A stretch of 64,000 nt of DNA from Alicyclobacillus herbarius DSM 13609 (GTDB lineage Bacteria > Bacillota > Bacilli > Alicyclobacillales > Alicyclobacillaceae), in assembly GCF_000430585.1 (NCBI RefSeq), contig NZ_AUMH01000005.1:1-64000 (forward strand). The letters run 5' to 3'. The translations under genes were made by a program, and so were the position numbers. The notes below the pieces were generated by a model. It ran no database searches, was not told the DNA's origin, and saw only the letters and a program-made list of their open reading frames with translations. This document shows positions 1-64,000 of the stretch, in pieces. The first letter of the stretch is position 1; each line of letters begins with the position of its first letter.

Positions 1-52
1 TCCTGGTCGATGGTTGGTTTGGGCAACTACCACGATACCAGGAGGTTTTTTC

Positions 53-121
53 ATGCCGCAAACCTCAAATTACTTCGTTACAGGACTGCTCATATCAGAG
101 GAATTATACCAGTTCTATTGA
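53..121 (+). CDS. possible 22-aa ORF, doubtful
   Basis: A 22-codon ORF starts at an ATG placed seven bases after a perfect AGGAGG site and ends with TGA. The peptide is MPQTSNYFVTGLLISEELYQ plus two residues. I do not recognise it. The strong ribosome binding site suggests a real start, but the length suggests either a leader peptide or the 5' stub of a gene cut off by a deletion or an insertion-sequence excision at the window edge. Confidence 0.25.
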   Translation: MPQTSNYFVTGLLISEELYQFY

Positions 122-198
122 TAGAATGTACCTATTTATCAGATGTGAGCTTCAATTTATATTGTGAGCGATAGAATCCTTGGGTTGAGGTGAAGTGA

Positions 199-1065
199 AT
201 GAGCGACGTGAAGAGGATTGGTGTGGTCGGAGCCGGCAGTATGGGAACCGGGATTGCGCATCTGGCGGCGCTGAGCGGATTTCAGGTGACTCTTACGGAC
301 ACGGTGGAGGCGGCGCTCGGCCGGGCGCTTGGACACATGCGCAAGCTGATGGACCGGTCCATTTCGAAAGGGAAACTGACGCCTGAGCAGATGCACGAGA
401 CGCTGGCGCGTATCTCGGTCGTGCGCGAACTGGAGGCAATGGCCGAGGCGGACTTCGTCATCGAGGCCATCATTGAGGATCAGGCGGCGAAACAAGACCT
501 GTTTACCCGCTTGGACAAGATCTGCCGGACCGGTGTGGTGCTGGCGACCAACACCTCCTCCATCTCCATCACCAGCATCGCTGCTGCCACGGGGCGCCCC
601 GAACGGGTAGTGGGGATGCACTTTTTCAATCCCCCGCAGGTGATGCGTCTCGTCGAGGTGGTGCGCGGTTACGAGACCAGCGACGCCACCGTCGCCGAGA
701 CGAAGGCGCTAGCTGAACGGATGCGCAAGACGACGGTCGAGGTCAAGCGGGATACCCCGGGATTCATCGTGAACCGGGTGATGATTCCGCAGCTCATCGA
801 GGCCATTCGGTTGGTGGAAGAGGGGGTGGCGAGCAAGGAGGACGTGGACACCGCCGTCAAGCTAGGCCTGAACTACCCGATGGGTCCCTTTGAACTGCAG
901 GACTTCGCGGGGGTGGACATAGGGCTGCACGTGATGGACGTGTTTTACAACGAACTGAAAGACCCTCGTTACGCGGCGCCGCAGTCGCTGCGCGCCCTCG
1001 TTCGCGCGGGGCGGTTGGGAAAAAAGGTGAAGAAGGGCTGGTACGATTACGGGGACAAGGATTGA
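199..1065 (+). CDS. 3-hydroxyacyl-CoA (3-hydroxybutyryl-CoA) dehydrogenase
   Basis: This 288-aa protein is a cytoplasmic NAD-dependent dehydrogenase that oxidises 3-hydroxyacyl-CoA to 3-ketoacyl-CoA. The N-terminal Rossmann domain has the dinucleotide motif GAGSMG at residues 11-16. The family's conserved TNTSS stretch is at 118-122 and the catalytic-loop sequence HFFNPP begins at His141. The C-terminal half is the all-helical substrate and dimer domain, with the conserved NYPMGPFEL signature. The length is typical of the Hbd/PaaH/MmgB family. The ATG is preceded by GAGGTG at a good distance. It stands apart from the beta-oxidation island at 19-33 kb, which relies on an SDR for this step, so it may serve another route such as butyrate or PHB metabolism. 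Confidence 0.93.
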   Translation: MSDVKRIGVVGAGSMGTGIAHLAALSGFQVTLTDTVEAALGRALGHMRKLMDRSISKGKLTPEQMHETLARISVVRELEAMAEADFVIEAIIEDQAAKQDLFTRLDKICRTGVVLATNTSSISITSIAAATGRPERVVGMHFFNPPQVMRLVEVVRGYETSDATVAETKALAERMRKTTVEVKRDTPGFIVNRVMIPQLIEAIRLVEEGVASKEDVDTAVKLGLNYPMGPFELQDFAGVDIGLHVMDVFYNELKDPRYAAPQSLRALVRAGRLGKKVKKGWYDYGDKD

Positions 1066-1506
1066 CGCGCCATCTCCACGCCGCGGCTATGCGTTCTGGA
1101 GACCGGGTGACACCCATCGTCTCCAGGCGCCCGTTCAACAGCGGCTACTGGATGTGCAGGAGCTGCTCCGAAATAGACGATCGAGAGTTCATTCTCTTGT
1201 TTGGCTGTACGGCTCGCTCGGTGTTGTTATGACTTTAGCAGCTGGAATCGTGATTATGCAGTTCTCAGGTCGCGTGTGACAGCAAGTCCCTATGCGAGCC
1301 GTGGACACAACTAGAGAACTTTTTCATTTCCAAATCAACGACCGCCAGGTCGCCGACTCTTGCTCGCGGAGATACTCAACCTGAACAACATTGCTTGTTC
1401 ACGAACGGATGGGTACAATGGTCATGAGATGTTCTTTATAACGAACAATATTCGTGGAACATCCTTCATGGTCGTCCTATGGCCCGGGGGACGGAGGCTG
1501 AGCGGA
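1066..1506. other. non-coding or degenerate spacer, 440 bp
   Basis: No convincing gene is visible. A reading frame open to the TGA at 1277-1279 encodes a hydrophobic stretch (WLYGSLGVVMTLAAGIVIMQ) that looks like a membrane segment. It has no start codon or ribosome site, so it may be the 3' remnant of a lost membrane-protein gene. The rest shows no structure I can interpret. Confidence 0.35.
1096..1126 (+). terminator. hairpin after the dehydrogenase gene
   Basis: An inverted repeat CTGGAGAC / GTCTCCAG (8 bp, perfect) encloses a shorter GGGT/ACCC arm about 30 bp after the stop codon of the 3-hydroxyacyl-CoA dehydrogenase gene. There is no clear T-tract, so intrinsic termination is only possible. 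Confidence 0.4.
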
Positions 1507-1861
1507 GTGGGGATTTTGCATATTTTGAACCATATGAAAAACGTTGGGAATGGCATCGTGAATGTTTGCGTCGACCTGGCATGTGTTCAGGCTCGTCATG
1601 GTCGCAAGGTGGCTGTGGTTTCTGCAGGCGGCGGGTTTGTCGAACTGTTGAACCAACACGGGGTGGGTCACTACGAATTGGACCAGCGACGTAATGTGTC
1701 CTGCAAAATCCTGCCCTTAAAAATGAATTGTCGATCCGCTCGCGCACCGGGATCGAGCGGTTCCATGTGAACCGAGTATACGAGGAAACCCAAGCGGTCT
1801 ATGAGGAGGCGACGGCACGGGGACACGGAACGTCGTTTCCGGTGAAAGCCGTTCATATGTA
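1507..1861 (+). pseudogene. glycosyltransferase family 4 remnant, internally deleted
   Basis: The 5' part starts at GTG 1507 behind a GGAGG site and encodes VGILHILNHMKNVGNGIVNV followed by a typical GT4 N-terminal Rossmann segment (GRKVAVVSAGGGFVELLNQ) up to about 1690. From about 1698 a different frame encodes a C-terminal-looking segment (RTGIERFHVNRVYEETQAVY) that ends with TAG at 1859-1861. The simplest reading is one glycosyltransferase gene of usual size (about 1.1 kb) that lost roughly 0.8 kb from its middle and was put out of frame. It precedes an intact GT4 gene, consistent with a shrunken polysaccharide locus. It cannot encode a working enzyme. Confidence 0.7.
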
Positions 1862-1972
1862 GGTGTATATAGCGGATTCCCCATAGAAGGGAACCATGAA
1901 GGAACATGTCGATGCTTTTTGCCGAACTGGAGGGCCGTTTAAACTCAGCCGGTATGGGGTGGGGGAGCACGC

Positions 1973-3121
1973 ATGAAGGTTTGCATCGTCACACACAGGG
2001 TGGTGCAGGGGGATGGGCAGGGCCGGGTCAACTACGAGATCGCCAGGCGTTTGTTAGACATGGGGTACAAACTGATTCTGATTGCCAGCGAGACTGAGGA
2101 TACACTCACCGATGACCCACGCGTAGAGTGGGTTCGAGTTGATGTCCGTGCCTATCCGACAGAACTGCTCAGAAAACAGGTCTTTGCGCTGCGGAGCGTG
2201 CTCTGGCTTCGTCGCCATCGTCAGCGATATGACATTCTTCACGTCAACGGGTTCATCACATGGTTTCCGGCAGACGTAAACACGGCTCATTTTGTACATA
2301 GTGCCTGGATGCATTCATCGGTCCATACCGCGAAGATTCGCCGTGGGCCATACGGTTGGTACCAGTGGCTGTATACGACGCTGAACGCCGCCCTTGAGCG
2401 ACGCGCCTACCACCAGGCCCATGAAGTCGTTGCGGTGTCTGAATTGGTGCGCAATCAGTTGACTAACTTCTGCAGGGTTCCGAAGGCTTGCATTCAGGTC
2501 GTCGTGAACGGTGTCGACACCGAGGAGTTTCGGCCGGATAGCCTTTCACGCCCTTCATTAGGACTTCCGGAGCAGGTGCCACTGGCCTTGTTTGCAGGGG
2601 ACCTGCGTACGCCTAGAAAGAATTTGGAAACCGTATTGGCGGCGGTGGCTCGGGTGCCAAGGGTGCATCTGGCTGTGCTGGGGGATGTGGAACGGAGCAT
2701 CTATCCCAAAATGGCGGAAGGCCTTGGGATACTGGAGCGTGTTCACTTTCTGGGTTACCGGAGTGACGTGGCTCGGGTCATGCAGGCCGCGGACCTGTTT
2801 TTGTTTCCATCAAGATATGAGCCATGCGGCCTGGTGATTCTGGAAGCGCTCGCGAGTGGACTCCCCGTTATCACGGCAAGAACGGCAGGGGGAGCGGAAC
2901 TGGTGACTTCCGAATGCGGTTTTGTGCTCGAAGACCCAGACGATGTGAATGCACTCACGCGGTATCTAACGTACTTAGTGGATAATCCCGAGGCTCGGCT
3001 GCGATTCGGTCGTGAGGCAAGGGACGTTGCTGAAAGGAATCACTGGAACAGGATGACGGACGAGTACATCAAGATTTACCATCGGGTGGTTCAAGCGAAA
3101 CCACGAGGAGTCTGCGTGTGA
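1973..3121 (+). CDS. glycosyltransferase family 4 (GT-B fold)
   Basis: This 382-aa cytoplasmic or membrane-associated enzyme probably transfers a sugar from a nucleotide-sugar donor during cell-surface polysaccharide or teichuronic-type polymer assembly. The N-terminal half (about residues 1-180) is the acceptor-binding Rossmann domain. The C-terminal half carries the GT4 hallmarks: the donor-domain start LFAGDLRTPRKN, the FLGYRSDVARVMQAADLFLF segment and the signature FPSRYEPCGLVILEAL, which holds the E-x7-E pair that binds the donor. The ATG start follows a GGGGG site. The next gene downstream is a Wzx-like flippase and the one after that makes dTDP-rhamnose, which fits a polysaccharide locus. 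The exact sugar cannot be told. Confidence 0.9.
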   Translation: MKVCIVTHRVVQGDGQGRVNYEIARRLLDMGYKLILIASETEDTLTDDPRVEWVRVDVRAYPTELLRKQVFALRSVLWLRRHRQRYDILHVNGFITWFPADVNTAHFVHSAWMHSSVHTAKIRRGPYGWYQWLYTTLNAALERRAYHQAHEVVAVSELVRNQLTNFCRVPKACIQVVVNGVDTEEFRPDSLSRPSLGLPEQVPLALFAGDLRTPRKNLETVLAAVARVPRVHLAVLGDVERSIYPKMAEGLGILERVHFLGYRSDVARVMQAADLFLFPSRYEPCGLVILEALASGLPVITARTAGGAELVTSECGFVLEDPDDVNALTRYLTYLVDNPEARLRFGREARDVAERNHWNRMTDEYIKIYHRVVQAKPRGVCV

Positions 3122-3176
3122 CCTTTTTTGCGACGGGGCCATGGGTGCCTTTGTTTGTGCGGATGGGGGCTCGAAA

Positions 3177-4769
3177 ATGAGGGGTGCCGGCAACGCCACG
3201 AGGAGGGTGTTTTTCAATAGTACCGCTCTGACTGCCATGAAAATGTTAGGATTGCTTATTAGCTTCTTCGTGACCCCCATCACCATTCATCAGCTGGGGA
3301 TGGCCGATTATGGCCTGTGGGCGATCTTAAGTGGGATGGTCAGTTACTTTACGCTGCTGGATTTCGGGACGGGTAGCACGTTCATGACCCAGTTTGCGTT
3401 GTTTTATGCTGCGGACAATCGTCAGAGAATCCGCGAAGTGATGACCTTTGGTATCGTCTTTTACCTTGGACTGGGTATCTTGATGGTTCCTGTCGCCTGG
3501 CTTGTGGCGTCCCACCTAGTCCGTTGGTTCCATGTTTCAGCCGCCGAATCCTCGATGGTCGTTCGCGTGTTCTGGTACACGTATGCTTACCTATTCGTCT
3601 CCCGGGCACTGGGCGGATTTGGTACACTACTGAACGCGGCACAGAAGATGGTATTTATGTCCGCTCTCGGATTTGCATGCCAAGGGCTTAATTCGGCGGT
3701 GTTGCTCATCGCTCTCGTGCTGCACCTATCGCTGGATTCATTCGTGATTGCGAACTATCTGTCGCTCATAGTGAGTATAGTGGTCACAGTCGTGGCTGCC
3801 AGGCGCCTAGTTCGGGGGCGGCTTACTTGCGCCCCATGGCATATTCGAGGAGACACGGTCAAAGGGCTGCTTTCTTTCGGTGGATGGATGCAGCTCACGA
3901 ACTTGGCCAACCAGGTGAATATGGAAACAGATAGGATTCTCATTGGCCACTTCGTAGGCGCTGGGGCCACCGGAGTTTATCAACTGGGGAATAAGCTGGC
4001 CCTCATGTCGAGATACCTTCCCTTAACGATGCTGAGTGCCATGCTTCCGGCCATCTCCGAGCAGTACGCCACCCACTCGGAACACAAGATTCGCTCCTCC
4101 TACATCGAAGGGACTCGGTGGCTGGCCCTCGTTACATTTCTCGTCTCCGGTTTTCTCATCAGTGCAAACGATCCGCTGCAGGTGTTGTGGCTTGGTCATT
4201 CCATCCCCTCCCTTTCGTTCATGACGGAAGCTTTGTTGGTCGGGTATGTGACCAACAATTTGACCGGCGTTGGAACAACCATCCTCCGTGCAGTTGGAAC
4301 TCCGCGACTGGAAGCCTACTACATGGTTGTCGGCGCCGTGTTAAACATCCTGTTGACAGTCGTGCTGGCGCCAAGGTTTGGCGTGTGGGGGATTCTTTGG
4401 GGGACCGCATTGGGGATGACCCTGAGTTCGTGGTACTTCCTTTTCGCGTTTCACAGGTACCTAAACATCCGATGGTGGTCCGAATTTCTACGATATATCG
4501 TAGAGCTTGCGATTGCGGCTGTCGGTGCGGGATTACCCACCTATGAAATCTCGCGGACGATAGGCGAGCTACCGAACCGAATCCTCGCCTTGACTGCGGT
4601 TTTCGGCCTTGGGGCCTTCTTTACCTTGACTTTCTTATTCCTGGTGACCGTACTTCGCTTCTTTCAGCCGCGAGACGTCGAACGCCTGAAGAGATTGGTT
4701 CCATTCAGATTTGTGGACTCGCGTTGGTCACGTTTGCTATTGGATGTGGCGGATCGGATGGTTCGATGA
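3177..4769 (+). CDS. polysaccharide flippase, Wzx/MOP superfamily
   Basis: This protein of about 530 aa is a polytopic membrane protein with 12-14 predicted hydrophobic segments. It resembles the lipopolysaccharide-type MOP flippases that move undecaprenyl-linked oligosaccharide units across the cytoplasmic membrane. The N-terminus (RRVFFNSTALTAMKMLGLLI) and the repeated segments ending in charged loops are typical. The ATG at 3177 sits behind GGGGG. An upstream in-frame ATG at 3141 has no good ribosome site and is the alternative. It follows a glycosyltransferase and precedes a dTDP-sugar epimerase gene, so the substrate may contain rhamnose. No polymerase or ligase is visible nearby, so the locus is probably incomplete. 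Confidence 0.85.
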   Translation: MRGAGNATRRVFFNSTALTAMKMLGLLISFFVTPITIHQLGMADYGLWAILSGMVSYFTLLDFGTGSTFMTQFALFYAADNRQRIREVMTFGIVFYLGLGILMVPVAWLVASHLVRWFHVSAAESSMVVRVFWYTYAYLFVSRALGGFGTLLNAAQKMVFMSALGFACQGLNSAVLLIALVLHLSLDSFVIANYLSLIVSIVVTVVAARRLVRGRLTCAPWHIRGDTVKGLLSFGGWMQLTNLANQVNMETDRILIGHFVGAGATGVYQLGNKLALMSRYLPLTMLSAMLPAISEQYATHSEHKIRSSYIEGTRWLALVTFLVSGFLISANDPLQVLWLGHSIPSLSFMTEALLVGYVTNNLTGVGTTILRAVGTPRLEAYYMVVGAVLNILLTVVLAPRFGVWGILWGTALGMTLSSWYFLFAFHRYLNIRWWSEFLRYIVELAIAAVGAGLPTYEISRTIGELPNRILALTAVFGLGAFFTLTFLFLVTVLRFFQPRDVERLKRLVPFRFVDSRWSRLLLDVADRMVR

Positions 4770-4885
4770 TGAAAGCCTCCACGAGGCTGAAGCCTTGGGC
4801 TGGTTATGTCACGGCTATACACGCCAGCAGGGATGAACCTAGCCTTTGGCCTTAGATAACATGTCATCGAAACGGAGGATGGAAA

Positions 4886-5461
4886 TTGAAGATTACCCCT
4901 ACTGATCTGGAGGGCGTCATCCTTATCGAACCGGACGTCTTTGGCGACCACCGTGGCTATTTCACGGAAACCTACAACAAAGCTCGCCTTGCCGAGGTCG
5001 GTATTGAGCTTGATTTTGTTCAAGACAACCAATCCTTGTCCGCTCAGCCAGGCACTCTCCGCGGTCTCCACTACCAACTGACGCCCAAGGCACAGACGAA
5101 ACTCGTCCGTGTCATACAGGGCGCCGTTTACGATATCGCCGTTGACATTCGCAAAGGTTCCCCCACCTTTGGCAAGTGGGTTGCGGTCATTCTCACGGCC
5201 GACAACCACCGCCAACTCCTGATTCCCAAAGGCTACGCCCATGGTTTTTGTACCCTGGTACCCAATACAATTGTCGCCTACAAGGTGGATGAGTACTATT
5301 CTCCAGAACACGACCGAGGTATTTTGTGGAACGACCCGACGCTGTCGATTCCATGGCCGACTTCAAATCCGGTATTGTCGGCGAAGGATGAGAGGCATCC
5401 AGGGTTGGAAGAGGCGGAGGTGTTTGAAATAGAGAACTGGAAATGTCTACAAGATGCGTAG
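4886..5461 (+). CDS. rfbC: dTDP-4-dehydrorhamnose 3,5-epimerase
   Basis: This 191-aa cupin-fold enzyme catalyses the third step of dTDP-L-rhamnose synthesis, the C3/C5 double epimerisation of dTDP-4-keto-6-deoxyglucose. The family signatures are present: DVFGDHRGYFTETYN near residues 18-32, QDNQSLS followed by GTLRGLHYQ with the catalytic His, DIAVDIRKGSPTFG, and PKGYAHGF. The start is a TTG at 4886, eight bases after GGAGG. The other three rhamnose genes (rfbA, B, D) are not in the window, so they must lie elsewhere or the gene is a leftover of the polysaccharide locus. The protein itself looks intact. Confidence 0.95.
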   Translation: MKITPTDLEGVILIEPDVFGDHRGYFTETYNKARLAEVGIELDFVQDNQSLSAQPGTLRGLHYQLTPKAQTKLVRVIQGAVYDIAVDIRKGSPTFGKWVAVILTADNHRQLLIPKGYAHGFCTLVPNTIVAYKVDEYYSPEHDRGILWNDPTLSIPWPTSNPVLSAKDERHPGLEEAEVFEIENWKCLQDA

Positions 5462-5527
5462 TACTTCGCGGACGGGTTACAGGCCACCGAGTTCCCGTCG
5501 CGCACCCATCCAGACAACGACATTCGC

Positions 5528-5878
5528 GTGGAAAACCCGGACGGCACGTATACGGATTACTCTGTAAAGTCCTATGCCGATCCGTCCGAGTTTGCGCACG
5601 CGGTCGCTTCACACCCGAATTCCCATCATTACATCATTAACCACGATCTATACACGCAACTGTCCCAAGATGGATTGCTTCAATCGTATGCGGACAACGG
5701 GATCGACATCCAAGATGGTGGATATTTGCATGCGGATTTGCAAGCGCAAGCCACTGACGCTTTGGATAACATCCACCAGGCTGCCGATGTAGGGCATCAC
5801 ATCCCATACATCGGACTGGTCATGCTCGGTATCCGGAGTTTTCATAATATCCGACGCTTCAAAAAAAGAGCAAAGTAA
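5528..5878 (+). CDS. hypothetical protein, probably 5'-truncated
   Basis: I do not recognise this 116-aa protein. It is His- and Asp-rich in its first two thirds (FAHAVASHPNSHHYIINHDL) and has one moderately hydrophobic segment near the C-terminus (HHIPYIGLVMLGIRSFHNIR) before a basic tail. The GTG at 5528 has no good ribosome site, and protein-like sequence runs upstream in the same frame to a stop at 5459-5461, which is also the last codon of rfbC. That pattern suggests the 3' end of a longer gene whose beginning was deleted. Neighbouring segments are also degenerate. Confidence 0.45.
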   Translation: MENPDGTYTDYSVKSYADPSEFAHAVASHPNSHHYIINHDLYTQLSQDGLLQSYADNGIDIQDGGYLHADLQAQATDALDNIHQAADVGHHIPYIGLVMLGIRSFHNIRRFKKRAK

Positions 5879-5983
5879 GGATGAACTGGCTGTACATCTG
5901 GTAGGGGACGGTACTCGTACGGTAGCAGCAACGGGTGCAGCGTGAACTCGTGATTCAGAGCGAGGACCCTTTTAGTACCTGGA

Positions 5984-6214
5984 TTGGCCTGGTGCTATGT
6001 CGACGAATTAGCTGCATACCAGAAAAAGGCCGCGAAGTATCCCCATTACCCGCACCGTTTTTCAAAACCCGCCGTTCAAATTGTTGAGGCACTGGCCTGG
6101 GATGCGTTAATGCGGACTCCGGAACCAGATACCTCAAGGAAGCGGCATAGACCGCACTTACTTCCTCTGGTCGCAGCTTTGTCGGGGATTGGAGCCGTAC
6201 TTTTCGCGTGGTGA
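5984..6214 (+). CDS. hypothetical fragment with C-terminal membrane segment
   Basis: This frame of about 76 codons encodes a soluble part (VDELAAYQKKAAKYPHYPHR) and ends in a short hydrophobic segment (LLPLVAALSGIGAVLFAW). The best start is a TTG without a clear ribosome site, and the frame is open further upstream to 5953. It may be a remnant. I cannot assign a function. It lies between two other damaged genes, which lowers the chance that it is expressed. Confidence 0.35.
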   Translation: MAWCYVDELAAYQKKAAKYPHYPHRFSKPAVQIVEALAWDALMRTPEPDTSRKRHRPHLLPLVAALSGIGAVLFAW

Positions 6215-6296
6215 CTCAGATTTTAAGTGCAGGCTCAGTGCGATTTTACCGTTTATGAGTCATTGCAAATTATTATGGGGTTGGGTGACATGAAAC

Positions 6297-7150
6297 GTGA
6301 AACGGGATGGAATTAAAATCTTGGTCGGCGTACTTTTGGCGCTTGCTCTGGCTTTGATGCATTTGTTGTTCTGGGGGATTGTGGTATGTGCCGCTCTGTG
6401 GTATTTGTGGAGAACGGATACCTTTTCTTTTCGTACGAAACTTCTTGCTATCTGGTCGCGGCGCGATCAGCATCTCTCTGACATGGAGATCATGGCGCAC
6501 CGATTACTACAAGAGATAGAGAAACGGCTTTACGGCCAGCAAGACAGATTCCTGACATTTCTACAAAGGCGTAACGAAATGTACCAAGAATTATTGGTGA
6601 AAGAAAGCGCCTTGCATCAATTTCGACAAGAGGCGGCCGAGTCACAAAGACAGCTTAGAGGCCCAGCAAAAACTAGTTCATGCCACTACACAACTTGATA
6701 CCTTACGTCAAGCCCATGAGGAAGCACTTGGGCGCTTAAGGCAGCTTGAGAACGCTCAGCAGGCTAAAGGAGTTAGACTCCCTGCGGACGCAGCATGAAA
6801 ACGCCTTAGTTCAGGCCGAGGATGCTGAGCACCGGGCATCGCTCTATCAATCCGAATTACAACAGTTCGAACAGCAACTGCGAGAGAGAGTAGAAGCGGA
6901 ACAAAAGCTGAAAGAGCGGCTTGAAGCTGTGGAATTTGAATATCAAAACCTTCAAGAGGTTCATAACAACATGTTGAAGGCACATAATCAGCCCGTAATT
7001 TTACGGGTCGGGGGAGAGAGTCGTAACAAGGGCAACCAAGACCAGATTATTCATTGGTTAAAGAAACATGAGGATTGGATTTCTCAGTTTATTGGAGATC
7101 CGGAAAGAACAAAGAAGTTGGTAACTGGGTCTGTCCAGCGGGATCATTAA
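6297..7150 (+). pseudogene. membrane-anchored coiled-coil protein, two frameshifts
   Basis: The N-terminal part (GTG 6297) has one membrane segment (ILVGVLLALALALMHLLFWG and beyond) followed by a long charged helix. The reading frame then moves twice. Near 6650 an AAA run appears to hold one extra A, and the helical sequence continues as LEAQQKLVHATTQLDTLRQA. Near 6770 a second AAA run appears to hold one extra A, and the protein continues as LKELDSLRTQHENALVQAED to the stop at 7150. Removing one A at each site would give one protein of about 280 aa: a membrane anchor, a coiled coil with repeated LDxLRxxHExAL units, and a C-terminal part ending IIHWLKKHEDWISQFIGDPE. The function is unknown. 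Confidence 0.7.
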
Positions 7151-7290
7151 GCGGCGGTTGTTGAGGTAAAGTCGACTCCCAATTCCCCCAGTCTCACCTT
7201 TTGCAGCGTCTAGCGTTAAGCGTTATTACGCGGTCCGGCACTAAATTCCTATGGGAACTCTATAAAATTCAATGTATCGGGAGGTGCGAT

Positions 7291-8307
7291 ATGCCCCACT
7301 TCAACACGAAGGCATATGTCGAAAACGCTTACGAATCAGCGAAGCGCGAATACGATTTGAGACACGCCCTCGATGCGGGCGATTTGCAAACCTGGCAAGC
7401 GTCTTTTCGTTCGCGGTTGGCAAGCCTGCTCGGGGTGGCTGAGATGCGAGACCGTTATCGAGGCGTACCCTTGTCCGCTCGGAAAGTGGGGGAGTGGGTG
7501 TACGATAGTTATCGTTGCGAGAAGTTGTATCTTACAAGTGAACCCGAAGTTGAACTTCCGTTTTATGTTTTTCTACCGAACAAACTTGATGCACCTTTTC
7601 CATTGTATATTGCCCTGCACGGGCACAACACGACGGGGAAGGAGGTGTTTCTTGCTGAGGATGCGGTTGAACATGATTTGCTGCTAGCCGCCCTCCGTGA
7701 GGGATACGCCGTCATCGTCCCTGATGTTCGGGCATTCGGCGAAATGTCCCGAGCGGAAGACCGAAAAGCAGGCCACCCAAATTCGTGTGAAGAGCTCCAA
7801 CGGCGCTCGCTCATGATGGGGTGTACACTCATTGGCGAACGCGTGTATGACGTGATGCGGCTGATTGACTACGCCCACACGCGCTCCGAGATCGACTCTC
7901 ACCGAATCATCGTCAACGGGCATTCGGGTGGCGGCGCGGTGACCCTTTTTGCGGCCGCTCTGGACACCCGCATCACGGCGGCCATTCCGACTTCCTACCT
8001 CTGCACGTTTAAGGAATCGATATTATCGATCCGCCATTGCGTATGTAACCTGATTCCAGGCATCTTGCAGCTCGGGGAAATGCAAGACGTTGCGGCGCTT
8101 TGTGCACCAAGACCTATCTTATTCATACATGGCAAAGAAGACCCCATCTTCCCGGTATCGGCTACGAAGCAAGCATTTGCCGAGATTCGTGGACTTTACC
8201 GTCAACTTGGTGCCGAAGCGTGTTGCGAGCTGTACGTAGGTGAGTTTGGCCACATCATCCATCACGATCCGATATGGCCGTTTCTTCGTAAAATAGTCTC
8301 CTTGTAA
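7291..8307 (+). CDS. alpha/beta hydrolase, acetyl-xylan-esterase-like
   Basis: This 338-aa serine hydrolase has no signal peptide and so is cytoplasmic. The nucleophile elbow GHSGGG places Ser212, the acid is Asp284 in HGKEDP, and the base is His321 in GEFGHII. The oxyanion region is LHGHNTTGKE near residue 110. The overall order matches the Abhydrolase_7/acetyl xylan esterase-like group, which removes acyl groups from sugars or other small esters. The ATG at 7291 is supported by GGGAGGTG. An upstream in-frame start at 7201 has no ribosome site. The nearby sugar ABC importer and AraC regulator make a carbohydrate-ester substrate reasonable, but this is inference. Confidence 0.8.
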   Translation: MPHFNTKAYVENAYESAKREYDLRHALDAGDLQTWQASFRSRLASLLGVAEMRDRYRGVPLSARKVGEWVYDSYRCEKLYLTSEPEVELPFYVFLPNKLDAPFPLYIALHGHNTTGKEVFLAEDAVEHDLLLAALREGYAVIVPDVRAFGEMSRAEDRKAGHPNSCEELQRRSLMMGCTLIGERVYDVMRLIDYAHTRSEIDSHRIIVNGHSGGGAVTLFAAALDTRITAAIPTSYLCTFKESILSIRHCVCNLIPGILQLGEMQDVAALCAPRPILFIHGKEDPIFPVSATKQAFAEIRGLYRQLGAEACCELYVGEFGHIIHHDPIWPFLRKIVSL

Positions 8308-8388
8308 TCGGTATAAATGGTGTTATGTGTATTTCATTCCGGGATCTAAGCCCGGGACCATCTAGATGCCCCAAGAAGATGGCACAGG

Positions 8389-8623
8389 CTATGCCTCGTA
8401 CAATTCTAGAGGAAGATTATCCGGGTCTTTAAAGAACGTAAACCGCTTTTTCCAGCTCAATTTGATCCCCTTTGTCAAGCTGCAAATCGAGTTTAAATGA
8501 CTCCCGCTCCGGACGGTACGTTTCGTTCACGACCCTGAAACCTAGCACGTTTGTGTAAAAATGCTTGGATACCTCATAGTCCGAACAGATGATGGCCACG
8601 TGATGAATCCGATTCAGCTTCAT
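8389..8623 (-). pseudogene. VOC/glyoxalase-like (YaeR-type) gene, internally deleted
   Basis: The first 57 codons encode the typical start of a YaeR/SMU1112c-type VOC protein: MKLNRIHHVAIICSDYEVSK, then FYTNVLGFRVVNETYR and LDLQLDKGDQIEL with the metal-ligand positions. After DQIEL the frame is lost and soon stops. In another frame the gene's usual C-terminus follows at once: KRFTFFKDPDNLPLELYEA, ending at 8389-8391. Proteins of this family are about 128 aa, so roughly 150 bp of the middle has been removed. The gene cannot form the complete beta-alpha-beta-beta-beta repeats and should be inactive. Confidence 0.85.
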
Positions 8624-8806
8624 CCGGTGCCGTCCTCCTCGCTATTTGTACGTGTACCGGCCGCCGGCGGTGTAAATCTTCTGCCCGGAGTTGGTCAAAG
8701 CATAGATAATATCTTGATTATCCGTGTTTTCGTCCCCCTTTGCAAAAGAGAGCGATTGGACTTCGTCAGGTCTGGCTGTGATTCATGCAGTGGTAACTGC
8801 ACTCCG

Positions 8807-9850
8807 TTACTTGTCCACGATAGCTGGATTAGCGCTAAGAATAGCCTCCGTAGTCTCCCAGAGCCTAGGTAAGAACTGGACGACCTCCTCGGCACGACGG
8901 AGGAGGTCGTGGGTCGAGGTAATCCCGAGGTCAGCGACGACTGCGTCAAAGGCCGGCGCCAGCGCTCGTTGCAGGTCAGGAGGGGCGTCTGCAGAAAGAA
9001 CCTTGTGACAGCGTGCAAAGGTGGCTACAATCCAGAAGACGGCTTCCCGGTGATAGCCGGCCTTGATGAGTTCATAGCTCCCGTCGATTACTATGGGGCG
9101 TGCTGCGGCGGTGATATCACTACTGAAGAAGAACGGTGTTTTTGCCACGGCTGCAGCAGCGTCGAATGTTTTCGCGAGCTCGTCGACATGATATTCGACA
9201 CGCTGGGGGCTCAGGTGCGCACAACCGAGCAACTTCATCAGTTCCGGGTAGAGATCCGTATGGCCGTATTCTGTAAGTACGTCGCGTGCGGCGAGGTAGC
9301 GCAGCCGCACCGTAGGGTTGCGTAACGCGGCCACCAGCAGGACGTGGGTCGTCACCCCAGTCGGGAATAGCCAAGCTGTCACCTGGTCATGCCACGATGC
9401 GGACGGATCGATGGATCGCAGTCCATTTACAATTTTCTCACGCGCGTTCTCGCATCGACGACGTACCCAGACTCGTTCAGCAAAGTGGCGGGACACTTGT
9501 ATTTGCAGTTTTCGTAGACGACCCGTGGGGTCGGCAATAATCGTGTCCACGCGGAAGCTTCCTGCCAGGTGATAAGATGTCAGGACCTTCTCGACCGAGG
9601 AGAGCTGGTTCCAAGATAGGTACGTGACCTCCAGTAATGTATCGCGATACAATAACTTCCCAAGTTTGAGTGGCGGATTATCCTCTGCAATGACAACTAC
9701 GACGTCAACATCGGATGATCCGGACAACTCCGCGTCATCAGGCAATCCTACCGTAGAACCGCTGAAGTACGCCCCCAAGAATCTAGCTTGTTGGTGCGCG
9801 TGTTTCATGACCCACTCAGAAGCCGCAGCCCGTGCTTCTGCAACTTTCAT
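8807..9850 (-). CDS. nucleotidyltransferase-domain protein
   Basis: This 347-aa protein begins with a pol-beta-type nucleotidyltransferase domain. The motif FSGSTVGLPDDAELSGSSDV gives the GS...DVD arrangement that binds nucleotide and metal. The remaining 250 residues are mostly helical and resemble the C-terminal domain of aminoglycoside adenylyltransferase-like proteins, but I cannot name a specific substrate. The ATG at 9848-9850 follows GAGGAA. Upstream in-frame codons up to 10015 lack a ribosome site. It is divergent from an AraC-type regulator across a short AT-rich spacer. It could be a resistance-type enzyme or a general NMP-transferase. Confidence 0.7.
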   Translation of the reverse strand: MKVAEARAAASEWVMKHAHQQARFLGAYFSGSTVGLPDDAELSGSSDVDVVVVIAEDNPPLKLGKLLYRDTLLEVTYLSWNQLSSVEKVLTSYHLAGSFRVDTIIADPTGRLRKLQIQVSRHFAERVWVRRRCENAREKIVNGLRSIDPSASWHDQVTAWLFPTGVTTHVLLVAALRNPTVRLRYLAARDVLTEYGHTDLYPELMKLLGCAHLSPQRVEYHVDELAKTFDAAAAVAKTPFFFSSDITAAARPIVIDGSYELIKAGYHREAVFWIVATFARCHKVLSADAPPDLQRALAPAFDAVVADLGITSTHDLLRRAEEVVQFLPRLWETTEAILSANPAIVDK

Positions 9851-9942
9851 GCACCATTCCTCATTTCCTCGCGAGATTAATCCGTGCCACCGTAGACGGA
9901 AAACTGTAAGAAGGTTTTTGCTCATACACCTGAGTGTTACAG

Positions 9943-9955
9943 TATATTCAATATA
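9943..9955. promoter_or_regulatory. palindrome in divergent spacer
   Basis: The sequence TATATT-C-AATATA is a perfect 13-bp palindrome between the divergent nucleotidyltransferase and AraC genes. It could be an operator, but AT-rich palindromes arise easily by chance. Confidence 0.25.
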
Positions 9956-10075
9956 GTATGATGTTACTCCCGGCCACTGGACCCCTTTTGACTGAACTGC
10001 CAAATGCGACTGCATAACCCTGTGCGATTTCCGTCAGAAATAAGTTCAAAAGATCCGGGAGGGAAAGGAACGGCG

Positions 10076-11002
10076 ATGGCTGATTTACTAGATTCCGGGT
10101 GCTACGAAGGACCTATTGGCATACCCCGTGTCACGATGGCTGGCGACTTTGTTGTCAAGAGTGGATGGTCACTGGGGCCCAGGGAACTCTCGGAGTATGA
10201 GTTGGTCTATTTTCCGACCTCTTCACGCACCCTTTATAGTGTACATGGGGTTTCACACATTCTGGATAAACCATGCTACGTCTTCACCCGCCCTGGTGAG
10301 CGTCACCACTATGTATTTGATCCGTCCCAATCAATCCGCCATCTGTTCATTCATTTTACACTTGATTCACAATCTGGGCTGTTGACCGAGGACAGCTCGC
10401 TTCTACGTCAAATCCCTCCGTTGACGTTACACGCTACAACGATAATCATTCCTGTGCTGCTCAAGCACATCCTCCATTTAGCCAATTCAAAACCCCATTT
10501 CTGGCGAGAACGATGCAGCCAGTTATGTTTCGCGGCGCTTGCAGAGCTTGCGGGACTGGCTGCAATGAACAGGGCTGGGCTTGGCGATGAGATGGAAACA
10601 ATTCCGTATAAGATTGTACAAGCGCTTCGTTATATTGATGACAACCTAGATGGAAACCTATCCATTCAAGAGATCTCAAAATTCGTAGGCTGGACCCATG
10701 AGTATTTTACCAGAATGTTTCATCAGTACATTGGAAAGTCGCCGCGCACTTTCATTCTAGAAAGAAGAATTGACCGCGCTTGTCAGCTCTTAATGCAACA
10801 GCAGCACACCATAAAAGAAATTGCATACATGGTCGGTTTTCGTGATGAGCATTACTTTTCCCGTGCCTTTGTAAAACAAAAAGGAATCACTGCCACTGAC
10901 TACCGGGAGAAATTCGGGGATCCACGAATGAGACATTTGGCACCTGCGAATGAATATAGTGCCTCCTATCCAGTAAATCAGTACTTGTACGTCTCGAAAT
11001 AA
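10076..11002 (+). CDS. AraC-family transcriptional regulator
   Basis: This 308-aa regulator has an N-terminal cupin-like ligand domain (about residues 20-160, with the arm ending PGERHHYVFDP) and a C-terminal double helix-turn-helix of about 100 residues. The HTH region reads SIQEISKFVGWTHEYFTRMF and then TIKEIAYMVGFRDEHYFSRA, which is the AraC/XylS signature. The ATG at 10076 follows a purine-rich GGGAGGGAAAGGAA. An upstream in-frame ATG at 10004 is less likely. The gene lies 120 bp before a sugar ABC importer on the same strand and probably activates it in response to its sugar, as is usual for AraC proteins next to CUT1 systems. Confidence 0.92.
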   Translation: MADLLDSGCYEGPIGIPRVTMAGDFVVKSGWSLGPRELSEYELVYFPTSSRTLYSVHGVSHILDKPCYVFTRPGERHHYVFDPSQSIRHLFIHFTLDSQSGLLTEDSSLLRQIPPLTLHATTIIIPVLLKHILHLANSKPHFWRERCSQLCFAALAELAGLAAMNRAGLGDEMETIPYKIVQALRYIDDNLDGNLSIQEISKFVGWTHEYFTRMFHQYIGKSPRTFILERRIDRACQLLMQQQHTIKEIAYMVGFRDEHYFSRAFVKQKGITATDYREKFGDPRMRHLAPANEYSASYPVNQYLYVSK

Positions 11003-11087
11003 TCAAGTCTGTCCACCAAAGCATCGATTTACTTCATTCACGATAAATTTCCAAACGGCATATCATATAAACGTCAGATAATTTTGA

Positions 11088-11101
11088 TGTAATCGGTTTC
11101 G
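11088..11101 (+). promoter_or_regulatory. cre-like site (CcpA) before the ABC importer
   Basis: TGTAATCGGTTTCG matches the catabolite-responsive consensus TGWAANCGNTNWCA at 13 of 14 positions; only the last base differs. It lies about 20 bp before the start codon of the solute-binding protein gene, where CcpA binding would block transcription or translation start. This is a consensus match only. Confidence 0.45.
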
Positions 11102-11122
11102 ATGGAGGGAAGGAGGCAATGC

Positions 11123-12418
11123 ATGAAGTTACGAAAAAAACGAATGGTACTAGTAGTTGCATTGGTTCTATCATCTACCGCAACAGCTTGTGGACACGAC
11201 GATGTTTCAGGCAACAAGGGAGTTATTAATATGACCTGGTCGACATGGGGGAATCCGGGTGAATTGAAGAGATTTTTTCAGTTGACCGACGACTATAACA
11301 GAACGCATCCCCATGTCCACTGGACATTAATACCTGTTCCAGCCAACGGGTACTTGCAAAAGATACAGACAGAGTTGGTGGCTGGAAATGCTCCCGATGT
11401 TTTTTACATGGGAGACGGAGACATGTCGACATACGTCAAGGATCACGTCTTGGTCAACTTGACGCCGCTGTTAGGGACTGGCCCCTATCCACACAAAATT
11501 AGCGATTGGCCCAGCGGTGTGTGGGGTGCCGCGAAGCAAGGTAAGAATGTTTATGGGTTGCCGCCTGATATCAATCCAATGGTGATGTATTTTAATAAAA
11601 CCGTTCTCGCAAAGGCTGGGGTCAAAACGAGTCCGAGTCAGCTATACAAAGAAGGAAAGTGGAACTGGAAGACGTTTCAGTTGATTTGCAGCAAGGTCAA
11701 GGCAACTGGAAAGTATGGCTATATTGTCGATAATGCTTGGAACACAACGTATTCTTGGGTGTCCGCGAACGGCGGGCAGGTCTATGACAGTCAGGGGAAT
11801 TTTATCGCCAACAAAAACTCGAAGGCCATTCAGGCCTTTGAATACCTACAACGAAACATCAAAAACGGAAACTTCGTGTATTCCGGTTCGTTGCCAAAAG
11901 GCCAGGGTGATGACGCGATGTTTATGTCCCAGCAAGCTGCGTTTGTTGCCGCTGGCCGTTGGCTTGCTCCGGAATTTAATGCAGATAAAGAATTGAATTA
12001 CGATATTGTCCCGTGGCCGACGAATACCGGAAACAAGAACGAACCGGCCGGAATCGCTGCGGCCTATGTGGGGATTAACAAGCCTACCAAAAACGTCAAG
12101 CTGGCGTGGGATTTTGTCGACTATTTTTGCTCGGCTCCGGGTGTCAAATTCCGCTTATCCAATGGTGGTAATGCAGTTCCCGCCTTGTCCCATGGTGCCG
12201 ATCAAGTCGTCAGTGAGGGCAAACCTGCACACGCGGAATTTTGGCTGCAAGGGCGGAATACTGGATTCGCGATTCCCAAAGCAGAAACCAAAATCCCGGG
12301 CGTCAGCCTGGTCATTACGCAAGATTTGGACCTCGCTTTTCTCGGTAAACAGGATATAAAAACTACGCTGAATCAAGTTGCCGCGGACATTCAACGCGCC
12401 AAGCAAAACAACTATTAA
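11123..12418 (+). CDS. sugar ABC transporter substrate-binding lipoprotein
   Basis: This 431-aa family 1 extracellular solute-binding protein captures a sugar or oligosaccharide and delivers it to the two permeases encoded next. The N-terminus is a lipoprotein signal, KKRMVLVVALVLSSTATAC, with the lipidated Cys at about residue 23. Its -3 position is Ala rather than the usual Leu. The mature protein has the SBP_bac_1 features INMTWSTWGNPGELKRFF, GNAPDVFYMGDG and a C-terminal helical lobe. The ATG at 11123 follows AAGGAGG; the ATG at 11102 is less well placed. No ATPase gene is present, so it probably shares a multitask MsmX-type ATPase encoded elsewhere. Confidence 0.93.
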   Translation: MKLRKKRMVLVVALVLSSTATACGHDDVSGNKGVINMTWSTWGNPGELKRFFQLTDDYNRTHPHVHWTLIPVPANGYLQKIQTELVAGNAPDVFYMGDGDMSTYVKDHVLVNLTPLLGTGPYPHKISDWPSGVWGAAKQGKNVYGLPPDINPMVMYFNKTVLAKAGVKTSPSQLYKEGKWNWKTFQLICSKVKATGKYGYIVDNAWNTTYSWVSANGGQVYDSQGNFIANKNSKAIQAFEYLQRNIKNGNFVYSGSLPKGQGDDAMFMSQQAAFVAAGRWLAPEFNADKELNYDIVPWPTNTGNKNEPAGIAAAYVGINKPTKNVKLAWDFVDYFCSAPGVKFRLSNGGNAVPALSHGADQVVSEGKPAHAEFWLQGRNTGFAIPKAETKIPGVSLVITQDLDLAFLGKQDIKTTLNQVAADIQRAKQNNY

Positions 12419-12488
12419 ACTCGCCGATACTCATCGACAAAAAAGTACGGCCGGTTGGCCTATTCATGACAAGGGGGCTAGCCACGAT

Positions 12489-13361
12489 ATGAACTTAAAA
12501 TCTCAGGGACGTTGGGCCTATCTTTTTCTCGCACCGCAACTCATCGGCTTGATAGTCTTCTCCCTTGGGCCGCTCATCTTTTTATTCGTGTTGAGCTTTT
12601 ATAGTTGGGACGGTTTCGGAAACAATCACTTCGTTGGGTTGCGAAATTTTCAATTTACATTAACCGATCCGGACTTTTGGACAGCGCTGGTGAACACGAT
12701 CTACTACACGGTTCTAACGGTTCCGGTTGGGATTTTTTTGGCCATCCTCTTGGCGGTTGGCTTAAATCGAATTCGACTGCGAAACGTCTATCGCGTGTTG
12801 TACTTTATGCCGGTCGTGACCAGTTCCGTTGCGGTGGGCATCATGTGGATGTGGTTGCTCAACGGAAAGTTTGGCGTACTTAATCAACTCCTCCATTCGA
12901 TTGGAATTACAGGGCCGGATTGGTTGACGGATACACGTTGGGTCATGCCTTCGATTGCCATGGTGAGCATCTGGTGGGGCCTGGGTTTCAACATGATTTT
13001 ATTTTTAGCTGGACTCCAGAACATCCCCAAGGTGTTTTACGAGGCCGCCGAAATCGACGGTGCGTCGAAGTTTCAGCAATTCTGGCGCGTAACCATGCCT
13101 CTCCTATCTCCAACCACCTTGTTTGTCACGGTCATCACCATCATCGGGTCTTTCCAGGTCTTCGACCAGGCGTACGTGATCACCAATGGTGGACCCGCAA
13201 AGGCGAGCTACACACTGGTGTTTCACATTTACCAGCTGGCGTTTGTCAATTTCACGTTCGGTAAGAGTGCCGCAGCCGCCGTTTGCCTGTTCGTGATCAT
13301 TCTGCTGTTCACGGCCCTCCAGTTGAGCCTGTCGAAGCGTTGGGTAAACTACGCGAATTGA
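12489..13361 (+). CDS. sugar ABC transporter permease (MalF/UgpA type)
   Basis: This 290-aa inner-membrane permease has six hydrophobic segments and the cytoplasmic EAA loop YEAAEIDGASKFQQFWRVTM, where the shared ATPase docks. The N-terminus GRWAYLFLAPQLIGLIVFS is the usual first membrane helix of CUT1 permeases. The ATG at 12489 sits after AAGGGGGC. It pairs with the next gene to form the channel for the binding protein encoded upstream. Confidence 0.93.
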   Translation: MNLKSQGRWAYLFLAPQLIGLIVFSLGPLIFLFVLSFYSWDGFGNNHFVGLRNFQFTLTDPDFWTALVNTIYYTVLTVPVGIFLAILLAVGLNRIRLRNVYRVLYFMPVVTSSVAVGIMWMWLLNGKFGVLNQLLHSIGITGPDWLTDTRWVMPSIAMVSIWWGLGFNMILFLAGLQNIPKVFYEAAEIDGASKFQQFWRVTMPLLSPTTLFVTVITIIGSFQVFDQAYVITNGGPAKASYTLVFHIYQLAFVNFTFGKSAAAAVCLFVIILLFTALQLSLSKRWVNYAN

Positions 13362-13392
13362 CGCCTACCCTACCGCGAAGGGAGTTATTCGT

Positions 13393-14286
13393 ATGAATCC
13401 GATGGAGACGTTGCCTGTCAATCAGGGGGTCTCAAGTCGACTTTCACGTCCGCGGCCGCTGTTATCGAGCAACATAGGGAGAGCCTTACTGCACGTTGTT
13501 CTGAGCATCGGCGCCATCGTGATGGTGGCTCCGTTCGTCTGGATGGTGCTCAGTAGCCTGAAAACCCCGGCGGACATTTTTCGAATCCCGCCCACCCTCT
13601 TTCCGACCACGTGGCAGTGGTCGAATTTTCCGGAAGCCTTGTCGGAGTTACCGTTCGGGCGTGCGTACTTTAACAGTTTTTACATCAGCGTTCTGGTTGT
13701 TGGAGGTCAGTTACTGACCTGCTCCATGGCAGCGTTTGCCTTTGCCAAGATTCGTTTTCGTTTTCGTAACGCGTTGTTTCTGCTGTTTCTTGCGACGATG
13801 ATGGTGCCAGCGCAAGTCACCATCGTTCCCCTATTCCTCATCATGAAAGAGTTTGGTTGGCTCAACACCTCTCTGTCCCTGATAGTGCCCGGAGCCTTGT
13901 TCAACGCCTTCGGGGTGTTCCTGTTACGGCAATTCTTTATGAGTATTCCGGATGAGATTCAGGAAGCGGCCATCATGGATGGGGCCAACTTGTGGCATAT
14001 CTATGTACGCATTATGCTTCCGTTGGTTCGGCCAGCCTTATCGGCTTTAGGTGTCGTATCGTTCATGGGAAGTTGGAACAACTTTTTCTATCCGCTGGTG
14101 TTTCTAAACTCCCCGAACCAGTTTACGGTTCCGGTGTTGTTGAACCTGTTCAAGGGGCTGTACAGTGTCAATTGGCCGGATATGATGGCCGCATCAACCA
14201 TTGCGGTGATCCCGGTGTTGATAGTCTACATCATCGGCCAACGCTATATCATTGAAGGCATCGCCATGACCGGGATCAAAGGTTAA
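13393..14286 (+). CDS. sugar ABC transporter permease (MalG/UgpE type)
   Basis: This 297-aa partner permease has six membrane segments, the first one starting near residue 30, and the EAA loop QEAAIMDGANLWHIYVRIML. It ends with the family C-terminus YIIGQRYIIEGIAMTGIKG. The ATG is preceded by AAGGGAG. It is the last gene of the importer operon and is followed by a hairpin. The importer lacks its own ATPase. Confidence 0.93.
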   Translation: MNPMETLPVNQGVSSRLSRPRPLLSSNIGRALLHVVLSIGAIVMVAPFVWMVLSSLKTPADIFRIPPTLFPTTWQWSNFPEALSELPFGRAYFNSFYISVLVVGGQLLTCSMAAFAFAKIRFRFRNALFLLFLATMMVPAQVTIVPLFLIMKEFGWLNTSLSLIVPGALFNAFGVFLLRQFFMSIPDEIQEAAIMDGANLWHIYVRIMLPLVRPALSALGVVSFMGSWNNFFYPLVFLNSPNQFTVPVLLNLFKGLYSVNWPDMMAASTIAVIPVLIVYIIGQRYIIEGIAMTGIKG

Positions 14287-14312
14287 GAGACGAGGAGCAT
14301 GCATCGAACCTA

Positions 14313-14353
14313 AGACCGACATGCGAAGGGGAGCTTGCTTCGCAGGTCGGTCT
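14313..14353 (+). terminator. terminator hairpin between convergent genes
   Basis: AGACCGAC-A-TGCGAAG and CTTCGCA-G-GTCGGTCT form a long, nearly perfect stem of about 15 bp with a short loop, followed by GTTTA. It separates the importer operon from the convergent dioxygenase gene and could act in both directions. Confidence 0.7.
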
Positions 14354-14419
14354 GTTTAGCCGTCGCATTAGTTGTCAGGCGTTCACCTGTTTCCCAGCGT
14401 CTCGTTTGTCTCCCGCACC

Positions 14420-15286
14420 TCACCGTACGTCAAAGGTGTCGTATACAGGGGCTTTGAAACGGTCGGCGTATTCGCCACTCATCTTCATGCGTAAATACTC
14501 ATGTTCCCAGGGGGATTCCCGGAGTCGGGCCGGGCCATTGCGAATGTCCAAGCCAAGGTTAACGCGGGACGGATAGTGGCTGTAGATCAACATCCGCCGT
14601 GGGCGAGGCGTTGAATTTGGGCGAGAATTGTGAACCAACAAAGCATGGAAAAACATCACCGAACCCGGAGGCGTCAGAATGTCGACGCCGCCGTGCGGAT
14701 CGATCAAACCGGGCGCGACCTCAAGACCGAATTCACCGGCGACGTGTTGCAAGTGTTCCCGGTGCGAGCCCGGCCAGACATGCAGGGGGCCATTGTCGAC
14801 CGTGCACGCGTCGATAGAAATGGCGGATGAGATGATGTCTTGCGGATAGTTTTGCGCCGCGAAGTACGCCCAGTCGTTGTGAATGGGGAAGCGATCATCC
14901 CGCTTTTCGATGCTGAGGCCTTCGATTCGGGTCTCCAGGGGTTGCTTGTAATTTAGCTTTTCCTCCATGAGCAGGGGATCACACCCCATGATTTGACGCA
15001 TCGGCTCAATCAGCCGTGGGTCTTCCGACAGGCGGTTAAGAAACAGTGACAGGTCATTAATCGGTTGAATCTTGCGAACGTGCTGGGTCCCGTCTGGGTA
15101 TTCGGTCCAATCCAACCTCCCGCTGCGGCGTTCGTGCGCAATGGACGAATTTAGGATTAACTCGAGGATATAGTTGGCCTCTTCGCGCATCCGCTGGACT
15201 TCGTGTTCGTCAAATACCCCTTCAAGGACCAGGTAGCCGTCACGTTGGAACTGGTTGATCTGGCTCTCGGTCAGAGCCCCGTTCAT
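14420..15286 (-). CDS. phytanoyl-CoA dioxygenase (PhyH) family protein
   Basis: This 288-aa protein is a non-heme iron, 2-oxoglutarate-dependent oxygenase of the PhyH family. The N-terminus (QINQFQRDGYLVLEGVFDEH) is the family hallmark. The iron triad is His136 and Asp138 (HND) with the distal His219 (LLVHNS), and an Arg near residue 230 is placed to bind 2-oxoglutarate. Substrates of this broad family include phytanoyl-CoA, ectoine, opine-like and sugar-derived compounds. The ATG follows AGGAGATGG. A second PhyH gene lies directly upstream in the same direction, and both sit next to a sugar importer, so hydroxylation of a small imported molecule is more likely than a phytanoyl-CoA role. Confidence 0.85.
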   Translation of the reverse strand: MNGALTESQINQFQRDGYLVLEGVFDEHEVQRMREEANYILELILNSSIAHERRSGRLDWTEYPDGTQHVRKIQPINDLSLFLNRLSEDPRLIEPMRQIMGCDPLLMEEKLNYKQPLETRIEGLSIEKRDDRFPIHNDWAYFAAQNYPQDIISSAISIDACTVDNGPLHVWPGSHREHLQHVAGEFGLEVAPGLIDPHGGVDILTPPGSVMFFHALLVHNSRPNSTPRPRRMLIYSHYPSRVNLGLDIRNGPARLRESPWEHEYLRMKMSGEYADRFKAPVYDTFDVR

Positions 15287-15427
15287 ACCAAACCATCTCC
15301 TGTCTGCTTCATCTCCAATTTCTTTCGCGCAGTTTCAACATAACCTTGCCGCGTGCAGAGGTAAATGAACGCAGTTTTCACTTTGATGGACACATTTGAT
15401 ATGAGGGGCTCCACCGCGTACTTAGAC

Positions 15428-16207
15428 TCACTCGATATCGCTTACCGTGCTGGGCCTGTACTCCTTAAACACCGGGTTGTGCCCGCATACCATCAAGCCC
15501 TGCCCCCAGTTCACATGCACGTTGGCCGTCGGGGGGTCCATCGGATCGCGATACTGGAACAGGACATTGCGACGAATACGGTCACTCCGGTTGATATCGG
15601 AGCCGTGGATGGTTAGGTAGTTGAAGAACAAGACGTCGCCGGCCTGGGCCGGACAAGGCGTGGCCATGGAGAGTGGGTATTCGTGCGCATCTAAATAGTG
15701 CGATCCGATGTGCGGAATGGGGCCTTGTTTGTGTGATTTCGGAATCACGCAGATGCACCCGTTCTCCATATTCGCGTCGTCCAGGTGGACACTCGCCGCC
15801 AGCATGGTGTGCCGTTCATGCGGGAAGTATGGATAGTCCTGGTGAAGTGGGAAGGCGGCTCCCTTTTCCGGTGGTTTGACGAGCATCTTGGAGTGGTGCA
15901 ACTGGACATTCGGGCCGATGAGCTGCGAAAGGATGGCGGTCATGTTGGGATGGGCCAGGGCACGCAAAAAGGCGGAGTCATGGTAATGGACGTCATGGAA
16001 ACCCTTTAAGACCAGTTTTTTCAGTTGTTCGGGGGGCAAGTAATCCCCTTGCCACGTGTGCGATTTGTCGAATTTGGACTTCGCCGCCCGGTCCAAGATC
16101 CCGTCCAGAGCCGTGCGCATTTCCTCAACCTCGCTCGGGGAAAACACGCCCTTGACCAATAAGTACCCATTCTCCTTGTAGAATTCGACGTCTTGCGGTG
16201 TAATCAA
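15428..16207 (-). CDS. phytanoyl-CoA dioxygenase (PhyH) family protein
   Basis: This 259-aa Fe(II)/2-oxoglutarate oxygenase is distantly similar to the downstream PhyH protein. The metal triad is His122-x-Asp124 (LHQDYPYFP) and His201 (LTIHGSD), with a following Arg-rich 2-oxoglutarate region (RIRRNVLFQYR). The start is a TTG at 16205-16207, eight bases after AAGGAGG, giving MITPQDVEFYKENGYLLVKG. The upstream ATG at 16330 would add 41 residues without family similarity. It is divergent from an AraC regulator that probably controls the pair of dioxygenases. Confidence 0.85.
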   Translation of the reverse strand: MITPQDVEFYKENGYLLVKGVFSPSEVEEMRTALDGILDRAAKSKFDKSHTWQGDYLPPEQLKKLVLKGFHDVHYHDSAFLRALAHPNMTAILSQLIGPNVQLHHSKMLVKPPEKGAAFPLHQDYPYFPHERHTMLAASVHLDDANMENGCICVIPKSHKQGPIPHIGSHYLDAHEYPLSMATPCPAQAGDVLFFNYLTIHGSDINRSDRIRRNVLFQYRDPMDPPTANVHVNWGQGLMVCGHNPVFKEYRPSTVSDIE

Positions 16208-16297
16208 CGTTTTGCGCCTCCTTGTAGACTGAAAAATAGGCCAACTTGAGTCACAATAAACCTGCGACAAGGTTATCGTAAGGAATCTGGGGGTCTC

Positions 16298-17236
16298 GTG
16301 TCTTTGAGAACCCAGGCCACGCGTTTGCACTTTTCCGCCAAAGTGGGGATGGTCGTGTTTGATGCAACCGTTATGAAAGCGCTACCCATATTGAGCCACT
16401 ACGCCCATTCTGTTTCGGGTACGGAGGTTTCTTTTACCGTTCACTACTGGGGAGTCGACCAGCGACACTTTGACAATCCTGTTCATAAGCACTCTTTTTT
16501 CGAGGTCTGCTACGTGGTGGATGGACAAGGAACATACCGAGATGGAGAGGCTATCTATGACCTAAGGGCGGGGGATCTCTTTCTATCACGTCCCGGCGTA
16601 CTGCATCAAATTCGCAGTCGGAGCGGCCTGTTCTTAGTCTTTGTTGCTTTCGAGGTGAACGAAGAAGACTCCTCGTCACAGTGGATAAAGCGATTTGATT
16701 CGCTGTGCCAAACCAATCGTATCTTCATACGTGACGCTGGGTACTCACCGAGTATCCTGGTTTGGGCGGCCATGCTGAAGGAAGCCGCAGGTTACCGGTC
16801 TGCGTCCCCCGACCTCACGCTGCAATTCGCGCACACGTTACTGGAATCCTTCTACTTTACGTTTACCGAGCTACGAGAGGGCGTGGCCCTGCCGGTGGCA
16901 CCGCCTGTGTCCAACCGGATCGTTCGACAAGCCGTGCGGTTTATCAAGGACAACCTGTCGCAACCGTTACGGATGGATGAGGTGGCGTCGTACCTGCATG
17001 TGTCCCAACGTCATCTGACCCGGCTGTTTGCAAGCGAGTTAGGCATGAACTATGCATCCTATGTACAGCGGGAGCGTATCCAATACGCGCAAAAACTGCT
17101 GCTGTACACGGATTTGTCTATAAAATCGATTGCCGAGGAAGCCGGGTATAGTTCGGTTCACTACTTTACCCGCGTGTTCAAGAAGGAAGTGGGGGAGCCG
17201 CCTGGGCGGTATCGTGCGATGAATAGTATCCGGTGA
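16298..17236 (+). CDS. AraC-family transcriptional regulator
   Basis: This 312-aa regulator has an N-terminal cupin ligand pocket (HKHSFFEVCYVVDGQGTYRD, then LFLSRPGVLHQIRS) and a C-terminal AraC-type double HTH (MDEVASYLHVSQRHLTRLFA and SIKSIAEEAGYSSVHYFTRV). The GTG at 16298 has a GGGGG site five bases upstream. The in-frame ATGs at 16349 and 16373 are possible alternatives. The gene is divergent from the PhyH pair and upstream of a broken zinc dehydrogenase gene, either of which it may have regulated. Confidence 0.9.
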   Translation: MSLRTQATRLHFSAKVGMVVFDATVMKALPILSHYAHSVSGTEVSFTVHYWGVDQRHFDNPVHKHSFFEVCYVVDGQGTYRDGEAIYDLRAGDLFLSRPGVLHQIRSRSGLFLVFVAFEVNEEDSSSQWIKRFDSLCQTNRIFIRDAGYSPSILVWAAMLKEAAGYRSASPDLTLQFAHTLLESFYFTFTELREGVALPVAPPVSNRIVRQAVRFIKDNLSQPLRMDEVASYLHVSQRHLTRLFASELGMNYASYVQRERIQYAQKLLLYTDLSIKSIAEEAGYSSVHYFTRVFKKEVGEPPGRYRAMNSIR

Positions 17237-17359
17237 GCTAGATATTATATAATTTGAAACATTTTTAACTATAGTTTAATTCAAATCATAGACTTACAGT
17301 TCATGACTTCTATTCGTGGATTTTAACCGAAAAATAAGTCTTGACAGGGGGGACCATCC

Positions 17360-17969
17360 ATGAAAGCACTCGTCGTGGAAGGACCAAAGACTGCCGTTGT
17401 AAAAGAGGTTCCCTATCCGGAACCTGGGGCAAACGAGGTCGTCATTCGGGTGAAGCGGTGCGGAATCTGCGGCACGGATTTCCACATTTTTAAAGGGGAG
17501 TTTCTCTCTCCGTACCCGCTGATACCCGGACACGAATTCTCGGGCATCATTGAAGAAGTGGGGAGTGCGGTCACTCAGTTTCAGAAAGGGGACAGGGTCG
17601 CCGCCGATCCGTCCCTGTTTTGTGGGCATTGTCCTTACTGCCTGACGGGCCGGGGCAATCACTGTGTCAATTGGGGAGCGATTGGAGACACGGTCAACGG
17701 AGCACTGGCGGAATTCGTCAAAGTCCCAGTAGACAACGTCTTCAAGTTGGCCGACAACCTATCGTTTGCAGCCGGAGCGATGATAGAGCCGTTAGCCTGG
17801 TTCCATGGCCATCAATCATACCTACAGCGCGGCGGTGGAATGGATTCAATCTGGGCGATTTGACCTCGATTCGCTGGTTTCCACGGTGGTCAGGCTCGAG
17901 GAAGTTCCGGACCTTTTAGCAAACGGGAAGGCAGCCAATGTAATGAAGGTTCAGGTGGCGTTTGATTAA
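17360..17969 (+). pseudogene. zinc-dependent sugar/alcohol dehydrogenase, internally deleted
   Basis: The 5' part is a normal medium-chain dehydrogenase N-terminus: the catalytic zinc motif CGICGTDFHIF, the PGHEFSG motif and the structural-zinc cluster CGHCPYCLTGRGNHC, up to AMIEPLAWFHGHQS. After about 17818 the frame is lost. The genuine C-terminus continues in another frame from about 17822: AAVEWIQSGRFDLDSLVSTV, then ANGKAANVMKVQVAFD to the TAA at 17967-17969. About 430 bp, which would encode the whole NAD-binding Rossmann fold, is missing, so the gene is inactive. Confidence 0.85.
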
Positions 17970-18059
17970 GCTAGGGCCCTATCACTGGTCTCAAAACAAC
18001 GCAAGATTCGAGCCGGCGTCGCCCGTTGTATTGACCACGGGGGTCCGGGGTGGTCCGAC

Positions 18060-19235
18060 TCACTGAATGATACCCTCACGAATGCCCTTGGCGACCGCCT
18101 CCGTCCGGTTCTTCGCCTGCAGCTTGCGGAGGATGGAACCGACGTATTCCGTGACTGTGTGTTCGCTGATATGGAGCCGTTTTCCGGTCTCCTTGGTGTC
18201 ATGACCATCGGCGATGCACTGCAGTACTTTACGCTCGCGCTGTGTGATTCCGCGCTGATTCCCGACGGCCTGCGCCGGCATGGAGTCGTACATACTCCGC
18301 TGCAATACCTTTCCGACACGGCTGAGCAGGCGGCTGACCAGACTCATGGTCTCTTCATCGACGGAAAACGGATGGCCTGCCTGATCGAGCAGGAGCGCTC
18401 CCATCGGGTGTTCTGACGGCCCGGGAATCGGGCAGACGAACAAGGACTTCAGCTGGAATCGCCGCACGTAGTGTTCCGGCAGGGCGGGCGTGACGTCTTC
18501 GTAAAACGCCGGATAGGAAACGTGCATCGCCCATTGCAAGACCGGAAGGCTGCGTTCGCTCTCATGAATGCGCACAATCTCGTCGACGTCCAGATTGTGC
18601 CCGTAGACTCCTTCCGCGGAATAGGTGAGGGGATTGTACAGGAACAGTGCCCCGCGTGCGAAATGGGCCACCCGGCACACGTACGTTACGGTGATCTCGA
18701 AAACGTCCGCCAGGTCCTTTGCACCAAACAGCGCATCGTCAAAGTCGAGCACCACGTCGTACGCCTCGTAGCGTCCACCCGCCGGGGCGTCGGTACTCGC
18801 GTTCTGCATGCGGGGAAGGTTTTCGATGACGGATCTCGAAAGGGCGCCCGTAACCGAGTGAACCCAGAGAAAGACCGCCTCCGCGTCCGTCACGTCGCAA
18901 TCCTGCCAGAGGACGGAGAGAATCAGTTCCTCCCAATGTTGGAGCAGCAGGATGAGGTCCGCTAGGCTTACGTGCGGCTGGTACGCGAGAATTTCTTCTT
19001 GAAATCGTTCACAAAAATCGCCTTCGTCCGCCAGTGCCGTATCTATGCGACCAAGTAGAAACCCGAACAGCGAGCGCAGGCTTTCCTGCGTGGGTCCAGG
19101 CAATCCAAGCTTCGCAAGGCGGGCTGCAAACGCGGCGCGGCACTGCGGTTCACCGGACTTGAGCGTTCGTAGGATGGTGTCAGCGGTGTGTTTGCGCACT
19201 CTCGGTACGAGCGGTGCGCCGTGGCGACGTGACAC
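18060..19235 (-). CDS. GAF-domain LuxR-family transcriptional regulator
   Basis: This 391-aa protein has an N-terminal helical region (about 1-150), a central GAF-like sensory domain (about 170-320, TYVCRVAHFARGALFLYNPL) and a C-terminal LuxR/NarL HTH (ITQRERKVLQCIADGHDTKE, then HISEHTVTEYVGSILRKLQA). It has no receiver domain, so it probably senses a small ligand directly. The start is a GTG behind GGAGG. It is divergent from the acyl-CoA dehydrogenase operon and is a clear paralogue of the regulator at 35278-36801, which holds an extra domain of about 115 residues. It is the best candidate for controlling the lipid-oxidation genes, with both paralogues bracketing the island. Confidence 0.88.
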   Translation of the reverse strand: MSRRHGAPLVPRVRKHTADTILRTLKSGEPQCRAAFAARLAKLGLPGPTQESLRSLFGFLLGRIDTALADEGDFCERFQEEILAYQPHVSLADLILLLQHWEELILSVLWQDCDVTDAEAVFLWVHSVTGALSRSVIENLPRMQNASTDAPAGGRYEAYDVVLDFDDALFGAKDLADVFEITVTYVCRVAHFARGALFLYNPLTYSAEGVYGHNLDVDEIVRIHESERSLPVLQWAMHVSYPAFYEDVTPALPEHYVRRFQLKSLFVCPIPGPSEHPMGALLLDQAGHPFSVDEETMSLVSRLLSRVGKVLQRSMYDSMPAQAVGNQRGITQRERKVLQCIADGHDTKETGKRLHISEHTVTEYVGSILRKLQAKNRTEAVAKGIREGIIQ

Positions 19236-19353
19236 TAGAACGACCTCCGTTTCTGGAATATCCTCTCCAATCCATCATAGCTTTGCACTTTCTGGCAGCG
19301 ATGGCTGCCCCGGGCCCTCGGACAATCTCCTAAACGCAGCCCCCTTGATTTCC

Positions 19354-19410
19354 AGGGATACACTTCCCGCAGACCAGGGGTTCTCACAATATTCTACAGG
19401 ATTTTAAATA
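19354..19410 (+). promoter_or_regulatory. promoter and shared 57-bp element, copy A
   Basis: This element lies 115 bp before the acyl-CoA dehydrogenase operon. It contains a -35-like TTCTCA (19381-19386), 17 bp, then TTAAAT (19404-19409). Upstream are AGGGA, CCC and AGACCAGGGG. The whole 57 bp aligns without gaps with copy B at 30863-30919 at about two thirds identity, with a CCC/GGGG inverted repeat over the -35 region in both. It is probably the binding site of a common activator or repressor, perhaps one of the flanking LuxR proteins. Confidence 0.6.
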
Positions 19411-19525
19411 GAGCTGTGAAGAAGCTTCACTACATAGCGCATATGGTGCCTTGTGGATTCCTGCCTAGGTGACCGAGTCTGCTTTTTTCAACCGATGAAT
19501 GATGTCCCCGACAGGAGTGATGGTC

Positions 19526-20680
19526 TTGATCTCGTTTCGGCCCACGGAAGAAGAAGTCGGATTAATCCAGGTCGCGCGGGACTTCGCCAAAGAACGCATA
19601 CGTCCCGCCGCCCGCGATGCGGAGGACGCACTGTCCGTCCCCACAGAACTCGCCGCGAAGGCGGCCGAACTCGGTTTTCTCGTCATGGAATTGCCGGAAT
19701 CCCTGGGCGGCCTCGAACTCAGCGTCGTCTCGCAGGTTCAGGTGTGGGAGGAACTGGCCTATGGCGATCTCGCCCTTGTGCAAGGCTGGCCCGGCCTTGG
19801 CGACGCTGCTTCGTTGCTCCGGTTTACCGCGTATCTACCAAACATTCGGTCGCAGCTCACGAGCGTCGAGATGGACGGCTGCGGACCCACCACCGCCTGG
19901 CTCGACGCGAGCGATCCGAATGTGGCATGGGACAGTGCACCTAGCCTCGTGCAGATTGGCAACGGATACGTCCTGCGCGGTACGTCGCGCCCCGTACGCA
20001 TGGCGCGGGACGCGACGTGCCTGCTCGTCAGCGCGCGCGACGAACAGGGCGTCCCCGTCATCCTCTGGCTACAGCGTTCGCAATCGCCCTGGACGGTTGA
20101 GGAGGGGGACGTCCGGCTCGGCCTGCTCTCTGCGGGCGTGCGGCGTCTTCGCTTCGACGACCTCGAGGTGGGGCCGGAAGATGTCCTGGCCCGCGGCGAG
20201 GGAGCCGAAGCCTTGCTCGCACGCTCACTGCCACGCGTGCGGACGCTGCAGGCGGCCAAGGAGCTCGGGCTGATGCGCGCCGCGCTCGAGTATACGGTCG
20301 AGTATACCGCGGGCCGCAAGGCGTTCGGGCAGGAGATTGCCAAGTTCCAGGGGGTGTCGTTCGTGGCCGCCGACATGCAGATTGAGATGCAGGCCGCGCG
20401 CATGCTCGTCCTAAAGGCAGCCCTCGATATCGACCAGGAGCGCCCGGAGGCGGATGAGTCGTCGCTTTACGCCTTGGCGAGGGCCCATCGCGCAGCCCGG
20501 TTTGTCAGCAACAACGCGGTGCAGTTGCTTGGTGGATCCGGATTCGTCAAGGAATACCCGGTGGAGAAATGGATGCGCGACGCGCAGGCGCAGGTCATGC
20601 TGTACGGGCGCGAGGCCGGCTTCCTGCTCGACGCGGGAGAGCGGCTCGTCCATCCGAAAGGAAAGGTGGCGGTCTCGTGA
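19526..20680 (+). CDS. acyl-CoA dehydrogenase-like subunit lacking the catalytic Glu
   Basis: This protein of about 384 aa has the acyl-CoA dehydrogenase fold: an N-terminal helical domain with RDFAKERIRPAARDAEDAL, a mid beta domain and a C-terminal helical domain with GRKAFGQEIAKFQGVSF. Two usual features are missing. The FAD-binding LTEPxAGSD segment is replaced by TTAWLDASDPN, and the catalytic base position (IFEGT in the neighbour) reads MLYGREAG, with Tyr in place of Glu. Together with the complete dehydrogenase encoded directly after it with a 4-bp overlap, this suggests a heteromeric alpha2-beta2 enzyme like the FadE pairs of actinobacterial steroid degradation. The start is uncertain: TTG 19526 has AGGAG nine bases before it, while ATG 19499 is the longest option. 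Confidence 0.85.
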   Translation: MISFRPTEEEVGLIQVARDFAKERIRPAARDAEDALSVPTELAAKAAELGFLVMELPESLGGLELSVVSQVQVWEELAYGDLALVQGWPGLGDAASLLRFTAYLPNIRSQLTSVEMDGCGPTTAWLDASDPNVAWDSAPSLVQIGNGYVLRGTSRPVRMARDATCLLVSARDEQGVPVILWLQRSQSPWTVEEGDVRLGLLSAGVRRLRFDDLEVGPEDVLARGEGAEALLARSLPRVRTLQAAKELGLMRAALEYTVEYTAGRKAFGQEIAKFQGVSFVAADMQIEMQAARMLVLKAALDIDQERPEADESSLYALARAHRAARFVSNNAVQLLGGSGFVKEYPVEKWMRDAQAQVMLYGREAGFLLDAGERLVHPKGKVAVS

Positions 20681-21897
20681 TTTCACTGGAATTGACGGAA
20701 CCGCAGAAGCAGGTTCGCGATCTCGTTCACTACTTCGCCGAGCATGAGATGCGCCCTATCTCGATGCAGGCGGACAAGGAAGAGCGCGTCCCGGACGACT
20801 GGCTGGCGAAGGTGAACCGTATGGGCATCACGCTCAGCACGCCGGGCGGGGGCGGTGGGACCAAGTCGAAAAGCGCCGAAGACGAGAGGGTAGACCTGGA
20901 GGTGCGCCGCCAGGCGAACCGCCTCAGCGTCATCGCGGCGGAGGAAATGGGCTGGGGCGATCCGGCCATTGCCCTCACGCTTCCGGGCCCTGGACTCGGC
21001 GGCCCGCCCGTGCAGGCTGCGGGTACACCGGAGCAGCGCGAACGGTTCTTGTCCATCTTCACGCGGGATGAGCCGCGCTGGGGAGCGTACGCCCTGACAG
21101 AGCCGGGGGCCGGATCGGACGTGGCGGGCATTCGCACATCGGCCAAGAAGGTGGACGGCGGTTATGTCCTGAACGGGCAGAAGATCTTCATCACCAACGG
21201 TGGGCGGGCGTCCTGGGTCGTCGTGTTTGCCACCGTGGACCCAAGTCTCGGCCGGGCCGGGCACCGTGCGTTCGTGGTCGAGAAAGGGATGCCAGGGTTC
21301 AGCTGTTCGCGCATCGTGCACAAGATGGGCATGCGCGCGTCGGAGACCGCGGAGCTCGTGTTTGAGGACTGCTTCGTTCCGGATGAAAACCTGCTTGGCG
21401 GCGAGGCGTACTACGCCGAGCGCGCGAGCGGCAAGTCCGGTTTCCGCGTGGCCATGTCGACGTTCGACACGACTCGCCCGGTGGTGGCGGCGATGGCGGT
21501 CGGCATTGCCCGCGCGGCCTACGAGTACACGTTGGAGTACGTACGATACGAGTACCCGAAATCCGGGCGGTCCTATCAGACGGCCTGCGAGCGCCTCGCC
21601 GCCATGCACCAGGACATCACGGCCGGTCGCCTGCTCACCTGGGAGGCGGCCTGGAAGGGGGACATTGGCCAGCCGAACGCCAAGGAGGCCGCCGTCTGCA
21701 AAGCGTTCGCCGGCAAAATGGCGCTCGACGTGTGCGCCAGCTGCCTCGAGTTGCTTGGACCGATTGGACTCAACGGTCACATCGTGGAAAAGCTCTATCG
21801 CGACGTCAAGGTCTACGACATCTTTGAGGGCACGAACCAGATTCAACACTTGATTATTGCGCGCCGGCTCTACGAGGAACAGGGGCTGCGCATTTAA
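20677..21897 (+). CDS. acyl-CoA dehydrogenase, catalytic subunit
   Basis: This 406-aa FAD enzyme introduces the 2,3-double bond in an acyl-CoA. It has the FAD/substrate motif ALTEPGAGSDVAGIRTSA near 138 and the C-terminal motif DVKVYDIFEGTNQIQ with the catalytic Glu near 386, ending in a canonical LIIARRLYEEQ helix. The GTG start overlaps the stop of the preceding subunit (GTGA), which implies translational coupling and equal amounts. A Gly/Lys-rich insertion (PGGGGGTKSKSAEDERVD) near residue 56 is unusual for the family. Confidence 0.93.
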   Translation: MISLELTEPQKQVRDLVHYFAEHEMRPISMQADKEERVPDDWLAKVNRMGITLSTPGGGGGTKSKSAEDERVDLEVRRQANRLSVIAAEEMGWGDPAIALTLPGPGLGGPPVQAAGTPEQRERFLSIFTRDEPRWGAYALTEPGAGSDVAGIRTSAKKVDGGYVLNGQKIFITNGGRASWVVVFATVDPSLGRAGHRAFVVEKGMPGFSCSRIVHKMGMRASETAELVFEDCFVPDENLLGGEAYYAERASGKSGFRVAMSTFDTTRPVVAAMAVGIARAAYEYTLEYVRYEYPKSGRSYQTACERLAAMHQDITAGRLLTWEAAWKGDIGQPNAKEAAVCKAFAGKMALDVCASCLELLGPIGLNGHIVEKLYRDVKVYDIFEGTNQIQHLIIARRLYEEQGLRI

Positions 21898-21933
21898 GAG
21901 GTTGTGCAGACACGCACCACGGGGGGACGAGGA

Positions 21934-22746
21934 ATGTCATACCAGACGCTCAAGGTGGAACGGCGCGATAAAGGCGTCGTCCTTTGGACCATCGACAACC
22001 CACCGGCGAACGCCATCGACGACACGTTGCTTGAAGACCTCGACAAGGCGGTCGAGGAGTTTGGCACAGATCCGGAGACGCGGGTGATTTTGGTCACCTC
22101 CGCGCACCCGAAGACGTTCCTGGCAGGCGCCGACTTAAAGATGATGATGCAGAATGCCGGTGATGTAGCCGGAAAACCGGGTGCAATCGCCGCAAAAAGC
22201 CGCCGCATACAGGAGACATTCGCGCGGATTGAGCAAATTCCGAAGCCGGTTATCGCCGCTATGAACGGCCATGCGCTCGGTGGTGGCTGCGAGTTCGCCC
22301 TCGCCTGCGACTTTCGCTTCCTCTCTAAGGGCTACATCGGCCTCAGCGAAGTATCGCTCGGTCTCATTCCGGGTGCCGGCGGGACGCAGCGCCTGACGAG
22401 GCTGCTCGGACGCGCCAAGGCGACGGAACTGATTTTCCGGGCGAAGCGGCTCACGGCAGAGGAGGCGGAGGGGATTGGCCTCATCACACGTGCCGTGGAA
22501 GAGGAGCGGCTGCTGCCGGAGGCACTTGCGTTTGCGGAAGAACTCGCGGAGGGTGCGGTGCAGGCCATGGGCCTGGCCAAGGGCTGCATCCTGGCCGCGA
22601 GCGAAGGGAGAGAGGACGGTTATCGCTGCGAGAGCGAGGCGTTCGAAAAAACGCTTGCGACTGGTGAACCAATCGAAGGTTTCGCGGCGTTCTTCCAGAA
22701 ACGCAAGCCGCAGTTTCTTCCTTCTAAAGCGGGCAACCGCACATAG
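21934..22746 (+). CDS. enoyl-CoA hydratase (crotonase family)
   Basis: This 270-aa enzyme hydrates 2-enoyl-CoA to 3-hydroxyacyl-CoA. The oxyanion segments are FLAGADLKMM and NGHALGGGCEFALACD. The two catalytic Glu are Glu120 (GGCEFA) and Glu139 (LSEVSLGLIPGAGGTQRL). The C-terminal helical region ends FAAFFQKRKPQF, as in short-chain hydratases. The ATG at 21934 is preceded by GGGGGACGAGGA. The longer GTG start at 21904 has no support. It follows the dehydrogenase pair by 36 bp and provides the second beta-oxidation step of the operon. Confidence 0.93.
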   Translation: MSYQTLKVERRDKGVVLWTIDNPPANAIDDTLLEDLDKAVEEFGTDPETRVILVTSAHPKTFLAGADLKMMMQNAGDVAGKPGAIAAKSRRIQETFARIEQIPKPVIAAMNGHALGGGCEFALACDFRFLSKGYIGLSEVSLGLIPGAGGTQRLTRLLGRAKATELIFRAKRLTAEEAEGIGLITRAVEEERLLPEALAFAEELAEGAVQAMGLAKGCILAASEGREDGYRCESEAFEKTLATGEPIEGFAAFFQKRKPQFLPSKAGNRT

Positions 22747-22811
22747 GTTGTTTTTTCGGACACGCATCAATGGAGGAAGAACCTATAGCACTGCAGAGGA
22801 GGAGGACCAAG

Positions 22812-23654
22812 ATGTCATCCTGGGATCTATTGTTGAAGGGCAAGGTCGCACTGGTGACCGGCGCTTCGCGTGGAATCGGGCGGCAGGACGCCTTGGCGCT
22901 GGCAGAGGCGGGGGCGGACGTCGTGGTCACCGACATCCTGATTGAGAGTGACGATACGAGCGCGGACACCGCGAAACAGTTCGGGCCACTCGCTCAAGTC
23001 ATGAACAGCACAAAGGTCGTGTATACGGAAAAGACGGCGCAGGAAATCCAGGCCATGGGTCGGCGATCGTTTGCCATCAAGATGGACGTGACCAACCGCG
23101 ATGAGGTGCGCTCCGTCGTCGAGCGCGTGAAGGCGGAGTTCGGGCGGATCGACATCCTCGTCAACAACGCCGGCACGCTCGATCACATCGCACAGATTGA
23201 GAACCAGAACGACGACCTCTGGGAGCGCGACCTGCGGGTGAACCTGACCGGTGCGTACAACTGCACGAAGGCGGTCTGGCCCATCATGAAGGAGCAGGGA
23301 TGGGGCCGCATCATCAACATGTCCTCGGTGGCCGGTACGCTCGGCGGATTTGGGCAAGCGAGCTACTCGGTAACGAAGGGTGGGCTGCTCAGCTTCACGA
23401 AGAGCATGGCGCTCGAGGGAGCGCGCCACGGTATCAACGTCAACGCGATTATCCCCGGCATCATCGCCACCGAGGCGTTTAAGATGGGCAACCCGAAGAT
23501 GAACGAGCGGATGACTCAGCGCACGGCCTTTCGCCGTCCGGGCGATCCGGAGGACATTGCGAACGCCATCGTCTTCCTGTGTTCCGACAAGGCGAAGTAC
23601 ATCACCGGCATCGGCTTGAACGTCTCCGGCGGCATTGAGCTGTTTACGTTTTAA
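22812..23654 (+). CDS. SDR-family 3-hydroxyacyl-CoA/alcohol dehydrogenase
   Basis: This 280-aa short-chain dehydrogenase has the cofactor motif TGASRGIG at residues 17-24, NNAG in the fourth strand, and the catalytic Tyr185 and Lys189 (SYSVTKGG). Between beta-2 and the DVTNRDEV strand it carries an insertion of about 25-30 residues (DILIESDDTSADTAKQFGPL and onward). Such an insertion is known from mycofactocin-associated SDRs, though no mycofactocin genes are visible here. Its place between hydratase and thiolase points to the third beta-oxidation step (NAD-dependent 3-hydroxyacyl-CoA oxidation). The ATG is preceded by a GGAGGAGGA site. Confidence 0.88.
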   Translation: MSSWDLLLKGKVALVTGASRGIGRQDALALAEAGADVVVTDILIESDDTSADTAKQFGPLAQVMNSTKVVYTEKTAQEIQAMGRRSFAIKMDVTNRDEVRSVVERVKAEFGRIDILVNNAGTLDHIAQIENQNDDLWERDLRVNLTGAYNCTKAVWPIMKEQGWGRIINMSSVAGTLGGFGQASYSVTKGGLLSFTKSMALEGARHGINVNAIIPGIIATEAFKMGNPKMNERMTQRTAFRRPGDPEDIANAIVFLCSDKAKYITGIGLNVSGGIELFTF

Positions 23655-23718
23655 GTCCGTGTCCGGACAACCTCTAGCGGCGCAGGATGCGCCCCATGGA
23701 GGAAGGAGGGATGCCATC

Positions 23719-24867
23719 ATGAACCGCGAGGCCGTTATCGTGGACGCCGTCCGGACGCCCATCGGCAAGCGGGACGGCGCATTTGCCGCAACACATCCGG
23801 TCGACATCCTGATTCCCGTCTTGCAGCGCCTCATTCAGAATTCGGGCATCGATCCCACAAGCGTAGAAGACGTCATCACGGGCTGCGTCACCATGACCGG
23901 AGAACAGGGTGGCAACATCGGGCGCCTGGCGGCACTCGGCGCTGGCCTTCCGGTCGAGGTGCCGGCGGTGTCACTCAACCGTATGTGTGCCTCCAGCCAA
24001 CAGGCCTTGCATTTCGCCTGCCAGGCGATTCTTTCCGGGGACATGGACATCGTCATTGCCTGTGGGGTCGAGAACATGTCGCGCGTGCCCATGGCGGCCG
24101 ATCTCGGACCCTTCAGCACGCAGGTCACGAGCAAGTACAACATCGTACCACAAGGATTCTCGGCGGAGATGATTGCGGAGAAATGGAACATTTCCCGCAT
24201 GGAGCTTGACGAATTCTCGCTCGCCAGCCACGAGAAGGCGGCGAAGGCGGCCGATTCGGGCCAGTTCGAGCGGGAAATCCTCCCCATCGAACCCGCCAAG
24301 GGGGGCGGCGCCTTCTCAGCGGACGAGGGCATCCGCCGCGACACGTCGCTCGAGAAGTTGGCCGGCCTGCGGCCGGCGTTCCGGCCGGATGGTGTGGTGA
24401 CAGCCGGGAACTCGAGCCAAATCAGCGACGGTGCCGCCGGGTTGCTGCTGATGTCGGCCGCGAAGGCACAGGAGCTTGGGCTGCACCCGCGCGCCCGCGT
24501 CGTGGCGCGGGCCGTGGTCGGCGTCGACCCGGTCATCATGCTGACGGGCGTTATCCCCGCGACGCAGAAGGTCCTGCAAAAGGCAGGCTTGTCTCTGGAG
24601 CAGATGGACGTCATTGAGATCAACGAGGCGTTCGCCTCCGTTGTACTCGCCTGGGCCCGCGAGCTTTCCCCCGACATGAGTCGTGTAAACCCGCGCGGCG
24701 GTGCCATCGCACTCGGTCACCCGCTCGGCGCAAGCGGAGCCCGCATCACCACGACCCTGCTGCACGAATTGGAGGATTCTGGTGGCCGGTACGGCCTGCA
24801 GGTCATGTGCATCGGCTTCGGCATGGCCACTGCGACCATCATTGAGCGCCTGTCGGCAGGCGATTGA
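23719..24867 (+). CDS. acetyl-CoA acyltransferase (thiolase)
   Basis: This 382-aa thiolase cleaves 3-ketoacyl-CoA with CoA. The nucleophile is Cys90 (LNRMCASSQQA), the catalytic His334 lies in GHPLGASGAR and the second Cys364 in VMCIGFGMATA. The start VIVDAVRTPIGKRDGAF is the family N-terminus. The ATG at 23719 lies eight bases beyond GGAAGGAGGG. The gene completes the beta-oxidation set of the operon and lies 20 bp before the R2lox gene. Confidence 0.94.
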   Translation: MNREAVIVDAVRTPIGKRDGAFAATHPVDILIPVLQRLIQNSGIDPTSVEDVITGCVTMTGEQGGNIGRLAALGAGLPVEVPAVSLNRMCASSQQALHFACQAILSGDMDIVIACGVENMSRVPMAADLGPFSTQVTSKYNIVPQGFSAEMIAEKWNISRMELDEFSLASHEKAAKAADSGQFEREILPIEPAKGGGAFSADEGIRRDTSLEKLAGLRPAFRPDGVVTAGNSSQISDGAAGLLLMSAAKAQELGLHPRARVVARAVVGVDPVIMLTGVIPATQKVLQKAGLSLEQMDVIEINEAFASVVLAWARELSPDMSRVNPRGGAIALGHPLGASGARITTTLLHELEDSGGRYGLQVMCIGFGMATATIIERLSAGD

Positions 24868-24886
24868 CAAAAGTGAGGTGTTGAGG

Positions 24887-25810
24887 ATGTCCAGCAAGAT
24901 GTCCAGCGAGGTGATGAACCTGCGGACCTTCAAGACGACCAGTGAGGCGAGTCTCCAGAGTGAGAGCTTTCCGCTGCGCCTGTACGAAAAGGCGAAGAAG
25001 CTCGGGATTTGGGATCCTGCGGACATCGACTTCCAACAGGACAAAAGAGACTGGGCCGCCATGTCGGAGGCGGACAAGGAAACGTTCCTGCGCCTGTTGT
25101 CCCAATTCCAGGCTGGGGAGGAATCGGTAGCCCTCGACCTCGTACCGTTGATTGACGCGGTGGCCCGAGACGGCCGTCTGGAGGAGGAGATGTTCCTTAC
25201 TACATTCCTGTTCGAAGAGGCTAAGCACACAGAGTTTTTCCACCGCTTTCTAAAAGAGGTCGTGCCCGGGGCAGGAGACCTAACGCGGTTTCACAGTCCC
25301 GCGTACCGCAAGATCTTCTACGAGGAGCTGCCGGAGGCGATGGGCCGCTTGCGCGAGAATACGTCCCCGTCCGCACTCGTCGAGGCCGCGGTCACGTACA
25401 ACATGGTGGTAGAAGGGGTTATCGCCGAGAGCGGCTACTACATCTTTTTTGAGACCGCGAAGAAACAGGGCAAGCTTCCCGGCCTCGTACAGGGGATCAC
25501 CTATGTCAAGATGGACGAGTCACGCCATATTAGCTATGGAACCTATCTCATCCAGCGTTGCCTTCAGGCGGATCCCAAGCTGTGGGACGTCGTCAATCGC
25601 AAGCTGACGGGCTTCGTGCCCACACTGCTCGGTTATATCGAAGAGAATTTCGATCCGCAAAGCCTGCCCGAGGGCATGGATTACAATAACTTCCTGACCT
25701 ATTCGTCGAACTTGCTGAGAAATCGCCTAACCGTCCTGGAACGGGCCCTCAAGCAGCCCATCGATGAGATTTACCGGATCGGCCAACGTGAGGTCGAAGT
25801 CATCGAATAA
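24887..25810 (+). CDS. R2-like ligand-binding oxidase (R2lox), Mn/Fe
   Basis: This 307-aa protein belongs to the ferritin-like R2lox group, which assembles a heterodinuclear Mn/Fe cofactor, binds a long-chain fatty acid in a hydrophobic channel and forms a Tyr-Val ether crosslink. All expected residues are visible with one constant offset of 9 from the studied Geobacillus protein: metal ligands Glu78, Glu111, His114, Glu176, Glu211 and His214, and the crosslink pair Val81 and Tyr171. It lacks the radical-transfer C-terminus and partner of a ribonucleotide reductase beta subunit, as which it is often mis-annotated. The ATG is 20 bp after the thiolase stop, with GAGGTGTTGAGG before it. Its physiological substrate is unknown; the operon suggests a lipid or hydrocarbon oxygenation. 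Confidence 0.92.
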   Translation: MSSKMSSEVMNLRTFKTTSEASLQSESFPLRLYEKAKKLGIWDPADIDFQQDKRDWAAMSEADKETFLRLLSQFQAGEESVALDLVPLIDAVARDGRLEEEMFLTTFLFEEAKHTEFFHRFLKEVVPGAGDLTRFHSPAYRKIFYEELPEAMGRLRENTSPSALVEAAVTYNMVVEGVIAESGYYIFFETAKKQGKLPGLVQGITYVKMDESRHISYGTYLIQRCLQADPKLWDVVNRKLTGFVPTLLGYIEENFDPQSLPEGMDYNNFLTYSSNLLRNRLTVLERALKQPIDEIYRIGQREVEVIE

Positions 25811-25835
25811 ATTCGCAGTTCTAGGAGGTTCTGTG

Positions 25836-27353
25836 GTGGCACAATTCTATCCGTTATTTATTGGCGGCCAGAAAGTACCCGCACGGTCAAGGGAAACGTT
25901 TGACGTAATCAATCCGTCCGATGGTCAGGTCTGTGCAAGTGTAGCTAAGGCTGGAGTCGAAGATGTCCATGAAGCGGTTCGAGTCGCAAAGGAAACCTTT
26001 GAATCCGGTGTCTGGAGTCGAACTTCCGTCACAGAACGCGCCGATGTGTTGGTGAAGATAGGAGCGAGGATTGCTCAACGCGCACAAGAAATTGCCGTGC
26101 TCGAGTCTACACAATCTGGCGGTACGCTCCGCAGAACGATGGGAAGCGACGTACTCCAGGTCGCTCAACAGTTTACGGTTACGGCGCAGATTCTGCGGAA
26201 CTTTCCCATGCGGGAAGAGTTGCCGAGTCTTGCGTTCCCGGGTCCTTCCGTCAATATGGTGGAAAGAGAGCCAATGGGAGTATGCGGATTGATTACTCCG
26301 TGGAACTTCCCACTCATTCTCGCGAGCTGGAAGTTGGCACCGGCTCTCGCAATGGGGAATTCAGTTGTCATGAAGCCGGCGACAAACACACCTCTCACCA
26401 CGTTATTGCTCGCTGAAATCTGCCAAGAATGCGGTGTCCCCGACGGGATCGTCAACGTCGTCACCGGGCCGGGAGCCCTCGTTGGGGAAGCACTTGTGAC
26501 TCATCCGGATGTGGATAAGATCTCGTTTACCGGATCGACCGAGGTGGGGCGTCGTATTATGCAAATGGCTTCCACCACAGTAAAGCGTGTGACGCTTGAA
26601 CTGGGTGGGAAAAGTCCGACGATTGTATTGCGTGACGCAGATTTAGACCTTCTCGAGGAAGGTGCTCTGTTCGGGGCATTCTTGCACAGTGGCCAAATTT
26701 GTGAATCCGGAACCCGCCTCATCGTACCGCGTGACATGCAAGATGAAATTGTGGAGCGGCTTGTTGCCAAGGCAGCTACGATTTCTATCGGAAATGCGCT
26801 CGACCTGAAAACGGGTCTCGGCCCTGTTGTGTCCAAAGCCCAGCAAGATACGATTCTGAATTATATCAAGATTGGGCTTAAAGAGGGAGCCGAACTCGCT
26901 TGCGGCGGTGCTGTTCCGGAGAACGTACCCCCCGATGGATTTTACGTACAGCCAACGATTTTCAAGAACGTGGATAACTCCATGCGGATTGCTCAGGAAG
27001 AAATCTTTGGACCTGTCCTATGTGTCATTCCTTACGATACGGAAGAGGATGCCATTCGTATTGCCAATGATACGATTTACGGTCTCGCGGCAGGCGTTTG
27101 GAGCAAGGACGTCATCAAGGCGCAAACCATCGCACGGAAACTTCGGGCAGGTACGGTCTGGATCAATGACTGGCACATGCTTCGTCCGGACGCTCCGTTT
27201 GGTGGTTATAAGCAATCTGGGTTCGGACGTGAGTCTGGGTATCAAGTCCTCTTTGAGTACTCACAAACCAAACATATGCACACCTCGATGATCCCGGATA
27301 AGGCGCAGCGGCCGTGGTATTCCATCTTGTTCGACAGTTGGTTAACCCAGTAA
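25836..27353 (+). CDS. NAD-dependent aldehyde dehydrogenase
   Basis: This 505-aa enzyme oxidises an aldehyde to a carboxylic acid. The catalytic Cys289 is in SGQICES, the general-base Glu255 in LELGGKSP, and the cofactor segments are TPWNFP and FTGSTEVGRRI. The start is one of two tandem GTG codons (25833 or 25836) after AGGAGG; 25836 has the better spacing. It lies 25 bp after the R2lox gene and 47 bp before the alcohol dehydrogenase gene. Together these three could turn a hydrocarbon-type substrate into a fatty acid, which the ligase at 31474 would activate. Confidence 0.93.
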   Translation: MAQFYPLFIGGQKVPARSRETFDVINPSDGQVCASVAKAGVEDVHEAVRVAKETFESGVWSRTSVTERADVLVKIGARIAQRAQEIAVLESTQSGGTLRRTMGSDVLQVAQQFTVTAQILRNFPMREELPSLAFPGPSVNMVEREPMGVCGLITPWNFPLILASWKLAPALAMGNSVVMKPATNTPLTTLLLAEICQECGVPDGIVNVVTGPGALVGEALVTHPDVDKISFTGSTEVGRRIMQMASTTVKRVTLELGGKSPTIVLRDADLDLLEEGALFGAFLHSGQICESGTRLIVPRDMQDEIVERLVAKAATISIGNALDLKTGLGPVVSKAQQDTILNYIKIGLKEGAELACGGAVPENVPPDGFYVQPTIFKNVDNSMRIAQEEIFGPVLCVIPYDTEEDAIRIANDTIYGLAAGVWSKDVIKAQTIARKLRAGTVWINDWHMLRPDAPFGGYKQSGFGRESGYQVLFEYSQTKHMHTSMIPDKAQRPWYSILFDSWLTQ

Positions 27354-27400
27354 TTCCATTCGCAACCACAATGTATGCAAGACTCGTCAGGAGGATGCAC

Positions 27401-28591
27401 ATGCCAAAGCAAACGTATTTTCGATTTGATTTTCGTACATCCGTCTCGGCTGGAGCAGGGGCACGCGCTTTTTTACCCGCTCACATGAAAGAACTGGGCG
27501 GAAAACGTTGGATTGTTATTACCGATAAGGGAGTCGTGAATGCAGGGGTTGTCGATCAAGTTCTTTCGGCACTCGATGGCCCGAACGACCTGCAAGTCGT
27601 GTACGTATTTGACGAAGTTCTGCAAGATGCCCGGATGTCTTTGGTCAACAAGGCGACAAAAATCGCGAGAGAGTATTCTGCAGATGGAATTCTCGCCGTT
27701 GGCGGCGGGAGTGTTCTGGACACAGCAAAGGGCGTAAAGATGCTGCTCACGTCTGGATTCACGGATATTGCGCAAACCGTTCCAGGCAACTTGGGACTGT
27801 ATGTAGGAGAATTGGCCAAAAGACTTCCGATTCCTCACATTGCCATTCCCACGACGGCGGGTACTGGCGCAGAGGTTTCTCCCATCGCGGTATTCATGAA
27901 CGAAGAAGACCACGTGAAAGCGAACTTGCTTCACCCGTATATCAACGCGGATATCGCCATTCTGGACCCAGATCTCACGGTAGGTCTTCCGCCCAAGATT
28001 ACTGCCTTTACAGGCTTTGACGCCTTAACCCATGCCGTCGAGGGTGTGGCTTGGGCGAATCAGGGACCGATGTACGACGCACTCGGACTGCAAGCCATTC
28101 GACTCATTGATAAAAACTTGGCGACCGCCGTGCATGCAGGAACCAACATAGAAGCGCGTATGAATATGCTCACAGCGAGCTGTATGGCCATCATGTCGTT
28201 TCCAGCTTCCGGTGCAATTCCGGTGCACAACTGTGCGCACGCGCTGGGCGCGATGTACGGCATACCTCACGGGCTCGCAAATGCCGTACTCTTGCCTATC
28301 GTGATGGAAGCGCTACCAGAGATATACCTACCGAAGATTGAGTGGATTGCAGATGCAATGGGTATCAAGGAAACGGGTACATCCGAACAGCTGCACCAAA
28401 GAACGTTAGCTCGGATTCGAGAACTGCAAGCTGAGGCGAACTTACCGACCAACTTCCTGGAATTTGGTCCGAAACAGTCCGAACTGCAGCAGGCCATGAT
28501 AAACGTACTGAACGATCCCGCTGGGGTCGTGTTCAAGATTCCGGTAGAAAGGTTGATTCAAATCCTAACCAAGTCGTTATTTGGGATGTAG
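27401..28591 (+). CDS. iron-containing alcohol dehydrogenase
   Basis: This 396-aa type III (Fe-ADH) dehydrogenase oxidises a primary alcohol to an aldehyde with NAD(P). The cofactor motif GGGSVLDTAKG is near residue 105. The metal site is formed by Asp and His residues of the segments IPTTAGTGAEVSP, GFDALTHAVE and HNCAHALGAMYGIPHGLA. The ATG at 27401 follows AGGAGG. The upstream in-frame start at 27314 overlaps the aldehyde dehydrogenase and is not supported. Its adjacency to aldehyde dehydrogenase and R2lox implies a shared alcohol-aldehyde-acid route. Confidence 0.93.
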   Translation: MPKQTYFRFDFRTSVSAGAGARAFLPAHMKELGGKRWIVITDKGVVNAGVVDQVLSALDGPNDLQVVYVFDEVLQDARMSLVNKATKIAREYSADGILAVGGGSVLDTAKGVKMLLTSGFTDIAQTVPGNLGLYVGELAKRLPIPHIAIPTTAGTGAEVSPIAVFMNEEDHVKANLLHPYINADIAILDPDLTVGLPPKITAFTGFDALTHAVEGVAWANQGPMYDALGLQAIRLIDKNLATAVHAGTNIEARMNMLTASCMAIMSFPASGAIPVHNCAHALGAMYGIPHGLANAVLLPIVMEALPEIYLPKIEWIADAMGIKETGTSEQLHQRTLARIRELQAEANLPTNFLEFGPKQSELQQAMINVLNDPAGVVFKIPVERLIQILTKSLFGM

Positions 28592-28628
28592 TAAATGCCC
28601 TTCGGATTATGAGTCAGGAGGGACAATC

Positions 28629-30326
28629 ATGCCAGCTCTCGCGACGGATACCGAGAGCCTCGACCTGACTGCCGTGAGGCACCGCCTCAGGAAAGAAGGC
28701 GAGGCCATAACGCCAAGAAAGCGCTTTCGAACTACGACGAGAATCCTCATGAAACACGGGGTCTTCCATATCCTGCGCGATCGCAGCAAGGACGATGAGA
28801 CGAAGCATCGCCTGCTCGGGAAACGGCTGCGTCTGGCGTTTGAAGAACTCGGCCCAACCTATATCAAACTGGGTCAGGTTATACTGACGCGCCAGGAACT
28901 GTTGCCGGACGCGCTGACGAAAGAACTGGAACCCCTGCTCAGTGACGTCCCGCCCCTGTCCTTTCCCGAGATGCAAACCGTGCTGGAAGACAACATTCCG
29001 GATTGGCGGGAAATGTTTGACTCCATCGATCCAACTCCCATCGGCTCAGCTTCGCTCGCGCAGGTCTATCGGGGCAGACTGAAGGACGGCCGCCCGGCCG
29101 CCGTCAAGATTATCCGGCCCCTGGTCGGAAAGCTGTTCCAGGCCGACATCACGGTCATCCGCAAGCTGGTCCGACGTGTATACCGCATGTTGCCGCCGGA
29201 GATGACGGTGTCACTCGACCTGCCCGGCCTCCTTGAGGACTATTACAGCAGCTCGCGCGACGAACTCGACCTGCGGCGCGAGGCTGAAATCATGAACATA
29301 CACCGAGAGATGATCTCCGAATTCGCGACACTGCACATTCCCGAGGTCTACCACGTCACAGAGCACGTGCTCGTGATGGAATACATCGACGGGTGGAACC
29401 TCAAAAACTTCCCGGTCGATTTTCTCACATTTGAAGAGCGCATGGAGCGCATGCTCGATCTCGGGCACTGGTACGTAAAGACGTTCGTAGCAGGCTATTA
29501 TCACGCCGATCCGCACGGTTCGAACATCATGATTGACCGCCATACAAAAAAAGCTGTGATTATCGATTGGGGCATGACGGGGACCATGGACGCCGTCCAC
29601 ACGGAAGCCATCTTTCGGCTACTGATGCACGTCCGTTTGAATCAGGCGGAAGATGCCATCGAGGCCGGGATGGACGTCTGTGAACCAACTCGCTACACCG
29701 ATACGGTCAACCTGAAGGACCAGCTGCGCAGTCTCTTCATCCATTACACCATGAGCCATCAAGGAAGCCGTTACAACTGGGGCAGCCTGCTCATGAACAC
29801 GATTCTTATCTGCGCGAAAAACCACTGTCGTATCCCGACGGGGCTCGCGCTCTGGACCAAAGGATTCTCCGCGGCGGAGGCGACTGCACGTTGGCTGTGC
29901 CCGGAGATTTGTTACCACGACGTCGTGGAGACGGCAGATGTGCAGATTATGCGCAGCTGGCTGAGCCGGCGCCTGAACTATCGGGCCAACGCGAGCCTAC
30001 TCGCGGAGACCGCAAAGCTGGTCACCACACTGCCGCGGCGGCTGAACAAGTTTTTGGAATACCTGGAGTGGAACAAACTTCATTTTACGATGGACGCCCA
30101 GCTGTCAAAGCCGACGGCGCGCCTCTTGCACAAGGTCAGCAATCGTGTGTCGTTGTCGTTTCTGGCAGGAACCTTCTTTCTCGGCGGCTCACTGATGCTC
30201 TCGTTCGGAGCGCGAAACGGGGCAGCTCTAGGCGGAATTGAGACACTTGGCACGAGCGCAGTCATCGTCAGCGCTGTGCTGACCCTGCTTGTGCTCTGGA
30301 GCGTGTTCCGCTCACGACGCGTTTAA
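28629..30326 (+). CDS. ABC1/AarF/UbiB-type kinase-like membrane protein
   Basis: This 565-aa protein of the ancient UbiB (ABC1/ADCK) family has the KxGQ motif YIKLGQ in its N-terminal helix. Next come the atypical nucleotide loop GSASLAQVYRG with the lysine in AAVKIIRP, the catalytic loop YHADPHGSNIMID and the metal motif IIDWGM. Two hydrophobic segments at the C-terminus (after residue 500) anchor it in the membrane. Family members are ATPases that support isoprenoid lipid (quinone) biosynthesis or lipid movement. In this operon a role in handling hydrophobic substrate is plausible. The ATG follows AGGAGGG. Confidence 0.9.
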   Translation: MPALATDTESLDLTAVRHRLRKEGEAITPRKRFRTTTRILMKHGVFHILRDRSKDDETKHRLLGKRLRLAFEELGPTYIKLGQVILTRQELLPDALTKELEPLLSDVPPLSFPEMQTVLEDNIPDWREMFDSIDPTPIGSASLAQVYRGRLKDGRPAAVKIIRPLVGKLFQADITVIRKLVRRVYRMLPPEMTVSLDLPGLLEDYYSSSRDELDLRREAEIMNIHREMISEFATLHIPEVYHVTEHVLVMEYIDGWNLKNFPVDFLTFEERMERMLDLGHWYVKTFVAGYYHADPHGSNIMIDRHTKKAVIIDWGMTGTMDAVHTEAIFRLLMHVRLNQAEDAIEAGMDVCEPTRYTDTVNLKDQLRSLFIHYTMSHQGSRYNWGSLLMNTILICAKNHCRIPTGLALWTKGFSAAEATARWLCPEICYHDVVETADVQIMRSWLSRRLNYRANASLLAETAKLVTTLPRRLNKFLEYLEWNKLHFTMDAQLSKPTARLLHKVSNRVSLSFLAGTFFLGGSLMLSFGARNGAALGGIETLGTSAVIVSAVLTLLVLWSVFRSRRV

Positions 30327-30365
30327 CACGCCGCATTTTATGATGCATAAGCGGAGGTGTATCGT

Positions 30366-30770
30366 ATGCCTGAACCTCGACGGGATGGACTTTGGACTGA
30401 ATCCGAAATGAAGGACGAGGAGGCTTTCACGCTTAGACAGCGCATGGAGGCGTTTTATCGCCAGAGCGGTGGACCGAACAATCCGGACATCCAGCGCATC
30501 CTGAATAATCACTTAAAGAACGGTAAGGACCACGGCCGACGCGGCCATCGCCAGACGGTGGAAGACGCCTTTATCGAGACCATCGTAGGGGATCCTACGC
30601 TCTTGCTTGTGTTTGAACGCGTCCGGCAGTGGCGTAATCGCAAGGAGCAAACGACGAAAGGAGTTCCATCTTCCTTGCAGGACGACATCCGTCATCTCCG
30701 GTCCGAAGTCGCCGCGTTGCGCGAGGAAATTGCTTCAGTGAAGGCCCTGCTTGGAGCCCCCACGAAGTAA
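30366..30770 (+). CDS. hypothetical protein with C-terminal coiled coil
   Basis: This 134-aa cytoplasmic protein is not recognised. It is strongly charged, with a basic middle (KNGKDHGRRGHRQTVEDAF) and a short C-terminal coiled coil (DDIRHLRSEVAALREEIASV). It starts with ATG at 30366 after CGGAGGTG, 40 bp behind the UbiB-like gene. The spacing and strong ribosome site suggest the two are co-expressed. The size and coiled-coil end recall small granule- or membrane-surface proteins, but there is no direct evidence for such a role. Confidence 0.7.
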   Translation: MPEPRRDGLWTESEMKDEEAFTLRQRMEAFYRQSGGPNNPDIQRILNNHLKNGKDHGRRGHRQTVEDAFIETIVGDPTLLLVFERVRQWRNRKEQTTKGVPSSLQDDIRHLRSEVAALREEIASVKALLGAPTK

Positions 30771-30862
30771 ACCGTGGGTAAGGGCCAAATGCCGTTGGTA
30801 CCATAGAAGGTTCGAGCCGGTACCGACAGTCGGAGGATGCAGCCACGGTCCCCTGAATTCTA

Positions 30863-30919
30863 AGGGAGATAGTACCCCCAGAACAGGGGTTCACACAGTT
30901 TAGCGTAAGATTTTAAATA
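30863..30919 (+). promoter_or_regulatory. promoter and shared 57-bp element, copy B
   Basis: This is the second copy of the element found at 19354-19410, placed 44 bp before the SCP2 gene. The -35-like TTCACA (30890-30895) and TTAAAT (30913-30918) are separated by 17 bp, and CCCCCAGAACAGGGG forms an inverted repeat over the -35 region. AGGGA, CAGA, CAGGGGTTC, CACA and GATTTTAAATA are common to both copies without gaps. It gives the SCP2-ligase genes their own promoter under the same control as the dehydrogenase operon. Confidence 0.6.
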
Positions 30920-30962
30920 AAATCACAGACCTATCTCAAGGATGACGAGGAGGAGCATACCT

Positions 30963-31298
30963 ATGCCGACGACGAAAGAAATTTTCGAGAAGATCCAGGA
31001 AACCTTACAGGCCGATCCGTCCCGCACTGGCGGCCTGACTGCCATCTATCAGTTCAACCTCACCGGGGACGATGCCGGCGTCTACCAAATCAACCTGACC
31101 CCCGAGAGTGCGAAGGTTTCTGAAGGCGAGCAGGACACTCCTCAGTGCACGTTGGAACTGTCGGCTGACGACTTCAAGGAGATGGTGCAAGGCAACCTGA
31201 ACGGAACAGTCGCCTTCATGAGCGGCAGGTTGAAGGTGCACGGGGACCTTGGACTTGCGTTACGCCTGGAATCTGTACTCAAGGCGTATAGTGCTTAA
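30963..31298 (+). CDS. SCP2 sterol-binding domain protein
   Basis: This 111-aa single-domain protein has the SCP2 fold: an N-terminal helix (TTKEIFEKIQETLQADPSRT), alternating strands (AIYQFNLTGDDAGVYQINLT), and the family end LKVHGDLGLALRLESVLKAY. Such domains bind fatty acyl-CoA, sterols or other lipids and present them to enzymes. The ATG at 30963 follows GAGGAGGAG. It lies between promoter copy B and the acyl-CoA ligase gene and probably carries the hydrophobic substrate of this island. Confidence 0.9.
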   Translation: MPTTKEIFEKIQETLQADPSRTGGLTAIYQFNLTGDDAGVYQINLTPESAKVSEGEQDTPQCTLELSADDFKEMVQGNLNGTVAFMSGRLKVHGDLGLALRLESVLKAYSA

Positions 31299-31473
31299 CC
31301 TCAGTGGGAACGACTTGGGCCGAGTACGGCTTGAGAGCCGGGGTGCCATCGGGATCGTCATCGGGATTAGCATGGCGCCCTCACGTAACTCTGACGGAAG
31401 TCGAGGATGGCGGCGCTGCCCGTGCAGGCGGCGCCATTGTCCGTTTTCCCGTGCTCGAAGACAGGAGGGAATG

Positions 31474-33018
31474 CCCATGAACCTAGCCCTGCTTTGGCGC
31501 GAAAACATCAAAACGTTCGGTAGATATATCAACCTGATTTACCAGGGACGCGAATTCACCAATGTTGAGTGTAACGAGGTCTCTGCGAAACTCGCAAACC
31601 AACTGCACAAACTTGGTATCGGGCGGGGAGACAGGGTCCTCGTCTCCATGCCAAACTGCCCGGAGGTCGTGTTCGCATATAGCGGTATCATCAAGGCCGG
31701 TGCCGTGGTGGTACCCGCCATGCCGCTCCTGCAGCCGGATGAAATCCGCTACATTGTGAAAGACAGCAGACCAAAAGCCGTTCTCACCATGAACATGCTG
31801 CTGGCAAAGATCGAGGAGGCCGTCCGGGACCTTCCGGATTCACCGAAGGTCTATTGCCTGGACGAGGGTGGCGGCCCAGACTCGTTTCGCTCTCAAATGG
31901 AGGATTGCCCGACTACACCGCCGAGTGAGATACCTGCAGACGACGACCTTGCCGTGCTCCTCTATACGTCCGGTACCACAGGGCGGCCCAAGGGCGTGAT
32001 GCTCAGCCACAGGAATCTCTACTCGAACGCCAAGGAAGCAGCAGAACTCGCCAAGGCCTATCCGCTCAAGTCAAAACGAGTCGGGCTTGGCATCCTGCCT
32101 CTATCGCACGCCTTTGGCTTCACCACGATGCTCACCACCCTGTTACTGGGGGAAACGGATGTGCTCCTGCCGTACTTCGACCCTATACAGGTATTCCAAG
32201 CGATAGAGCGCTACAAGGTGACACATTTCACTGCGGTACCCGCGATGTTTTACGCCCTCTACAACCACCCTGACGCGGACAAATACGACCTGTCGTCCTT
32301 GTCTGTCTGCGTTTCGGGATCAGCCCCATTGCCACAGTCGTTGAGCGAGGACTTCGAGAAAAAGTTCGATTGCCGGATTTACGAGGGATACGGGCTCTCC
32401 GAAGCGTCCCCGATTGTGACGGCACCGCGGCCGGACCTTCCCGTGAAACCGGGATCGGTAGGCCTTCCCCTGCCGGGAGTCGAAGTCAAGGTCGTCGACG
32501 ATAGCGGCCGGGAGCTGCCGCGACACGAGGTTGGCGAGCTGCTTGTGCGCGGCCCCAATGTGACCCATGGCTATTACAACATGCCCGACGAAACCAGGGC
32601 CGCCATACAGGACGGGTGGCTACACACGGGTGATATGGCGCGCATCGACGAGGAAGGCTACGTATATATCGTAGACCGCAAGAAGGACCTCATCATTCGG
32701 GGTGGGTTCAATATCTACCCGAGAGACCTCGAGGAACTATTACTTACGCACCCGGCCGTGGCAGAGGTCGGGGTCGTAGGGACGCCATCGGATGCGATGG
32801 GCGAGGAGGTTGTGGCCTACGTGGTCAAGCACTGGGGTGCGGATACCTCGGAGGAGGAACTCATCGAGTTTTGTCAACGCAAACTCGCCAAATACAAGAC
32901 CCCGCGCTACATTCGGTTTGTCGGGTATCTTCCGCGCAATCTGATAGGTAAAGTTGACAAAAAGATACTCAGGGAATGGGCAGCTGACATCGGTGTGGTG
33001 GTCGAGCAAAGAGACTAG
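31474..33018 (+). CDS. acyl-CoA synthetase (AMP-forming)
   Basis: This 514-aa adenylating enzyme activates a carboxylic acid to its CoA thioester. The P-loop-like motif is YTSGTTGRPKG, the adenine-binding motif YEGYGLSEASP, and the hinge segment GWLHTGDMARIDEEGY is followed by DRKKDLIIRGGFNIYP. The catalytic lysine is in GKVDKKILRE. The ATG at 31474 follows AGGAGGG. A 175-bp spacer after SCP2 contains a GC-rich partial inverted repeat (about 31408-31440) but no gene. It would supply the acyl-CoA for the dehydrogenase pair from the acid made by the aldehyde dehydrogenase. Confidence 0.94.
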   Translation, partial: PMNLALLWRENIKTFGRYINLIYQGREFTNVECNEVSAKLANQLHKLGIGRGDRVLVSMPNCPEVVFAYSGIIKAGAVVVPAMPLLQPDEIRYIVKDSRPKAVLTMNMLLAKIEEAVRDLPDSPKVYCLDEGGGPDSFRSQMEDCPTTPPSEIPADDDLAVLLYTSGTTGRPKGVMLSHRNLYSNAKEAAELAKAYPLKSKRVGLGILPLSHAFGFTTMLTTLLLGETDVLLPYFDPIQVFQAIERYKVTHFTAVPAMFYALYNHPDADKYDLSSLSVCVSGSAPLPQSLSEDFEKKFDCRIYEGYGLSEASPIVTAPRPDLPVKPGSVGLPLPGVEVKVVDDSGRELPRHEVGELLVRGPNVTHGYYNMPDETRAAIQDGWLHTGDMARIDEEGYVYIVDRKKDLIIRGGFNIYPRDLEELLLTHPAVAEVGVVGTPSDAMGEEVVAYVVKHWGADTSEEELIEFCQRKLAKYKTPRYIRFVGYLPRNLIGKVDKKILREWAADIGVVVEQRD

Positions 33019-33033
33019 GTGGTGGGAGGAGAT

Positions 33034-33113
33034 AGCGCCGACGACGGAAATGACCGTGCCAAATTCAATGTTCGCGGGCCAGCGTGGGTCATCCGCCGGT
33101 CCGCTTGATGGCA
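33034..33113 (+). repeat. relic of a transporter 3' end with decayed terminator
   Basis: These 80 bp align with 41291-41372, which is the last part of an MFS transporter gene plus its terminator. Both share GTGCCAAATT-AAT, GCGGGCC-GCG and a matching right arm ending GATGGC. Read in frame, the segment gives APTTEMTVPNS against APVTGMSVPN in the transporter. The hairpin arms here (33074-33084 and 33094-33104) pair with one mismatch and one wobble. It is the remnant of a lost paralogue and may still terminate the acyl-CoA ligase transcript. Confidence 0.55.
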
Positions 33114-33129
33114 CATCTACGCGTAGATG
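33114..33129. promoter_or_regulatory. perfect 16-bp palindrome
   Basis: CATCTACG-CGTAGATG is a perfect uninterrupted palindrome just before the stop codon of the convergent exported-protein gene. It could be a protein-binding site or part of bidirectional termination. No T-tract is present. Confidence 0.35.
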
Positions 33130-33139
33130 CCCGAAGCTT

Positions 33140-33652
33140 TCAATCCATTTTCATAGTGAGATTCGGGATATTGAGGTGACTCGCCTCCATCCGGTTGATT
33201 TTCATGTTATGCACGTTTTTCAGTTCTAAGTGCTTCACCGTCCCGCCTGCCGCGAGGACGAGCAAGTCCGCCTTATTCGTAAAATTCTCAAGCCCAACCG
33301 TTACATCCGTCAACAGGGGTGAATCAATCTTCACGTCCGATCCGGTGACGGGTCCGGGGGACTGCATTACCATCTTATGTCCGGATGTGAACGGGTACGT
33401 GAGCGTCATGCCCGTGATGGATATCTCCGTACACGTGAGTTCGGGTGTAGAGGAAAGCGGATTGTGCAACTGCGCGTTGTCGCATTCCACTTCGTTGGCG
33501 TCCAGGTAGAATGGGCCTTGCATCGTCTGCGTGGCCGCGTCTGCCACGGCTGTGGATGTCTCATAGGCAAGGCCGGGCAGTGTTAGCCAGGTGACAGGCA
33601 GAATAAATGCGAACAGTACGGTGACATAACGCAGTTTACGAAATGATTTCAA
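33140..33652 (-). CDS. exported protein, third gene of the DUF6114/DUF6230 operon
   Basis: This 170-aa protein begins with a signal peptide or membrane anchor (RYVTVLFAFILPVTWLTLPG) and a likely cleavage near GLA-YE. The mature part is rich in beta-strand-like, Thr/Leu-rich segments and contains two Cys pairs' worth of spacing only (VECDNAQ and LTCTEIS), so one disulfide is possible. The C-terminus (VKHLELKNVHNMKINRMEAS) has a regular hydrophobic alternation. It resembles the DUF6230-like protein encoded upstream in tone, though the sequences differ. The start is a TTG ten bases after AAGGAGG. Function unknown. Confidence 0.75.
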   Translation of the reverse strand: MKSFRKLRYVTVLFAFILPVTWLTLPGLAYETSTAVADAATQTMQGPFYLDANEVECDNAQLHNPLSSTPELTCTEISITGMTLTYPFTSGHKMVMQSPGPVTGSDVKIDSPLLTDVTVGLENFTNKADLLVLAAGGTVKHLELKNVHNMKINRMEASHLNIPNLTMKMD

Positions 33653-33800
33653 GATGCGCCCCTCCTTACTCGTTCGTAAAACCCAGTTGAGCGCGCAACG
33701 GGGCGGCTAGGGTTCGCCGTCCCGCTTCCGTGGCCGTTTTTTCTCAGACAGACTATCCTGCTGACCTAGTTATTCTCAGGAAAGTATTTACATGCGAGTC

Positions 33801-34340
33801 TCATTTCATGCTGACGGACAGATGCATATCCGGCAGCGTCATGCTGTCCGCACTCAGATACGGGACTTGCAGAGTGGCATCTTTCAGGGTGATGCCCTTC
33901 GCCGATATGCCGCTGTTGGCATCCATGACCATGCCATCGAACGAGTTCACGCCAGCCTGGATGTCACTGGCGTCGACCAGGACACCGCTGCCCTGTACGG
34001 GCGATCCACTGCCCGCACTGATGTTCAGGCTTAGTGTGTGCCCGGCAATGCTGACCGATTTGGTAATCGTCATGTTATGGAGGGTTTGGTCCATCTTAAT
34101 GACGCTGATGGCGCCGCCGTGACTACGGTCATAATTCGGCACTAAAGAGAAGTTGTCACCGGTGATGCTGTCCGCGTAAATGGTAAACGGCATGGGAAGG
34201 GTGCTCGCCAATGCAACCATGCCCTTGGAAATCATGGCCGTCAAGCCGGCAAGAGCGATGAGAGCCAGTGCCATGACCGCCCAAAAGTGCTTCCAGCTGG
34301 TTTTCCCAGGGAGTTGGGAATACGCGAGATTGGTCTCCAT
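33801..34340 (-). CDS. DUF6230-like membrane-anchored exported protein
   Basis: This 179-aa protein has one N-terminal membrane segment (FWAVMALALIALAGLTAMIS) followed by an extracytoplasmic domain of repeated strand-like units (SITGDNFSLVPNYDRSHGGA, MDQTLHNMTITKSVSIAGHT). The layout matches the DUF6230 family that I know from Streptomyces, where it is encoded beside DUF6114. The ATG follows AAGGAG. It sits between the DUF6114-like gene upstream and another exported protein downstream, all on the minus strand. No biochemical role is known for the family; it faces the outside of the membrane. Confidence 0.72.
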   Translation of the reverse strand: METNLAYSQLPGKTSWKHFWAVMALALIALAGLTAMISKGMVALASTLPMPFTIYADSITGDNFSLVPNYDRSHGGAISVIKMDQTLHNMTITKSVSIAGHTLSLNISAGSGSPVQGSGVLVDASDIQAGVNSFDGMVMDANSGISAKGITLKDATLQVPYLSADSMTLPDMHLSVSMK

Positions 34341-34440
34341 GGTACACGCTCCTTTTTGACTGTGGGTTTCAGGAACGGTGCGATTCGGATTCGGATATTC
34401 GCATACATCGTAGATGCATCGATTCAATACGAATCTAGAA

Positions 34441-34977
34441 TTACGAGGAAATCGTAGACGAATGGCCGCTTGGAAGTTTTGCCTTCCAGGTCTTGCGCTT
34501 GCCCTTGTCCTGCAAGTCTTCGGGGTTGATTCGTTTCCAAGCGACGGCCATCGCACCACCGACAAGGCCAAGAATCATCCCGACGACGAAGCCACCCATG
34601 GTCACCAGCAAGGAGACAAGGGCCAGAACCATGGTGATGGAGCCGGTGAGCAGGGAATAGAAAGGGGCAATCCATTCCAGAACGCCCATGAGAATCATCA
34701 AAGCGCCGACCACAAGTCCGGCCCAGATGTTGCTCCCAGGCAGGACAGCAAACCGCAGCAGTGCCAAGGGGCCCCAGATCACCAGTCCCCCTGCCAGGAT
34801 GCTGAACAGTCCTGCCCAGAACGGACGTCTTTGCCGCCACCAACGAAAGCGCTTCCAGGCGGCCGCTAAGAAATTCGCGCTTTGTTCATTCGCAGCCGGG
34901 GCGCTTTTCGTTGCCGGAACGACGTCTTTCGAGGCAGCCCGGACTGGTACTTTGCTGTCGTTGCCCTTCCATTCCAT
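34441..34977 (-). CDS. DUF6114-like integral membrane protein
   Basis: This 178-aa protein has a charged N-terminal tail of about 45 residues and then RRPFWAGLFSILAGGLVIWG and three further hydrophobic segments, ending in a Lys-rich tail. The RRPFWAG entry and the LGLVGGAMAVAW exit are the features I associate with DUF6114 proteins of actinobacteria. The ATG follows GGGGGAGGTG. It is the first gene of a three-gene minus-strand operon and has a recognisable sigma-A promoter upstream. It probably forms a membrane platform for the two exported partners. Confidence 0.78.
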   Translation of the reverse strand: MEWKGNDSKVPVRAASKDVVPATKSAPAANEQSANFLAAAWKRFRWWRQRRPFWAGLFSILAGGLVIWGPLALLRFAVLPGSNIWAGLVVGALMILMGVLEWIAPFYSLLTGSITMVLALVSLLVTMGGFVVGMILGLVGGAMAVAWKRINPEDLQDKGKRKTWKAKLPSGHSSTISS

Positions 34978-35033
34978 TGAAAAACACCTCCCCCAAAATA
35001 TTCGTGGACGGATGGGCCCGAATGTTCAGTATA

Positions 35034-35061
35034 ATTATAGTGGAGTAAAAGAGTACGGCAA
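35034..35061 (-). promoter_or_regulatory. sigma-A-type promoter for the DUF6114/DUF6230 operon
   Basis: Read on the minus strand, TTGCCG (35061-35056) and TATAAT (35039-35034) are separated by 16 bp. The -10 box is perfect and lies 57 bp before the start codon of the DUF6114-like gene. Confidence 0.55.
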
Positions 35062-35197
35062 TGATTCGCTGATCCGTCCCTAATTCTATTCTAGGACGTC
35101 CGGAGAGCCGCGATAATCCCATCTCCATAGGGTTTGTGTACCCCAATATATTGGGAGGGTTGGGGCCGGCGAGCGAATCACAGCGAATCACGTCGAG

Positions 35198-35247
35198 AAG
35201 TGTCACACTTCGGACGGTGTCAGGATGCGTCCCGACCGACCGGTCGG
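35198..35247 (+). promoter_or_regulatory. two palindromes before the LuxR gene
   Basis: AAGTGT-C-ACACTT (35198-35210) and CCGACCGGTCGG (35236-35247) are perfect palindromes within 80 bp of the regulator's start codon. They are candidate operators for autoregulation or for another repressor. The second resembles TetR-type sites. Confidence 0.4.
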
Positions 35248-35277
35248 ATCGACCCGAAATTGATGAGAAGGGGGGCC

Positions 35278-36801
35278 ATGGTCATGCACTCCTATCCGGC
35301 CGTATCCATCACTCCGCCGCGCGTGGCGAGCCGGATTATCCGCACGGTGCAGTCGAATCAGGCCGCCTGCCAGGCGAACTGGATGACGCATATCGCGACT
35401 CTGAATGTGACGGATGAAGCCAAACGCCGCATGCAGTATTTGTTTACGTTTTTACTCGAACAATTCGAAGCCTTGGCAGCAAACGACTCTACCCGATTGG
35501 AAGAGTTTCAGATTAAGGTCTTGAAGTGCCAACCGTTTATCGGTGCATCCGATATTATTTTTCTATTGGCTGAGTTTGAAGAGATCCTGATGTCTATCGT
35601 CTGGAAGGAAGCGGATGTGACGGAGGCAGAGCAGGCGTTTCGCTGGATTCATTCCACAATGATGAATATTGGCGGCGTAACGTTACGGAATGCGTATTTT
35701 CCCGTACGGACCCCAGCCTTGGCGAGCAAAACCCAGTGGGGATCGGCGCTCGTACGGTTATTGCACGGGCTGGCGGTACCCGGCCATTGGGAGTGGATAG
35801 CCATCGTTCAATCGGAACCCATGTTTCGGATTCAAGACGCGGCCGTATTCGACAAAGATGAATGGCAGCGTGCGACCATCGATGCCGCGCTGCACCGGGA
35901 CGTTCATGAACAGTTCGAGGCCCAGGACGGTTTTATTTCCCGTATCATACCGGGGCTGTATATGATGGCCAAGGGGTGCGGAGCGGGGGATGACGTGTCG
36001 TGGTTTATGTTCCGGCAAATCGGCCACTGGGTGCGGATTGGCCTGGATATGATAAAGTATCAGAGCCAGACACCGTCCGACGATGACCGCTTCTCTATGT
36101 ACCAACTGCTGCTCGAATTGGATGAAGCCTTGATGTCCGCAAAGAACCTTGAGGAGATATTCAAAATCACGGCGACTTATGTCTGCCGTTTTGGCGATTT
36201 CACGCGCAGTGCACTGTTCCTGTACAGTCCGTTTACATACACCATCGAAGGAATCTATGGCTATAATATCGATCTTGAGGCCATACGTCAGGTGCGTGAA
36301 ACAGCGCGAAACGTACCCTTGCTGTACCAGTTTCATCGTTTAACAGGTCCCATCTACTATCGGGATGTTTCTACGATGTTCCCGGATTATTACGTGAGCT
36401 ACTTCAAGCTTACGTCCCTGCTTTTATGTCCGCTTATTGGGCCGGATAATAAGCCGATTGGGCTCTTGATGCTCGATCAGTCCGGACAACCGTTTGAGCC
36501 GGACGAGAAGTCCATCATGATTGCGGATGTCATGACCTCGCGGGCCGCAAAAACACTTGCCGCACATATGTACGAGTCGTATGGCTTCTCTGCTGCAACG
36601 GTAACGCGCGGTTTGACGCAACGTGAACAGGAAGTACTCCAGTGCATCGCGGACGGTCTTGGGACCAAGCAGGTCGCTGAACGACTTCATATCAGCGAAT
36701 ATACGGTGACGGAGCATGTAAGCTCGCTGATGCGCAAGCTGCGTGCGAAGAATCGAACGGAAGCCGTAGCCATCGCGTTTCGCAATCAGCTGATTCGGTA
36801 A
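35278..36801 (+). CDS. GAF-domain LuxR-family transcriptional regulator, long form
   Basis: This 507-aa protein has an N-terminal helical domain (about 1-150), an extra segment of about 115 residues (VRLLHGLAVPGHWEWIAIVQ and onward, possibly a second GAF-like fold) not found in the paralogue at 18060-19235, a GAF domain (TYVCRFGDFTRSALFLYSPF) and a C-terminal LuxR HTH (LTQREQEVLQCIADGLGTKQ, HISEYTVTEHVSSLMRKLRA). The ATG at 35278 follows AAGGGGGG. The two paralogues bracket the lipid-oxidation island. The gene starts divergently from the DUF6114/DUF6230 operon and may control it. Confidence 0.88.
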   Translation: MVMHSYPAVSITPPRVASRIIRTVQSNQAACQANWMTHIATLNVTDEAKRRMQYLFTFLLEQFEALAANDSTRLEEFQIKVLKCQPFIGASDIIFLLAEFEEILMSIVWKEADVTEAEQAFRWIHSTMMNIGGVTLRNAYFPVRTPALASKTQWGSALVRLLHGLAVPGHWEWIAIVQSEPMFRIQDAAVFDKDEWQRATIDAALHRDVHEQFEAQDGFISRIIPGLYMMAKGCGAGDDVSWFMFRQIGHWVRIGLDMIKYQSQTPSDDDRFSMYQLLLELDEALMSAKNLEEIFKITATYVCRFGDFTRSALFLYSPFTYTIEGIYGYNIDLEAIRQVRETARNVPLLYQFHRLTGPIYYRDVSTMFPDYYVSYFKLTSLLLCPLIGPDNKPIGLLMLDQSGQPFEPDEKSIMIADVMTSRAAKTLAAHMYESYGFSAATVTRGLTQREQEVLQCIADGLGTKQVAERLHISEYTVTEHVSSLMRKLRAKNRTEAVAIAFRNQLIR

Positions 36802-36822
36802 ATATACGCGATATATGAGCAT

Positions 36823-36854
36823 GACAGAGCAACCATAGGGGACCGGGCTCTGTC
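36823..36854 (+). terminator. terminator-like hairpin after the LuxR gene
   Basis: GACAGAGC and GCTCTGTC form a perfect 8-bp stem with a 16-nt loop, 22 bp after the stop codon. It is followed only by GCCTTTC, so the T-tract is weak. Confidence 0.5.
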
Positions 36855-37013
36855 GCCTTTCACTCCGGTCAGGATGTGAATAGCGAATTCCAGCTCGATA
36901 TCCAACAACTTCTATCCGAGCTACTGCGACGGGAATTGCCAGTTAAGCGGTTTTTTGAACCTCCGCGAATTGAGAATGTAAAAATAAGGTGATTCCAATT
37001 CGAGGTGTTCCGA

Positions 37014-37058
37014 ATGGGACAGCAGAGGAAGTACGACAAGGAGTTCAAAATCAACCAG
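37014..37058 (+). mobile_element. IS3-type transposase OrfA 5' remnant
   Basis: The ATG at 37014 begins MGQQRKYDKEFKIN, the typical first residues of an IS3/IS150-group OrfA (a helix-turn-helix transposase subunit). The similarity stops after 14 codons, where the terminator hairpin of the convergent transporter gene begins. It is a scar of a largely deleted insertion sequence. Just before it, a 38-codon frame from GTG 36875 (ending VKRFFEPPRIENVKIR) may be another fragment. Confidence 0.45.
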
Positions 37059-37082
37059 GCAGGCAATGTGCCTGCCCTGGTT
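37053..37082 (-). terminator. terminator of the ProP-like transporter gene
   Basis: On the minus strand AACCAGGGCAGGC and GCCTGCCTGGTT form a stem of about 12 bp with one bulge and a 5-nt loop, followed by GATTTTG, about 20 bp after the transporter stop codon. Confidence 0.65.
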
Positions 37083-37103
37083 CATCAAAGAGTCGTACGC
37101 CTT

Positions 37104-38561
37104 TTAGAAAATACTTACTGCACTTTTGCCAGATTCCTTGACCCGCTCTTCAATCTCTCTCCGCTCTTCCCGCCACCAGAGCGATCCCCCATTCTCCTTC
37201 AGTGCTTCGGGGATTTCATCTTCGCTCGCAACTGCCGGCGGCGACCCACGAAGCGGTTTTCCGGACGTATCCTTCACAAACACTGTCAGGACGACGAGGC
37301 CAATCACGCAGGAGAAAATCAGGTAATACGCGGGAATCATGCGGTTGGCCGTAAGATTAATCAGCCATGCCACGACCAAGGGCGCTGTTCCCCCAAACAT
37401 GGAAGTTGAAATATTGTACGTGATGGCAAGACCGCCGTATCGGACATTTGTAAAGAAAAGCGACGGCAGCAACGCGGGCATATTGCCCTGGAACGAGGCG
37501 AGGAAGGCGGAAAGAATTAACAGGCCGAAAAACACGGCGAGATTACTACCGCTGTCGATCAGCCAGAACGACGGGATCGACAGGACAATCAGTCCGGTCA
37601 GCCCCAGCTGAACCACCCGTTTGCCGCTCAGGCGGTCACCCAGGTAGCCCATCGCGAAAACTATCGGGATCATGATACACATGACAATCAAGATCATCAG
37701 TAGGCCTTTTGTGGCGCCATAGCCGAGGACGGCGGTCAAGTGCGACGGCATGTATGACAGGACGGTATAGTCGACGACGTTATAAAAGAACACCAGGATT
37801 AAACCAATCAGAAGTGGACGCCGGTGGTACAACAGAATTTCCTTGACACCCACCTGTTTCCTTTCTTCGCGGATCTTTTCCATTTTCACGAACGCGGGGG
37901 TTTCTTCCAGGTGCGTGCGCAGGTAAAGACCAATCAGACCCAACGGTGCCGCGACAAGAAACGGGATCCGCCAACCCCACTGCAGCATGGCGGTTTTTCC
38001 AAGCCAAAAGGTTAGCAACGTGACAATGCCGGATCCAAAGATGTATCCGACGAGTGTCCCGATTTCGAGTCCGCTCGCCATCCTGCCACGTTGCTTATCC
38101 GGTGTCGATTCTGCGATAAACGTCATGGCTCCGGCGTACTCGCCCCCCGTCGAAAACCCTTGAACCAATCGGGCGAGTAGGAGCAAAATGGGTGCCGCCA
38201 CGCCAATCTTCGCGTATCCAGGGATCAACCCGATGCCAAGCGTTGCCAAGGACATCAGCAGCAGGGTGAACGTTAGGACTTTCTTGCGCCCGATGCAATC
38301 TCCCAGGGTTCCGAAGAATACGCCGCCGATGGGGCGCACGAGAAAGGAAATCGCAAAGGTGGCGAGACTGTAAATCAGTTGTTCCGGACCCGTGACTTCC
38401 GGAAAGAAGACCTTGCCAATGGTTGCCGCTAGATAGGAGTAGATTCCGAAGTCAAACCACTCCATGGCATTGCCGACTGCGGTTCCGACAACGGCTTGTT
38501 TGGCCACGCGCAGATCCACAACCGTAACGTCGTCTCTTCGCAATCGGTTTTTCACCGCCAA
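37104..38561 (-). CDS. MFS transporter, MHS (ProP-like) family
   Basis: This 485-aa protein has 12 membrane segments and is a proton symporter of the metabolite:H+ symporter group, which includes ProP (proline/betaine). The family marks are VGNAMEWFDFGIYSYLAATI in helix 1 and RPIGGVFFGTLGDCIGRKKV in the first cytoplasmic loop. The C-terminal tail is long, charged and possibly coiled (EIPEALKENGGSLWWREERR), as in ProP. The start is a TTG at 38559-38561, six bases after AGGAGGG. A c-di-AMP riboswitch and terminator precede it, which supports an osmolyte-uptake role, since such riboswitches switch off potassium and osmolyte transport when c-di-AMP is high. Confidence 0.92.
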   Translation of the reverse strand: MAVKNRLRRDDVTVVDLRVAKQAVVGTAVGNAMEWFDFGIYSYLAATIGKVFFPEVTGPEQLIYSLATFAISFLVRPIGGVFFGTLGDCIGRKKVLTFTLLLMSLATLGIGLIPGYAKIGVAAPILLLLARLVQGFSTGGEYAGAMTFIAESTPDKQRGRMASGLEIGTLVGYIFGSGIVTLLTFWLGKTAMLQWGWRIPFLVAAPLGLIGLYLRTHLEETPAFVKMEKIREERKQVGVKEILLYHRRPLLIGLILVFFYNVVDYTVLSYMPSHLTAVLGYGATKGLLMILIVMCIMIPIVFAMGYLGDRLSGKRVVQLGLTGLIVLSIPSFWLIDSGSNLAVFFGLLILSAFLASFQGNMPALLPSLFFTNVRYGGLAITYNISTSMFGGTAPLVVAWLINLTANRMIPAYYLIFSCVIGLVVLTVFVKDTSGKPLRGSPPAVASEDEIPEALKENGGSLWWREERREIEERVKESGKSAVSIF

Positions 38562-38644
38562 TAAAACCCTCCTAATTTGTAGTGATTTATCCGTAGGGAT
38601 TTCAGAAACGGACCGTGTCCACACACCTCCAGAAAATATGGAAA

Positions 38645-38669
38645 ACCCCCGTAGACGCTCTACGGGGGT
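38645..38669 (-). terminator. riboswitch expression-platform terminator
   Basis: ACCCCCGTAGA and TCTACGGGGGT form a perfect 11-bp stem with a 3-nt loop, followed on the minus strand by TTTCC. It lies between the c-di-AMP aptamer and the ProP-like gene and is the element that ligand binding would favour to stop transcription. Confidence 0.85.
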
Positions 38670-38711
38670 CCGGGAGACAGCTTGGCAGAAGTGGTCATAA
38701 ATCCACTCTCC

Positions 38712-38835
38712 TCTCTTAACGCTTACGAAGTTAGCTGTCGGATTAGGGCTAAGAGATTGCCCTTCCAGTTCATTGAACTGGATTCACCCCAGAAATCGGT
38801 TCCCCCGTTCCCTTACGGGATTCAGCGAAAGCATT
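38712..38835 (-). ncRNA. c-di-AMP riboswitch (ydaO/yuaA leader)
   Basis: The minus-strand leader carries the conserved ydaO blocks in order: CGCTGAATCC, GGGAACGGGGGAACC, GGGGTGAATCC, a variable hairpin (CCAGTTCAATGAACTGG), an AGGGC/GCCCTAATCC pair, then CCGACAGCTAACTTCGTAAG. The ends pair through CGCT and AGCG as helix P1. It is followed by a strong terminator before a ProP-like transporter gene. This class binds c-di-AMP and turns transport genes off. Confidence 0.93.
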
Positions 38836-38839
38836 GTTC

Positions 38840-39048
38840 AGTTATGCATATTTGGTTGTGCATATCAGTTTATTTTATATATGATGAAACATCAACCAGG
38901 GTTTTGGGTAGGAAATGTTAAGATCTCGGTGGATTTTAAAGGATACGTTGACTGACAGACTGTCATTATGCATGAGAGGGATTATGGCCTACCGTAAGTT
39001 GACTGGCATCACGAGTGTGTAGGTCACGCGACGGCCTCCGCCCAACCC
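38840..39048. other. spacer between riboswitch and lipoprotein promoter
   Basis: No gene is visible in about 210 bp. The AT-rich part near 38840-38900 must contain the minus-strand promoter of the riboswitch transcript, but I cannot pick a single convincing -35/-10 pair. Confidence 0.4.
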
Positions 39049-39077
39049 TTGACTATGTAAGCCCCAGTATATATAGA
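39049..39077 (+). promoter_or_regulatory. sigma-A-type promoter upstream of the lipoprotein gene
   Basis: TTGACT (39049-39054), 17 bp, TATAGA (39072-39077). It is about 190 bp before the lipoprotein start codon, leaving a long untranslated leader in which I see no known riboswitch. Confidence 0.45.
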
Positions 39078-39268
39078 TTGACACAACGCATTGGAAAATA
39101 TAAGATATCCATGCCAATGATATCTTCAGGCGTAATGGACGACTAGAAACGGTATTGTGCAAGTTGATCGAAAGGTTTTCGCGCACTCTGAATTTGAAAA
39201 TTTTGTTTTATTTAACATTTAGATTCGTGATCAAATAAAAACAGAGTCACGACTTGGGGTGGGGAGAT

Positions 39269-40206
39269 ATGCTGGGGAAAGGCAAGAGTATACAGATCTC
39301 CGTTTGGACGGTGGGAGCTTCATTGTTGCTTATGACTGGGTGTGCTTTCCAAAGCACGTCCGGATCACAGGTGAACGAGAGCACTCAGCCATCTTCGCGC
39401 GTCTCGAGGCCACAAGTAGAAATCTCGAATGTTCACGTCACGAAAAACGATGGTCGAAGTCTGATTTTGAGTTTCCTCATGGACAACAGGGCAGACATCG
39501 CTCTGCCTTTGCAGCCTTCGGATTTTGCATTGACTAGCAAAACCACCACGTTGTCCCCATTGTCCGACTCATTCATTCCCGGACAGGTGCCGGCCCATTC
39601 GAAGGCCAAGGTGGTCCTCCATTTTCAGACGGCGGGTCACCTGTCCGGAACGATTAAGCCGACGTTGGACTTTCAGCCAAGTAGTAAAGAGCCCGAAAAG
39701 TTCGTCTCCATCGGATCCGTCACAATTCCGTCCGCGCGCCATGTGACTGGACATACGACCACTTCGTCGTCACTCCATGGGACACAACTTGCAACCACGG
39801 CGACACGCAACAACACAGCCATAAACTCATCAAGTGCGACTACCACAAATTCGACATCCAACAGTAGCTCTGCGCATAGCAGTGGCTCGACAAATCAGAG
39901 TGATCAGTCTGCCAAGAGCAAGTCAACGCCAAGCCCAACCGTACGGAATTCCACAGCGGATATCGCCAAAGATGTGGAGCTGGTCAAGGCGAAGGCCGGC
40001 AAAGGAATGATGGTTCCCAATCACCCCAACGCCCAGGTTTCGGACGGTTCTGGGCATATGTTGTACGCCTTTAATATCGCGTCCGAAGGGGACGGCAGTA
40101 TACAGTAAATCTATTTCTTTCTCGACGATAAATACTTAGGTACGGATACGTCCGCTCCTCATTCCGGAGTCGTGGACATTTCACCTGCTGGCACTGGGTC
40201 GATAAC
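39269..40206 (+). pseudogene. lipoprotein gene with in-frame stop and lost 3' end
   Basis: The gene starts at ATG 39269 after GGTGGGGAG. It encodes a lipoprotein signal (VWTVGASLLLMTGCAF, lipobox MTGC) and an extracellular Ig-like domain (VEISNVHVTKNDGRSLILSF) with a Ser/Thr/Asn-rich linker after it. The frame meets TAA at 40106-40108. The sequence continues in the same frame as IYFFLDDKYLGTDTSAPHSG, then VVDISPAGTGSITAQ, clearly part of the same protein. It then breaks off near 40207 where an MFS transporter sequence begins. Both the nonsense codon and the missing 3' end point to inactivation, although a secreted 279-aa product ending at 40108 could still be made. Confidence 0.65.
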
Positions 40207-40217
40207 GGCGCAAAGCC

Positions 40218-41324
40218 ATGTACCTGGTCGATTTGCTGACGTTCGTCGTGTTTGCTGGATTGACGGCGCTCGCGCAAAACGTTTGGGAACTTATCCTGTT
40301 TCGGTTTTTGCTTGGGGTCGGCATTGGCGCCGACTACCCGATATCCTCGACACTCTTGTCTGAATTCAGTCCCAAGAATCGCCGCGGCAGACAAATCACC
40401 ACCTTGGGAGCGATGTGGTTTGTCGGGGCGGTGGCGGCCTACGGAGTAGGTATCGCGCTGACCCCGCTGGGACTTATCGCTTGGCGCTACATGCTGCTGG
40501 TAGGCGCCGCCTTGGCCGTGGTGGTTATCCTGTTTCGCGCCTCGATTCCCGAATCGCCACGTTGGCTGTTGGCTCAAGGGCGTGCAGATGACGCGACCAA
40601 CGTGCTGCATGCGCTAACGAAGACAAACATCGATCCGGGCGTGAAGATGGAGCCAGAACATCGTGGGTTGGATGTGTTTACCCCGAAGTTGCTGCGGCGG
40701 ATTGTCTTCGTTTGTGGTTTTTGGTTCTGCTATACCGTCGCGTATTACGGAATTTCCATGTACACCCCGACCATTTTGACCCCGTTCACGCATGGCAACC
40801 AGACCGCCGCCAACATCGGATCCGCCATCATCAGTGCCGTGGGTGTGCTGGGGGCGTTTGTTGGAAATTTCTTGGTTGATACCTGGGGCCGCAGGCCGCT
40901 GCTCATCACCTCGTTCGCCGGCTTGACCGGGGTCTTGGCCGTACTTGCGCTTAGTACCACGCCGACCATCATGTGGCTGGTGATTCTGTTTGCGCTTGCG
41001 GTGTGTTTTGCCAACATGGGGCCAGGCATCCTCAACTTCGTCTATCCCACTGAGTTGTTCTCTACTTCCATTCGAGCGGGGGTGACTGGGTTCGCTACCG
41101 CCGTCAGTCGGGGTGGCTCCATCCTCGGGGTGGTCGTGTTTCCGAATCTCGTGGCCACCTGGGGTGTCAACAAGGCGTTATGGCTGTTTGTGGCGGCCGG
41201 GCTCATTGGACTCCTGTTGTCCATCTGGCTGGCACCGGAAACAAAAGGCAGGAGCTTGGAGGACATCAACACGTCCGAGCATGCCAAAGCGGCGCCAGTG
41301 ACCGGGATGAGCGTGCCAAATTGA
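40218..41324 (+). pseudogene. MFS transporter, sugar-porter type, N-terminally truncated
   Basis: The 368-codon frame starts inside the transporter at MYLVDLLTFVVFAGLTALAQ, which corresponds to about the third membrane helix. The first 60-80 residues, including helix 1 and the usual GRK loop, are missing. Later parts are normal: LGVGIGADYPISSTLLSEFS, the ASIPESPRWLLAQGR loop and the C-terminal PETKGRSLEDI of sugar-porter relatives. The junction with the upstream lipoprotein remnant at about 40207 shows that one deletion removed both the lipoprotein's end and the transporter's start. No ribosome site precedes the ATG. It is probably inactive. Confidence 0.75.
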
Positions 41325-41328
41325 ATAT

Positions 41329-41364
41329 CAGCGGGCCGGCGGAGAGGAATCCTCCGGCCCGCTG
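41329..41364. terminator. strong bidirectional terminator hairpin
   Basis: CAGCGGGCCGG and CCGGCCCGCTG pair perfectly over 11 bp, continued by a GGAG/CTCC arm past a single bulge. It lies just after the transporter's stop codon and serves the convergent alcohol dehydrogenase gene equally well. A decayed copy is present at 33074-33104. Confidence 0.75.
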
Positions 41365-41431
41365 ATGGCCCGGGCATTCGTATATACTCTTCAAACAGGT
41401 GGAATGTGGAGGATTTTATACGCTCCGTTCA

Positions 41432-42481
41432 TCAAAATTTCGTGATGATATTAAATCCTTTGGTACGGAAGTTTGTCATGTTATCAAACACTTCGTTGAC
41501 ATCTTCTAAACCGACTTCCCGTTCAATGAGCGACTTCGGATTCAGTCGACCTTCTGCAACCAAGGACAATAATCCTTGATAATCCGGATGCGGAATGCCC
41601 AGACTGCCGACGATTTCAATTTCTGAACAGGTTACTAAGTCCATGGGCAAGGCAACATAGCCGCCTTCCTCGGAGGTTGTCAAACCAATCTGCACATGCC
41701 GGCCGCCTTTACGCAAGGATAGTACCGAATTGAGTACCGTGTCTTTAATTCCTAAAGCGTCAATGCCGACATGCGCACCGCCTTTGGTGATTTCGCGAAT
41801 GGCCTCAGGTACCACTTCCCGCCGTGCGTTCACAACGGCGGTTGCGCCTTCTTGCTTTGCTTTTTCGAGTTTCTCATCGTCCACATCGACGGCAATCACT
41901 TGTGCACCTATCGCATAAGCGGTTTGAATCGCAGACAGGCCTACGCCCCCAGCACCTTGGACGGCCACCCATTGTCCGGGCTTGACGTTTCCGCGCATAA
42001 CTCCGTGATAGCCGGTCATATATCGGCACCCAATAGCAGCCGCCGTTAAAGGTTCGACATTTTCTGGGAGGGGAACCATGTTGAAACCCGCATTCCGTAC
42101 AACCACGTATTCGGCAAAACTTCCGTCCCAACTAAAGCCGTAAATGCCTACGCTTTCACACCGATTCGGTACCCCAGCATGGCAGTATTCACAGTGTCCA
42201 CAGGCGTAGTGAAAGGGCACCGTTACTTTGTCCCCGACTGCAAATCCTTGCACGTCTTTGCCAAGCGCGACCACTTCACCGCCAAATTCGTGTCCTGGCG
42301 TGATGGGCAAACTGGGAGACAATCCAACCCACGACCAATCTCCCATCCACCCATGCCAATCACTTCGGCAGATTCCGCTGGCCTCTACACGAACAACCGC
42401 GTCCTGGGGCCCGGGGGTGGGGTCAGGAACCCTCTCTACGACCAATGGTTTACGAAATTCAACCACACGCGCAGCTTTCAA
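41432..42481 (-). CDS. zinc-dependent alcohol dehydrogenase
   Basis: This 349-aa medium-chain dehydrogenase has the catalytic-zinc residues in GICRSDWHGW and PGHEFGGEV and the four structural-zinc Cys in CGHCEYCHAGVPNRCE. The NAD(P) motif is GAGGVGLSAIQ near residue 175. The C-terminus is complete (FDNMTNFRTKGFNIITKF). The start is a TTG at 42479-42481 after AAAGGGG. It is monocistronic on the minus strand, facing an MFS remnant. The substrate cannot be read from the sequence; the family covers alcohols, polyols and aromatic alcohols. Confidence 0.92.
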   Translation of the reverse strand: MKAARVVEFRKPLVVERVPDPTPGPQDAVVRVEASGICRSDWHGWMGDWSWVGLSPSLPITPGHEFGGEVVALGKDVQGFAVGDKVTVPFHYACGHCEYCHAGVPNRCESVGIYGFSWDGSFAEYVVVRNAGFNMVPLPENVEPLTAAAIGCRYMTGYHGVMRGNVKPGQWVAVQGAGGVGLSAIQTAYAIGAQVIAVDVDDEKLEKAKQEGATAVVNARREVVPEAIREITKGGAHVGIDALGIKDTVLNSVLSLRKGGRHVQIGLTTSEEGGYVALPMDLVTCSEIEIVGSLGIPHPDYQGLLSLVAEGRLNPKSLIEREVGLEDVNEVFDNMTNFRTKGFNIITKF

Positions 42482-42718
42482 TGTATGCGCCCCTTTCTTC
42501 GGGATTGGGTACTAAAGAGTCTATCAATAGTGTGTATTCCGTTGAATTCGTTTGCATTACATGAGAAAGTCCGACTTTCGTGTCGATCCGCTCCGGGACG
42601 CGGGATTGGGGCTAAATCTGGCTCGCTGTTGACTGTGACTGACAAACTGATGACGGCCGGATCGTCGAAATCATGGAGTGATTTGTCGCATCGAATCAGA
42701 TTCTGTGCTGTTCGGAGG
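42482..42718. other. spacer between alcohol dehydrogenase and LCP genes
   Basis: About 240 bp of the 313-bp divergent spacer show no gene, repeat or hairpin that I can support. The remaining part holds the LCP promoter listed separately. Confidence 0.5.
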
Positions 42719-42747
42719 TTCGTATCCTTGCGTTTTGATGGTATATT
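42719..42747 (+). promoter_or_regulatory. possible promoter of the LCP gene
   Basis: TTCGTA (42719-42724), 17 bp, TATATT (42742-42747), about 48 bp before the start codon. The -35 box is weak. Confidence 0.4.
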
Positions 42748-42794
42748 GGTGAGAGATGCGTTGTTGGACGAAAACCCAGAAAAAGGAGCTCATC

Positions 42795-43814
42795 ATGGGA
42801 AAGGGCAAGCTACGGAAACCCAGGAAACGTCGCAAGATTTTGTGGGGTACGCTCGCAGCACTCGCGGTTGTGGTGGTCGGCGGGGCTGGGGCTGTGGCCT
42901 ATGAATACAACCGGCTGCAACCGCAAAACCACTTTCAGAATATACCTTCAATTACCGCGCCCAAACCGTCGCAGCACACAACCAAGCCGGTGGAACTGAA
43001 TGTAAAGCCCAAGGCCGGCGAGTTTAACGTATTGTTAATGGGATCGGACGCGCGACCGGGACAGAAAGCGGGGCATTCCGATTCGATTCTGCTCATTCAC
43101 GTCGACTTGAATCAGCACACCTATGATGTCCTGAGCATTCCGCGGGATACGCGGGTGTACATGCCCGGTTACGGGTATACCAAGCTAACCTCCGTTCAGT
43201 ACCTGGATCAGGTGAATCACGGCGTTCAGCAAGGCACCCTGGATGCCGTGCAGGCCATCTCACAGCTCACAGGTGTACCTATCAATTATTACGCGGAGAC
43301 CGATTACTGGGGAATTCAGGATATGGTCAACGCGGTTGGTGGCATTGAGATGGATTTGCCCTTTGATGTAACCATTAATCACGCGTGGTACCCAGAGGAT
43401 AATGGCAAGACATTCACGAAAGGGACACACTTTCTCAATGGGCGCATGGTGACGGAGCTTATCCATACTCGGTACGGGTTACCGGGGACGGACTATGGCC
43501 GGCAGCAGCTGCAAGAAGCGGCGTTGGTGGGGATTGCGAAAGCCATCATGAAACCTGAGAACGTCACGAAGCTGCCTGCACTTTCCAAATCCCTTTCGAA
43601 ATTCTTGATTGCCACGAACCTTTCGTCGACCGACATGATTAGCCTAGCGCTCGGGGTAAAGGAGGACTTTCACCCGTCGCAGCAGATTCATTATCGTCAG
43701 GTCAAGGGGCAAGGCGAAGTCGTCTACAACGACGTACTGAAAGCCAAGGATGACGAGATTATCCTCAACCAGGGCGAGCTGCAACGGGTGGTGCAGAAGT
43801 ATTTTGTAGGGTAG
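42795..43814 (+). CDS. LytR-CpsA-Psr (LCP) family protein
   Basis: This 339-aa membrane-anchored enzyme has a basic N-terminal tail (KGKLRKPRKRRKILWG), one membrane helix (LAALAVVVVGGAGAVAYEYN) and an extracellular LCP domain. Family motifs are LLMGSDARPGQKAGHSDSIL with the phosphate-binding Arg/Asp, SIPRDTRVYMPGYGYTKL and HTRYGLPGTDYGRQQLQ. LCP enzymes attach teichoic acids or other undecaprenyl-linked glycopolymers to peptidoglycan. The ATG follows AAAAGGAG. It stands upstream of a FadR-type regulator with only 22 bp between, but a functional link is unlikely. Confidence 0.94.
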   Translation: MGKGKLRKPRKRRKILWGTLAALAVVVVGGAGAVAYEYNRLQPQNHFQNIPSITAPKPSQHTTKPVELNVKPKAGEFNVLLMGSDARPGQKAGHSDSILLIHVDLNQHTYDVLSIPRDTRVYMPGYGYTKLTSVQYLDQVNHGVQQGTLDAVQAISQLTGVPINYYAETDYWGIQDMVNAVGGIEMDLPFDVTINHAWYPEDNGKTFTKGTHFLNGRMVTELIHTRYGLPGTDYGRQQLQEAALVGIAKAIMKPENVTKLPALSKSLSKFLIATNLSSTDMISLALGVKEDFHPSQQIHYRQVKGQGEVVYNDVLKAKDDEIILNQGELQRVVQKYFVG

Positions 43815-43836
43815 TAGGGCTGAAGGGGGGAGCATC

Positions 43837-44523
43837 TTGAACGACAAGCCTGCGGATATGGTCCGGGATTACGTTGTAGAGAAGATCAAAAAACATGAGC
43901 TGCTGCCAGGTGATCAAATTCCTTCGGAACGTTCGTTGGCTCAGACCTTTGGCATCAGCAGAACCAGTGTGCGTGAGGCTTTTCGTACATTGGAGGCCAT
44001 GGGGATTATTGAAACACGGGTTGGAAGCGGGAGCTACGTGACCGAATTGGCTCTCCAGATTGACGACATGTCTGGGGAGCTGCAGAAATATACGAGCCCG
44101 TTTGAGATCATTGAGGCCCGGTTGTGTCTTGAACCCCAGCTCGCGTATTTGGCAACGATGCGGGGAACCCCGGCGGAAATTGACTATCTCGTCAGGAGCC
44201 ACGAGCAGGCGAAGGCTTTCACGCAACAAGATAATCCGGATGTCGGAGCGTTCGAGAACTGGGATGCCGCTTTCCATCTGGCAATTGCGCGCATGGCCAA
44301 AAATGGGATTTTGTTGTCTGTCGCCACCTCCATTCATGCCACGCGGTCGGAGAAGCTGTGGGGAAACATGAAGCTGTTGTCGCTGTCCGATCGAGGCAGG
44401 CTGGCCACGTACCATATGCAGCATGAAGAAGTGCTACAATCGATTTTACTGAGAAATCCATCGAAGGCTCGAGATGCCATGCAAAAACACCTCGAGCAGG
44501 TTCGTCAGAACCTGCTCAGTTGA
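43837..44523 (+). CDS. FadR-subfamily GntR transcriptional regulator
   Basis: This 228-aa regulator has an N-terminal winged HTH (PADMVRDYVVEKIKKHELLP, then QIPSERSLAQTFGISRTSVR) and an all-helical C-terminal FCD ligand domain that usually binds an organic acid with a metal formed by Asp and three His. The domain shows the expected RLCLEPQLAYLATMR and DAAFHLAIARMA segments. The start is a TTG after GGGGGAG. Two palindromes of the FadR-type form TGGTNNNACCA (45450-45460 and 45699-45709) lie in the divergent promoter of the next genes and are probably its operators. Confidence 0.9.
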   Translation: MNDKPADMVRDYVVEKIKKHELLPGDQIPSERSLAQTFGISRTSVREAFRTLEAMGIIETRVGSGSYVTELALQIDDMSGELQKYTSPFEIIEARLCLEPQLAYLATMRGTPAEIDYLVRSHEQAKAFTQQDNPDVGAFENWDAAFHLAIARMAKNGILLSVATSIHATRSEKLWGNMKLLSLSDRGRLATYHMQHEEVLQSILLRNPSKARDAMQKHLEQVRQNLLS

Positions 44524-44534
44524 ACGTTTATCTG

Positions 44535-45425
44535 TTAAATAATTGTGTTTACAAGCTCTCCAATCTGTGAAGAACCCACGGTGACAACATCTCCCGGTTT
44601 TAGGAATCGAGGCGGCGTATAGCCCATACCCACGCCCTCTGGTGTTCCGGTTGCGATAATGTCTCCGGCTTGCAGACGCATCCCGCGCGATAACACAGAA
44701 ATAATTTGCGGTATATCGAAGATCAGCTGTTTCAGACTGGACCGTTGCCGCTCTTCACCGTTAACAAGACAGTACACGTCGATATCATTTACGCTGGCGA
44801 TGTCGTTCATGGTGACGACGCAAGGCCCAAACGGGCAAAATCCATCTAAGCTCTTCCCCTTAAACCACTGTTGATGCTTTTTCTGCAAATCTCGTGCGGT
44901 CAAGTCGTTGATGAGGGAGAACCCAAACACATAATTCCAGGATTCTTCCGGCTCAATATTGATACCCTCGGTGCCAATGATAACCGCTATCTCAGCTTCG
45001 TAATCCAACTCCGATGTCAACTCCGGGTATGAGTAAACGGATTCTTGTGTAGCCACGACGGAACTCGGAGGTTTCGTAAAGATAATAGGTTGATTGGGAA
45101 TGGCCGAGTCGTCGTTTCTTCCGTCGAATTCCTTGGCATGAGCAACGTAGTTCTTGCCGAGACAAAACACGTTTCTTTCCGGAAGGTAAGGGGCTAAGAT
45201 TTTGACGTCCTGCGCGTGAATCACAAAATCTGGGTCAAAGTTTTTTGCTGCCTCTTCAACAAGGGACAATCCCGTTTGACCGTCCTTTATGACAGCCAGA
45301 ACATCGTGATAAACAATGCCACGATTTGCGGACTTCATCACTCTGGTTACATCGAGAATCTTCTCTGAGTCCAGCACCACACCGAGTTTCACTTCATTTT
45401 CTGCTTGAAAACGAACAAGCCGCAT
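44535..45425 (-). CDS. fumarylacetoacetate hydrolase (FAH) family protein
   Basis: This 296-aa protein has the FAH fold. The N-terminal small domain (RLVRFQAENEVKLGVVLDSE) precedes the catalytic domain with FCLGKNYVAHAKEF, the metal ligands in ELDYEAEIAVIIG (Glu-x-Glu-Ala-Glu-x-Ala-type) and FSLINDLTARDLQ, the substrate loop KGKSLDGFCPFGP, and ATGTPEGVGMGY. The family includes acylpyruvases, fumarylpyruvate hydrolases and HpcE-type decarboxylases/isomerases, so it probably cleaves or decarboxylates a 2-oxo acid. The ATG at 45423-45425 follows GGGGTG; a GTG at 45434 is the alternative. It is divergent from the catabolic operon at 45.7-52.6 kb. Confidence 0.9.
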   Translation of the reverse strand: MRLVRFQAENEVKLGVVLDSEKILDVTRVMKSANRGIVYHDVLAVIKDGQTGLSLVEEAAKNFDPDFVIHAQDVKILAPYLPERNVFCLGKNYVAHAKEFDGRNDDSAIPNQPIIFTKPPSSVVATQESVYSYPELTSELDYEAEIAVIIGTEGINIEPEESWNYVFGFSLINDLTARDLQKKHQQWFKGKSLDGFCPFGPCVVTMNDIASVNDIDVYCLVNGEERQRSSLKQLIFDIPQIISVLSRGMRLQAGDIIATGTPEGVGMGYTPPRFLKPGDVVTVGSSQIGELVNTII

Positions 45426-45449
45426 GATTTTCACCCCAAACCGCTTAAT

Positions 45450-45460
45450 TGGTAGGACCA
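45450..45460. promoter_or_regulatory. FadR/GntR-type operator, copy 1
   Basis: TGGTAGGACCA is a TGGTNNNACCA palindrome 25 bp before the start codon of the FAH-family gene, matching the general form of FadR-subfamily operators. Another copy lies in the same divergent spacer. Confidence 0.6.
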
Positions 45461-45654
45461 GTCGTACCGAATGCTAGCGATTATTTTCTGCGAAGTCAAG
45501 CGCGAAAACTGAATTGATTTGCATGGGACAGGCATTCACCATCTTGTCGACACCTTTTGAGGGCTTTCGACTTCGAAAAATACCTAAAATATCTCGTGGC
45601 AATAGAGGGCACGTGCCGGATTTTCTGCACAAAAAAGTTTTAATTGATTGCATA
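45461..45654. other. divergent promoter spacer
   Basis: About 190 bp between the two operators and the rightward promoter. I see no gene. The leftward promoter of the FAH-family gene must lie here, but no -35/-10 pair stands out. Confidence 0.4.
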
Positions 45655-45681
45655 TTGACAACAGTCCAGTCATGATATAAC
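45655..45681 (+). promoter_or_regulatory. sigma-A-type promoter of the catabolic operon
   Basis: TTGACA (45655-45660) is a perfect -35 box. TATAAC (45676-45681) follows after 15 bp, a little short of the usual 17. The operator copy 2 begins 18 bp downstream, where bound repressor would block initiation or early elongation. Confidence 0.6.
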
Positions 45682-45698
45682 GTATGGGATGGATTAAG

Positions 45699-45709
45699 TG
45701 GTTAGACCA
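45699..45709. promoter_or_regulatory. FadR/GntR-type operator, copy 2
   Basis: TGGTTAGACCA is a second TGGTNNNACCA palindrome, just after the promoter and 16 bp before the hydrolase start codon. Confidence 0.6.
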
Positions 45710-45725
45710 GTTTGGAGGGCTTAAC

Positions 45726-46514
45726 ATGTGGGTTGACGTGAACGGAGTCAGACATTTCGTTGAGGTAAGGGGGGAGAGTCACGAATCGGTCATTCTCATT
45801 CATGGTCTGGGAGGGACGAGCAATATATGGTACCCCTTGATCCGCAGTCTCTCACGCAGCTATCAGACGGTCTCCTATGATTTGAGAGGATCTGGACGCT
45901 CTGGGGTGGGTGAAGGGGCATATTCGATTGAGGGATGGGCCGATGACCTGACTGCGCTGATGGATACTTTGGGAATTCATACGGCACATTTCGTGGCCCA
46001 CTCTATGGGAACCGTAATTGCCCAAGCGCTCGCGGTGCGTCATCCGGCACGCTGTAAATCTCTCACTCTACTCGGACCCATCATTGAGTTTCCGCCGGCC
46101 GGAAAGGAGGGGCTTGTCGCGCGGGCCGCCAAGGTTCGCGAAGGTGGGATGGAAGCGGTCGTCGACACCATTCTCGAGTCGGCACTGAGTCTGGCCACAC
46201 GGGGAGCCAGACCTGAAATTGCAGCCGGAGTGCGAGAAATTCTGCTCGGGCAGCCCGCCGAGGGGTATGCGCGGTCCTGTGAAGCCATTGCTGGTTGGAA
46301 CGCCTTGGATGCCCGTCAGGTGCGCTGTCCTGCCTTGATGATTGCGGGATCGGAAGACAACACGTCTCCACTCCAAGTGACAAAGACCCTCAGCACCTTG
46401 CTTTCGCGAGCTACAGTCCGAGTCATTCACCAATGTGGTCACTGGATGTCTCTAGAATATCCGGGGTTGGTTGAGCGCTATGTCCTTGAGTTCTTAACAG
46501 GTCTAAAGGATTGA
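45726..46514 (+). CDS. alpha/beta hydrolase
   Basis: This 262-aa hydrolase has the oxyanion segment LIHGLGGTSNIW, the nucleophile Ser93 (AHSMGT), the acid Asp211 (AGSEDNTSP) and the base His239 (QCGHWMS), so the catalytic triad is complete. It resembles 3-oxoadipate enol-lactonase and meta-cleavage hydrolases, which often sit in aromatic-acid pathways. The ATG follows GGAGG and the gene is the first of a long rightward operon. With an amidohydrolase next and an FAH-family enzyme divergent, it may open a lactone or cleave a C-C bond of a small organic acid. The exact substrate is unknown. Confidence 0.88.
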   Translation: MWVDVNGVRHFVEVRGESHESVILIHGLGGTSNIWYPLIRSLSRSYQTVSYDLRGSGRSGVGEGAYSIEGWADDLTALMDTLGIHTAHFVAHSMGTVIAQALAVRHPARCKSLTLLGPIIEFPPAGKEGLVARAAKVREGGMEAVVDTILESALSLATRGARPEIAAGVREILLGQPAEGYARSCEAIAGWNALDARQVRCPALMIAGSEDNTSPLQVTKTLSTLLSRATVRVIHQCGHWMSLEYPGLVERYVLEFLTGLKD

Positions 46515-46538
46515 ATAAAAGGAAGAGGAGTGATAGGT

Positions 46539-47834
46539 ATGGCGTCCATCTTGTTTCGTAATGCCTATCTCATCGATGGTACCGGAGCTGAGCCGCAAGC
46601 AAACGTTGATGTCCTTGTAAGCGCTGACAAGATTGTTGCCGTAGGCCATAACTTAAATGTGTCTGAGTACGGGGTAAACCTTGATGAACTGAGTGTCATG
46701 GAGTTAAACGGCAAGACTCTCATGCCTGGTATGACGGAGGCGCACACCCATCTGACTTGGGCCAACGCTATATACATTCAGGACATCGACCAAAAGCCGA
46801 TTGAAGAGACGATGGTTGAAGCTATTTTGAACGCCGAGACACTTATCAAGAGCGGGTTCACGTCGGCCGTCAGTGCGGCGGCCCGGGGTCGTGTCGACAT
46901 CGCAATCAAGAACGCCATCAACCAGGGGCGTCTGGTTGGGCCCCGCATGCTTGCCAATGGCCCTGAGATTTCAGCGACGGGCAGCTTTACGGACTTATGG
47001 CCAAGTCACATTCAGGTCCTCGGTCTATCCATCTTTGCCGATGGCGAAGATGCTGTACGCAAGGCGGCCAGAAGCCTTTACAAGGAAGGGCAGGACCTCA
47101 TCAAATTGAACGTGAGCGGCGAAAGCCTTTCTCCCAATGCGCGCGGTGAAATGACGCTTTATACCTATAGAGAGGTCCGTGCGGCGGTCGAAGAGGCGGA
47201 CGCGCGCGGGAAGCGGGTGTATACGCACGCTCGCAGTGCCGAGTCGGTAAAGCATTGCGTGCGAGCAGGAGTGCACATAATTGGCCATGCCGACTTTATT
47301 GACGATGAAGCGTTTGAAATGTTGGTGGAAAATAAGGACCGCCTTTTCGTTGTACCGGCCATGAACTGGTTGGTGTCGACCCTTGAGCACGGAGCCGAGT
47401 ATTTCGGTCAGGAGGCACTGGACGCCACCGGTTATGCACAGGGGCTTGAAATATGCGTTGGCAATATGAACCGCCTGTACAAGGCTGGGGTACGGGTGCT
47501 GCCGGGCGGTGACTATGGGTTTGCTTGGTGTCCGCACGGGGGATACGCTCGCGATCTGGAGCACTTTGTCAAACTAGTCGGGATGTCTCCGATGGACGCG
47601 ATTGTGGCCGCGACAAAGTACGGATCGCAAATTATGTTGACCGAAGACAAAACCGGAACGGTTGAACCTGGAAAGCTAGCGGACCTCCTGGTGGTGGACG
47701 GGAATCCGCTTGAGAACATCGCCATCCTGCAGGAACACAAATGCCTATCCGTGGTCATGAAGGGCGGGGAATTTGTTGTCAATCGCCTGACGTCGAAACC
47801 GGCCAAATATGCCATTGGGGAGTCGGTCCGGTAA
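46539..47834 (+). CDS. metal-dependent amidohydrolase
   Basis: This 431-aa protein of the amidohydrolase superfamily starts with a strand-rich N-terminal domain (FRNAYLIDGTG) and the metal motif GMTEAHTHL (His69, His71). Further ligands appear in DLIKLNVSGES (candidate carboxylated Lys), VYTHARSAES, IIGHADFIDD and GGDYGFAWCPHGG. The end VEPGKLADLLVVDGNPLENI is the family C-terminal signature. Close relatives are imidazolonepropionase- or prolidase-like enzymes. The ATG at 46539 follows GGAAGAGGAG; a GTG at 46530 is an alternative. It lies 24 bp after the hydrolase gene. It may hydrolyse a cyclic amide or peptide-like substrate. Confidence 0.9.
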   Translation: MASILFRNAYLIDGTGAEPQANVDVLVSADKIVAVGHNLNVSEYGVNLDELSVMELNGKTLMPGMTEAHTHLTWANAIYIQDIDQKPIEETMVEAILNAETLIKSGFTSAVSAAARGRVDIAIKNAINQGRLVGPRMLANGPEISATGSFTDLWPSHIQVLGLSIFADGEDAVRKAARSLYKEGQDLIKLNVSGESLSPNARGEMTLYTYREVRAAVEEADARGKRVYTHARSAESVKHCVRAGVHIIGHADFIDDEAFEMLVENKDRLFVVPAMNWLVSTLEHGAEYFGQEALDATGYAQGLEICVGNMNRLYKAGVRVLPGGDYGFAWCPHGGYARDLEHFVKLVGMSPMDAIVAATKYGSQIMLTEDKTGTVEPGKLADLLVVDGNPLENIAILQEHKCLSVVMKGGEFVVNRLTSKPAKYAIGESVR

Positions 47835-47862
47835 ATCTTTCTGCGAATCTACAGAATTTGGT

Positions 47863-47883
47863 GGGGGCACTATCCATGCCCCC
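47863..47883 (+). terminator. intra-operon hairpin
   Basis: GGGGGCA and TGCCCCC form a perfect 7-bp stem between the amidohydrolase gene and the next small gene. There is no T-tract after it, so it could be an RNA-processing or stability element rather than a terminator. Confidence 0.35.
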
Positions 47884-47912
47884 TAGCATTCGAAAGAGGA
47901 GAGGAATCTTTC

Positions 47913-48194
47913 ATGACGCGTACCCGTATGGCTCTGCGTGATGAGTGGGAGCTGCAATTCGAGAAGCTCACGGAACAATACACGGCCGAGCAGAAAGAAT
48001 ACATCGCGTTGGGTCTTTGTCCAATGTGCCATCCCGAGAAGGTTCCCTATCGAATTCTCACCACGGAGCACTGTCCAGATTTCGGATTCGATGTACATCG
48101 AGTCAAGTGTATGAACGTCGTTATCTGTGACTGGGATGGAATGATTCCAGCAGTTCGTCCATCCAGTGGCCTGGATGATTTCTTCCATTCGTAA
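47913..48194 (+). CDS. small Cys-containing protein, unknown
   Basis: This 93-aa cytoplasmic protein has an N-terminal helix (RDEWELQFEKLTEQYTAEQK) and a CxxC (LCPMCHPEK) followed by further Cys in TEHCPDF, RVKCMNV and VICDWD. The spacing suggests a zinc- or iron-binding fold. The ATG follows GAGGAG. I do not recognise the family. It is in the operon with the amidohydrolase and next to another Cys-rich small protein, so the two may form a metal or redox unit for the pathway. Confidence 0.65.
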   Translation: MTRTRMALRDEWELQFEKLTEQYTAEQKEYIALGLCPMCHPEKVPYRILTTEHCPDFGFDVHRVKCMNVVICDWDGMIPAVRPSSGLDDFFHS

Positions 48195-48215
48195 GACAAT
48201 GCGAATTGGGAGGAT

Positions 48216-48506
48216 GTGAACCGGTTGGAGGAGGTATGGTGTTGTATACGGAACCGGACTTGGCGTGAGCGGAACGAGATCTTGGCTCATTTGGCGGAAA
48301 TGGGGCTCGAGTCGACAATTGTTCCGTACAAATGTCTGCGGCTTTGCATGTTTTGCGCAAATCTATATACCTTTTACTTTCGCGAGCGACCCGTCATCGG
48401 ACGTACCCAGGAGGAGCTGTTCCGCAAGGTTGCCGAGCGATGCAACATGGATGACGGCCATCCGCGTACTGACTATTTATTAGGGGGGGCTACGCATGAA
48501 ACTTGA
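48216..48506 (+). CDS. DUF1450-like small protein
   Basis: This protein of about 96 aa resembles the DUF1450 (YuzB) group. It begins with a Cys pair region (VWCCIRNRT) and then has the CxxxCxxC-like block KCLRLCMFCANLYTFYFRER, with PVIGRTQEELFRKVAERC after it, in the same order as the EYGCLSYCGIC...TPEEL pattern of YuzB. The function of the family is not known; the Cys suggest metal binding. The GTG at 48216 is only two bases after GGAGG; the TTG at 48225 fits the spacing better. Its 3' end overlaps the next ORF by 11 bp. Confidence 0.6.
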   Translation: MNRLEEVWCCIRNRTWRERNEILAHLAEMGLESTIVPYKCLRLCMFCANLYTFYFRERPVIGRTQEELFRKVAERCNMDDGHPRTDYLLGGATHET

Positions 48507-48669
48507 GGTCATTGAGTTGACGGAAGAGAACGCTGCACAGTCCGGTAATCCTCTTCCTATGCTCAACGCCAAAGTATGGTCGCTGTGTTTTTTGCTCATT
48601 GGGATTGTCCTTACGATTGTTATGGGGTTGACGATGCCTGACTTTTTTGCGCAGGCGTACGGAAAGTGA
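48496..48669 (+). CDS. 57-aa single-pass membrane protein
   Basis: This short ORF begins at ATG 48496 behind AGGGGGG and overlaps the end of the preceding gene. It encodes a soluble start (MKLEVIELTEENAAQSGNPL) and one hydrophobic helix (VWSLCFLLIGIVLTIVMGLT) ending PDFFAQAYGK. The strong ribosome site, overlap and operon position argue that it is translated. It may be an accessory subunit of the DMT-type permease encoded 400 bp downstream; this is inference. Confidence 0.6.
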   Translation: MKLEVIELTEENAAQSGNPLPMLNAKVWSLCFLLIGIVLTIVMGLTMPDFFAQAYGK

Positions 48670-48752
48670 GCTTTCATTGGGCGCACAGTTCAGGTAGCTG
48701 ATTGGTTCTCGGCGGCTCGGTCACATATTCGAAAAAGGGGACGTGAATTTAC

Positions 48753-49058
48753 GTGCCTAAACCTTCTATTAAATATGCTGTGATAAGTCTGCTGTGTCAG
48801 GAACCGGAAGGGCTTTGGGAGCATGAGATTTATGAACGTCTTCGGGGTCATTACGCAAAAGCCAATCTATGCTGCATTCGGGAGGAACTCACCAGCTTTA
48901 GTACAGTGGGATGGATTGAAACGGCAGCCATCGCCGAGTACAAGGGAGAATTGATCCGCAAGTTTAAATTGGTGGACTCGCATCGAGCATTCATTCACTA
49001 TCAGCTGGATGCTTCCAATTTGCTGGCAAATTTGACTGTGAACAGCATGCCGTCGTAA
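48753..49058 (+). CDS. small winged-helix-like protein
   Basis: This 101-aa protein looks like a winged HTH of the PadR/DUF type: IKYAVISLLCQEPEGLWEHE, then YERLRGHYAKANLCCIREEL, a wing-like TVGWIETAAIAEYKGELIRK and a final helix. It starts with GTG at 48753, with only a weak AAAAAGGGG site 16-20 bases upstream. It may be a local regulator of the operon in addition to the FadR-type protein. Confidence in the family is moderate. Confidence 0.6.
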   Translation: MPKPSIKYAVISLLCQEPEGLWEHEIYERLRGHYAKANLCCIREELTSFSTVGWIETAAIAEYKGELIRKFKLVDSHRAFIHYQLDASNLLANLTVNSMPS

Positions 49059-49082
49059 CCACGATCTAGGAGAGTGATTGAG

Positions 49083-50093
49083 GTGGCGATTGACGTTTCG
49101 CGTCTTCGCAGTCGAGCGCTGGGGCACGACGCGCTCAAAACACGCCTGGGCATGTTGTATGCCCTCTTGGCTGGTCCCGCTCTCGGAATCGCACTGGGCT
49201 TGTTGGGTACATTGGTCGGAAAGGCGCCGTTTAACCACCAATACCCGACGGGCGCTTTGGCCATCGTTGTGCTTCTCCAGTATCCCTTTGGTCTGCTTGC
49301 CATCACGATATTCGTCGTCATCACAGGTGCCTGGAGAGATGTGTTATCCATTTTTCATAGTCGCATCTCGTGGTGGACTTTGTTTGTCGGCGTGGGCGGA
49401 TTCGTAGGGGACCTATGTTACGCATGTTCGGCGGTCCTTATCGGTTCCGCATTGGCCGGACCGATTGGCGGACTGTTCGGTGTGGTGGGTGCCCTCATTG
49501 TGGCGGCACTGTACAAGGAGAACATTAAGCGATGGAGCACGGCTATCGGATTATTGTGTGTGGCCGCCGGGATTTGGCTTGTCCTCAGCGGTGGAAAACT
49601 CGTATCTCCAACCCACGGGGTCTATGAATTGGTCGGTGTACTCATTATGATCTTTGGTACCTTAACCTGGGGGTTTGAAAACTTTGCCATCGCTGCGGGA
49701 ACGGATCTGATGCGAGCAGAGAGCTTCATTTGGTGGCGAGCGGCGCTCGCGTACCTCATCGGTTTCCTGCTCATGATTCTCTGTTTTCCGGCGTCACGCG
49801 CTATGACTGTGCAGGTTTATACCGACCCAAGAATGTTGGCCTATGGTGCGGTCATCGGGTTTGGATGGGCGATATGGATTATCATGGGCTACTATATCGG
49901 GATCGCCTACGCGGGTGGTGTCCGGGGTGGCGTCATGGCGGGGACCTTCGGGTTCTTCTTCATCTCATTTTTGTCCATGACAGTCTATGGCGCACCGTTT
50001 AGTTGGATTATCATTCTTGGCTGCCTGGTGTTGTTCGTAGGAGCGGTGCTTATCATTACGGAGCCAAAAGAAGTCCTAGCGAAAAAGAGATAG
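49083..50093 (+). CDS. DMT-superfamily membrane permease
   Basis: This protein of about 336 aa has ten hydrophobic segments and the two-repeat layout of the drug/metabolite transporter superfamily, close to glucose/ribose-porter-like or EamA-like permeases (ALIVAALYKENIKRWSTAIG in the first half, GFGWAIWIIMGYYIGIAYAG in the second). It probably brings the operon's substrate into the cell. The GTG at 49083 follows AGGAGA with good spacing, while the GTG at 49074 is too close to it. It is flanked by two small membrane-protein genes (48496 and 50108), which suggests a multi-subunit transporter. Confidence 0.8.
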   Translation: MAIDVSRLRSRALGHDALKTRLGMLYALLAGPALGIALGLLGTLVGKAPFNHQYPTGALAIVVLLQYPFGLLAITIFVVITGAWRDVLSIFHSRISWWTLFVGVGGFVGDLCYACSAVLIGSALAGPIGGLFGVVGALIVAALYKENIKRWSTAIGLLCVAAGIWLVLSGGKLVSPTHGVYELVGVLIMIFGTLTWGFENFAIAAGTDLMRAESFIWWRAALAYLIGFLLMILCFPASRAMTVQVYTDPRMLAYGAVIGFGWAIWIIMGYYIGIAYAGGVRGGVMAGTFGFFFISFLSMTVYGAPFSWIIILGCLVLFVGAVLIITEPKEVLAKKR

Positions 50094-50107
50094 GGGGGAT
50101 TTAAAGC

Positions 50108-50374
50108 ATGGAGTCACATGTCTATGAATTCGACCCACAAAAATTAAATGAATATATGAAATTATCTCGGTTATTCATCTACCGGCGACTGGCGGCGTTG
50201 GCAGTGATTTGCCTGTGTCTCTTGATACCTCTGTTTATTATCAATGCCCAAGGCTGGTCTGAGTTGGTTGGTGGGCAACATGCGGGCGGTGCCTGGGTGT
50301 TAGTCGGTATAGGGGTGGTCATCTGTTCGGTTGGTGCCGTCGTGTTGGACGTATTCCTGCGTTGGAGAAGGTAG
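50108..50374 (+). CDS. 88-aa two-helix membrane protein
   Basis: This small protein has a soluble N-terminus (ESHVYEFDPQKLNEYMKLSR) and two membrane helices (LAALAVICLCLLIPLFIINA and VLVGIGVVICSVGAVVLDVF) with a basic C-terminus. The ATG at 50108 follows GGGGGA, 15 bp after the permease gene. The tight coupling suggests a small subunit of that permease. I do not recognise the family. Confidence 0.65.
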   Translation: MESHVYEFDPQKLNEYMKLSRLFIYRRLAALAVICLCLLIPLFIINAQGWSELVGGQHAGGAWVLVGIGVVICSVGAVVLDVFLRWRR

Positions 50375-50537
50375 TCATTCGTCCACGCCCGGAACGTAGA
50401 AACCTCAGTACCAGCTAGACCCATAGTCATGCTAAAATTCGTCATTTTAAATCTGTATCCGTCTTGTGGACTTGTTCTCATCACTTACACCTCTGAACGA
50501 AGTTACTTGATGAAATCCGCGTGACGGGGGAGTATGT

Positions 50538-51791
50538 ATGTCGGAGCCGACGGTTCTTCTTATTGGAGCACTGGATACGAAGGGAGAAGAGTATGCGTTT
50601 GTCGCATCTTTGCTGCGACGAGAAGGCTTAAGCGTACTCACGATGGACATTGGGGTCGTCGGGGAGCCCTTTCATATACTCTCCCACATCTCGGCGGAGA
50701 CGGTCGCGGAACGAGGAGGGGAACACCTTGGCACACTGCGGAAGCGCGCGGATAGGGGACATGCGATGGACGTCATGAGCCGTGGGGCAGCTATATTGAC
50801 ACGCGAATTGTTCGAGACCGGGCGCATCCAAGGTGTCTTCGGCATGGGGGGATCCGGTGGGACGTCTGTCATCAGTGCGGCCATGCGAGAGCTTCCGGTA
50901 GGCGTACCCAAGGTTCTGGTGTCGACGATGGCCAGTGGGAATACTTCACCCATCGTGGATACCAGGGATATTGTGTTGATTCCAGCTGTCGTTGATGTGG
51001 CCGGTCTGAATCAGATTAGCCGAACCATTTTTACTGAAGCAGTGGGTGCTATCTGTGGGATGCTACGAATCCGAGAAACCTCCATCAGCGCTTCTGAAGC
51101 GGAAACGGAACACCCTGTGGTCGCGATCACCATGTTCGGCAACACCACGGAGTGCGTCACTCGTTGTAGGGAGCTGTTGACTAGGGCGGGTTGCGAGGTG
51201 CTGGCCTTTCACTGTACAGGTGTGGGCGGACGCACCATGGAAGACTTGGTGGAAGATGGACGTGTTGCCGCTGTACTCGACATCACGACCACCGAATGGG
51301 CAGATGAATTGTGTGGCGGCGTGCTCAGTGCTGGCCCACATCGTCTAGAGGCTCCGGGTCATCGCGGAATTCCTCACCTCATCGTGCCAGGGTGTCTAGA
51401 TATGGTCAATTTCGGACCTATCTCTTCCGTCCCCGAGCGATTTCGGCATCGGACATTTTACGTATGGAATCCCCAAGTCACCTTAATGCGAACGACGCCC
51501 GAGGAAAATCAGGCCCTCGGACAAATCCTTGCCGACAAAGCCAATCAGGCGCAAGGGCCCGTGGCGTTTTTACTTCCGCTCAAAGGACTCTCTGTCTTGG
51601 ATGCACCAGGAAATCCGTTTTGGTGGCCGGAAGCGGATACGGCGTTATTTTCAGCCATTCGCCACCATGTACGAGAAGGCATTCCTGTTGAGGATGTAGA
51701 CGCCAACATCAATGATGTGGAATTCGCTGAGAAAGCGGTTGCTACGCTGCTGGATATGTTCGGGAGGGCTAAGAATGAATCGTGTCCGTGA
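50538..51791 (+). CDS. Tm-1-like ATP-binding (UPF0261) protein
   Basis: This 417-aa protein matches the UPF0261/Tm-1-like family, a two-domain ATP-binding fold first known from the tomato Tm-1 resistance protein. Typical segments are [59 protein letters not shown] and [20 protein letters not shown], which ends the first half. The ATG at 50538 follows GGGGGAG. The next gene is its usual partner (PEP-hydrolase-like), overlapping by 17 bp. In plants and fungi the two are fused. The metabolic reaction of the pair is not established. Confidence 0.9.
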
Positions 51792-52602
51792 AGACATATT
51801 GTCGAGTCTGCGCGACAAGGTGGAGCGCGGAGAAATCATTGTCGGAGCGGGTGCAGGGACAGGAATATCCGCAAAGTGTGAAGAAAACGGGGGCGCCGAT
51901 CTCATCGTCATTTACAACTCGGGACGATTCCGTATGGCTGGCCGCGGATCCTTGGCTGGTTTGCTCCCCTATGGGGACGCGAACGAGATTGTTGTCGAGA
52001 TGGCGCGTGAAGTCCTGACTGTTATTCACCATACCCCAGTGTTGGCCGGAGTCTGTGGGACCGACCCGTTTCGAGACATGAAACAATTTCTTAGTGAGCT
52101 CCGGGATATGGGGTTTTCTGGGGTGCAGAACTTCCCGACCGTGGGTCTCTATGACGGGACGTTTCGGCAACATCTCGAGGAGACCGGTATGGGATTTGAT
52201 TTGGAGGTCGACATGATAAGGAAGGCCCGGGAGCTTGACCTATTGACCTCGCCCTACGTATTCAATCCAACAGAAGCGCGTAAGATGGCCGAAGCGGGCG
52301 CGGATATTATCGTGGTGCACCTGGGCTTGACTACAAAGGGAACCATTGGTGCCAAGACGGCCGTGTCGCTTGAGGAAGCACCAGAATTTATCCAGCGCGT
52401 TGCCGACGCTGCACGAGAAGTGAATCCTGAGGTGATAATCTTATGCCACGGTGGCCCCTTGTCTGAACCTGAAGACGTCGAATACGTTCTGCAGCGAACA
52501 AAGGGGGTTCACGGTTTTTACGGTGCCAGCAGTATGGAGAGACTGCCCGTGGAAGTCAGTATCACGGAACAAGCTCGACGGTTCGCAAGGATTCGTAGGT
52601 AA
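51775..52602 (+). CDS. PEP-hydrolase-like TIM-barrel protein
   Basis: This 275-aa protein belongs to the phosphoenolpyruvate hydrolase family, a TIM barrel related to isocitrate lyase-like enzymes. It has [20 protein letters not shown], the [20 protein letters not shown] segment, [10 protein letters not shown] and the C-terminal [20 protein letters not shown]. The ATG follows GGGAGGG inside the previous gene, so the two are translationally coupled. With the Tm-1-like partner it may cleave or form a C-C or C-O bond of a 2-oxo acid, perhaps the last step of the operon's pathway. The reaction is unproven. Confidence 0.9.
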
Positions 52603-52648
52603 AATGGGGAATTTATCTTGGCACAGAGTTAGGCTAACTAGGACGAGT

Positions 52649-52683
52649 AAGGCGAGTGAACCTCCATGCGTCACTCGCCTTTT
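52649..52683 (+). terminator. intrinsic terminator of the catabolic operon
   Basis: AAGGCGAGTGA and TCACTCGCCTT form a perfect 11-bp stem with an 11-nt loop, and the second arm runs into TTTT. It lies 47 bp after the last stop codon. Confidence 0.88.
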
Positions 52684-52733
52684 ACCCGCTGAGTAAACCT
52701 TTGCGGCTTCCACGGCATGTAAACCAACGAACC

Positions 52734-53639
52734 TTATCTATGACTAGATCTAAGTTTCACAGGTACAGTAACCTTCGACGTTCTGTTGACCAGGTAGATA
52801 CTGAAGATAATCAGGACAAGCCCGATAAACAAGGAAATCGTGACGGGCTCATGCAAGAACACGCAGCCGAGTACAACGGCCAACAAGGGGACGAGAAACG
52901 TCCACGAAGCGACTTTACTCATGTCACCGGCGCGAACCAGGGTGAAAAAGATGACCCAGGAGATGGCAATGCCAAACACGCCGCCGTAGATTAAACCAAT
53001 CAAGTACGGTCCATTCCATACAATGCTCGACACATGTTCAGCGTCGAGCCCAATCCCATTCATGGCAAGGCCACCGAGGATACACTGAAAAGCCACGAGC
53101 CAATATGAATCGACTCGAGGTCCAACCTTTTTCACATAAACCGTGCCGATGGCCCAACTCACCGCCGTGGCGATAGCGAGCAGAATGCCGAGCAGGGATA
53201 TGTGCCCCGAGATACTCGTTACACTAATCACACCGACGCCGATAAACCCGAGAAGTAAACCAATCAGTTTTCTCGCGGAGAGGTGTTCCCCAAGCCAGAG
53301 CCTCGCGAGGAGTCCGATAAGCACCGGTTGTAAATACACGATGACGGTGAACAATCCCTCGGGTACATACCTGAGCCCGACGGTCTGGAGCCCGTAAAAC
53401 AAGAACGCGTTAAAAAGCGCGGAGATGAGATAAATATGCCATGTTTGTCTCCAGCGAATGTGCTTGTATCTTGGCAGCATGACAGCAGCCATTAGGATTC
53501 CGCCGAGCAAGGTGCGCATGCCGGCAAACAAGATGGGCGGTGTATAATTCAGGGCGACTTTATAGATGGGCCAGCTGACACCCCACAGAACAATGAGTGT
53601 AGACAATAAGACCGTCGCCTTCCAGCGTGACAGCTCCAC
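52734..53639 (-). CDS. EamA-family permease
   Basis: This 301-aa protein has ten membrane segments and the two EamA repeats typical of drug/metabolite exporters (VLWGVSWPIYKVALNYTPPI at the start of the first, AIATAVSWAIGTVYVKKVGP at the start of the second). The GTG start at 53637-53639 follows AAGGAGGAG. The C-terminus ends in a basic tail. The upstream leader contains a terminator-like hairpin. The substrate is unknown; amino acids or other metabolites are usual. It is divergently placed with respect to nothing obvious and reads as a single gene. Confidence 0.9.
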   Translation of the reverse strand: MELSRWKATVLLSTLIVLWGVSWPIYKVALNYTPPILFAGMRTLLGGILMAAVMLPRYKHIRWRQTWHIYLISALFNAFLFYGLQTVGLRYVPEGLFTVIVYLQPVLIGLLARLWLGEHLSARKLIGLLLGFIGVGVISVTSISGHISLLGILLAIATAVSWAIGTVYVKKVGPRVDSYWLVAFQCILGGLAMNGIGLDAEHVSSIVWNGPYLIGLIYGGVFGIAISWVIFFTLVRAGDMSKVASWTFLVPLLAVVLGCVFLHEPVTISLFIGLVLIIFSIYLVNRTSKVTVPVKLRSSHR

Positions 53640-53721
53640 CCTAATATCTCCTCCTTTACGTTTTGGCAGTTCGTCCGTGGTCTGTTTCTTCAGATGTTTC
53701 TCCGGAACGGCACAAACAGAA

Positions 53722-53747
53722 CCGCCCGACCTTTATCCGGCGGGCGG
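53722..53747 (-). terminator. terminator-like hairpin in the EamA leader
   Basis: On the minus strand CCGCCCG and CGGGCGG form a perfect 7-bp stem with a 12-nt loop, followed by TTCTGTTTG. It precedes the EamA start codon by about 80 bp, so it may be an attenuator. I could not match the upstream leader (to about 53880) to a known riboswitch or T-box. Confidence 0.45.
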
Positions 53748-53910
53748 CCCAATCCGTATTTTCGAGAGAACTTATATGGAACATTACAAGATTACAAGCC
53801 CTTTGCGGCTCTTATAAGAACGTATACCATCCGAGAAGAACCAACATTCAACTGTAGTAATCTCTATTTTACTATGCGCTTGTAGTATGTGTCTAGTAAA
53901 GGCGTGTCCC

Positions 53911-54687
53911 TTATCCTCCAAGTTGAGCATGGAATCCCAGGTCTTTCGACAGGCGTTCTGCCGCGTCTTGGAGTGCGAGGAGGAGTCGTGAGTCCGATTT
54001 TGGCTGAATGTCAGGTTGTGTTCCGACTACAGTTAGGGCACCTTCAAGGAGGCCCAGCCGGTTCAAGACGGGGACGGAAATCGCCGCGATGCCAGGGATT
54101 AACTCCCCATCGACCGAAGCATACCCTTGCTTTCGAACCCTGACCAGCCGTTGTTGCAAGACAGACGGATCGAGTTGGTGCCTTTGTATTTCCTGGTCGA
54201 TTAAGCATTGAGTCTCCTCACTATCCATAAAGGCGGAGAAAATTAGTCCAGCCGCACTGTGCGTCAAGCTGACTTGACTACCAGCTCGGATGCCAATATT
54301 CACCGTTCGGTCACTGTCTTGCCACAAGATGAAGAACGGTCCACTTTCTCCCCAAATCGCGAGCGCAAACGTCTGATTGAACGTGGCATGCAGTTCATCA
54401 ATGTAGGGTTTCGCCAGCTCTCGAATGTCCTTTTGCTCGGCGGCAACGAGGCCTAGGAGAATGAGTTCATTCCCTAAGCTATATTTAAAATCACGGTGTT
54501 TTGAAAGAAACCCAATTCGCGTCAAACTGACCAGATATTTATGCAATCGAGTCTTTGACATACCACATTGTTGCGCGAGTTCCATCATCGATAATGGTTT
54601 GTTTGATTTAGATATTATTTTAAGAATATGGTATGCTTGCTCGACAGACTGAATTCCCTGTGGTTGCTTTTTCGCCTCCGCGTTCAT
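53911..54687 (-). CDS. IclR-family transcriptional regulator
   Basis: This 258-aa regulator has an N-terminal winged HTH (GIQSVEQAYHILKIISKSNK, then LSMMELAQQCGMSKTRLHKY) and a C-terminal IclR effector domain (LTHSAAGLIFSAF, then GYASVDGELIPGIAAISVPV and AALQDAAERL). IclR proteins sense small organic compounds. The ATG at 54685-54687 follows AGGGGAT. An upstream in-frame start at 54792 is not supported. It is divergent from the luciferase-like monooxygenase gene at 54875, so the two-component monooxygenase is its likely target. Confidence 0.9.
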   Translation of the reverse strand: MNAEAKKQPQGIQSVEQAYHILKIISKSNKPLSMMELAQQCGMSKTRLHKYLVSLTRIGFLSKHRDFKYSLGNELILLGLVAAEQKDIRELAKPYIDELHATFNQTFALAIWGESGPFFILWQDSDRTVNIGIRAGSQVSLTHSAAGLIFSAFMDSEETQCLIDQEIQRHQLDPSVLQQRLVRVRKQGYASVDGELIPGIAAISVPVLNRLGLLEGALTVVGTQPDIQPKSDSRLLLALQDAAERLSKDLGFHAQLGG

Positions 54688-54874
54688 GGCGAAATCCCCT
54701 TCACGGTATGGTCTCCAGATCCAAAGGTTTAACGCAAACCTATTATACGTCGAAAATCTGATCGATGCTTTTTCTAATGCCGCAATTGACACAATAGCGA
54801 ATCAGGATATAAACTTCATATAAATGATATATAGTTAACGCAGTTCACTATAATTACACAAGGGGTGTACGCAA

Positions 54875-55945
54875 ATGAAATTTGGATTATTTACATTGAC
54901 GGATAATCCGCCAGCATACGGAGATGAAAGAAAAGATTCGAATCAAATGTTGCTGGATTTAGTTGAACAGGCAGTCTACGCAGAGGAACTTGGTTTTCAT
55001 TCCGTCTGGGTGCCGGAGCATCACTTTTCGGTGCTGGGAGTCTTGCCGTCTCCGTCCATGCTTTTGTCCCATATTGCGGCCAAAACGAAAAAGATTCAGT
55101 TGGCACCCGCAGTCGTCTTACTGCCAGCCAGCCATCCCCTGCGAATGGCCGAAGAGTACGCCCTGCTGGACCTGTTGAGTAACGGGCGAGCGATTTTTGC
55201 CGCAGGTCGTGGTTATGACAAGCGCGAGTATGATGCATTTGGTATCGACTTTAATGCCAGCCGTGAGATTTTCTTTGAAGGGCTCGATATTATCAAACTG
55301 GCCTGGAGTCAGAAAACGTTCTCATACCAAGGAAAGCACTTTCAAATTCCTCAGGTGAGCATCACGCCGCGACCGGTCCAAGACCCGTATCCACCCATTT
55401 ATGTGGCTTCCTTCAGCCGGCCGTCATTGGAAAAAGCCGCTGAAATGGGGGAGAATGTAATCTTTGCTCCGTTTGCAGCCAGTATGGTTTTTGGCAGCAT
55501 ATCGAACGCAGTCGATGCGTTCAAATCGGCCTCAAGTCAACACGGTTTTGTAAATAAGTCGGTTCGTTGCTCCTACTTTTTGAATGTCACAGAAACCAAG
55601 GAAGAAACGGAGCGGACAAAGCAGCGGATGCTGAAGTATTTTCACGGTCTTATTCCAGCCTTCCCCTCCGATCCGACGAAGGCACCTCCTAATATTCGTT
55701 ATTTTGTTGATATTGTCGATCGATTGAATCGTTTGACTACAGAGGATTTGAGTGAACAGACCATCATTGTCGGGGACGCGGAATATTGTGTAGAAGCCTT
55801 GAAAAAGGTGGAAGCCGCCGGTGTGGAAGAGGTGATTCTCTATTTTGATTTTGGCGGCCTGAGTCATGCGGAGACACTCAAATCGATGGAGCGATTTGCC
55901 AAATTCGTTCTGCCTCACTTTCAAAACCACGTGTTGAGTCCATGA
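54875..55945 (+). CDS. LLM-class flavin-dependent monooxygenase
   Basis: This 356-aa protein belongs to the luciferase-like monooxygenase superfamily, a TIM-barrel that uses reduced FMN and oxygen. The family marks are MKFGLFTLTDNPPAYGDERK, VWVPEHHFSVLGVLPSPSML, the FMN-binding AAGRGYDKREYDAFGIDFNA and the late ETLKSMERFAKFVLPHF. The ATG follows AGGGG. A flavin reductase gene follows within 50 bp and would supply FMNH2, so the pair forms a complete two-component oxygenase. The substrate is unknown; members include alkane, alkanesulfonate and aminopolycarboxylate oxygenases. Confidence 0.92.
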   Translation: MKFGLFTLTDNPPAYGDERKDSNQMLLDLVEQAVYAEELGFHSVWVPEHHFSVLGVLPSPSMLLSHIAAKTKKIQLAPAVVLLPASHPLRMAEEYALLDLLSNGRAIFAAGRGYDKREYDAFGIDFNASREIFFEGLDIIKLAWSQKTFSYQGKHFQIPQVSITPRPVQDPYPPIYVASFSRPSLEKAAEMGENVIFAPFAASMVFGSISNAVDAFKSASSQHGFVNKSVRCSYFLNVTETKEETERTKQRMLKYFHGLIPAFPSDPTKAPPNIRYFVDIVDRLNRLTTEDLSEQTIIVGDAEYCVEALKKVEAAGVEEVILYFDFGGLSHAETLKSMERFAKFVLPHFQNHVLSP

Positions 55946-55994
55946 TGGTCAGTAGGGAATACTCGACAACAATGTTTTTAGGGAGGAGAATGGC

Positions 55995-56468
55995 ATGATT
56001 GCGCAGTTCACCTCAGTAGATTTTCGCAGGGCGATGGCTGAGTTTGCCACCGGAGTGACCGTGGTGACAACGTCTGACGGTGAAGGGGTTCATGGGATGA
56101 CCGCGAATTCTTTTACGTCAGTTTCTCTCGATCCGCCCTTGGTCCTCATCTCTGTGGATAAGAAAGCCAATCATAACCGCTATATACCCGAAACTCAATG
56201 CTTTGGCGTCAGTGTTCTCGCTGCCCACCAAGAAGCGGTTTCTCAACACTTTGCGGGCAAAACGAATCGGGCCATAGAAGAATCCGTGCGCTACAAGTGG
56301 TATGATGGTGTCCCGGTTCTCGAGGACTGTCTCATGAGGGCAGCGTGCCGACTATGGGCCACGTACGACGGCGGCGACCATTCGCTGTTTGTCGGTCGAG
56401 TTTATCAATTAGATCGATTCGAAGGGAATCCCCTGCTCTTTTATAAAGGAAAATACCACTTCCTCTGA
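55995..56468 (+). CDS. flavin reductase (NADH:FMN oxidoreductase)
   Basis: This 157-aa protein has the split-barrel flavin reductase fold, with FRRAMAEFATGVTVVTTSDG, GMTANSFTSVSLDPPLVLIS and the FYKGKYHFL ending. It reduces FMN with NAD(P)H and passes the reduced flavin to the monooxygenase encoded upstream. The ATG follows GGGAGGAG. It is the last gene of the two-gene operon. Confidence 0.93.
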   Translation: MIAQFTSVDFRRAMAEFATGVTVVTTSDGEGVHGMTANSFTSVSLDPPLVLISVDKKANHNRYIPETQCFGVSVLAAHQEAVSQHFAGKTNRAIEESVRYKWYDGVPVLEDCLMRAACRLWATYDGGDHSLFVGRVYQLDRFEGNPLLFYKGKYHFL

Positions 56469-56480
56469 CACGTGGACAGG

Positions 56481-56535
56481 TAGCATCACCCGCTGGTCGT
56501 TGTGAAGACGCAACGAACCAAGGCGGGTGATGCTA
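56481..56535 (+). terminator. long hairpin after the monooxygenase operon
   Basis: TAGCATCACCCGC and GCGGGTGATGCTA form a perfect 13-bp stem, with an inner TGGT-CGTTG/CAACG-AACCA arm. It lies directly after the operon. There is no strong T-tract. Confidence 0.65.
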
Positions 56536-56596
56536 AGGGCGAGAGATTCTCTTTGATGGATTCGAAGAGTTCTTTACCCGACACTTTTGCGTCCGT

Positions 56597-57563
56597 TTAC
56601 GACTTCATCACCTGATTGATCCGTCCCAGCATCGCCTCGGTTTGCTGTATAATTCCGCTTATCAGCTCAGCCACGGAAGGAATATCGTGGATAAGCCCTG
56701 TGGACTGGCCGGCCCAGGCGAATCCCTCGTCCATATGCCCCTCCAGGATGGCGCGGCGGTTTCGATCGCCGCTGGTCAGTGGCCACAGGTCCTCGGTTGT
56801 GGCACCTTTCATCTCTTGCGCAAACTTTATCCACCCAGGCGGACGGGAGTACTCGGCCTGGCGCGCCGATGCTGCGCTTAATAATCCGCGTGTCTGTCTC
56901 TTGTCCCTCTACCAGCGCCTGTTTATAGGCAGGATGGGCGATGCACTCCTGCGTCGCCACAAACCAAGTCCCCATTTCCACCCCTTCGGCCCCCAGAGCG
57001 AGCGCCGCGAGGTGACCACGACCATCGGCGATGCCGCCACTGGCGATGACGGGAATCTGGACGGATTCCACCACGCACGGCACGAGCACGATGGTGCCCG
57101 TATCCACGCGGCCAATGTGGCCGCCACCCTCCTGGCCAACCGCCATGACCGCATCAGCCCCCGGGGCTTCCACCTTTTGGGCCTGCCGTACGGTGCTGAC
57201 GAGGACCAGTTTCTTTATCGGCGTGTCCTGTAAGCGGCGGAGGATGGCCTCCGGATTGCCGCCGGTCAGTGAGACCGCAGACACCCGCTCCTCCACGAGA
57301 ACTTCGACGAACGCATGCACACTTTTATGTTGGCTGATGGCAATATTGACGCCAAACGGGCGATCCGTCAGCGCGCGTGTCTTTCGGATCTCTTCCCGCA
57401 GCTTCTCTGGACCAGGCAGCGACGTGACCGTGATTTGCCCCAAGCCGCCGGCGTTGGATACCGCCGCCGCCAATTAGTGATAGGCAAGATTGGTTAAGCC
57501 ACCTTGGATAATCGGCACTTCAATCGCAAGCAACTCGGTGATGCGCGTTTTCAGGGTAATCAC
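56597..57563 (-). pseudogene. nitronate monooxygenase-like gene with stop and frameshift
   Basis: The gene begins with GTG at 57563 and encodes the family start (RITELLAIEVPIIQGGLTNL). It meets TAA at 57474-57476 (within LAYH-stop-LAAAVS), where the family usually has Glu; a single G-to-T change would explain it. It continues in frame (AAAVSNAGGLGQITVTSL, GADAVMAVGQEGGGHIGRV, MGTWFVATQECIAHPAYK) to about 56850, where a one-base shift moves it to the frame EMKGATTEDLWPLTSGDRNR that ends at 56597. FMN-dependent nitronate monooxygenases oxidise nitroalkanes; this copy should be inactive. Confidence 0.85.
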
Positions 57564-57773
57564 GTCCTTTGCCCACATTGTAGCACCATTCGCAAAACCG
57601 GTGATAACAAACGTCCGATGGAGATAGACGGGTGTATTGGCCTGATTTGCAATAATAGATTTAATATACACTCTTTAATGGCGACCGTTTGCGTTGATGC
57701 AGGTAAGCTATTCGTATTAGTATGTAAACAAATTCGTCGATCCTATCCAAACCAATTCCAACGCCAAGGACGG

Positions 57774-58969
57774 ATGTCGATGTTGGTTAGGCAAGGCTTG
57801 GAGGTCATTCCTACCAAAGAATACCATAAAAGACTTGTTTTGGATTTGATTCGCACGCAATATCCAATTTCAAGAACGCAGATTGCAGAAATCACACGTT
57901 TAAACAAGGCGACGATTTCTTCCATTGTTACGGAATTTATCTCAAAAGGTGTGGTGGCGGAGATTGGCAGTGCCACTTCATCCGTCGGCCGTCGCCCGAT
58001 TCTCCTTGGCTTTGTGCCAGACAGCGCCTACGTCATCGGACTCGTGGTCTATGTCGACTACATTCATGTGGCGGTAACTAATTTGGAAGGGCAAATTGTC
58101 TGGGAGGTCAAACGGGAACTGTATAACCGCAGCACCGATGAGGTCCTTTCCACTATGGTGGGGGGCATCACCGAGGCACTTGAGCATAAAGCCAGCAGAG
58201 CATCGTTGGGGGTTGTGGCCATCGGCGTGGGAGTACCGGCGTTGGTTGACTTTGAAAGCGGTACCATAATTCACAGTCCCAATCTGCATCTGAGTTCTAT
58301 CAACCTGAAACAGTACTTGGAAATGATGTTTTCCATCCCAACCTTCGTCGACAATTCTGCCAATGTAGCCGCCTTTGGCGAAAAGTTGTTCGGCGTCGCG
58401 AAGCGGTTTAACCACTTCGTCTACGTGAGCGTGTCAACAGGCATTGGCGTTGGCATTTTCATGAACGGACAATTACAGCGAGGTGCCGCAGGCTTCGCCG
58501 GGGAGTTAGGCCACATGGTGGTGGAACCGCGGGGGCTCAAGTGTTCTTGCGGAGGGACCGGGTGCTGGGAAATGTACGGATCGCTTAAGGCACTGTATCG
58601 GCAGGTGGAGGATCATGTAAAGGACCGCTTGCCTGATTATCACCCGGACGTCTTGAACGAGGTGGTTCAGGCCGTACAGCGCGAGGATAACTGGGCTCTG
58701 GAGGGGCTTATTACATTGCCTACTACTTAGGCATCGGGATATCCAATATTGTGAATATATTCAATCCAGAAGCCGTCATCATTGGAAATAAGATTACGCC
58801 GCTGGCCAAGTGGATCCGCCCGATGGTCGAGACGGCTCTGCGGACTCGGTGTTCTACAAAACTGGTGGATCCGCTGCACCTTATTATTCCGGAAAATGGG
58901 GAAAACACCGTAGTCATTGGGGCCGCCTCTCTGGGCATTGACGGCTTTATTGAGGATATCACGCGATAA
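57774..58969 (+). pseudogene. ROK-family transcriptional regulator (XylR type), frameshifted
   Basis: The gene begins at ATG 57774 with a winged HTH (HKRLVLDLIRTQYPISRTQI, then ITRLNKATISSIVTEFI). It continues as a ROK sugar-kinase-like domain with the zinc motif CSCGGTGCWE and GAAGFAGELGHMVVEP. Near 58710 a one-base shift ends the main frame at LITLPTT-stop (58730). The next part of the protein continues in another frame as IAYYLGIGISNIVNIFNPEA, then VVIGAASLGIDGFIEDITR to 58969. ROK regulators of this type repress sugar-use operons, so its loss would leave the ABC importer downstream without its repressor unless the shift is a sequencing error. Confidence 0.8.
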
Positions 58970-59037
58970 AAAGGCCATGGGAGAGGTGGCGGCAAAATCT
59001 TTTGTGCGGAAAGGAGGTGCTGCGAGTCGTGGAACAC

Positions 59038-59065
59038 TTGGTTAACCTGTGACACTGTGTATTCA
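59038..59065 (+). promoter_or_regulatory. possible promoter of the second ABC importer
   Basis: TTGGTT (59038-59043), 16 bp, TATTCA (59060-59065). The palindrome at 59072-59085 lies just after it, at about the transcription start. The match to consensus is weak. Confidence 0.35.
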
Positions 59066-59071
59066 AATCAG

Positions 59072-59085
59072 TCTAAATAATTAGA
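59072..59085. promoter_or_regulatory. palindrome, candidate ROK operator
   Basis: TCTAA-ATAA-TTAGA is a perfect inverted repeat 27 bp before the binding-protein start codon, next to the possible promoter. AT-rich palindromes with TTAG arms are the usual operators of XylR-type ROK repressors such as the one encoded just upstream. Confidence 0.5.
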
Positions 59086-59111
59086 TTAATTGAATGTAAG
59101 GGGAGTAGAAG

Positions 59112-60494
59112 ATGAGTAAGACGTCAACTAAAGCCAAGTTGTGCAGTGCCATCGCTGTCGTTACGCTCGGCGTAACAGTATCCGCATGTGGTTCCCAGTC
59201 GGGAACGGGTAACACCCAGACCGAGTCTTCAGGAAGTTCAGATTCCATCACCCTGACCATCTTTACGTCCAAATACACGGCCAACCCACAGGCCCAGGAG
59301 CAGTTCCTGAACAAGTTGGCGAGTGAATTTGAGCAGCAAAACCCGGGTATCAAGGTGGAATTCACGTATTATGACTCGGCGTCCCAGGAAAACACCACCT
59401 TACAGACTTCGTTGGCGACGAAACAGGGGCCGGACATCTTTGACATTGGCACCACCTTCGTGCCGACGGCTTATGCCATGAATGGTTTCCATGTTTTAAG
59501 CCAGAAAGATTGGAACAAGGTTGGTGGGATGGACAAGTTCTTTCCTGCTCAGTTAAAAATGTCGGGCCCCAGTCCGGACAAGTACATCGCCGTTCCGTGG
59601 GAAATGGTTCCATTCGGATTGGTATATAACAAGAAGTTGTTTAAGGAAGCGGGCATTGCTTCAGCGCCCAAGACATGGACGGAATTTGTGCAAGACGCTC
59701 AAAAACTCACCAACCCTGCGAAGAACCAGTGGGGTACAGCGATTGATCCGGCCGATTCCTTTGATCCTTGGCATGTGGGTTGGGTCCTGACCAAGCAATT
59801 GGGGGGCGACTTTGTCAGTTCGGACTTAAAACAGGCAACTCTCGGCTCCACTTCGGTCGTCAAGGGTCTCACCTTTTGGTTTGACTGGGTACAAAAGTAC
59901 AAGATTGCGTCGCCCAACGATTTAACCTACAAGGGCACCGACCAGCTCCGGGAGTTTGAGAACGGGCATGTGGCCATGCTGGTGATGCAAGGAGCCTCGC
60001 TGATTCCATCACTTGAGTCGTCGGCGGTCAAGAATGATTATGCGTTTGCTCCTATGCCGACGATCCCCTACGGTATGAACGCGATGCCGAAGGGCGGTGT
60101 TCCGGTTCAAACGTTCGTTTCTGGCAACGATTTTGCGGTGCCTAAATACGTGACGGGTAAACGGTATGATGCTGCCTTGAAATGGATTAAGTTCTTCACG
60201 GACGTCCCGCAGCAACGAGAGATGTTCAAAGTGTACGGGAACATGCCCATCAATGTGAACGCTTTTAAGAACAATCCAGAACTGAACACACCGGTCATTA
60301 AGGCGTTTGTCGACGCAGAGAACCACGCGTATCCTATTCCTTTCACGCCGGCTTGGGCCAACATCGAGGTGGTGTACGGTGGTGTGGCCAACAAAATCGC
60401 GAATGAAATTGCAACCCATTCGTATCACGATGGCGACATTGCAGCGGCCTTGAAGGCGGCCAATCAACAGGCCCAGTCCTCTCTACAGCAATGA
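59112..60494 (+). CDS. sugar ABC transporter substrate-binding lipoprotein
   Basis: This 460-aa family 1 solute-binding protein begins with a clear lipoprotein signal (KLCSAIAVVTLGVTVSAC; lipobox VSAC) and a Ser/Gly/Thr-rich linker. The mature protein has ITLTIFTSKYTANPQAQEQF, KQGPDIFDIGTT and the C-terminal PAWANIEVVYGGVANKIANE. It should bind a sugar or polyol and feed the two permeases downstream. The ATG lies 8 bp after GGGGAG. No ATPase gene is present; the system probably borrows an MsmX-like ATPase. Confidence 0.93.
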   Translation: MSKTSTKAKLCSAIAVVTLGVTVSACGSQSGTGNTQTESSGSSDSITLTIFTSKYTANPQAQEQFLNKLASEFEQQNPGIKVEFTYYDSASQENTTLQTSLATKQGPDIFDIGTTFVPTAYAMNGFHVLSQKDWNKVGGMDKFFPAQLKMSGPSPDKYIAVPWEMVPFGLVYNKKLFKEAGIASAPKTWTEFVQDAQKLTNPAKNQWGTAIDPADSFDPWHVGWVLTKQLGGDFVSSDLKQATLGSTSVVKGLTFWFDWVQKYKIASPNDLTYKGTDQLREFENGHVAMLVMQGASLIPSLESSAVKNDYAFAPMPTIPYGMNAMPKGGVPVQTFVSGNDFAVPKYVTGKRYDAALKWIKFFTDVPQQREMFKVYGNMPINVNAFKNNPELNTPVIKAFVDAENHAYPIPFTPAWANIEVVYGGVANKIANEIATHSYHDGDIAAALKAANQQAQSSLQQ

Positions 60495-60545
60495 GGCGTC
60501 ATGTTATAGGGGCCAATTTCGTATGGAAAGGGAGGGGTGTAGACG

Positions 60546-61526
60546 ATGTCTAGCTCACAGATGCCGCTCGACACCGTGGAGACCGTGTATCCAGCGGCGC
60601 TCCCCAACCCGGTACGCCACCGACGCACCTCCAAGTGGCAGCGTCCTCCTAATTGGATGATGATTCCAAGCATCGTATTGCTCCTGGTGATTGTGGTTGC
60701 ACCTTTTGCCGTCAGTGTCTACACAAGCTTGACGAAACTCAACCAGTACACCATAACCCAGTGGACCCATGCGCCCTTTATCGGGCTGGGAAACTATCTC
60801 GACGCATTTCGGCAAGGTAATGCCCTGGGGGCATCTGCGCTCCAAAGTGTATGGGTGAGTGTCGCGTTTTCCGTGGCCACGACGATTTTGATTACACCCA
60901 TCGGCATTATCGCGGCTCTGCTAGTGAACAAGCCGTTTCGAGGTCGTCGCTGGGTGCGGACGTTGTTCTTGATTCCCTATGTCATGCCGGTCTTTGTCAA
61001 TGCCATTGTTTGGAGAATGTTGTTCATGAACGGCTGGGGGTTGATAGACCAGGTGTTGGCTGCCTTGCACTTGGCCAGTAAAGACACGTTTTGGCTCATC
61101 GGGCCCAGAAGTTTTTGGGCTATGGTCGTGGCGGATGTGTGGGCCTCCTGGCCATTTGTCTATCTGATGGTTCTCGCCGGTTTGCAGGGTATATCCAGTG
61201 ACTTGTACGAATCGGCGAACATCGATGGGGCGTCTCCAGTGCGCAGTTTCTTCTCTATCACCTTGCCGATGTTACGCCCGGTTCTTGGACTGGCCCTGCT
61301 TCTGTCGACATTGAATCACTTCAATAACTTCACCTTGCCGTTCATCATGTTTGGGACACCTCCGTCCCCGCAGGCCGATGTACTACCCTTGAACGTCTAT
61401 ATCACGTCCTTCCAGACGTTCAACTTTGGACTTGGTGCGGCGATGTCGTTGATTACCCTGGTTCTGATGATGATTCCCGCCGTCTTCTACATTCGCATGC
61501 TGCGCCTTGGGGAGGAGACATCATGA
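60546..61526 (+). CDS. sugar ABC transporter permease (MalF/UgpA type)
   Basis: This 326-aa permease has an N-terminal cytoplasmic tail of about 35 residues, six membrane helices and the EAA-type loop YESANIDGASPVRSFFSITL. The first helix is PSIVLLLVIVVAPFAVSVYT. The ATG is preceded by GGGAGGGG. Its stop overlaps the start of the next permease (ATGA), so the two are translated together. Confidence 0.93.
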   Translation: MSSSQMPLDTVETVYPAALPNPVRHRRTSKWQRPPNWMMIPSIVLLLVIVVAPFAVSVYTSLTKLNQYTITQWTHAPFIGLGNYLDAFRQGNALGASALQSVWVSVAFSVATTILITPIGIIAALLVNKPFRGRRWVRTLFLIPYVMPVFVNAIVWRMLFMNGWGLIDQVLAALHLASKDTFWLIGPRSFWAMVVADVWASWPFVYLMVLAGLQGISSDLYESANIDGASPVRSFFSITLPMLRPVLGLALLLSTLNHFNNFTLPFIMFGTPPSPQADVLPLNVYITSFQTFNFGLGAAMSLITLVLMMIPAVFYIRMLRLGEETS

Positions 61527-62389
61527 CCCGGACCATTTCCGCCCAGCAGAGGTTCTGGAACGGGATGAGAGGCGTGGGCATCGTACTCATGGCCTTGTTC
61601 ATCCTGATACCCCTGGCCTACATCGTTTTGATCTCGTTGACACCCGACACACAGGTGGGAGACGGCACTCTTTGGCCCAGCCACCTCGCGTTCGAGAACT
61701 ACGCAAAGATGTGGCAGACCGTTCACCTGGGCCAAGGTATCCGCAACAGCGTTATTATTGCCGGGATAACGGGATTGCTGGCTACGTTGGTTGCACTCGG
61801 TTCAGCCTACGTGTTGGCCAGGTTTAAGTTTCGCGGACGCAAGACGTTCATGTTGTCGCTCATCACGATTCAGACCATTCCATCCGTGATGCTGTTGCTC
61901 CCTCTGTTCGTGATTATTGTCGTCATCCAGGATGCAATCTCGGTCCATCTTGTCGGACGGTACTTTACGGTCATTCTCACGTACCTAACGTTCGCGCTGC
62001 CGTTTGCCTGCTGGCTGCTCTATTCGTACATGTCGGCGATCCCGGTTGATCTGGAAGAGGCAGGATTCGTCGACGGATGCACGCGCCTGCAGGCACTTCG
62101 ACACGTAGTCTTTCCGCTATTGCTGCCCGGCATGGTCGTGACCTTCGTGTTCTCCTTTTTATTGGCGTGGGGTGACGTTTTGTTTGCCAGCGTGTTGACT
62201 TCGGCCCAGACGCATACCGTGGCGGTCAGCCTGCAGGCTTATGTATCCTCTGGCGAATCCGGGGGTGATGTCTACTGGGGACAGCTCATGGCGGCCAGTT
62301 TGGCGAGTGGACTGCCCGTTATGGTTATCTTCCTCATCTTCCAAAAATACATCATCGGTGGTCTGGCCAGTGGCGCGGTGAAGGGTTGA
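61523..62389 (+). CDS. sugar ABC transporter permease (MalG/UgpE type)
   Basis: This 288-aa partner permease has six membrane segments. Its EAA-type loop is EEAGFVDGCTRLQALRHVVF, with Cys in place of the usual Ala/Ser after DG. The end QKYIIGGLASGAVKG is typical. The ATG overlaps the preceding gene by four bases and has GGGGAGGAG before it. Confidence 0.93.
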   Translation: MTRTISAQQRFWNGMRGVGIVLMALFILIPLAYIVLISLTPDTQVGDGTLWPSHLAFENYAKMWQTVHLGQGIRNSVIIAGITGLLATLVALGSAYVLARFKFRGRKTFMLSLITIQTIPSVMLLLPLFVIIVVIQDAISVHLVGRYFTVILTYLTFALPFACWLLYSYMSAIPVDLEEAGFVDGCTRLQALRHVVFPLLLPGMVVTFVFSFLLAWGDVLFASVLTSAQTHTVAVSLQAYVSSGESGGDVYWGQLMAASLASGLPVMVIFLIFQKYIIGGLASGAVKG

Positions 62390-62453
62390 ATATAGCGAGT
62401 AGATGGAATCCATGCGACTTATCCTAGTTACGTCCCATCGGGAGGTAGATGCC

Positions 62454-63120
62454 GTGGTTACAATCTCGGCTTTTGCGGACGAGATCTCATCCGATTTAGA
62501 GGAACAGGTGCGGGTCCTACGCGACGAGGGGATTGCTCATCTGGAGCTGCGCAGTGTTTGGAACAAGAACGTGTTGGATTTGAGTGACAATGAGGTGGAG
62601 GAAATTCGGCGGACGTTGCGCGCGAACGGGATTCAGGTGTCAGCCATCGGATCGCCCATTGGCAAAGTCGAATTGACAGTCGACTTTGACGTCTATATGG
62701 AGAAATTTCAGAGGACGATAGACTTGGCGGAATACTTCGGTGCACAATATATTCGGATATTCTCGTTTTTCATTCCCAAAGGTCGGTCGCCGGATGGCTT
62801 TCGGGAACCGGTGATGGCTCGCATGAAGCGATTGGTTGAGGCGGCGGAGGCGCGGGATGTTACGCTACTGCACGAGAACGAGAAGGGCATCTATGGGGAT
62901 ACCCCGGAGCGTTGCCTGGACATTCTTCAATCGTGCGCATCCAGTACGCTGCGTGCTGCCTTCGACCCGGCCAATTTTGTTCAATGTGGGGTTTTTATCG
63001 ATTGAACCGCACTTGGCCGCCGCCGGCCGCTATGGCGGATTCAGCGGCCCGGAGTTGTTTCACGTAGCTGCCGACGCCCTGAAAGCGCTGCTCAAAGAGC
63101 TGCATTGTCCTTGGAACTGA
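62454..63120 (+). pseudogene. sugar phosphate isomerase/epimerase, internally deleted
   Basis: The gene starts with GTG 62454 after GGGAGGT and encodes the TIM-barrel N-terminal two thirds (ISAFADEISSDLEEQVRVLR, the YIRIFSFFIPKGRSP strand, AFDPANFVQCGV). After about 62996 the frame is lost and stops at 63005. The usual C-terminus appears in another frame: FLSIEPHLAAAGRYGGFSGP, then VAADALKALLKELHCPWN to 63120. About 150-200 bp, which would hold the HIKDA metal-ligand strand, is missing. The gene is therefore probably inactive. Confidence 0.8.
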
Positions 63121-63161
63121 CGGAGACTTGGGCGACCTTCAATGAATACGAGGTGTTCACG

Positions 63162-63998
63162 GTGAAAGTGGCGTACTCCAATCTGGCTTGTCCGGAATGG
63201 TCGGTGGAAGAGGTTTTTGAGAACGCACTCCGGTATGGGTATCAAGCGGTGGAGCTGCGGCTCCTGCATGGGGAGGTCATCCCGTCCGATGTCGATCCGG
63301 ATGAAGCCCGTCTCCTGATGCAGGCGGCGCGAACGCGGGGCATCGAGATTGTCGGCGTGGGCGCGTCTACCCGATTTGCCAGCGTGGACGAGCGAGATCG
63401 CCAAGCGAACGTGGAGGAACTGCTCCGCTACCTGGAACTGGCGGCCCGGCTTGGAGCCCCCATGGTGCGCACTTTCGGGGGAACGCTGCCCGCGTCTGCC
63501 GGAGCGATTGCGGAGTCTGAGGTGAATCATTGGGTGGCTGAGGCACTCCGTAAGGTGAGTGATCGGGCGCGCGAACTGGGGGTCTACGTGGTCCTCGAGA
63601 CGCACGACGATTTTTCCTCGTCGTTTCGGGTGGCAGAGGTACTGCGTGTTGTCGACAGTCCTTACGTGAAAGCGCTGTGGGACACCCATCACCCGTATCG
63701 AATGGGTGAGACGGTGGAGACCACCCTCGGCAACCTGCGAGAGTGGCTGCATCACGTCCATCTGAAAGACGCCCGCCGCCAAGGGGATGGGTGGGACCTG
63801 GTTCTGTTTGGCGAAGGGGAGGTCCCGGTAAAGGACATCGTACATCAGGTTTTGGACGCAGGTTATCAGGGCTGGTTTTGTGTGGAATGGGAGCGGAAGT
63901 GGCACCCGGAGATTGCCGACGCTCATACCGCCCTGCCGCAGCATCGGAAGGTGCTCGACGCGTACTTTCAGTCCTATCAAAAAACGCGAGCCCGCTAA
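63162..63998 (+). CDS. sugar phosphate isomerase/epimerase (AP endonuclease 2-like TIM barrel)
   Basis: This 278-aa protein has the xylose-isomerase-like TIM-barrel fold: VAYSNLACPEWSVEEVFENA, GAPMVRTFGGTLP, VVLETHDDFSSS, KALWDTHHPYRMGE and WLHHVHLKDARR carry the metal-binding Glu, His and Asp positions, and FCVEWERKWHPEI ends the barrel. It is the last gene of the operon in the window and should process the imported sugar. The GTG at 63162 is preceded by GAGGTG; a longer TTG start at 63105 overlaps the damaged upstream gene. Confidence 0.88.
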   Translation: MKVAYSNLACPEWSVEEVFENALRYGYQAVELRLLHGEVIPSDVDPDEARLLMQAARTRGIEIVGVGASTRFASVDERDRQANVEELLRYLELAARLGAPMVRTFGGTLPASAGAIAESEVNHWVAEALRKVSDRARELGVYVVLETHDDFSSSFRVAEVLRVVDSPYVKALWDTHHPYRMGETVETTLGNLREWLHHVHLKDARRQGDGWDLVLFGEGEVPVKDIVHQVLDAGYQGWFCVEWERKWHPEIADAHTALPQHRKVLDAYFQSYQKTRAR

Positions 63999-64000
63999 AG

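Follow-up and report, generated by a model that had tools for sequence, protein, structure and literature searches.

An R2-like ligand-binding oxidase in a putative hydrocarbon- or lipid-oxidation gene set of Alicyclobacillus herbarius

The window analyzed herein, a 64,000-nucleotide stretch of the genome of Alicyclobacillus herbarius DSM 13609, encodes a protein confirmed, from its family matches and residues, as a genuine R2-like ligand-binding oxidase (R2lox), and its gene lies among those of a set of lipid-oxidizing enzymes. We propose, as a reading that we hold to be reasonably probable, that these genes form an inducible set, headed by R2lox as the O2-activating Mn/Fe hydroxylase, that takes up and oxidizes a long oily molecule; alkanes or an alkane-like lipid are the most likely candidates. 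For all the study devoted to this Mn/Fe protein, R2lox has remained enigmatic to bioinorganic chemists, and little is known of its job. A role in alkane hydroxylation was put forward in 2024 for a relative, GkR2loxI of G. kaustophilus, on the basis of lysate assays (PMC10867098), so the lipid/hydrocarbon oxidation hypothesis of the initial annotation, although plausible and accompanied by an enriched neighborhood, is not new. What is plausibly new is the enrichment measured against controls, a shared upstream element, a link to the protein P21, a clue to electron transfer from Rhodococcus, and the candidate partnership of R2lox with orf137 and ABC1.

The R2lox protein and its gene cluster

The R2lox gene (24887-25810, + strand) encodes 307 residues and follows a putative ribosome binding site, GAGGTG. 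The protein matches PF00268 (83.8 bits), passes the NCBIfam models NF006202, 'R2-like ligand-binding oxidase' (329.7 bits, cut-off 315), and NF006200 (291.8 bits, cut-off 194), and matches three more R2lox models, each below its own cut-off; its top match in the PDB is 4hr0 (E 2.4e-72), which is GkR2loxI (PMC10867098). A misannotated ribonucleotide reductase R2 protein is ruled out, with the listed ribonucleotide reductase models scoring at most 53 bits. The metal ligands E78, E111, H114, E176, E211, and H214 and the ether cross-link pair V81/Y171, as reported by the initial annotation, are all present and are invariant in the 88 aligned R2lox proteins (88/88), while Y184, which aligns with the cavity tyrosine of the Gk protein, Tyr175 (PMC4118035), is Tyr in 85 of the 88.

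The genome contains a second R2lox on contig C4 (C4:145424-146278, L083:9413-10300), which is 47% identical to that of the window and outscores it on NF006202 (350.2 vs 329.7). None of the ten ORFs scanned beside it is an oxidation gene; a LuxR-type match is present, and its neighbors include nitroreductase, MatE, and glycosyltransferase genes. The closest relative of the window R2lox (62%) is in Alicyclobacillus tolerans (L004, approximately 10001-10888), where a second R2lox is nearby and the gene order is R2lox-ALDH-FeADH followed by thiolase-R2lox-SCP2.

The features of the window around R2lox are as follows (ACAD, acyl-CoA dehydrogenase; ECH, enoyl-CoA hydratase; SDR, short-chain dehydrogenase/reductase; ALDH, aldehyde dehydrogenase; ADH, alcohol dehydrogenase).

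18060-19235, - strand: LuxR-type regulator with GAF domain, divergent from the cluster (Pfam GerE and GAF)
19376-19410, + strand: 35-bp upstream element AGGGGTTCnCACA-N11-GATTTTAAATA, copy 1, before the first ACAD
19499-20680, + strand: ACAD-like protein, probable non-catalytic partner (Pfam, sequence)
20569-21897, probable later start near 20677, + strand: ACAD with FEGT motif (Pfam)
21904-22746, + strand: ECH family (Pfam ECH_1)
22770-23654, probable start 22812, + strand: SDR (Pfam adh_short_C2)
23635-24867, probable start 23719, + strand: thiolase (Pfam Thiolase_N/C; TIGR01930)
24887-25810, + strand: R2lox (Pfam, NCBIfam, PDB match, residues)
25764-27353, probable start 25833 or 25836, + strand: ALDH (Pfam Aldedh, E 6.7e-176)
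27314-28591, probable start 27395 or 27401, + strand: iron-type ADH (Pfam Fe-ADH)
28629-30326, + strand: ABC1/UbiB (COQ8-like) atypical kinase/ATPase (Pfam ABC1, E 6.5e-46, scored on a longer ORF from 28581)
30366-30770, + strand: orf137, small protein of an unnamed family linked to R2lox (no Pfam or NCBIfam match)
30885-30919, + strand: 35-bp upstream element, copy 2, before SCP2; a CCCC-N7-GGGG dyad overlaps its start
30942-31298, probable start 30963, + strand: SCP2 lipid-carrier protein (Pfam SCP2)
31249-33018, start uncertain, + strand: acyl-CoA ligase (Pfam AMP-binding)
33140-33652, - strand: protein distantly related to the DUF6230 group (iterated profile; no Pfam match)
33801-34346, - strand: DUF6230 protein with N-terminal hydrophobic helix (PF19741, scored on the longer ORF 33801-34571)
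35134-36801, + strand: second LuxR-type regulator with GAF domain (Pfam GerE and GAF)

From the first ACAD to the ligase the genes are co-directional, in the order ACAD, ACAD, ECH, SDR, thiolase, R2lox, ALDH, Fe-ADH, ABC1, orf137, SCP2, and AMP-binding ligase, and Pfam bears out the position of R2lox between the thiolase gene and those for ALDH and ADH that had been described initially. Between the thiolase gene and orf137 the gaps separating successive genes are about 20-50 bp when the likely real starts are used. The C-terminal EGT motif that the second ACAD carries as FEGT is missing from the first, which also has no match to the middle-domain Pfam family; the top PDB match of the second is 1ukw (E 2.2e-71). 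Heteromeric ACADs exist, and to judge by their sequences the two proteins would fit such a pair. The thiolase scores 457.7 bits on TIGR01930 (cut-off 240.55) and 408 bits on the steroid 3-ketoacyl-CoA thiolase model NF005889, which is below the cut-off of 515, and the PDB relatives of the Fe-ADH include Fe-type ADHs. The ABC1 protein matches the structures of COQ8A/ADCK3, and its KLGQ, AVK, HADxH, and IIDWG segments, which we take to be the KxGQ and kinase-like motifs, align with a solved ABC1-type protein. The ABC1/UbiB gene, orf137, the DUF6230-type genes, the two flanking LuxR-type genes, and the second R2lox were all absent from the initial annotation.

That annotation had placed SCP2, the ligase, and a β-oxidation set in the same run as R2lox; the genes are indeed there but the single run is not. 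The gap between orf137 and SCP2 is 171-192 bp and contains the second copy of the 35-bp element, which rules out a plain operon through to the ligase, and hence the run is better described as two units, ACAD to orf137 and SCP2-ligase, that are probably co-regulated. The pattern of the element was drawn from its two copies in the window, and with up to three mismatches it occurs at these two places only in the genome of 3,310,509 bases (3.31 Mb), and 100 shuffles of the window contain no instance of it. Over 60 bases around the two copies 41 positions are identical, compared with 31 at the runner-up site of the window. Allowing up to five mismatches gave no copy in any other locus retrieved; at six mismatches there were six places, two of them in controls, which we take as chance. 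A search for repeats inside each of the two upstream regions separately found none, and consensus scans for promoter-like sites (7 vs 5.6 in shuffles) and terminator-like sites (10 vs 14.3 in shuffles) were uninformative. The divergent LuxR/GAF regulator gene adjoins copy 1, and we infer that its product binds the element.

Several other genes of the window should be noted. An ORF at 17360-17863 (+ strand) has the N-terminal GroES-like domain of a zinc ADH but not the NAD-binding part, and it is perhaps a remnant of such an enzyme, because many R2lox stretches of the ABC1 type hold a zinc ADH where an Fe-ADH is found here; an intact zinc-type ADH lies at 41432-42481 (- strand). Two phytanoyl-CoA dioxygenase-type (PhyH) genes (14420-15286 and 15428-16330, both - strand) are a few kb 5' of the cluster and adjoin ABC-transporter genes and an AraC regulator. 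Between 50538 and 52602 a UPF0261 protein and then a phosphoenolpyruvate hydrolase-like protein are encoded as a neighboring pair.

R2lox neighborhoods in Bacilli and on plasmids

By profile search (E ≤ 1e-20), R2lox was found in 7 of 398 genomes sampled across the phylum, in 77 of 398 across the class, and in 23 of the 59 that represent the order; two of those sampled from the genus of the window gave no match at this threshold. The search of the class gave 100 match rows, and stretches of up to 20 kb around them were used for a census of neighboring genes. The 68 R2loxI stretches comprise 67 high-scoring places and the second R2lox of this genome, with two stretches holding two rows each, and 13 of the 23 low-scoring rows were also examined; excluded from the census were the window, six rows of high score from a single genus already represented by rows that were taken, and the other 10 low-scoring rows. 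The controls were 40 stretches of 18.9 kb, two at set positions from each of 20 contigs (19 R2lox-bearing genomes), all unmatched for function and all of one length, whereas the R2lox stretches run from 4.9 to 20 kb and are shorter at contig ends.

Score thresholds were set by us, iteration of the DUF6230 profile drew in proteins of the type encoded at 33140-33652 as well, and the family profiles lean towards R2lox-linked members because they were built from the first R2lox loci; counted in this way, the R2loxI stretches (of 68) versus controls (of 40) contain a LuxR-type regulator in 45 vs 1, any ADH in 34 vs 2, ALDH in 26 vs 2 (42 stretches have none), ALDH and ADH together in 26 vs 0, ABC1 in 23 vs 0, orf137 in 22 vs 0, Fe-ADH in 19 vs 0, SDR in 19 vs 1, the DUF6230 group in 18 vs 0, ACAD in 16 vs 2, SCP2 in 10 vs 0, and thiolase in 8 vs 0. 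There is no clear enrichment of the ligase (18/68 vs 5/40, P 0.07) or of ECH (8/68 vs 2/40, P 0.21), and the P values overstate independence since the sampled loci are related by descent. The neighbors whose enrichment had been suggested initially as a check of the hypothesis, ALDH, Fe-ADH, SCP2, and ACAD, are therefore enriched, and the hypothesis is not refuted on this count. The 13 low-scoring stretches have Fe-ADH in 10, ALDH in 9, and ABC1 in none, and in a separate set of 79 loci, selected because they resemble the query closely, genes of the ALDH and Fe-ADH types are each found in 42, often directly 3' of R2lox. Much of the enzyme set recurs in other gene orders (L114, L117, L119, L145, L147, L053, L055, and L060). 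The linkage of R2lox with oxidation genes is common but not universal, and the majority of R2loxI stretches have an incomplete set. Seven of the low-scoring, R2loxII-like stretches (L156-L161 and L163) have the order ALDH-FeADH-R2lox followed by a gene of about 450-470 codons, with a ligase and ECH upstream in L156-L160; by analogy with the MFS transporter next to R2lox on pHTA426, that gene may encode a transporter.

The ABC1/UbiB ATPase and orf137 may be working partners of R2lox. The window member of the orf137 family has no match in Pfam or NCBIfam, its predicted structure is helical with a long C-terminal helix (low confidence, mean pLDDT 62), and 15 columns are invariant in the family alignment of 13 rows. 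A profile search across whole genomes, in which the ten best first-look candidates of each genome were scored, found the family in 30 of the 398 genomes of the class, all 30 of them among the 77 that have R2lox, and in none of the other 47 R2lox genomes. The probability of this co-occurrence by chance is about 2e-24 counted by genomes and 5e-13 by genera (19 of 145), values that are too small because of shared descent; the genera span 11 families of the sample. Of 32 orf137 places, 24 are no farther than 10 kb from R2lox, a number that rises to 28 at a limit of 25 kb, the remaining four being on another contig (three) or 510 kb away (one). Relative to R2lox, ABC1 occupies position +1 to +3 on the same strand in 17 of the 68 stretches, and it is on the R2lox strand in 22 of the 23 stretches that contain it, L120 being the exception. 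It is accompanied by orf137 in 22 of the 23, and the remaining stretch (L139) ends inside ABC1, with the genome search placing orf137 just beyond its edge. Usually orf137 is directly 3' of ABC1, with DUF6230-type genes intervening in some stretches. On the R2lox tree the two genes occur in one large clade, in a Geobacillus-type clade (L144-L147), and in L120, so that the link is old or has been passed on more than once; the window R2lox is placed beside the large clade with a support of 0.0. It should be noted that ABC1 itself is not specific to R2lox genomes, as PF03109 has a match in 398 of 398 genomes, many of them weak, and a stronger ABC1 is found on contig C1 of the same genome (275.7 bits vs 156.9 for that of the window). 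Hence, the special feature is the placement of ABC1 beside R2lox and its tie to orf137. No open-access text was found that pairs 'ligand-binding oxidase' with 'ABC1', an absence that is weak evidence given this scope, and the main text of PMC10867098 does not contain 'ABC1', 'kinase', GK2773, GK2775, or GK2776.

Six of the 33 plasmid records with an R2lox match were viewed, and those from Rhodococcus bear on the source of electrons. On all three (R. opacus B4, R. sp. 008, and R. oxybenzonivorans) R2lox is accompanied by an NDMA-dependent ADH, an NAD(P)/FAD oxidoreductase, and a ferredoxin, and on two of the three by ALDH, SCP2, and a ligase. The locus of a Mycobacterium plasmid has a ligase, ADH, ACAD, and P450, that of the Bacilli plasmid pHTA426 of G. 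kaustophilus has ALDH, Fe-ADH, and an adenylate-forming enzyme with GkR2loxII, and that of a haloarchaeal (Haloterrigena) plasmid, for which the gene table is incomplete, has ketoacyl-type genes and no annotated ALDH, Fe-ADH, or SCP2. Queried with the Rhodococcus proteins, the A. herbarius genome has a counterpart of the reductase on contig C3 (45% identical) and ferredoxin-type matches, one of them in an 89-residue frame on C15, with no match to either on the contig of the window and no electron donor found in the window. Among the R2loxI stretches of Bacilli the reductase query matched 2 of 68 (L118 and L124) vs 1 of 40 controls (L189) and the ferredoxin query none of 68; thus, the Rhodococcus electron-transfer pair is not a conserved neighbor there.

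The link to alkanes comes from G. kaustophilus and from P21. According to PMC10867098, G. kaustophilus uses C10-C24 alkanes, a role in hydrocarbon oxidation was proposed from its GK2769-GK2782 cluster, and alkanes are lost in crude lysates of E. coli making GkR2loxI; the evidence given there is alkane loss with no identified product, activity is only partly lost, with most of it retained, in an E202A/H205A double ligand mutant, and ferredoxin is named as a possible host-derived cofactor. The statement of the initial annotation that R2lox has no proven physiological substrate is therefore still fair as regards that report. P21 and P16 are reported to be membrane proteins that long-chain alkanes induce, whereas palmitic acid, tributyrin, and trimyristin do not (PMC2676291). 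Four P21 peptides match an ORF in an R2lox locus (L146:10229-10831) at 16/17, 16/16, 18/19, and 18/19 positions, and the window DUF6230 protein is 27% identical to this ORF (BLASTP E 2e-11), both being DUF6230 proteins, so the window carries a relative of alkane-induced P21, about 8 kb from R2lox and not adjacent to it. The model of the window protein (mean pLDDT 61) is, like that of orf137, too weak for interpretation and has no PDB match at E ≤ 0.001, and the one open-access paper found to name DUF6230 concerns, by title, another topic, an absence that is weak evidence. Runs of DUF6230-related proteins with a LuxR gene are also seen near R2lox in Alicyclobacillus (L006/L087, L008/L095, and L005/L085), and the members of this family may be hydrocarbon carriers.

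A hypothetical pathway and its alternatives

In the pathway that we favor, the DUF6230/P21-type proteins, SCP2, and the ABC1/UbiB ATPase with orf137 would bring or extract the substrate, into which R2lox would insert oxygen using electrons from a ferredoxin and reductase encoded elsewhere in the genome. The Fe-ADH and ALDH would convert the product to the acid, the ligase would form the CoA ester, and the ACAD pair, ECH, SDR, and thiolase would shorten the chain, with the LuxR/GAF regulator probably switching on both units via the shared element. In favor of this pathway are the identity of R2lox, the gene order and spacing, the enrichment over controls, the shared element, the alkane loss with GkR2loxI, the P21 locus, and the Rhodococcus loci. 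Against it count the 42 of 68 stretches that lack ALDH, the second R2lox without oxidation genes, the lack of clear enrichment of ligase and ECH, the haloarchaeal locus, the lack of a linked electron donor here, the partly mutant-resistant lysate activity, and the description of R2lox in PMC10401708 as one of the proteins that activate C-H bonds stoichiometrically.

Bulky isoprenoids or sterols would be further substrates compatible with the ACAD pair and SCP2. We give a minor but real likelihood to R2lox acting, as a hydroxylase or desaturase, on a membrane-derived or isoprenoid/sterol-like lipid that the operon remodels or degrades, rather than on n-alkanes. Such a role would suit the presence of a UbiB-type ATPase and SCP2 in one cluster, the two PhyH-type genes upstream, the score of the thiolase with the steroid model, albeit under its cut-off, and the one ACAD without an EGT motif, as expected of a heteromeric enzyme, a type of pair for which there is a steroid parallel. 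A desaturase proposal for R2lox is also recounted in PMC4118035, but P21, the gene of which lies in a Geobacillus-type R2lox locus, points the other way in being induced by long-chain alkanes but unresponsive to palmitic acid, tributyrin, or trimyristin, as does the use of C10-C24 alkanes by G. kaustophilus (PMC10867098).

It is unlikely, in our judgment, that R2lox is not a pathway oxygenase at all but an oxidase that senses lipid or oxygen or has a protective function, that reacts a single time, forming its cross-link, and that lies near fatty-acid genes for regulation. In favor of this are the Tyr-Val ether link that R2lox makes and its binding of a fatty acid (PMC6399176), a ligand that is taken as not turned over (PMC4118035), together with the stoichiometric description in PMC10401708, the absence of a linked ferredoxin in the Bacilli stretches, and the near-equal rarity of the reductase in stretches and controls; yet a ferredoxin and reductase are linked to R2lox in Rhodococcus, alkane loss is reported for GkR2loxI (PMC10867098), and the full metal site is kept in all aligned R2lox proteins. 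Even less credible to us is that the neighborhood is a general fatty-acid degradation island with R2lox as a passenger. The many R2lox stretches without these enzymes, the second R2lox without them, and the two sampled genomes of the same genus with no R2lox match at E ≤ 1e-20 would agree with this, but the enrichment holds across differing gene orders and several R2lox clades, orf137 is restricted to the R2lox genomes of the sample, and the genes of the window are tightly spaced and share an element.

Returning to R2lox as the hydroxylase of a catabolic pathway, we tentatively extend the proposal to one large R2lox group in Bacilli, which could be the catalytic part of a lipid-hydroxylase system wherein the UbiB-type ATPase, orf137, and often SCP2 would extract a membrane-buried hydrocarbon or lipid and hand it to the Mn/Fe site. 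In this extension orf137 would be a dedicated R2lox partner, and the system would operate in a COQ8-COQ9-COQ7-like mode that evolved separately for catabolism. The census supports a role of the GkR2loxI type in Bacilli, and Rhodococcus points to a ferredoxin and FAD reductase as the likely type of electron donor missing from the lysate assays. The two candidate partners, the ABC1/UbiB ATPase and the orf137 family, are absent from the main text of PMC10867098, and a reconstituted reaction containing donor and partners would make the substrate question directly testable.

Relation to known systems

The closest published parallel is the GkR2loxI cluster, GK2769-GK2782, in which R2lox occurs with ALDH, ADH, a CoA ligase, ACAD, ECH, SDR, thiolase, and a P21-type gene (PMC10867098), and the window likewise combines R2lox with ADH, ALDH, CoA ligase, and β-oxidation genes. 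The loci L144 and L146, whose assignment as Geobacillus-like rests partly on the P21 peptides, resemble the window in having ABC1 and orf137 beside R2lox, together with ALDH and the P21 gene, and their R2lox proteins are 40-41% identical to that of the window. They have a zinc-type ADH, whereas in the window ALDH is followed by the iron-type enzyme, and the window also differs from the GkR2loxI type in that a second unit, preceded by another copy of the upstream element, is made up of SCP2 and the ligase. GkR2loxII on pHTA426 shares with the window the association of R2lox with Fe-ADH, ALDH, and an adenylate-forming enzyme, but it is only 26% identical to the window R2lox, adjoins the MFS transporter, and has no ABC1 or SCP2 annotated in its stretch. 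The Rhodococcus plasmid loci are similar in the linkage of R2lox to an ADH, and in two of three to ALDH, SCP2, and a ligase, and they differ in the NDMA-dependent type of the ADH, in the direct linkage of ferredoxin and FAD reductase to R2lox, and in the MCE genes that adjoin the R. opacus locus; no β-oxidation run is annotated in the stretches viewed, unlike the window.

A further parallel is provided by the UbiB/UbiJ/UbiK and COQ7/COQ8/COQ9 systems. There, as in the window, an ATPase of the UbiB/COQ8 type and a protein with an SCP2 domain occur near a dimetal oxidase together with a small protein that has a long C-terminal helix; the comparison by sequence covered the similarity to COQ8A. 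An SCP2-domain lipid binder is encoded beside ABC1 (30942-31298), a correspondence at the domain level only, and no UbiK-type small coiled-coil protein was identified, the likeness of orf137 being confined to the C-terminal helix of its low-confidence model. The window differs from these systems in that orf137 has no sequence link to a named family and in that the oxidase is R2lox and not COQ7.
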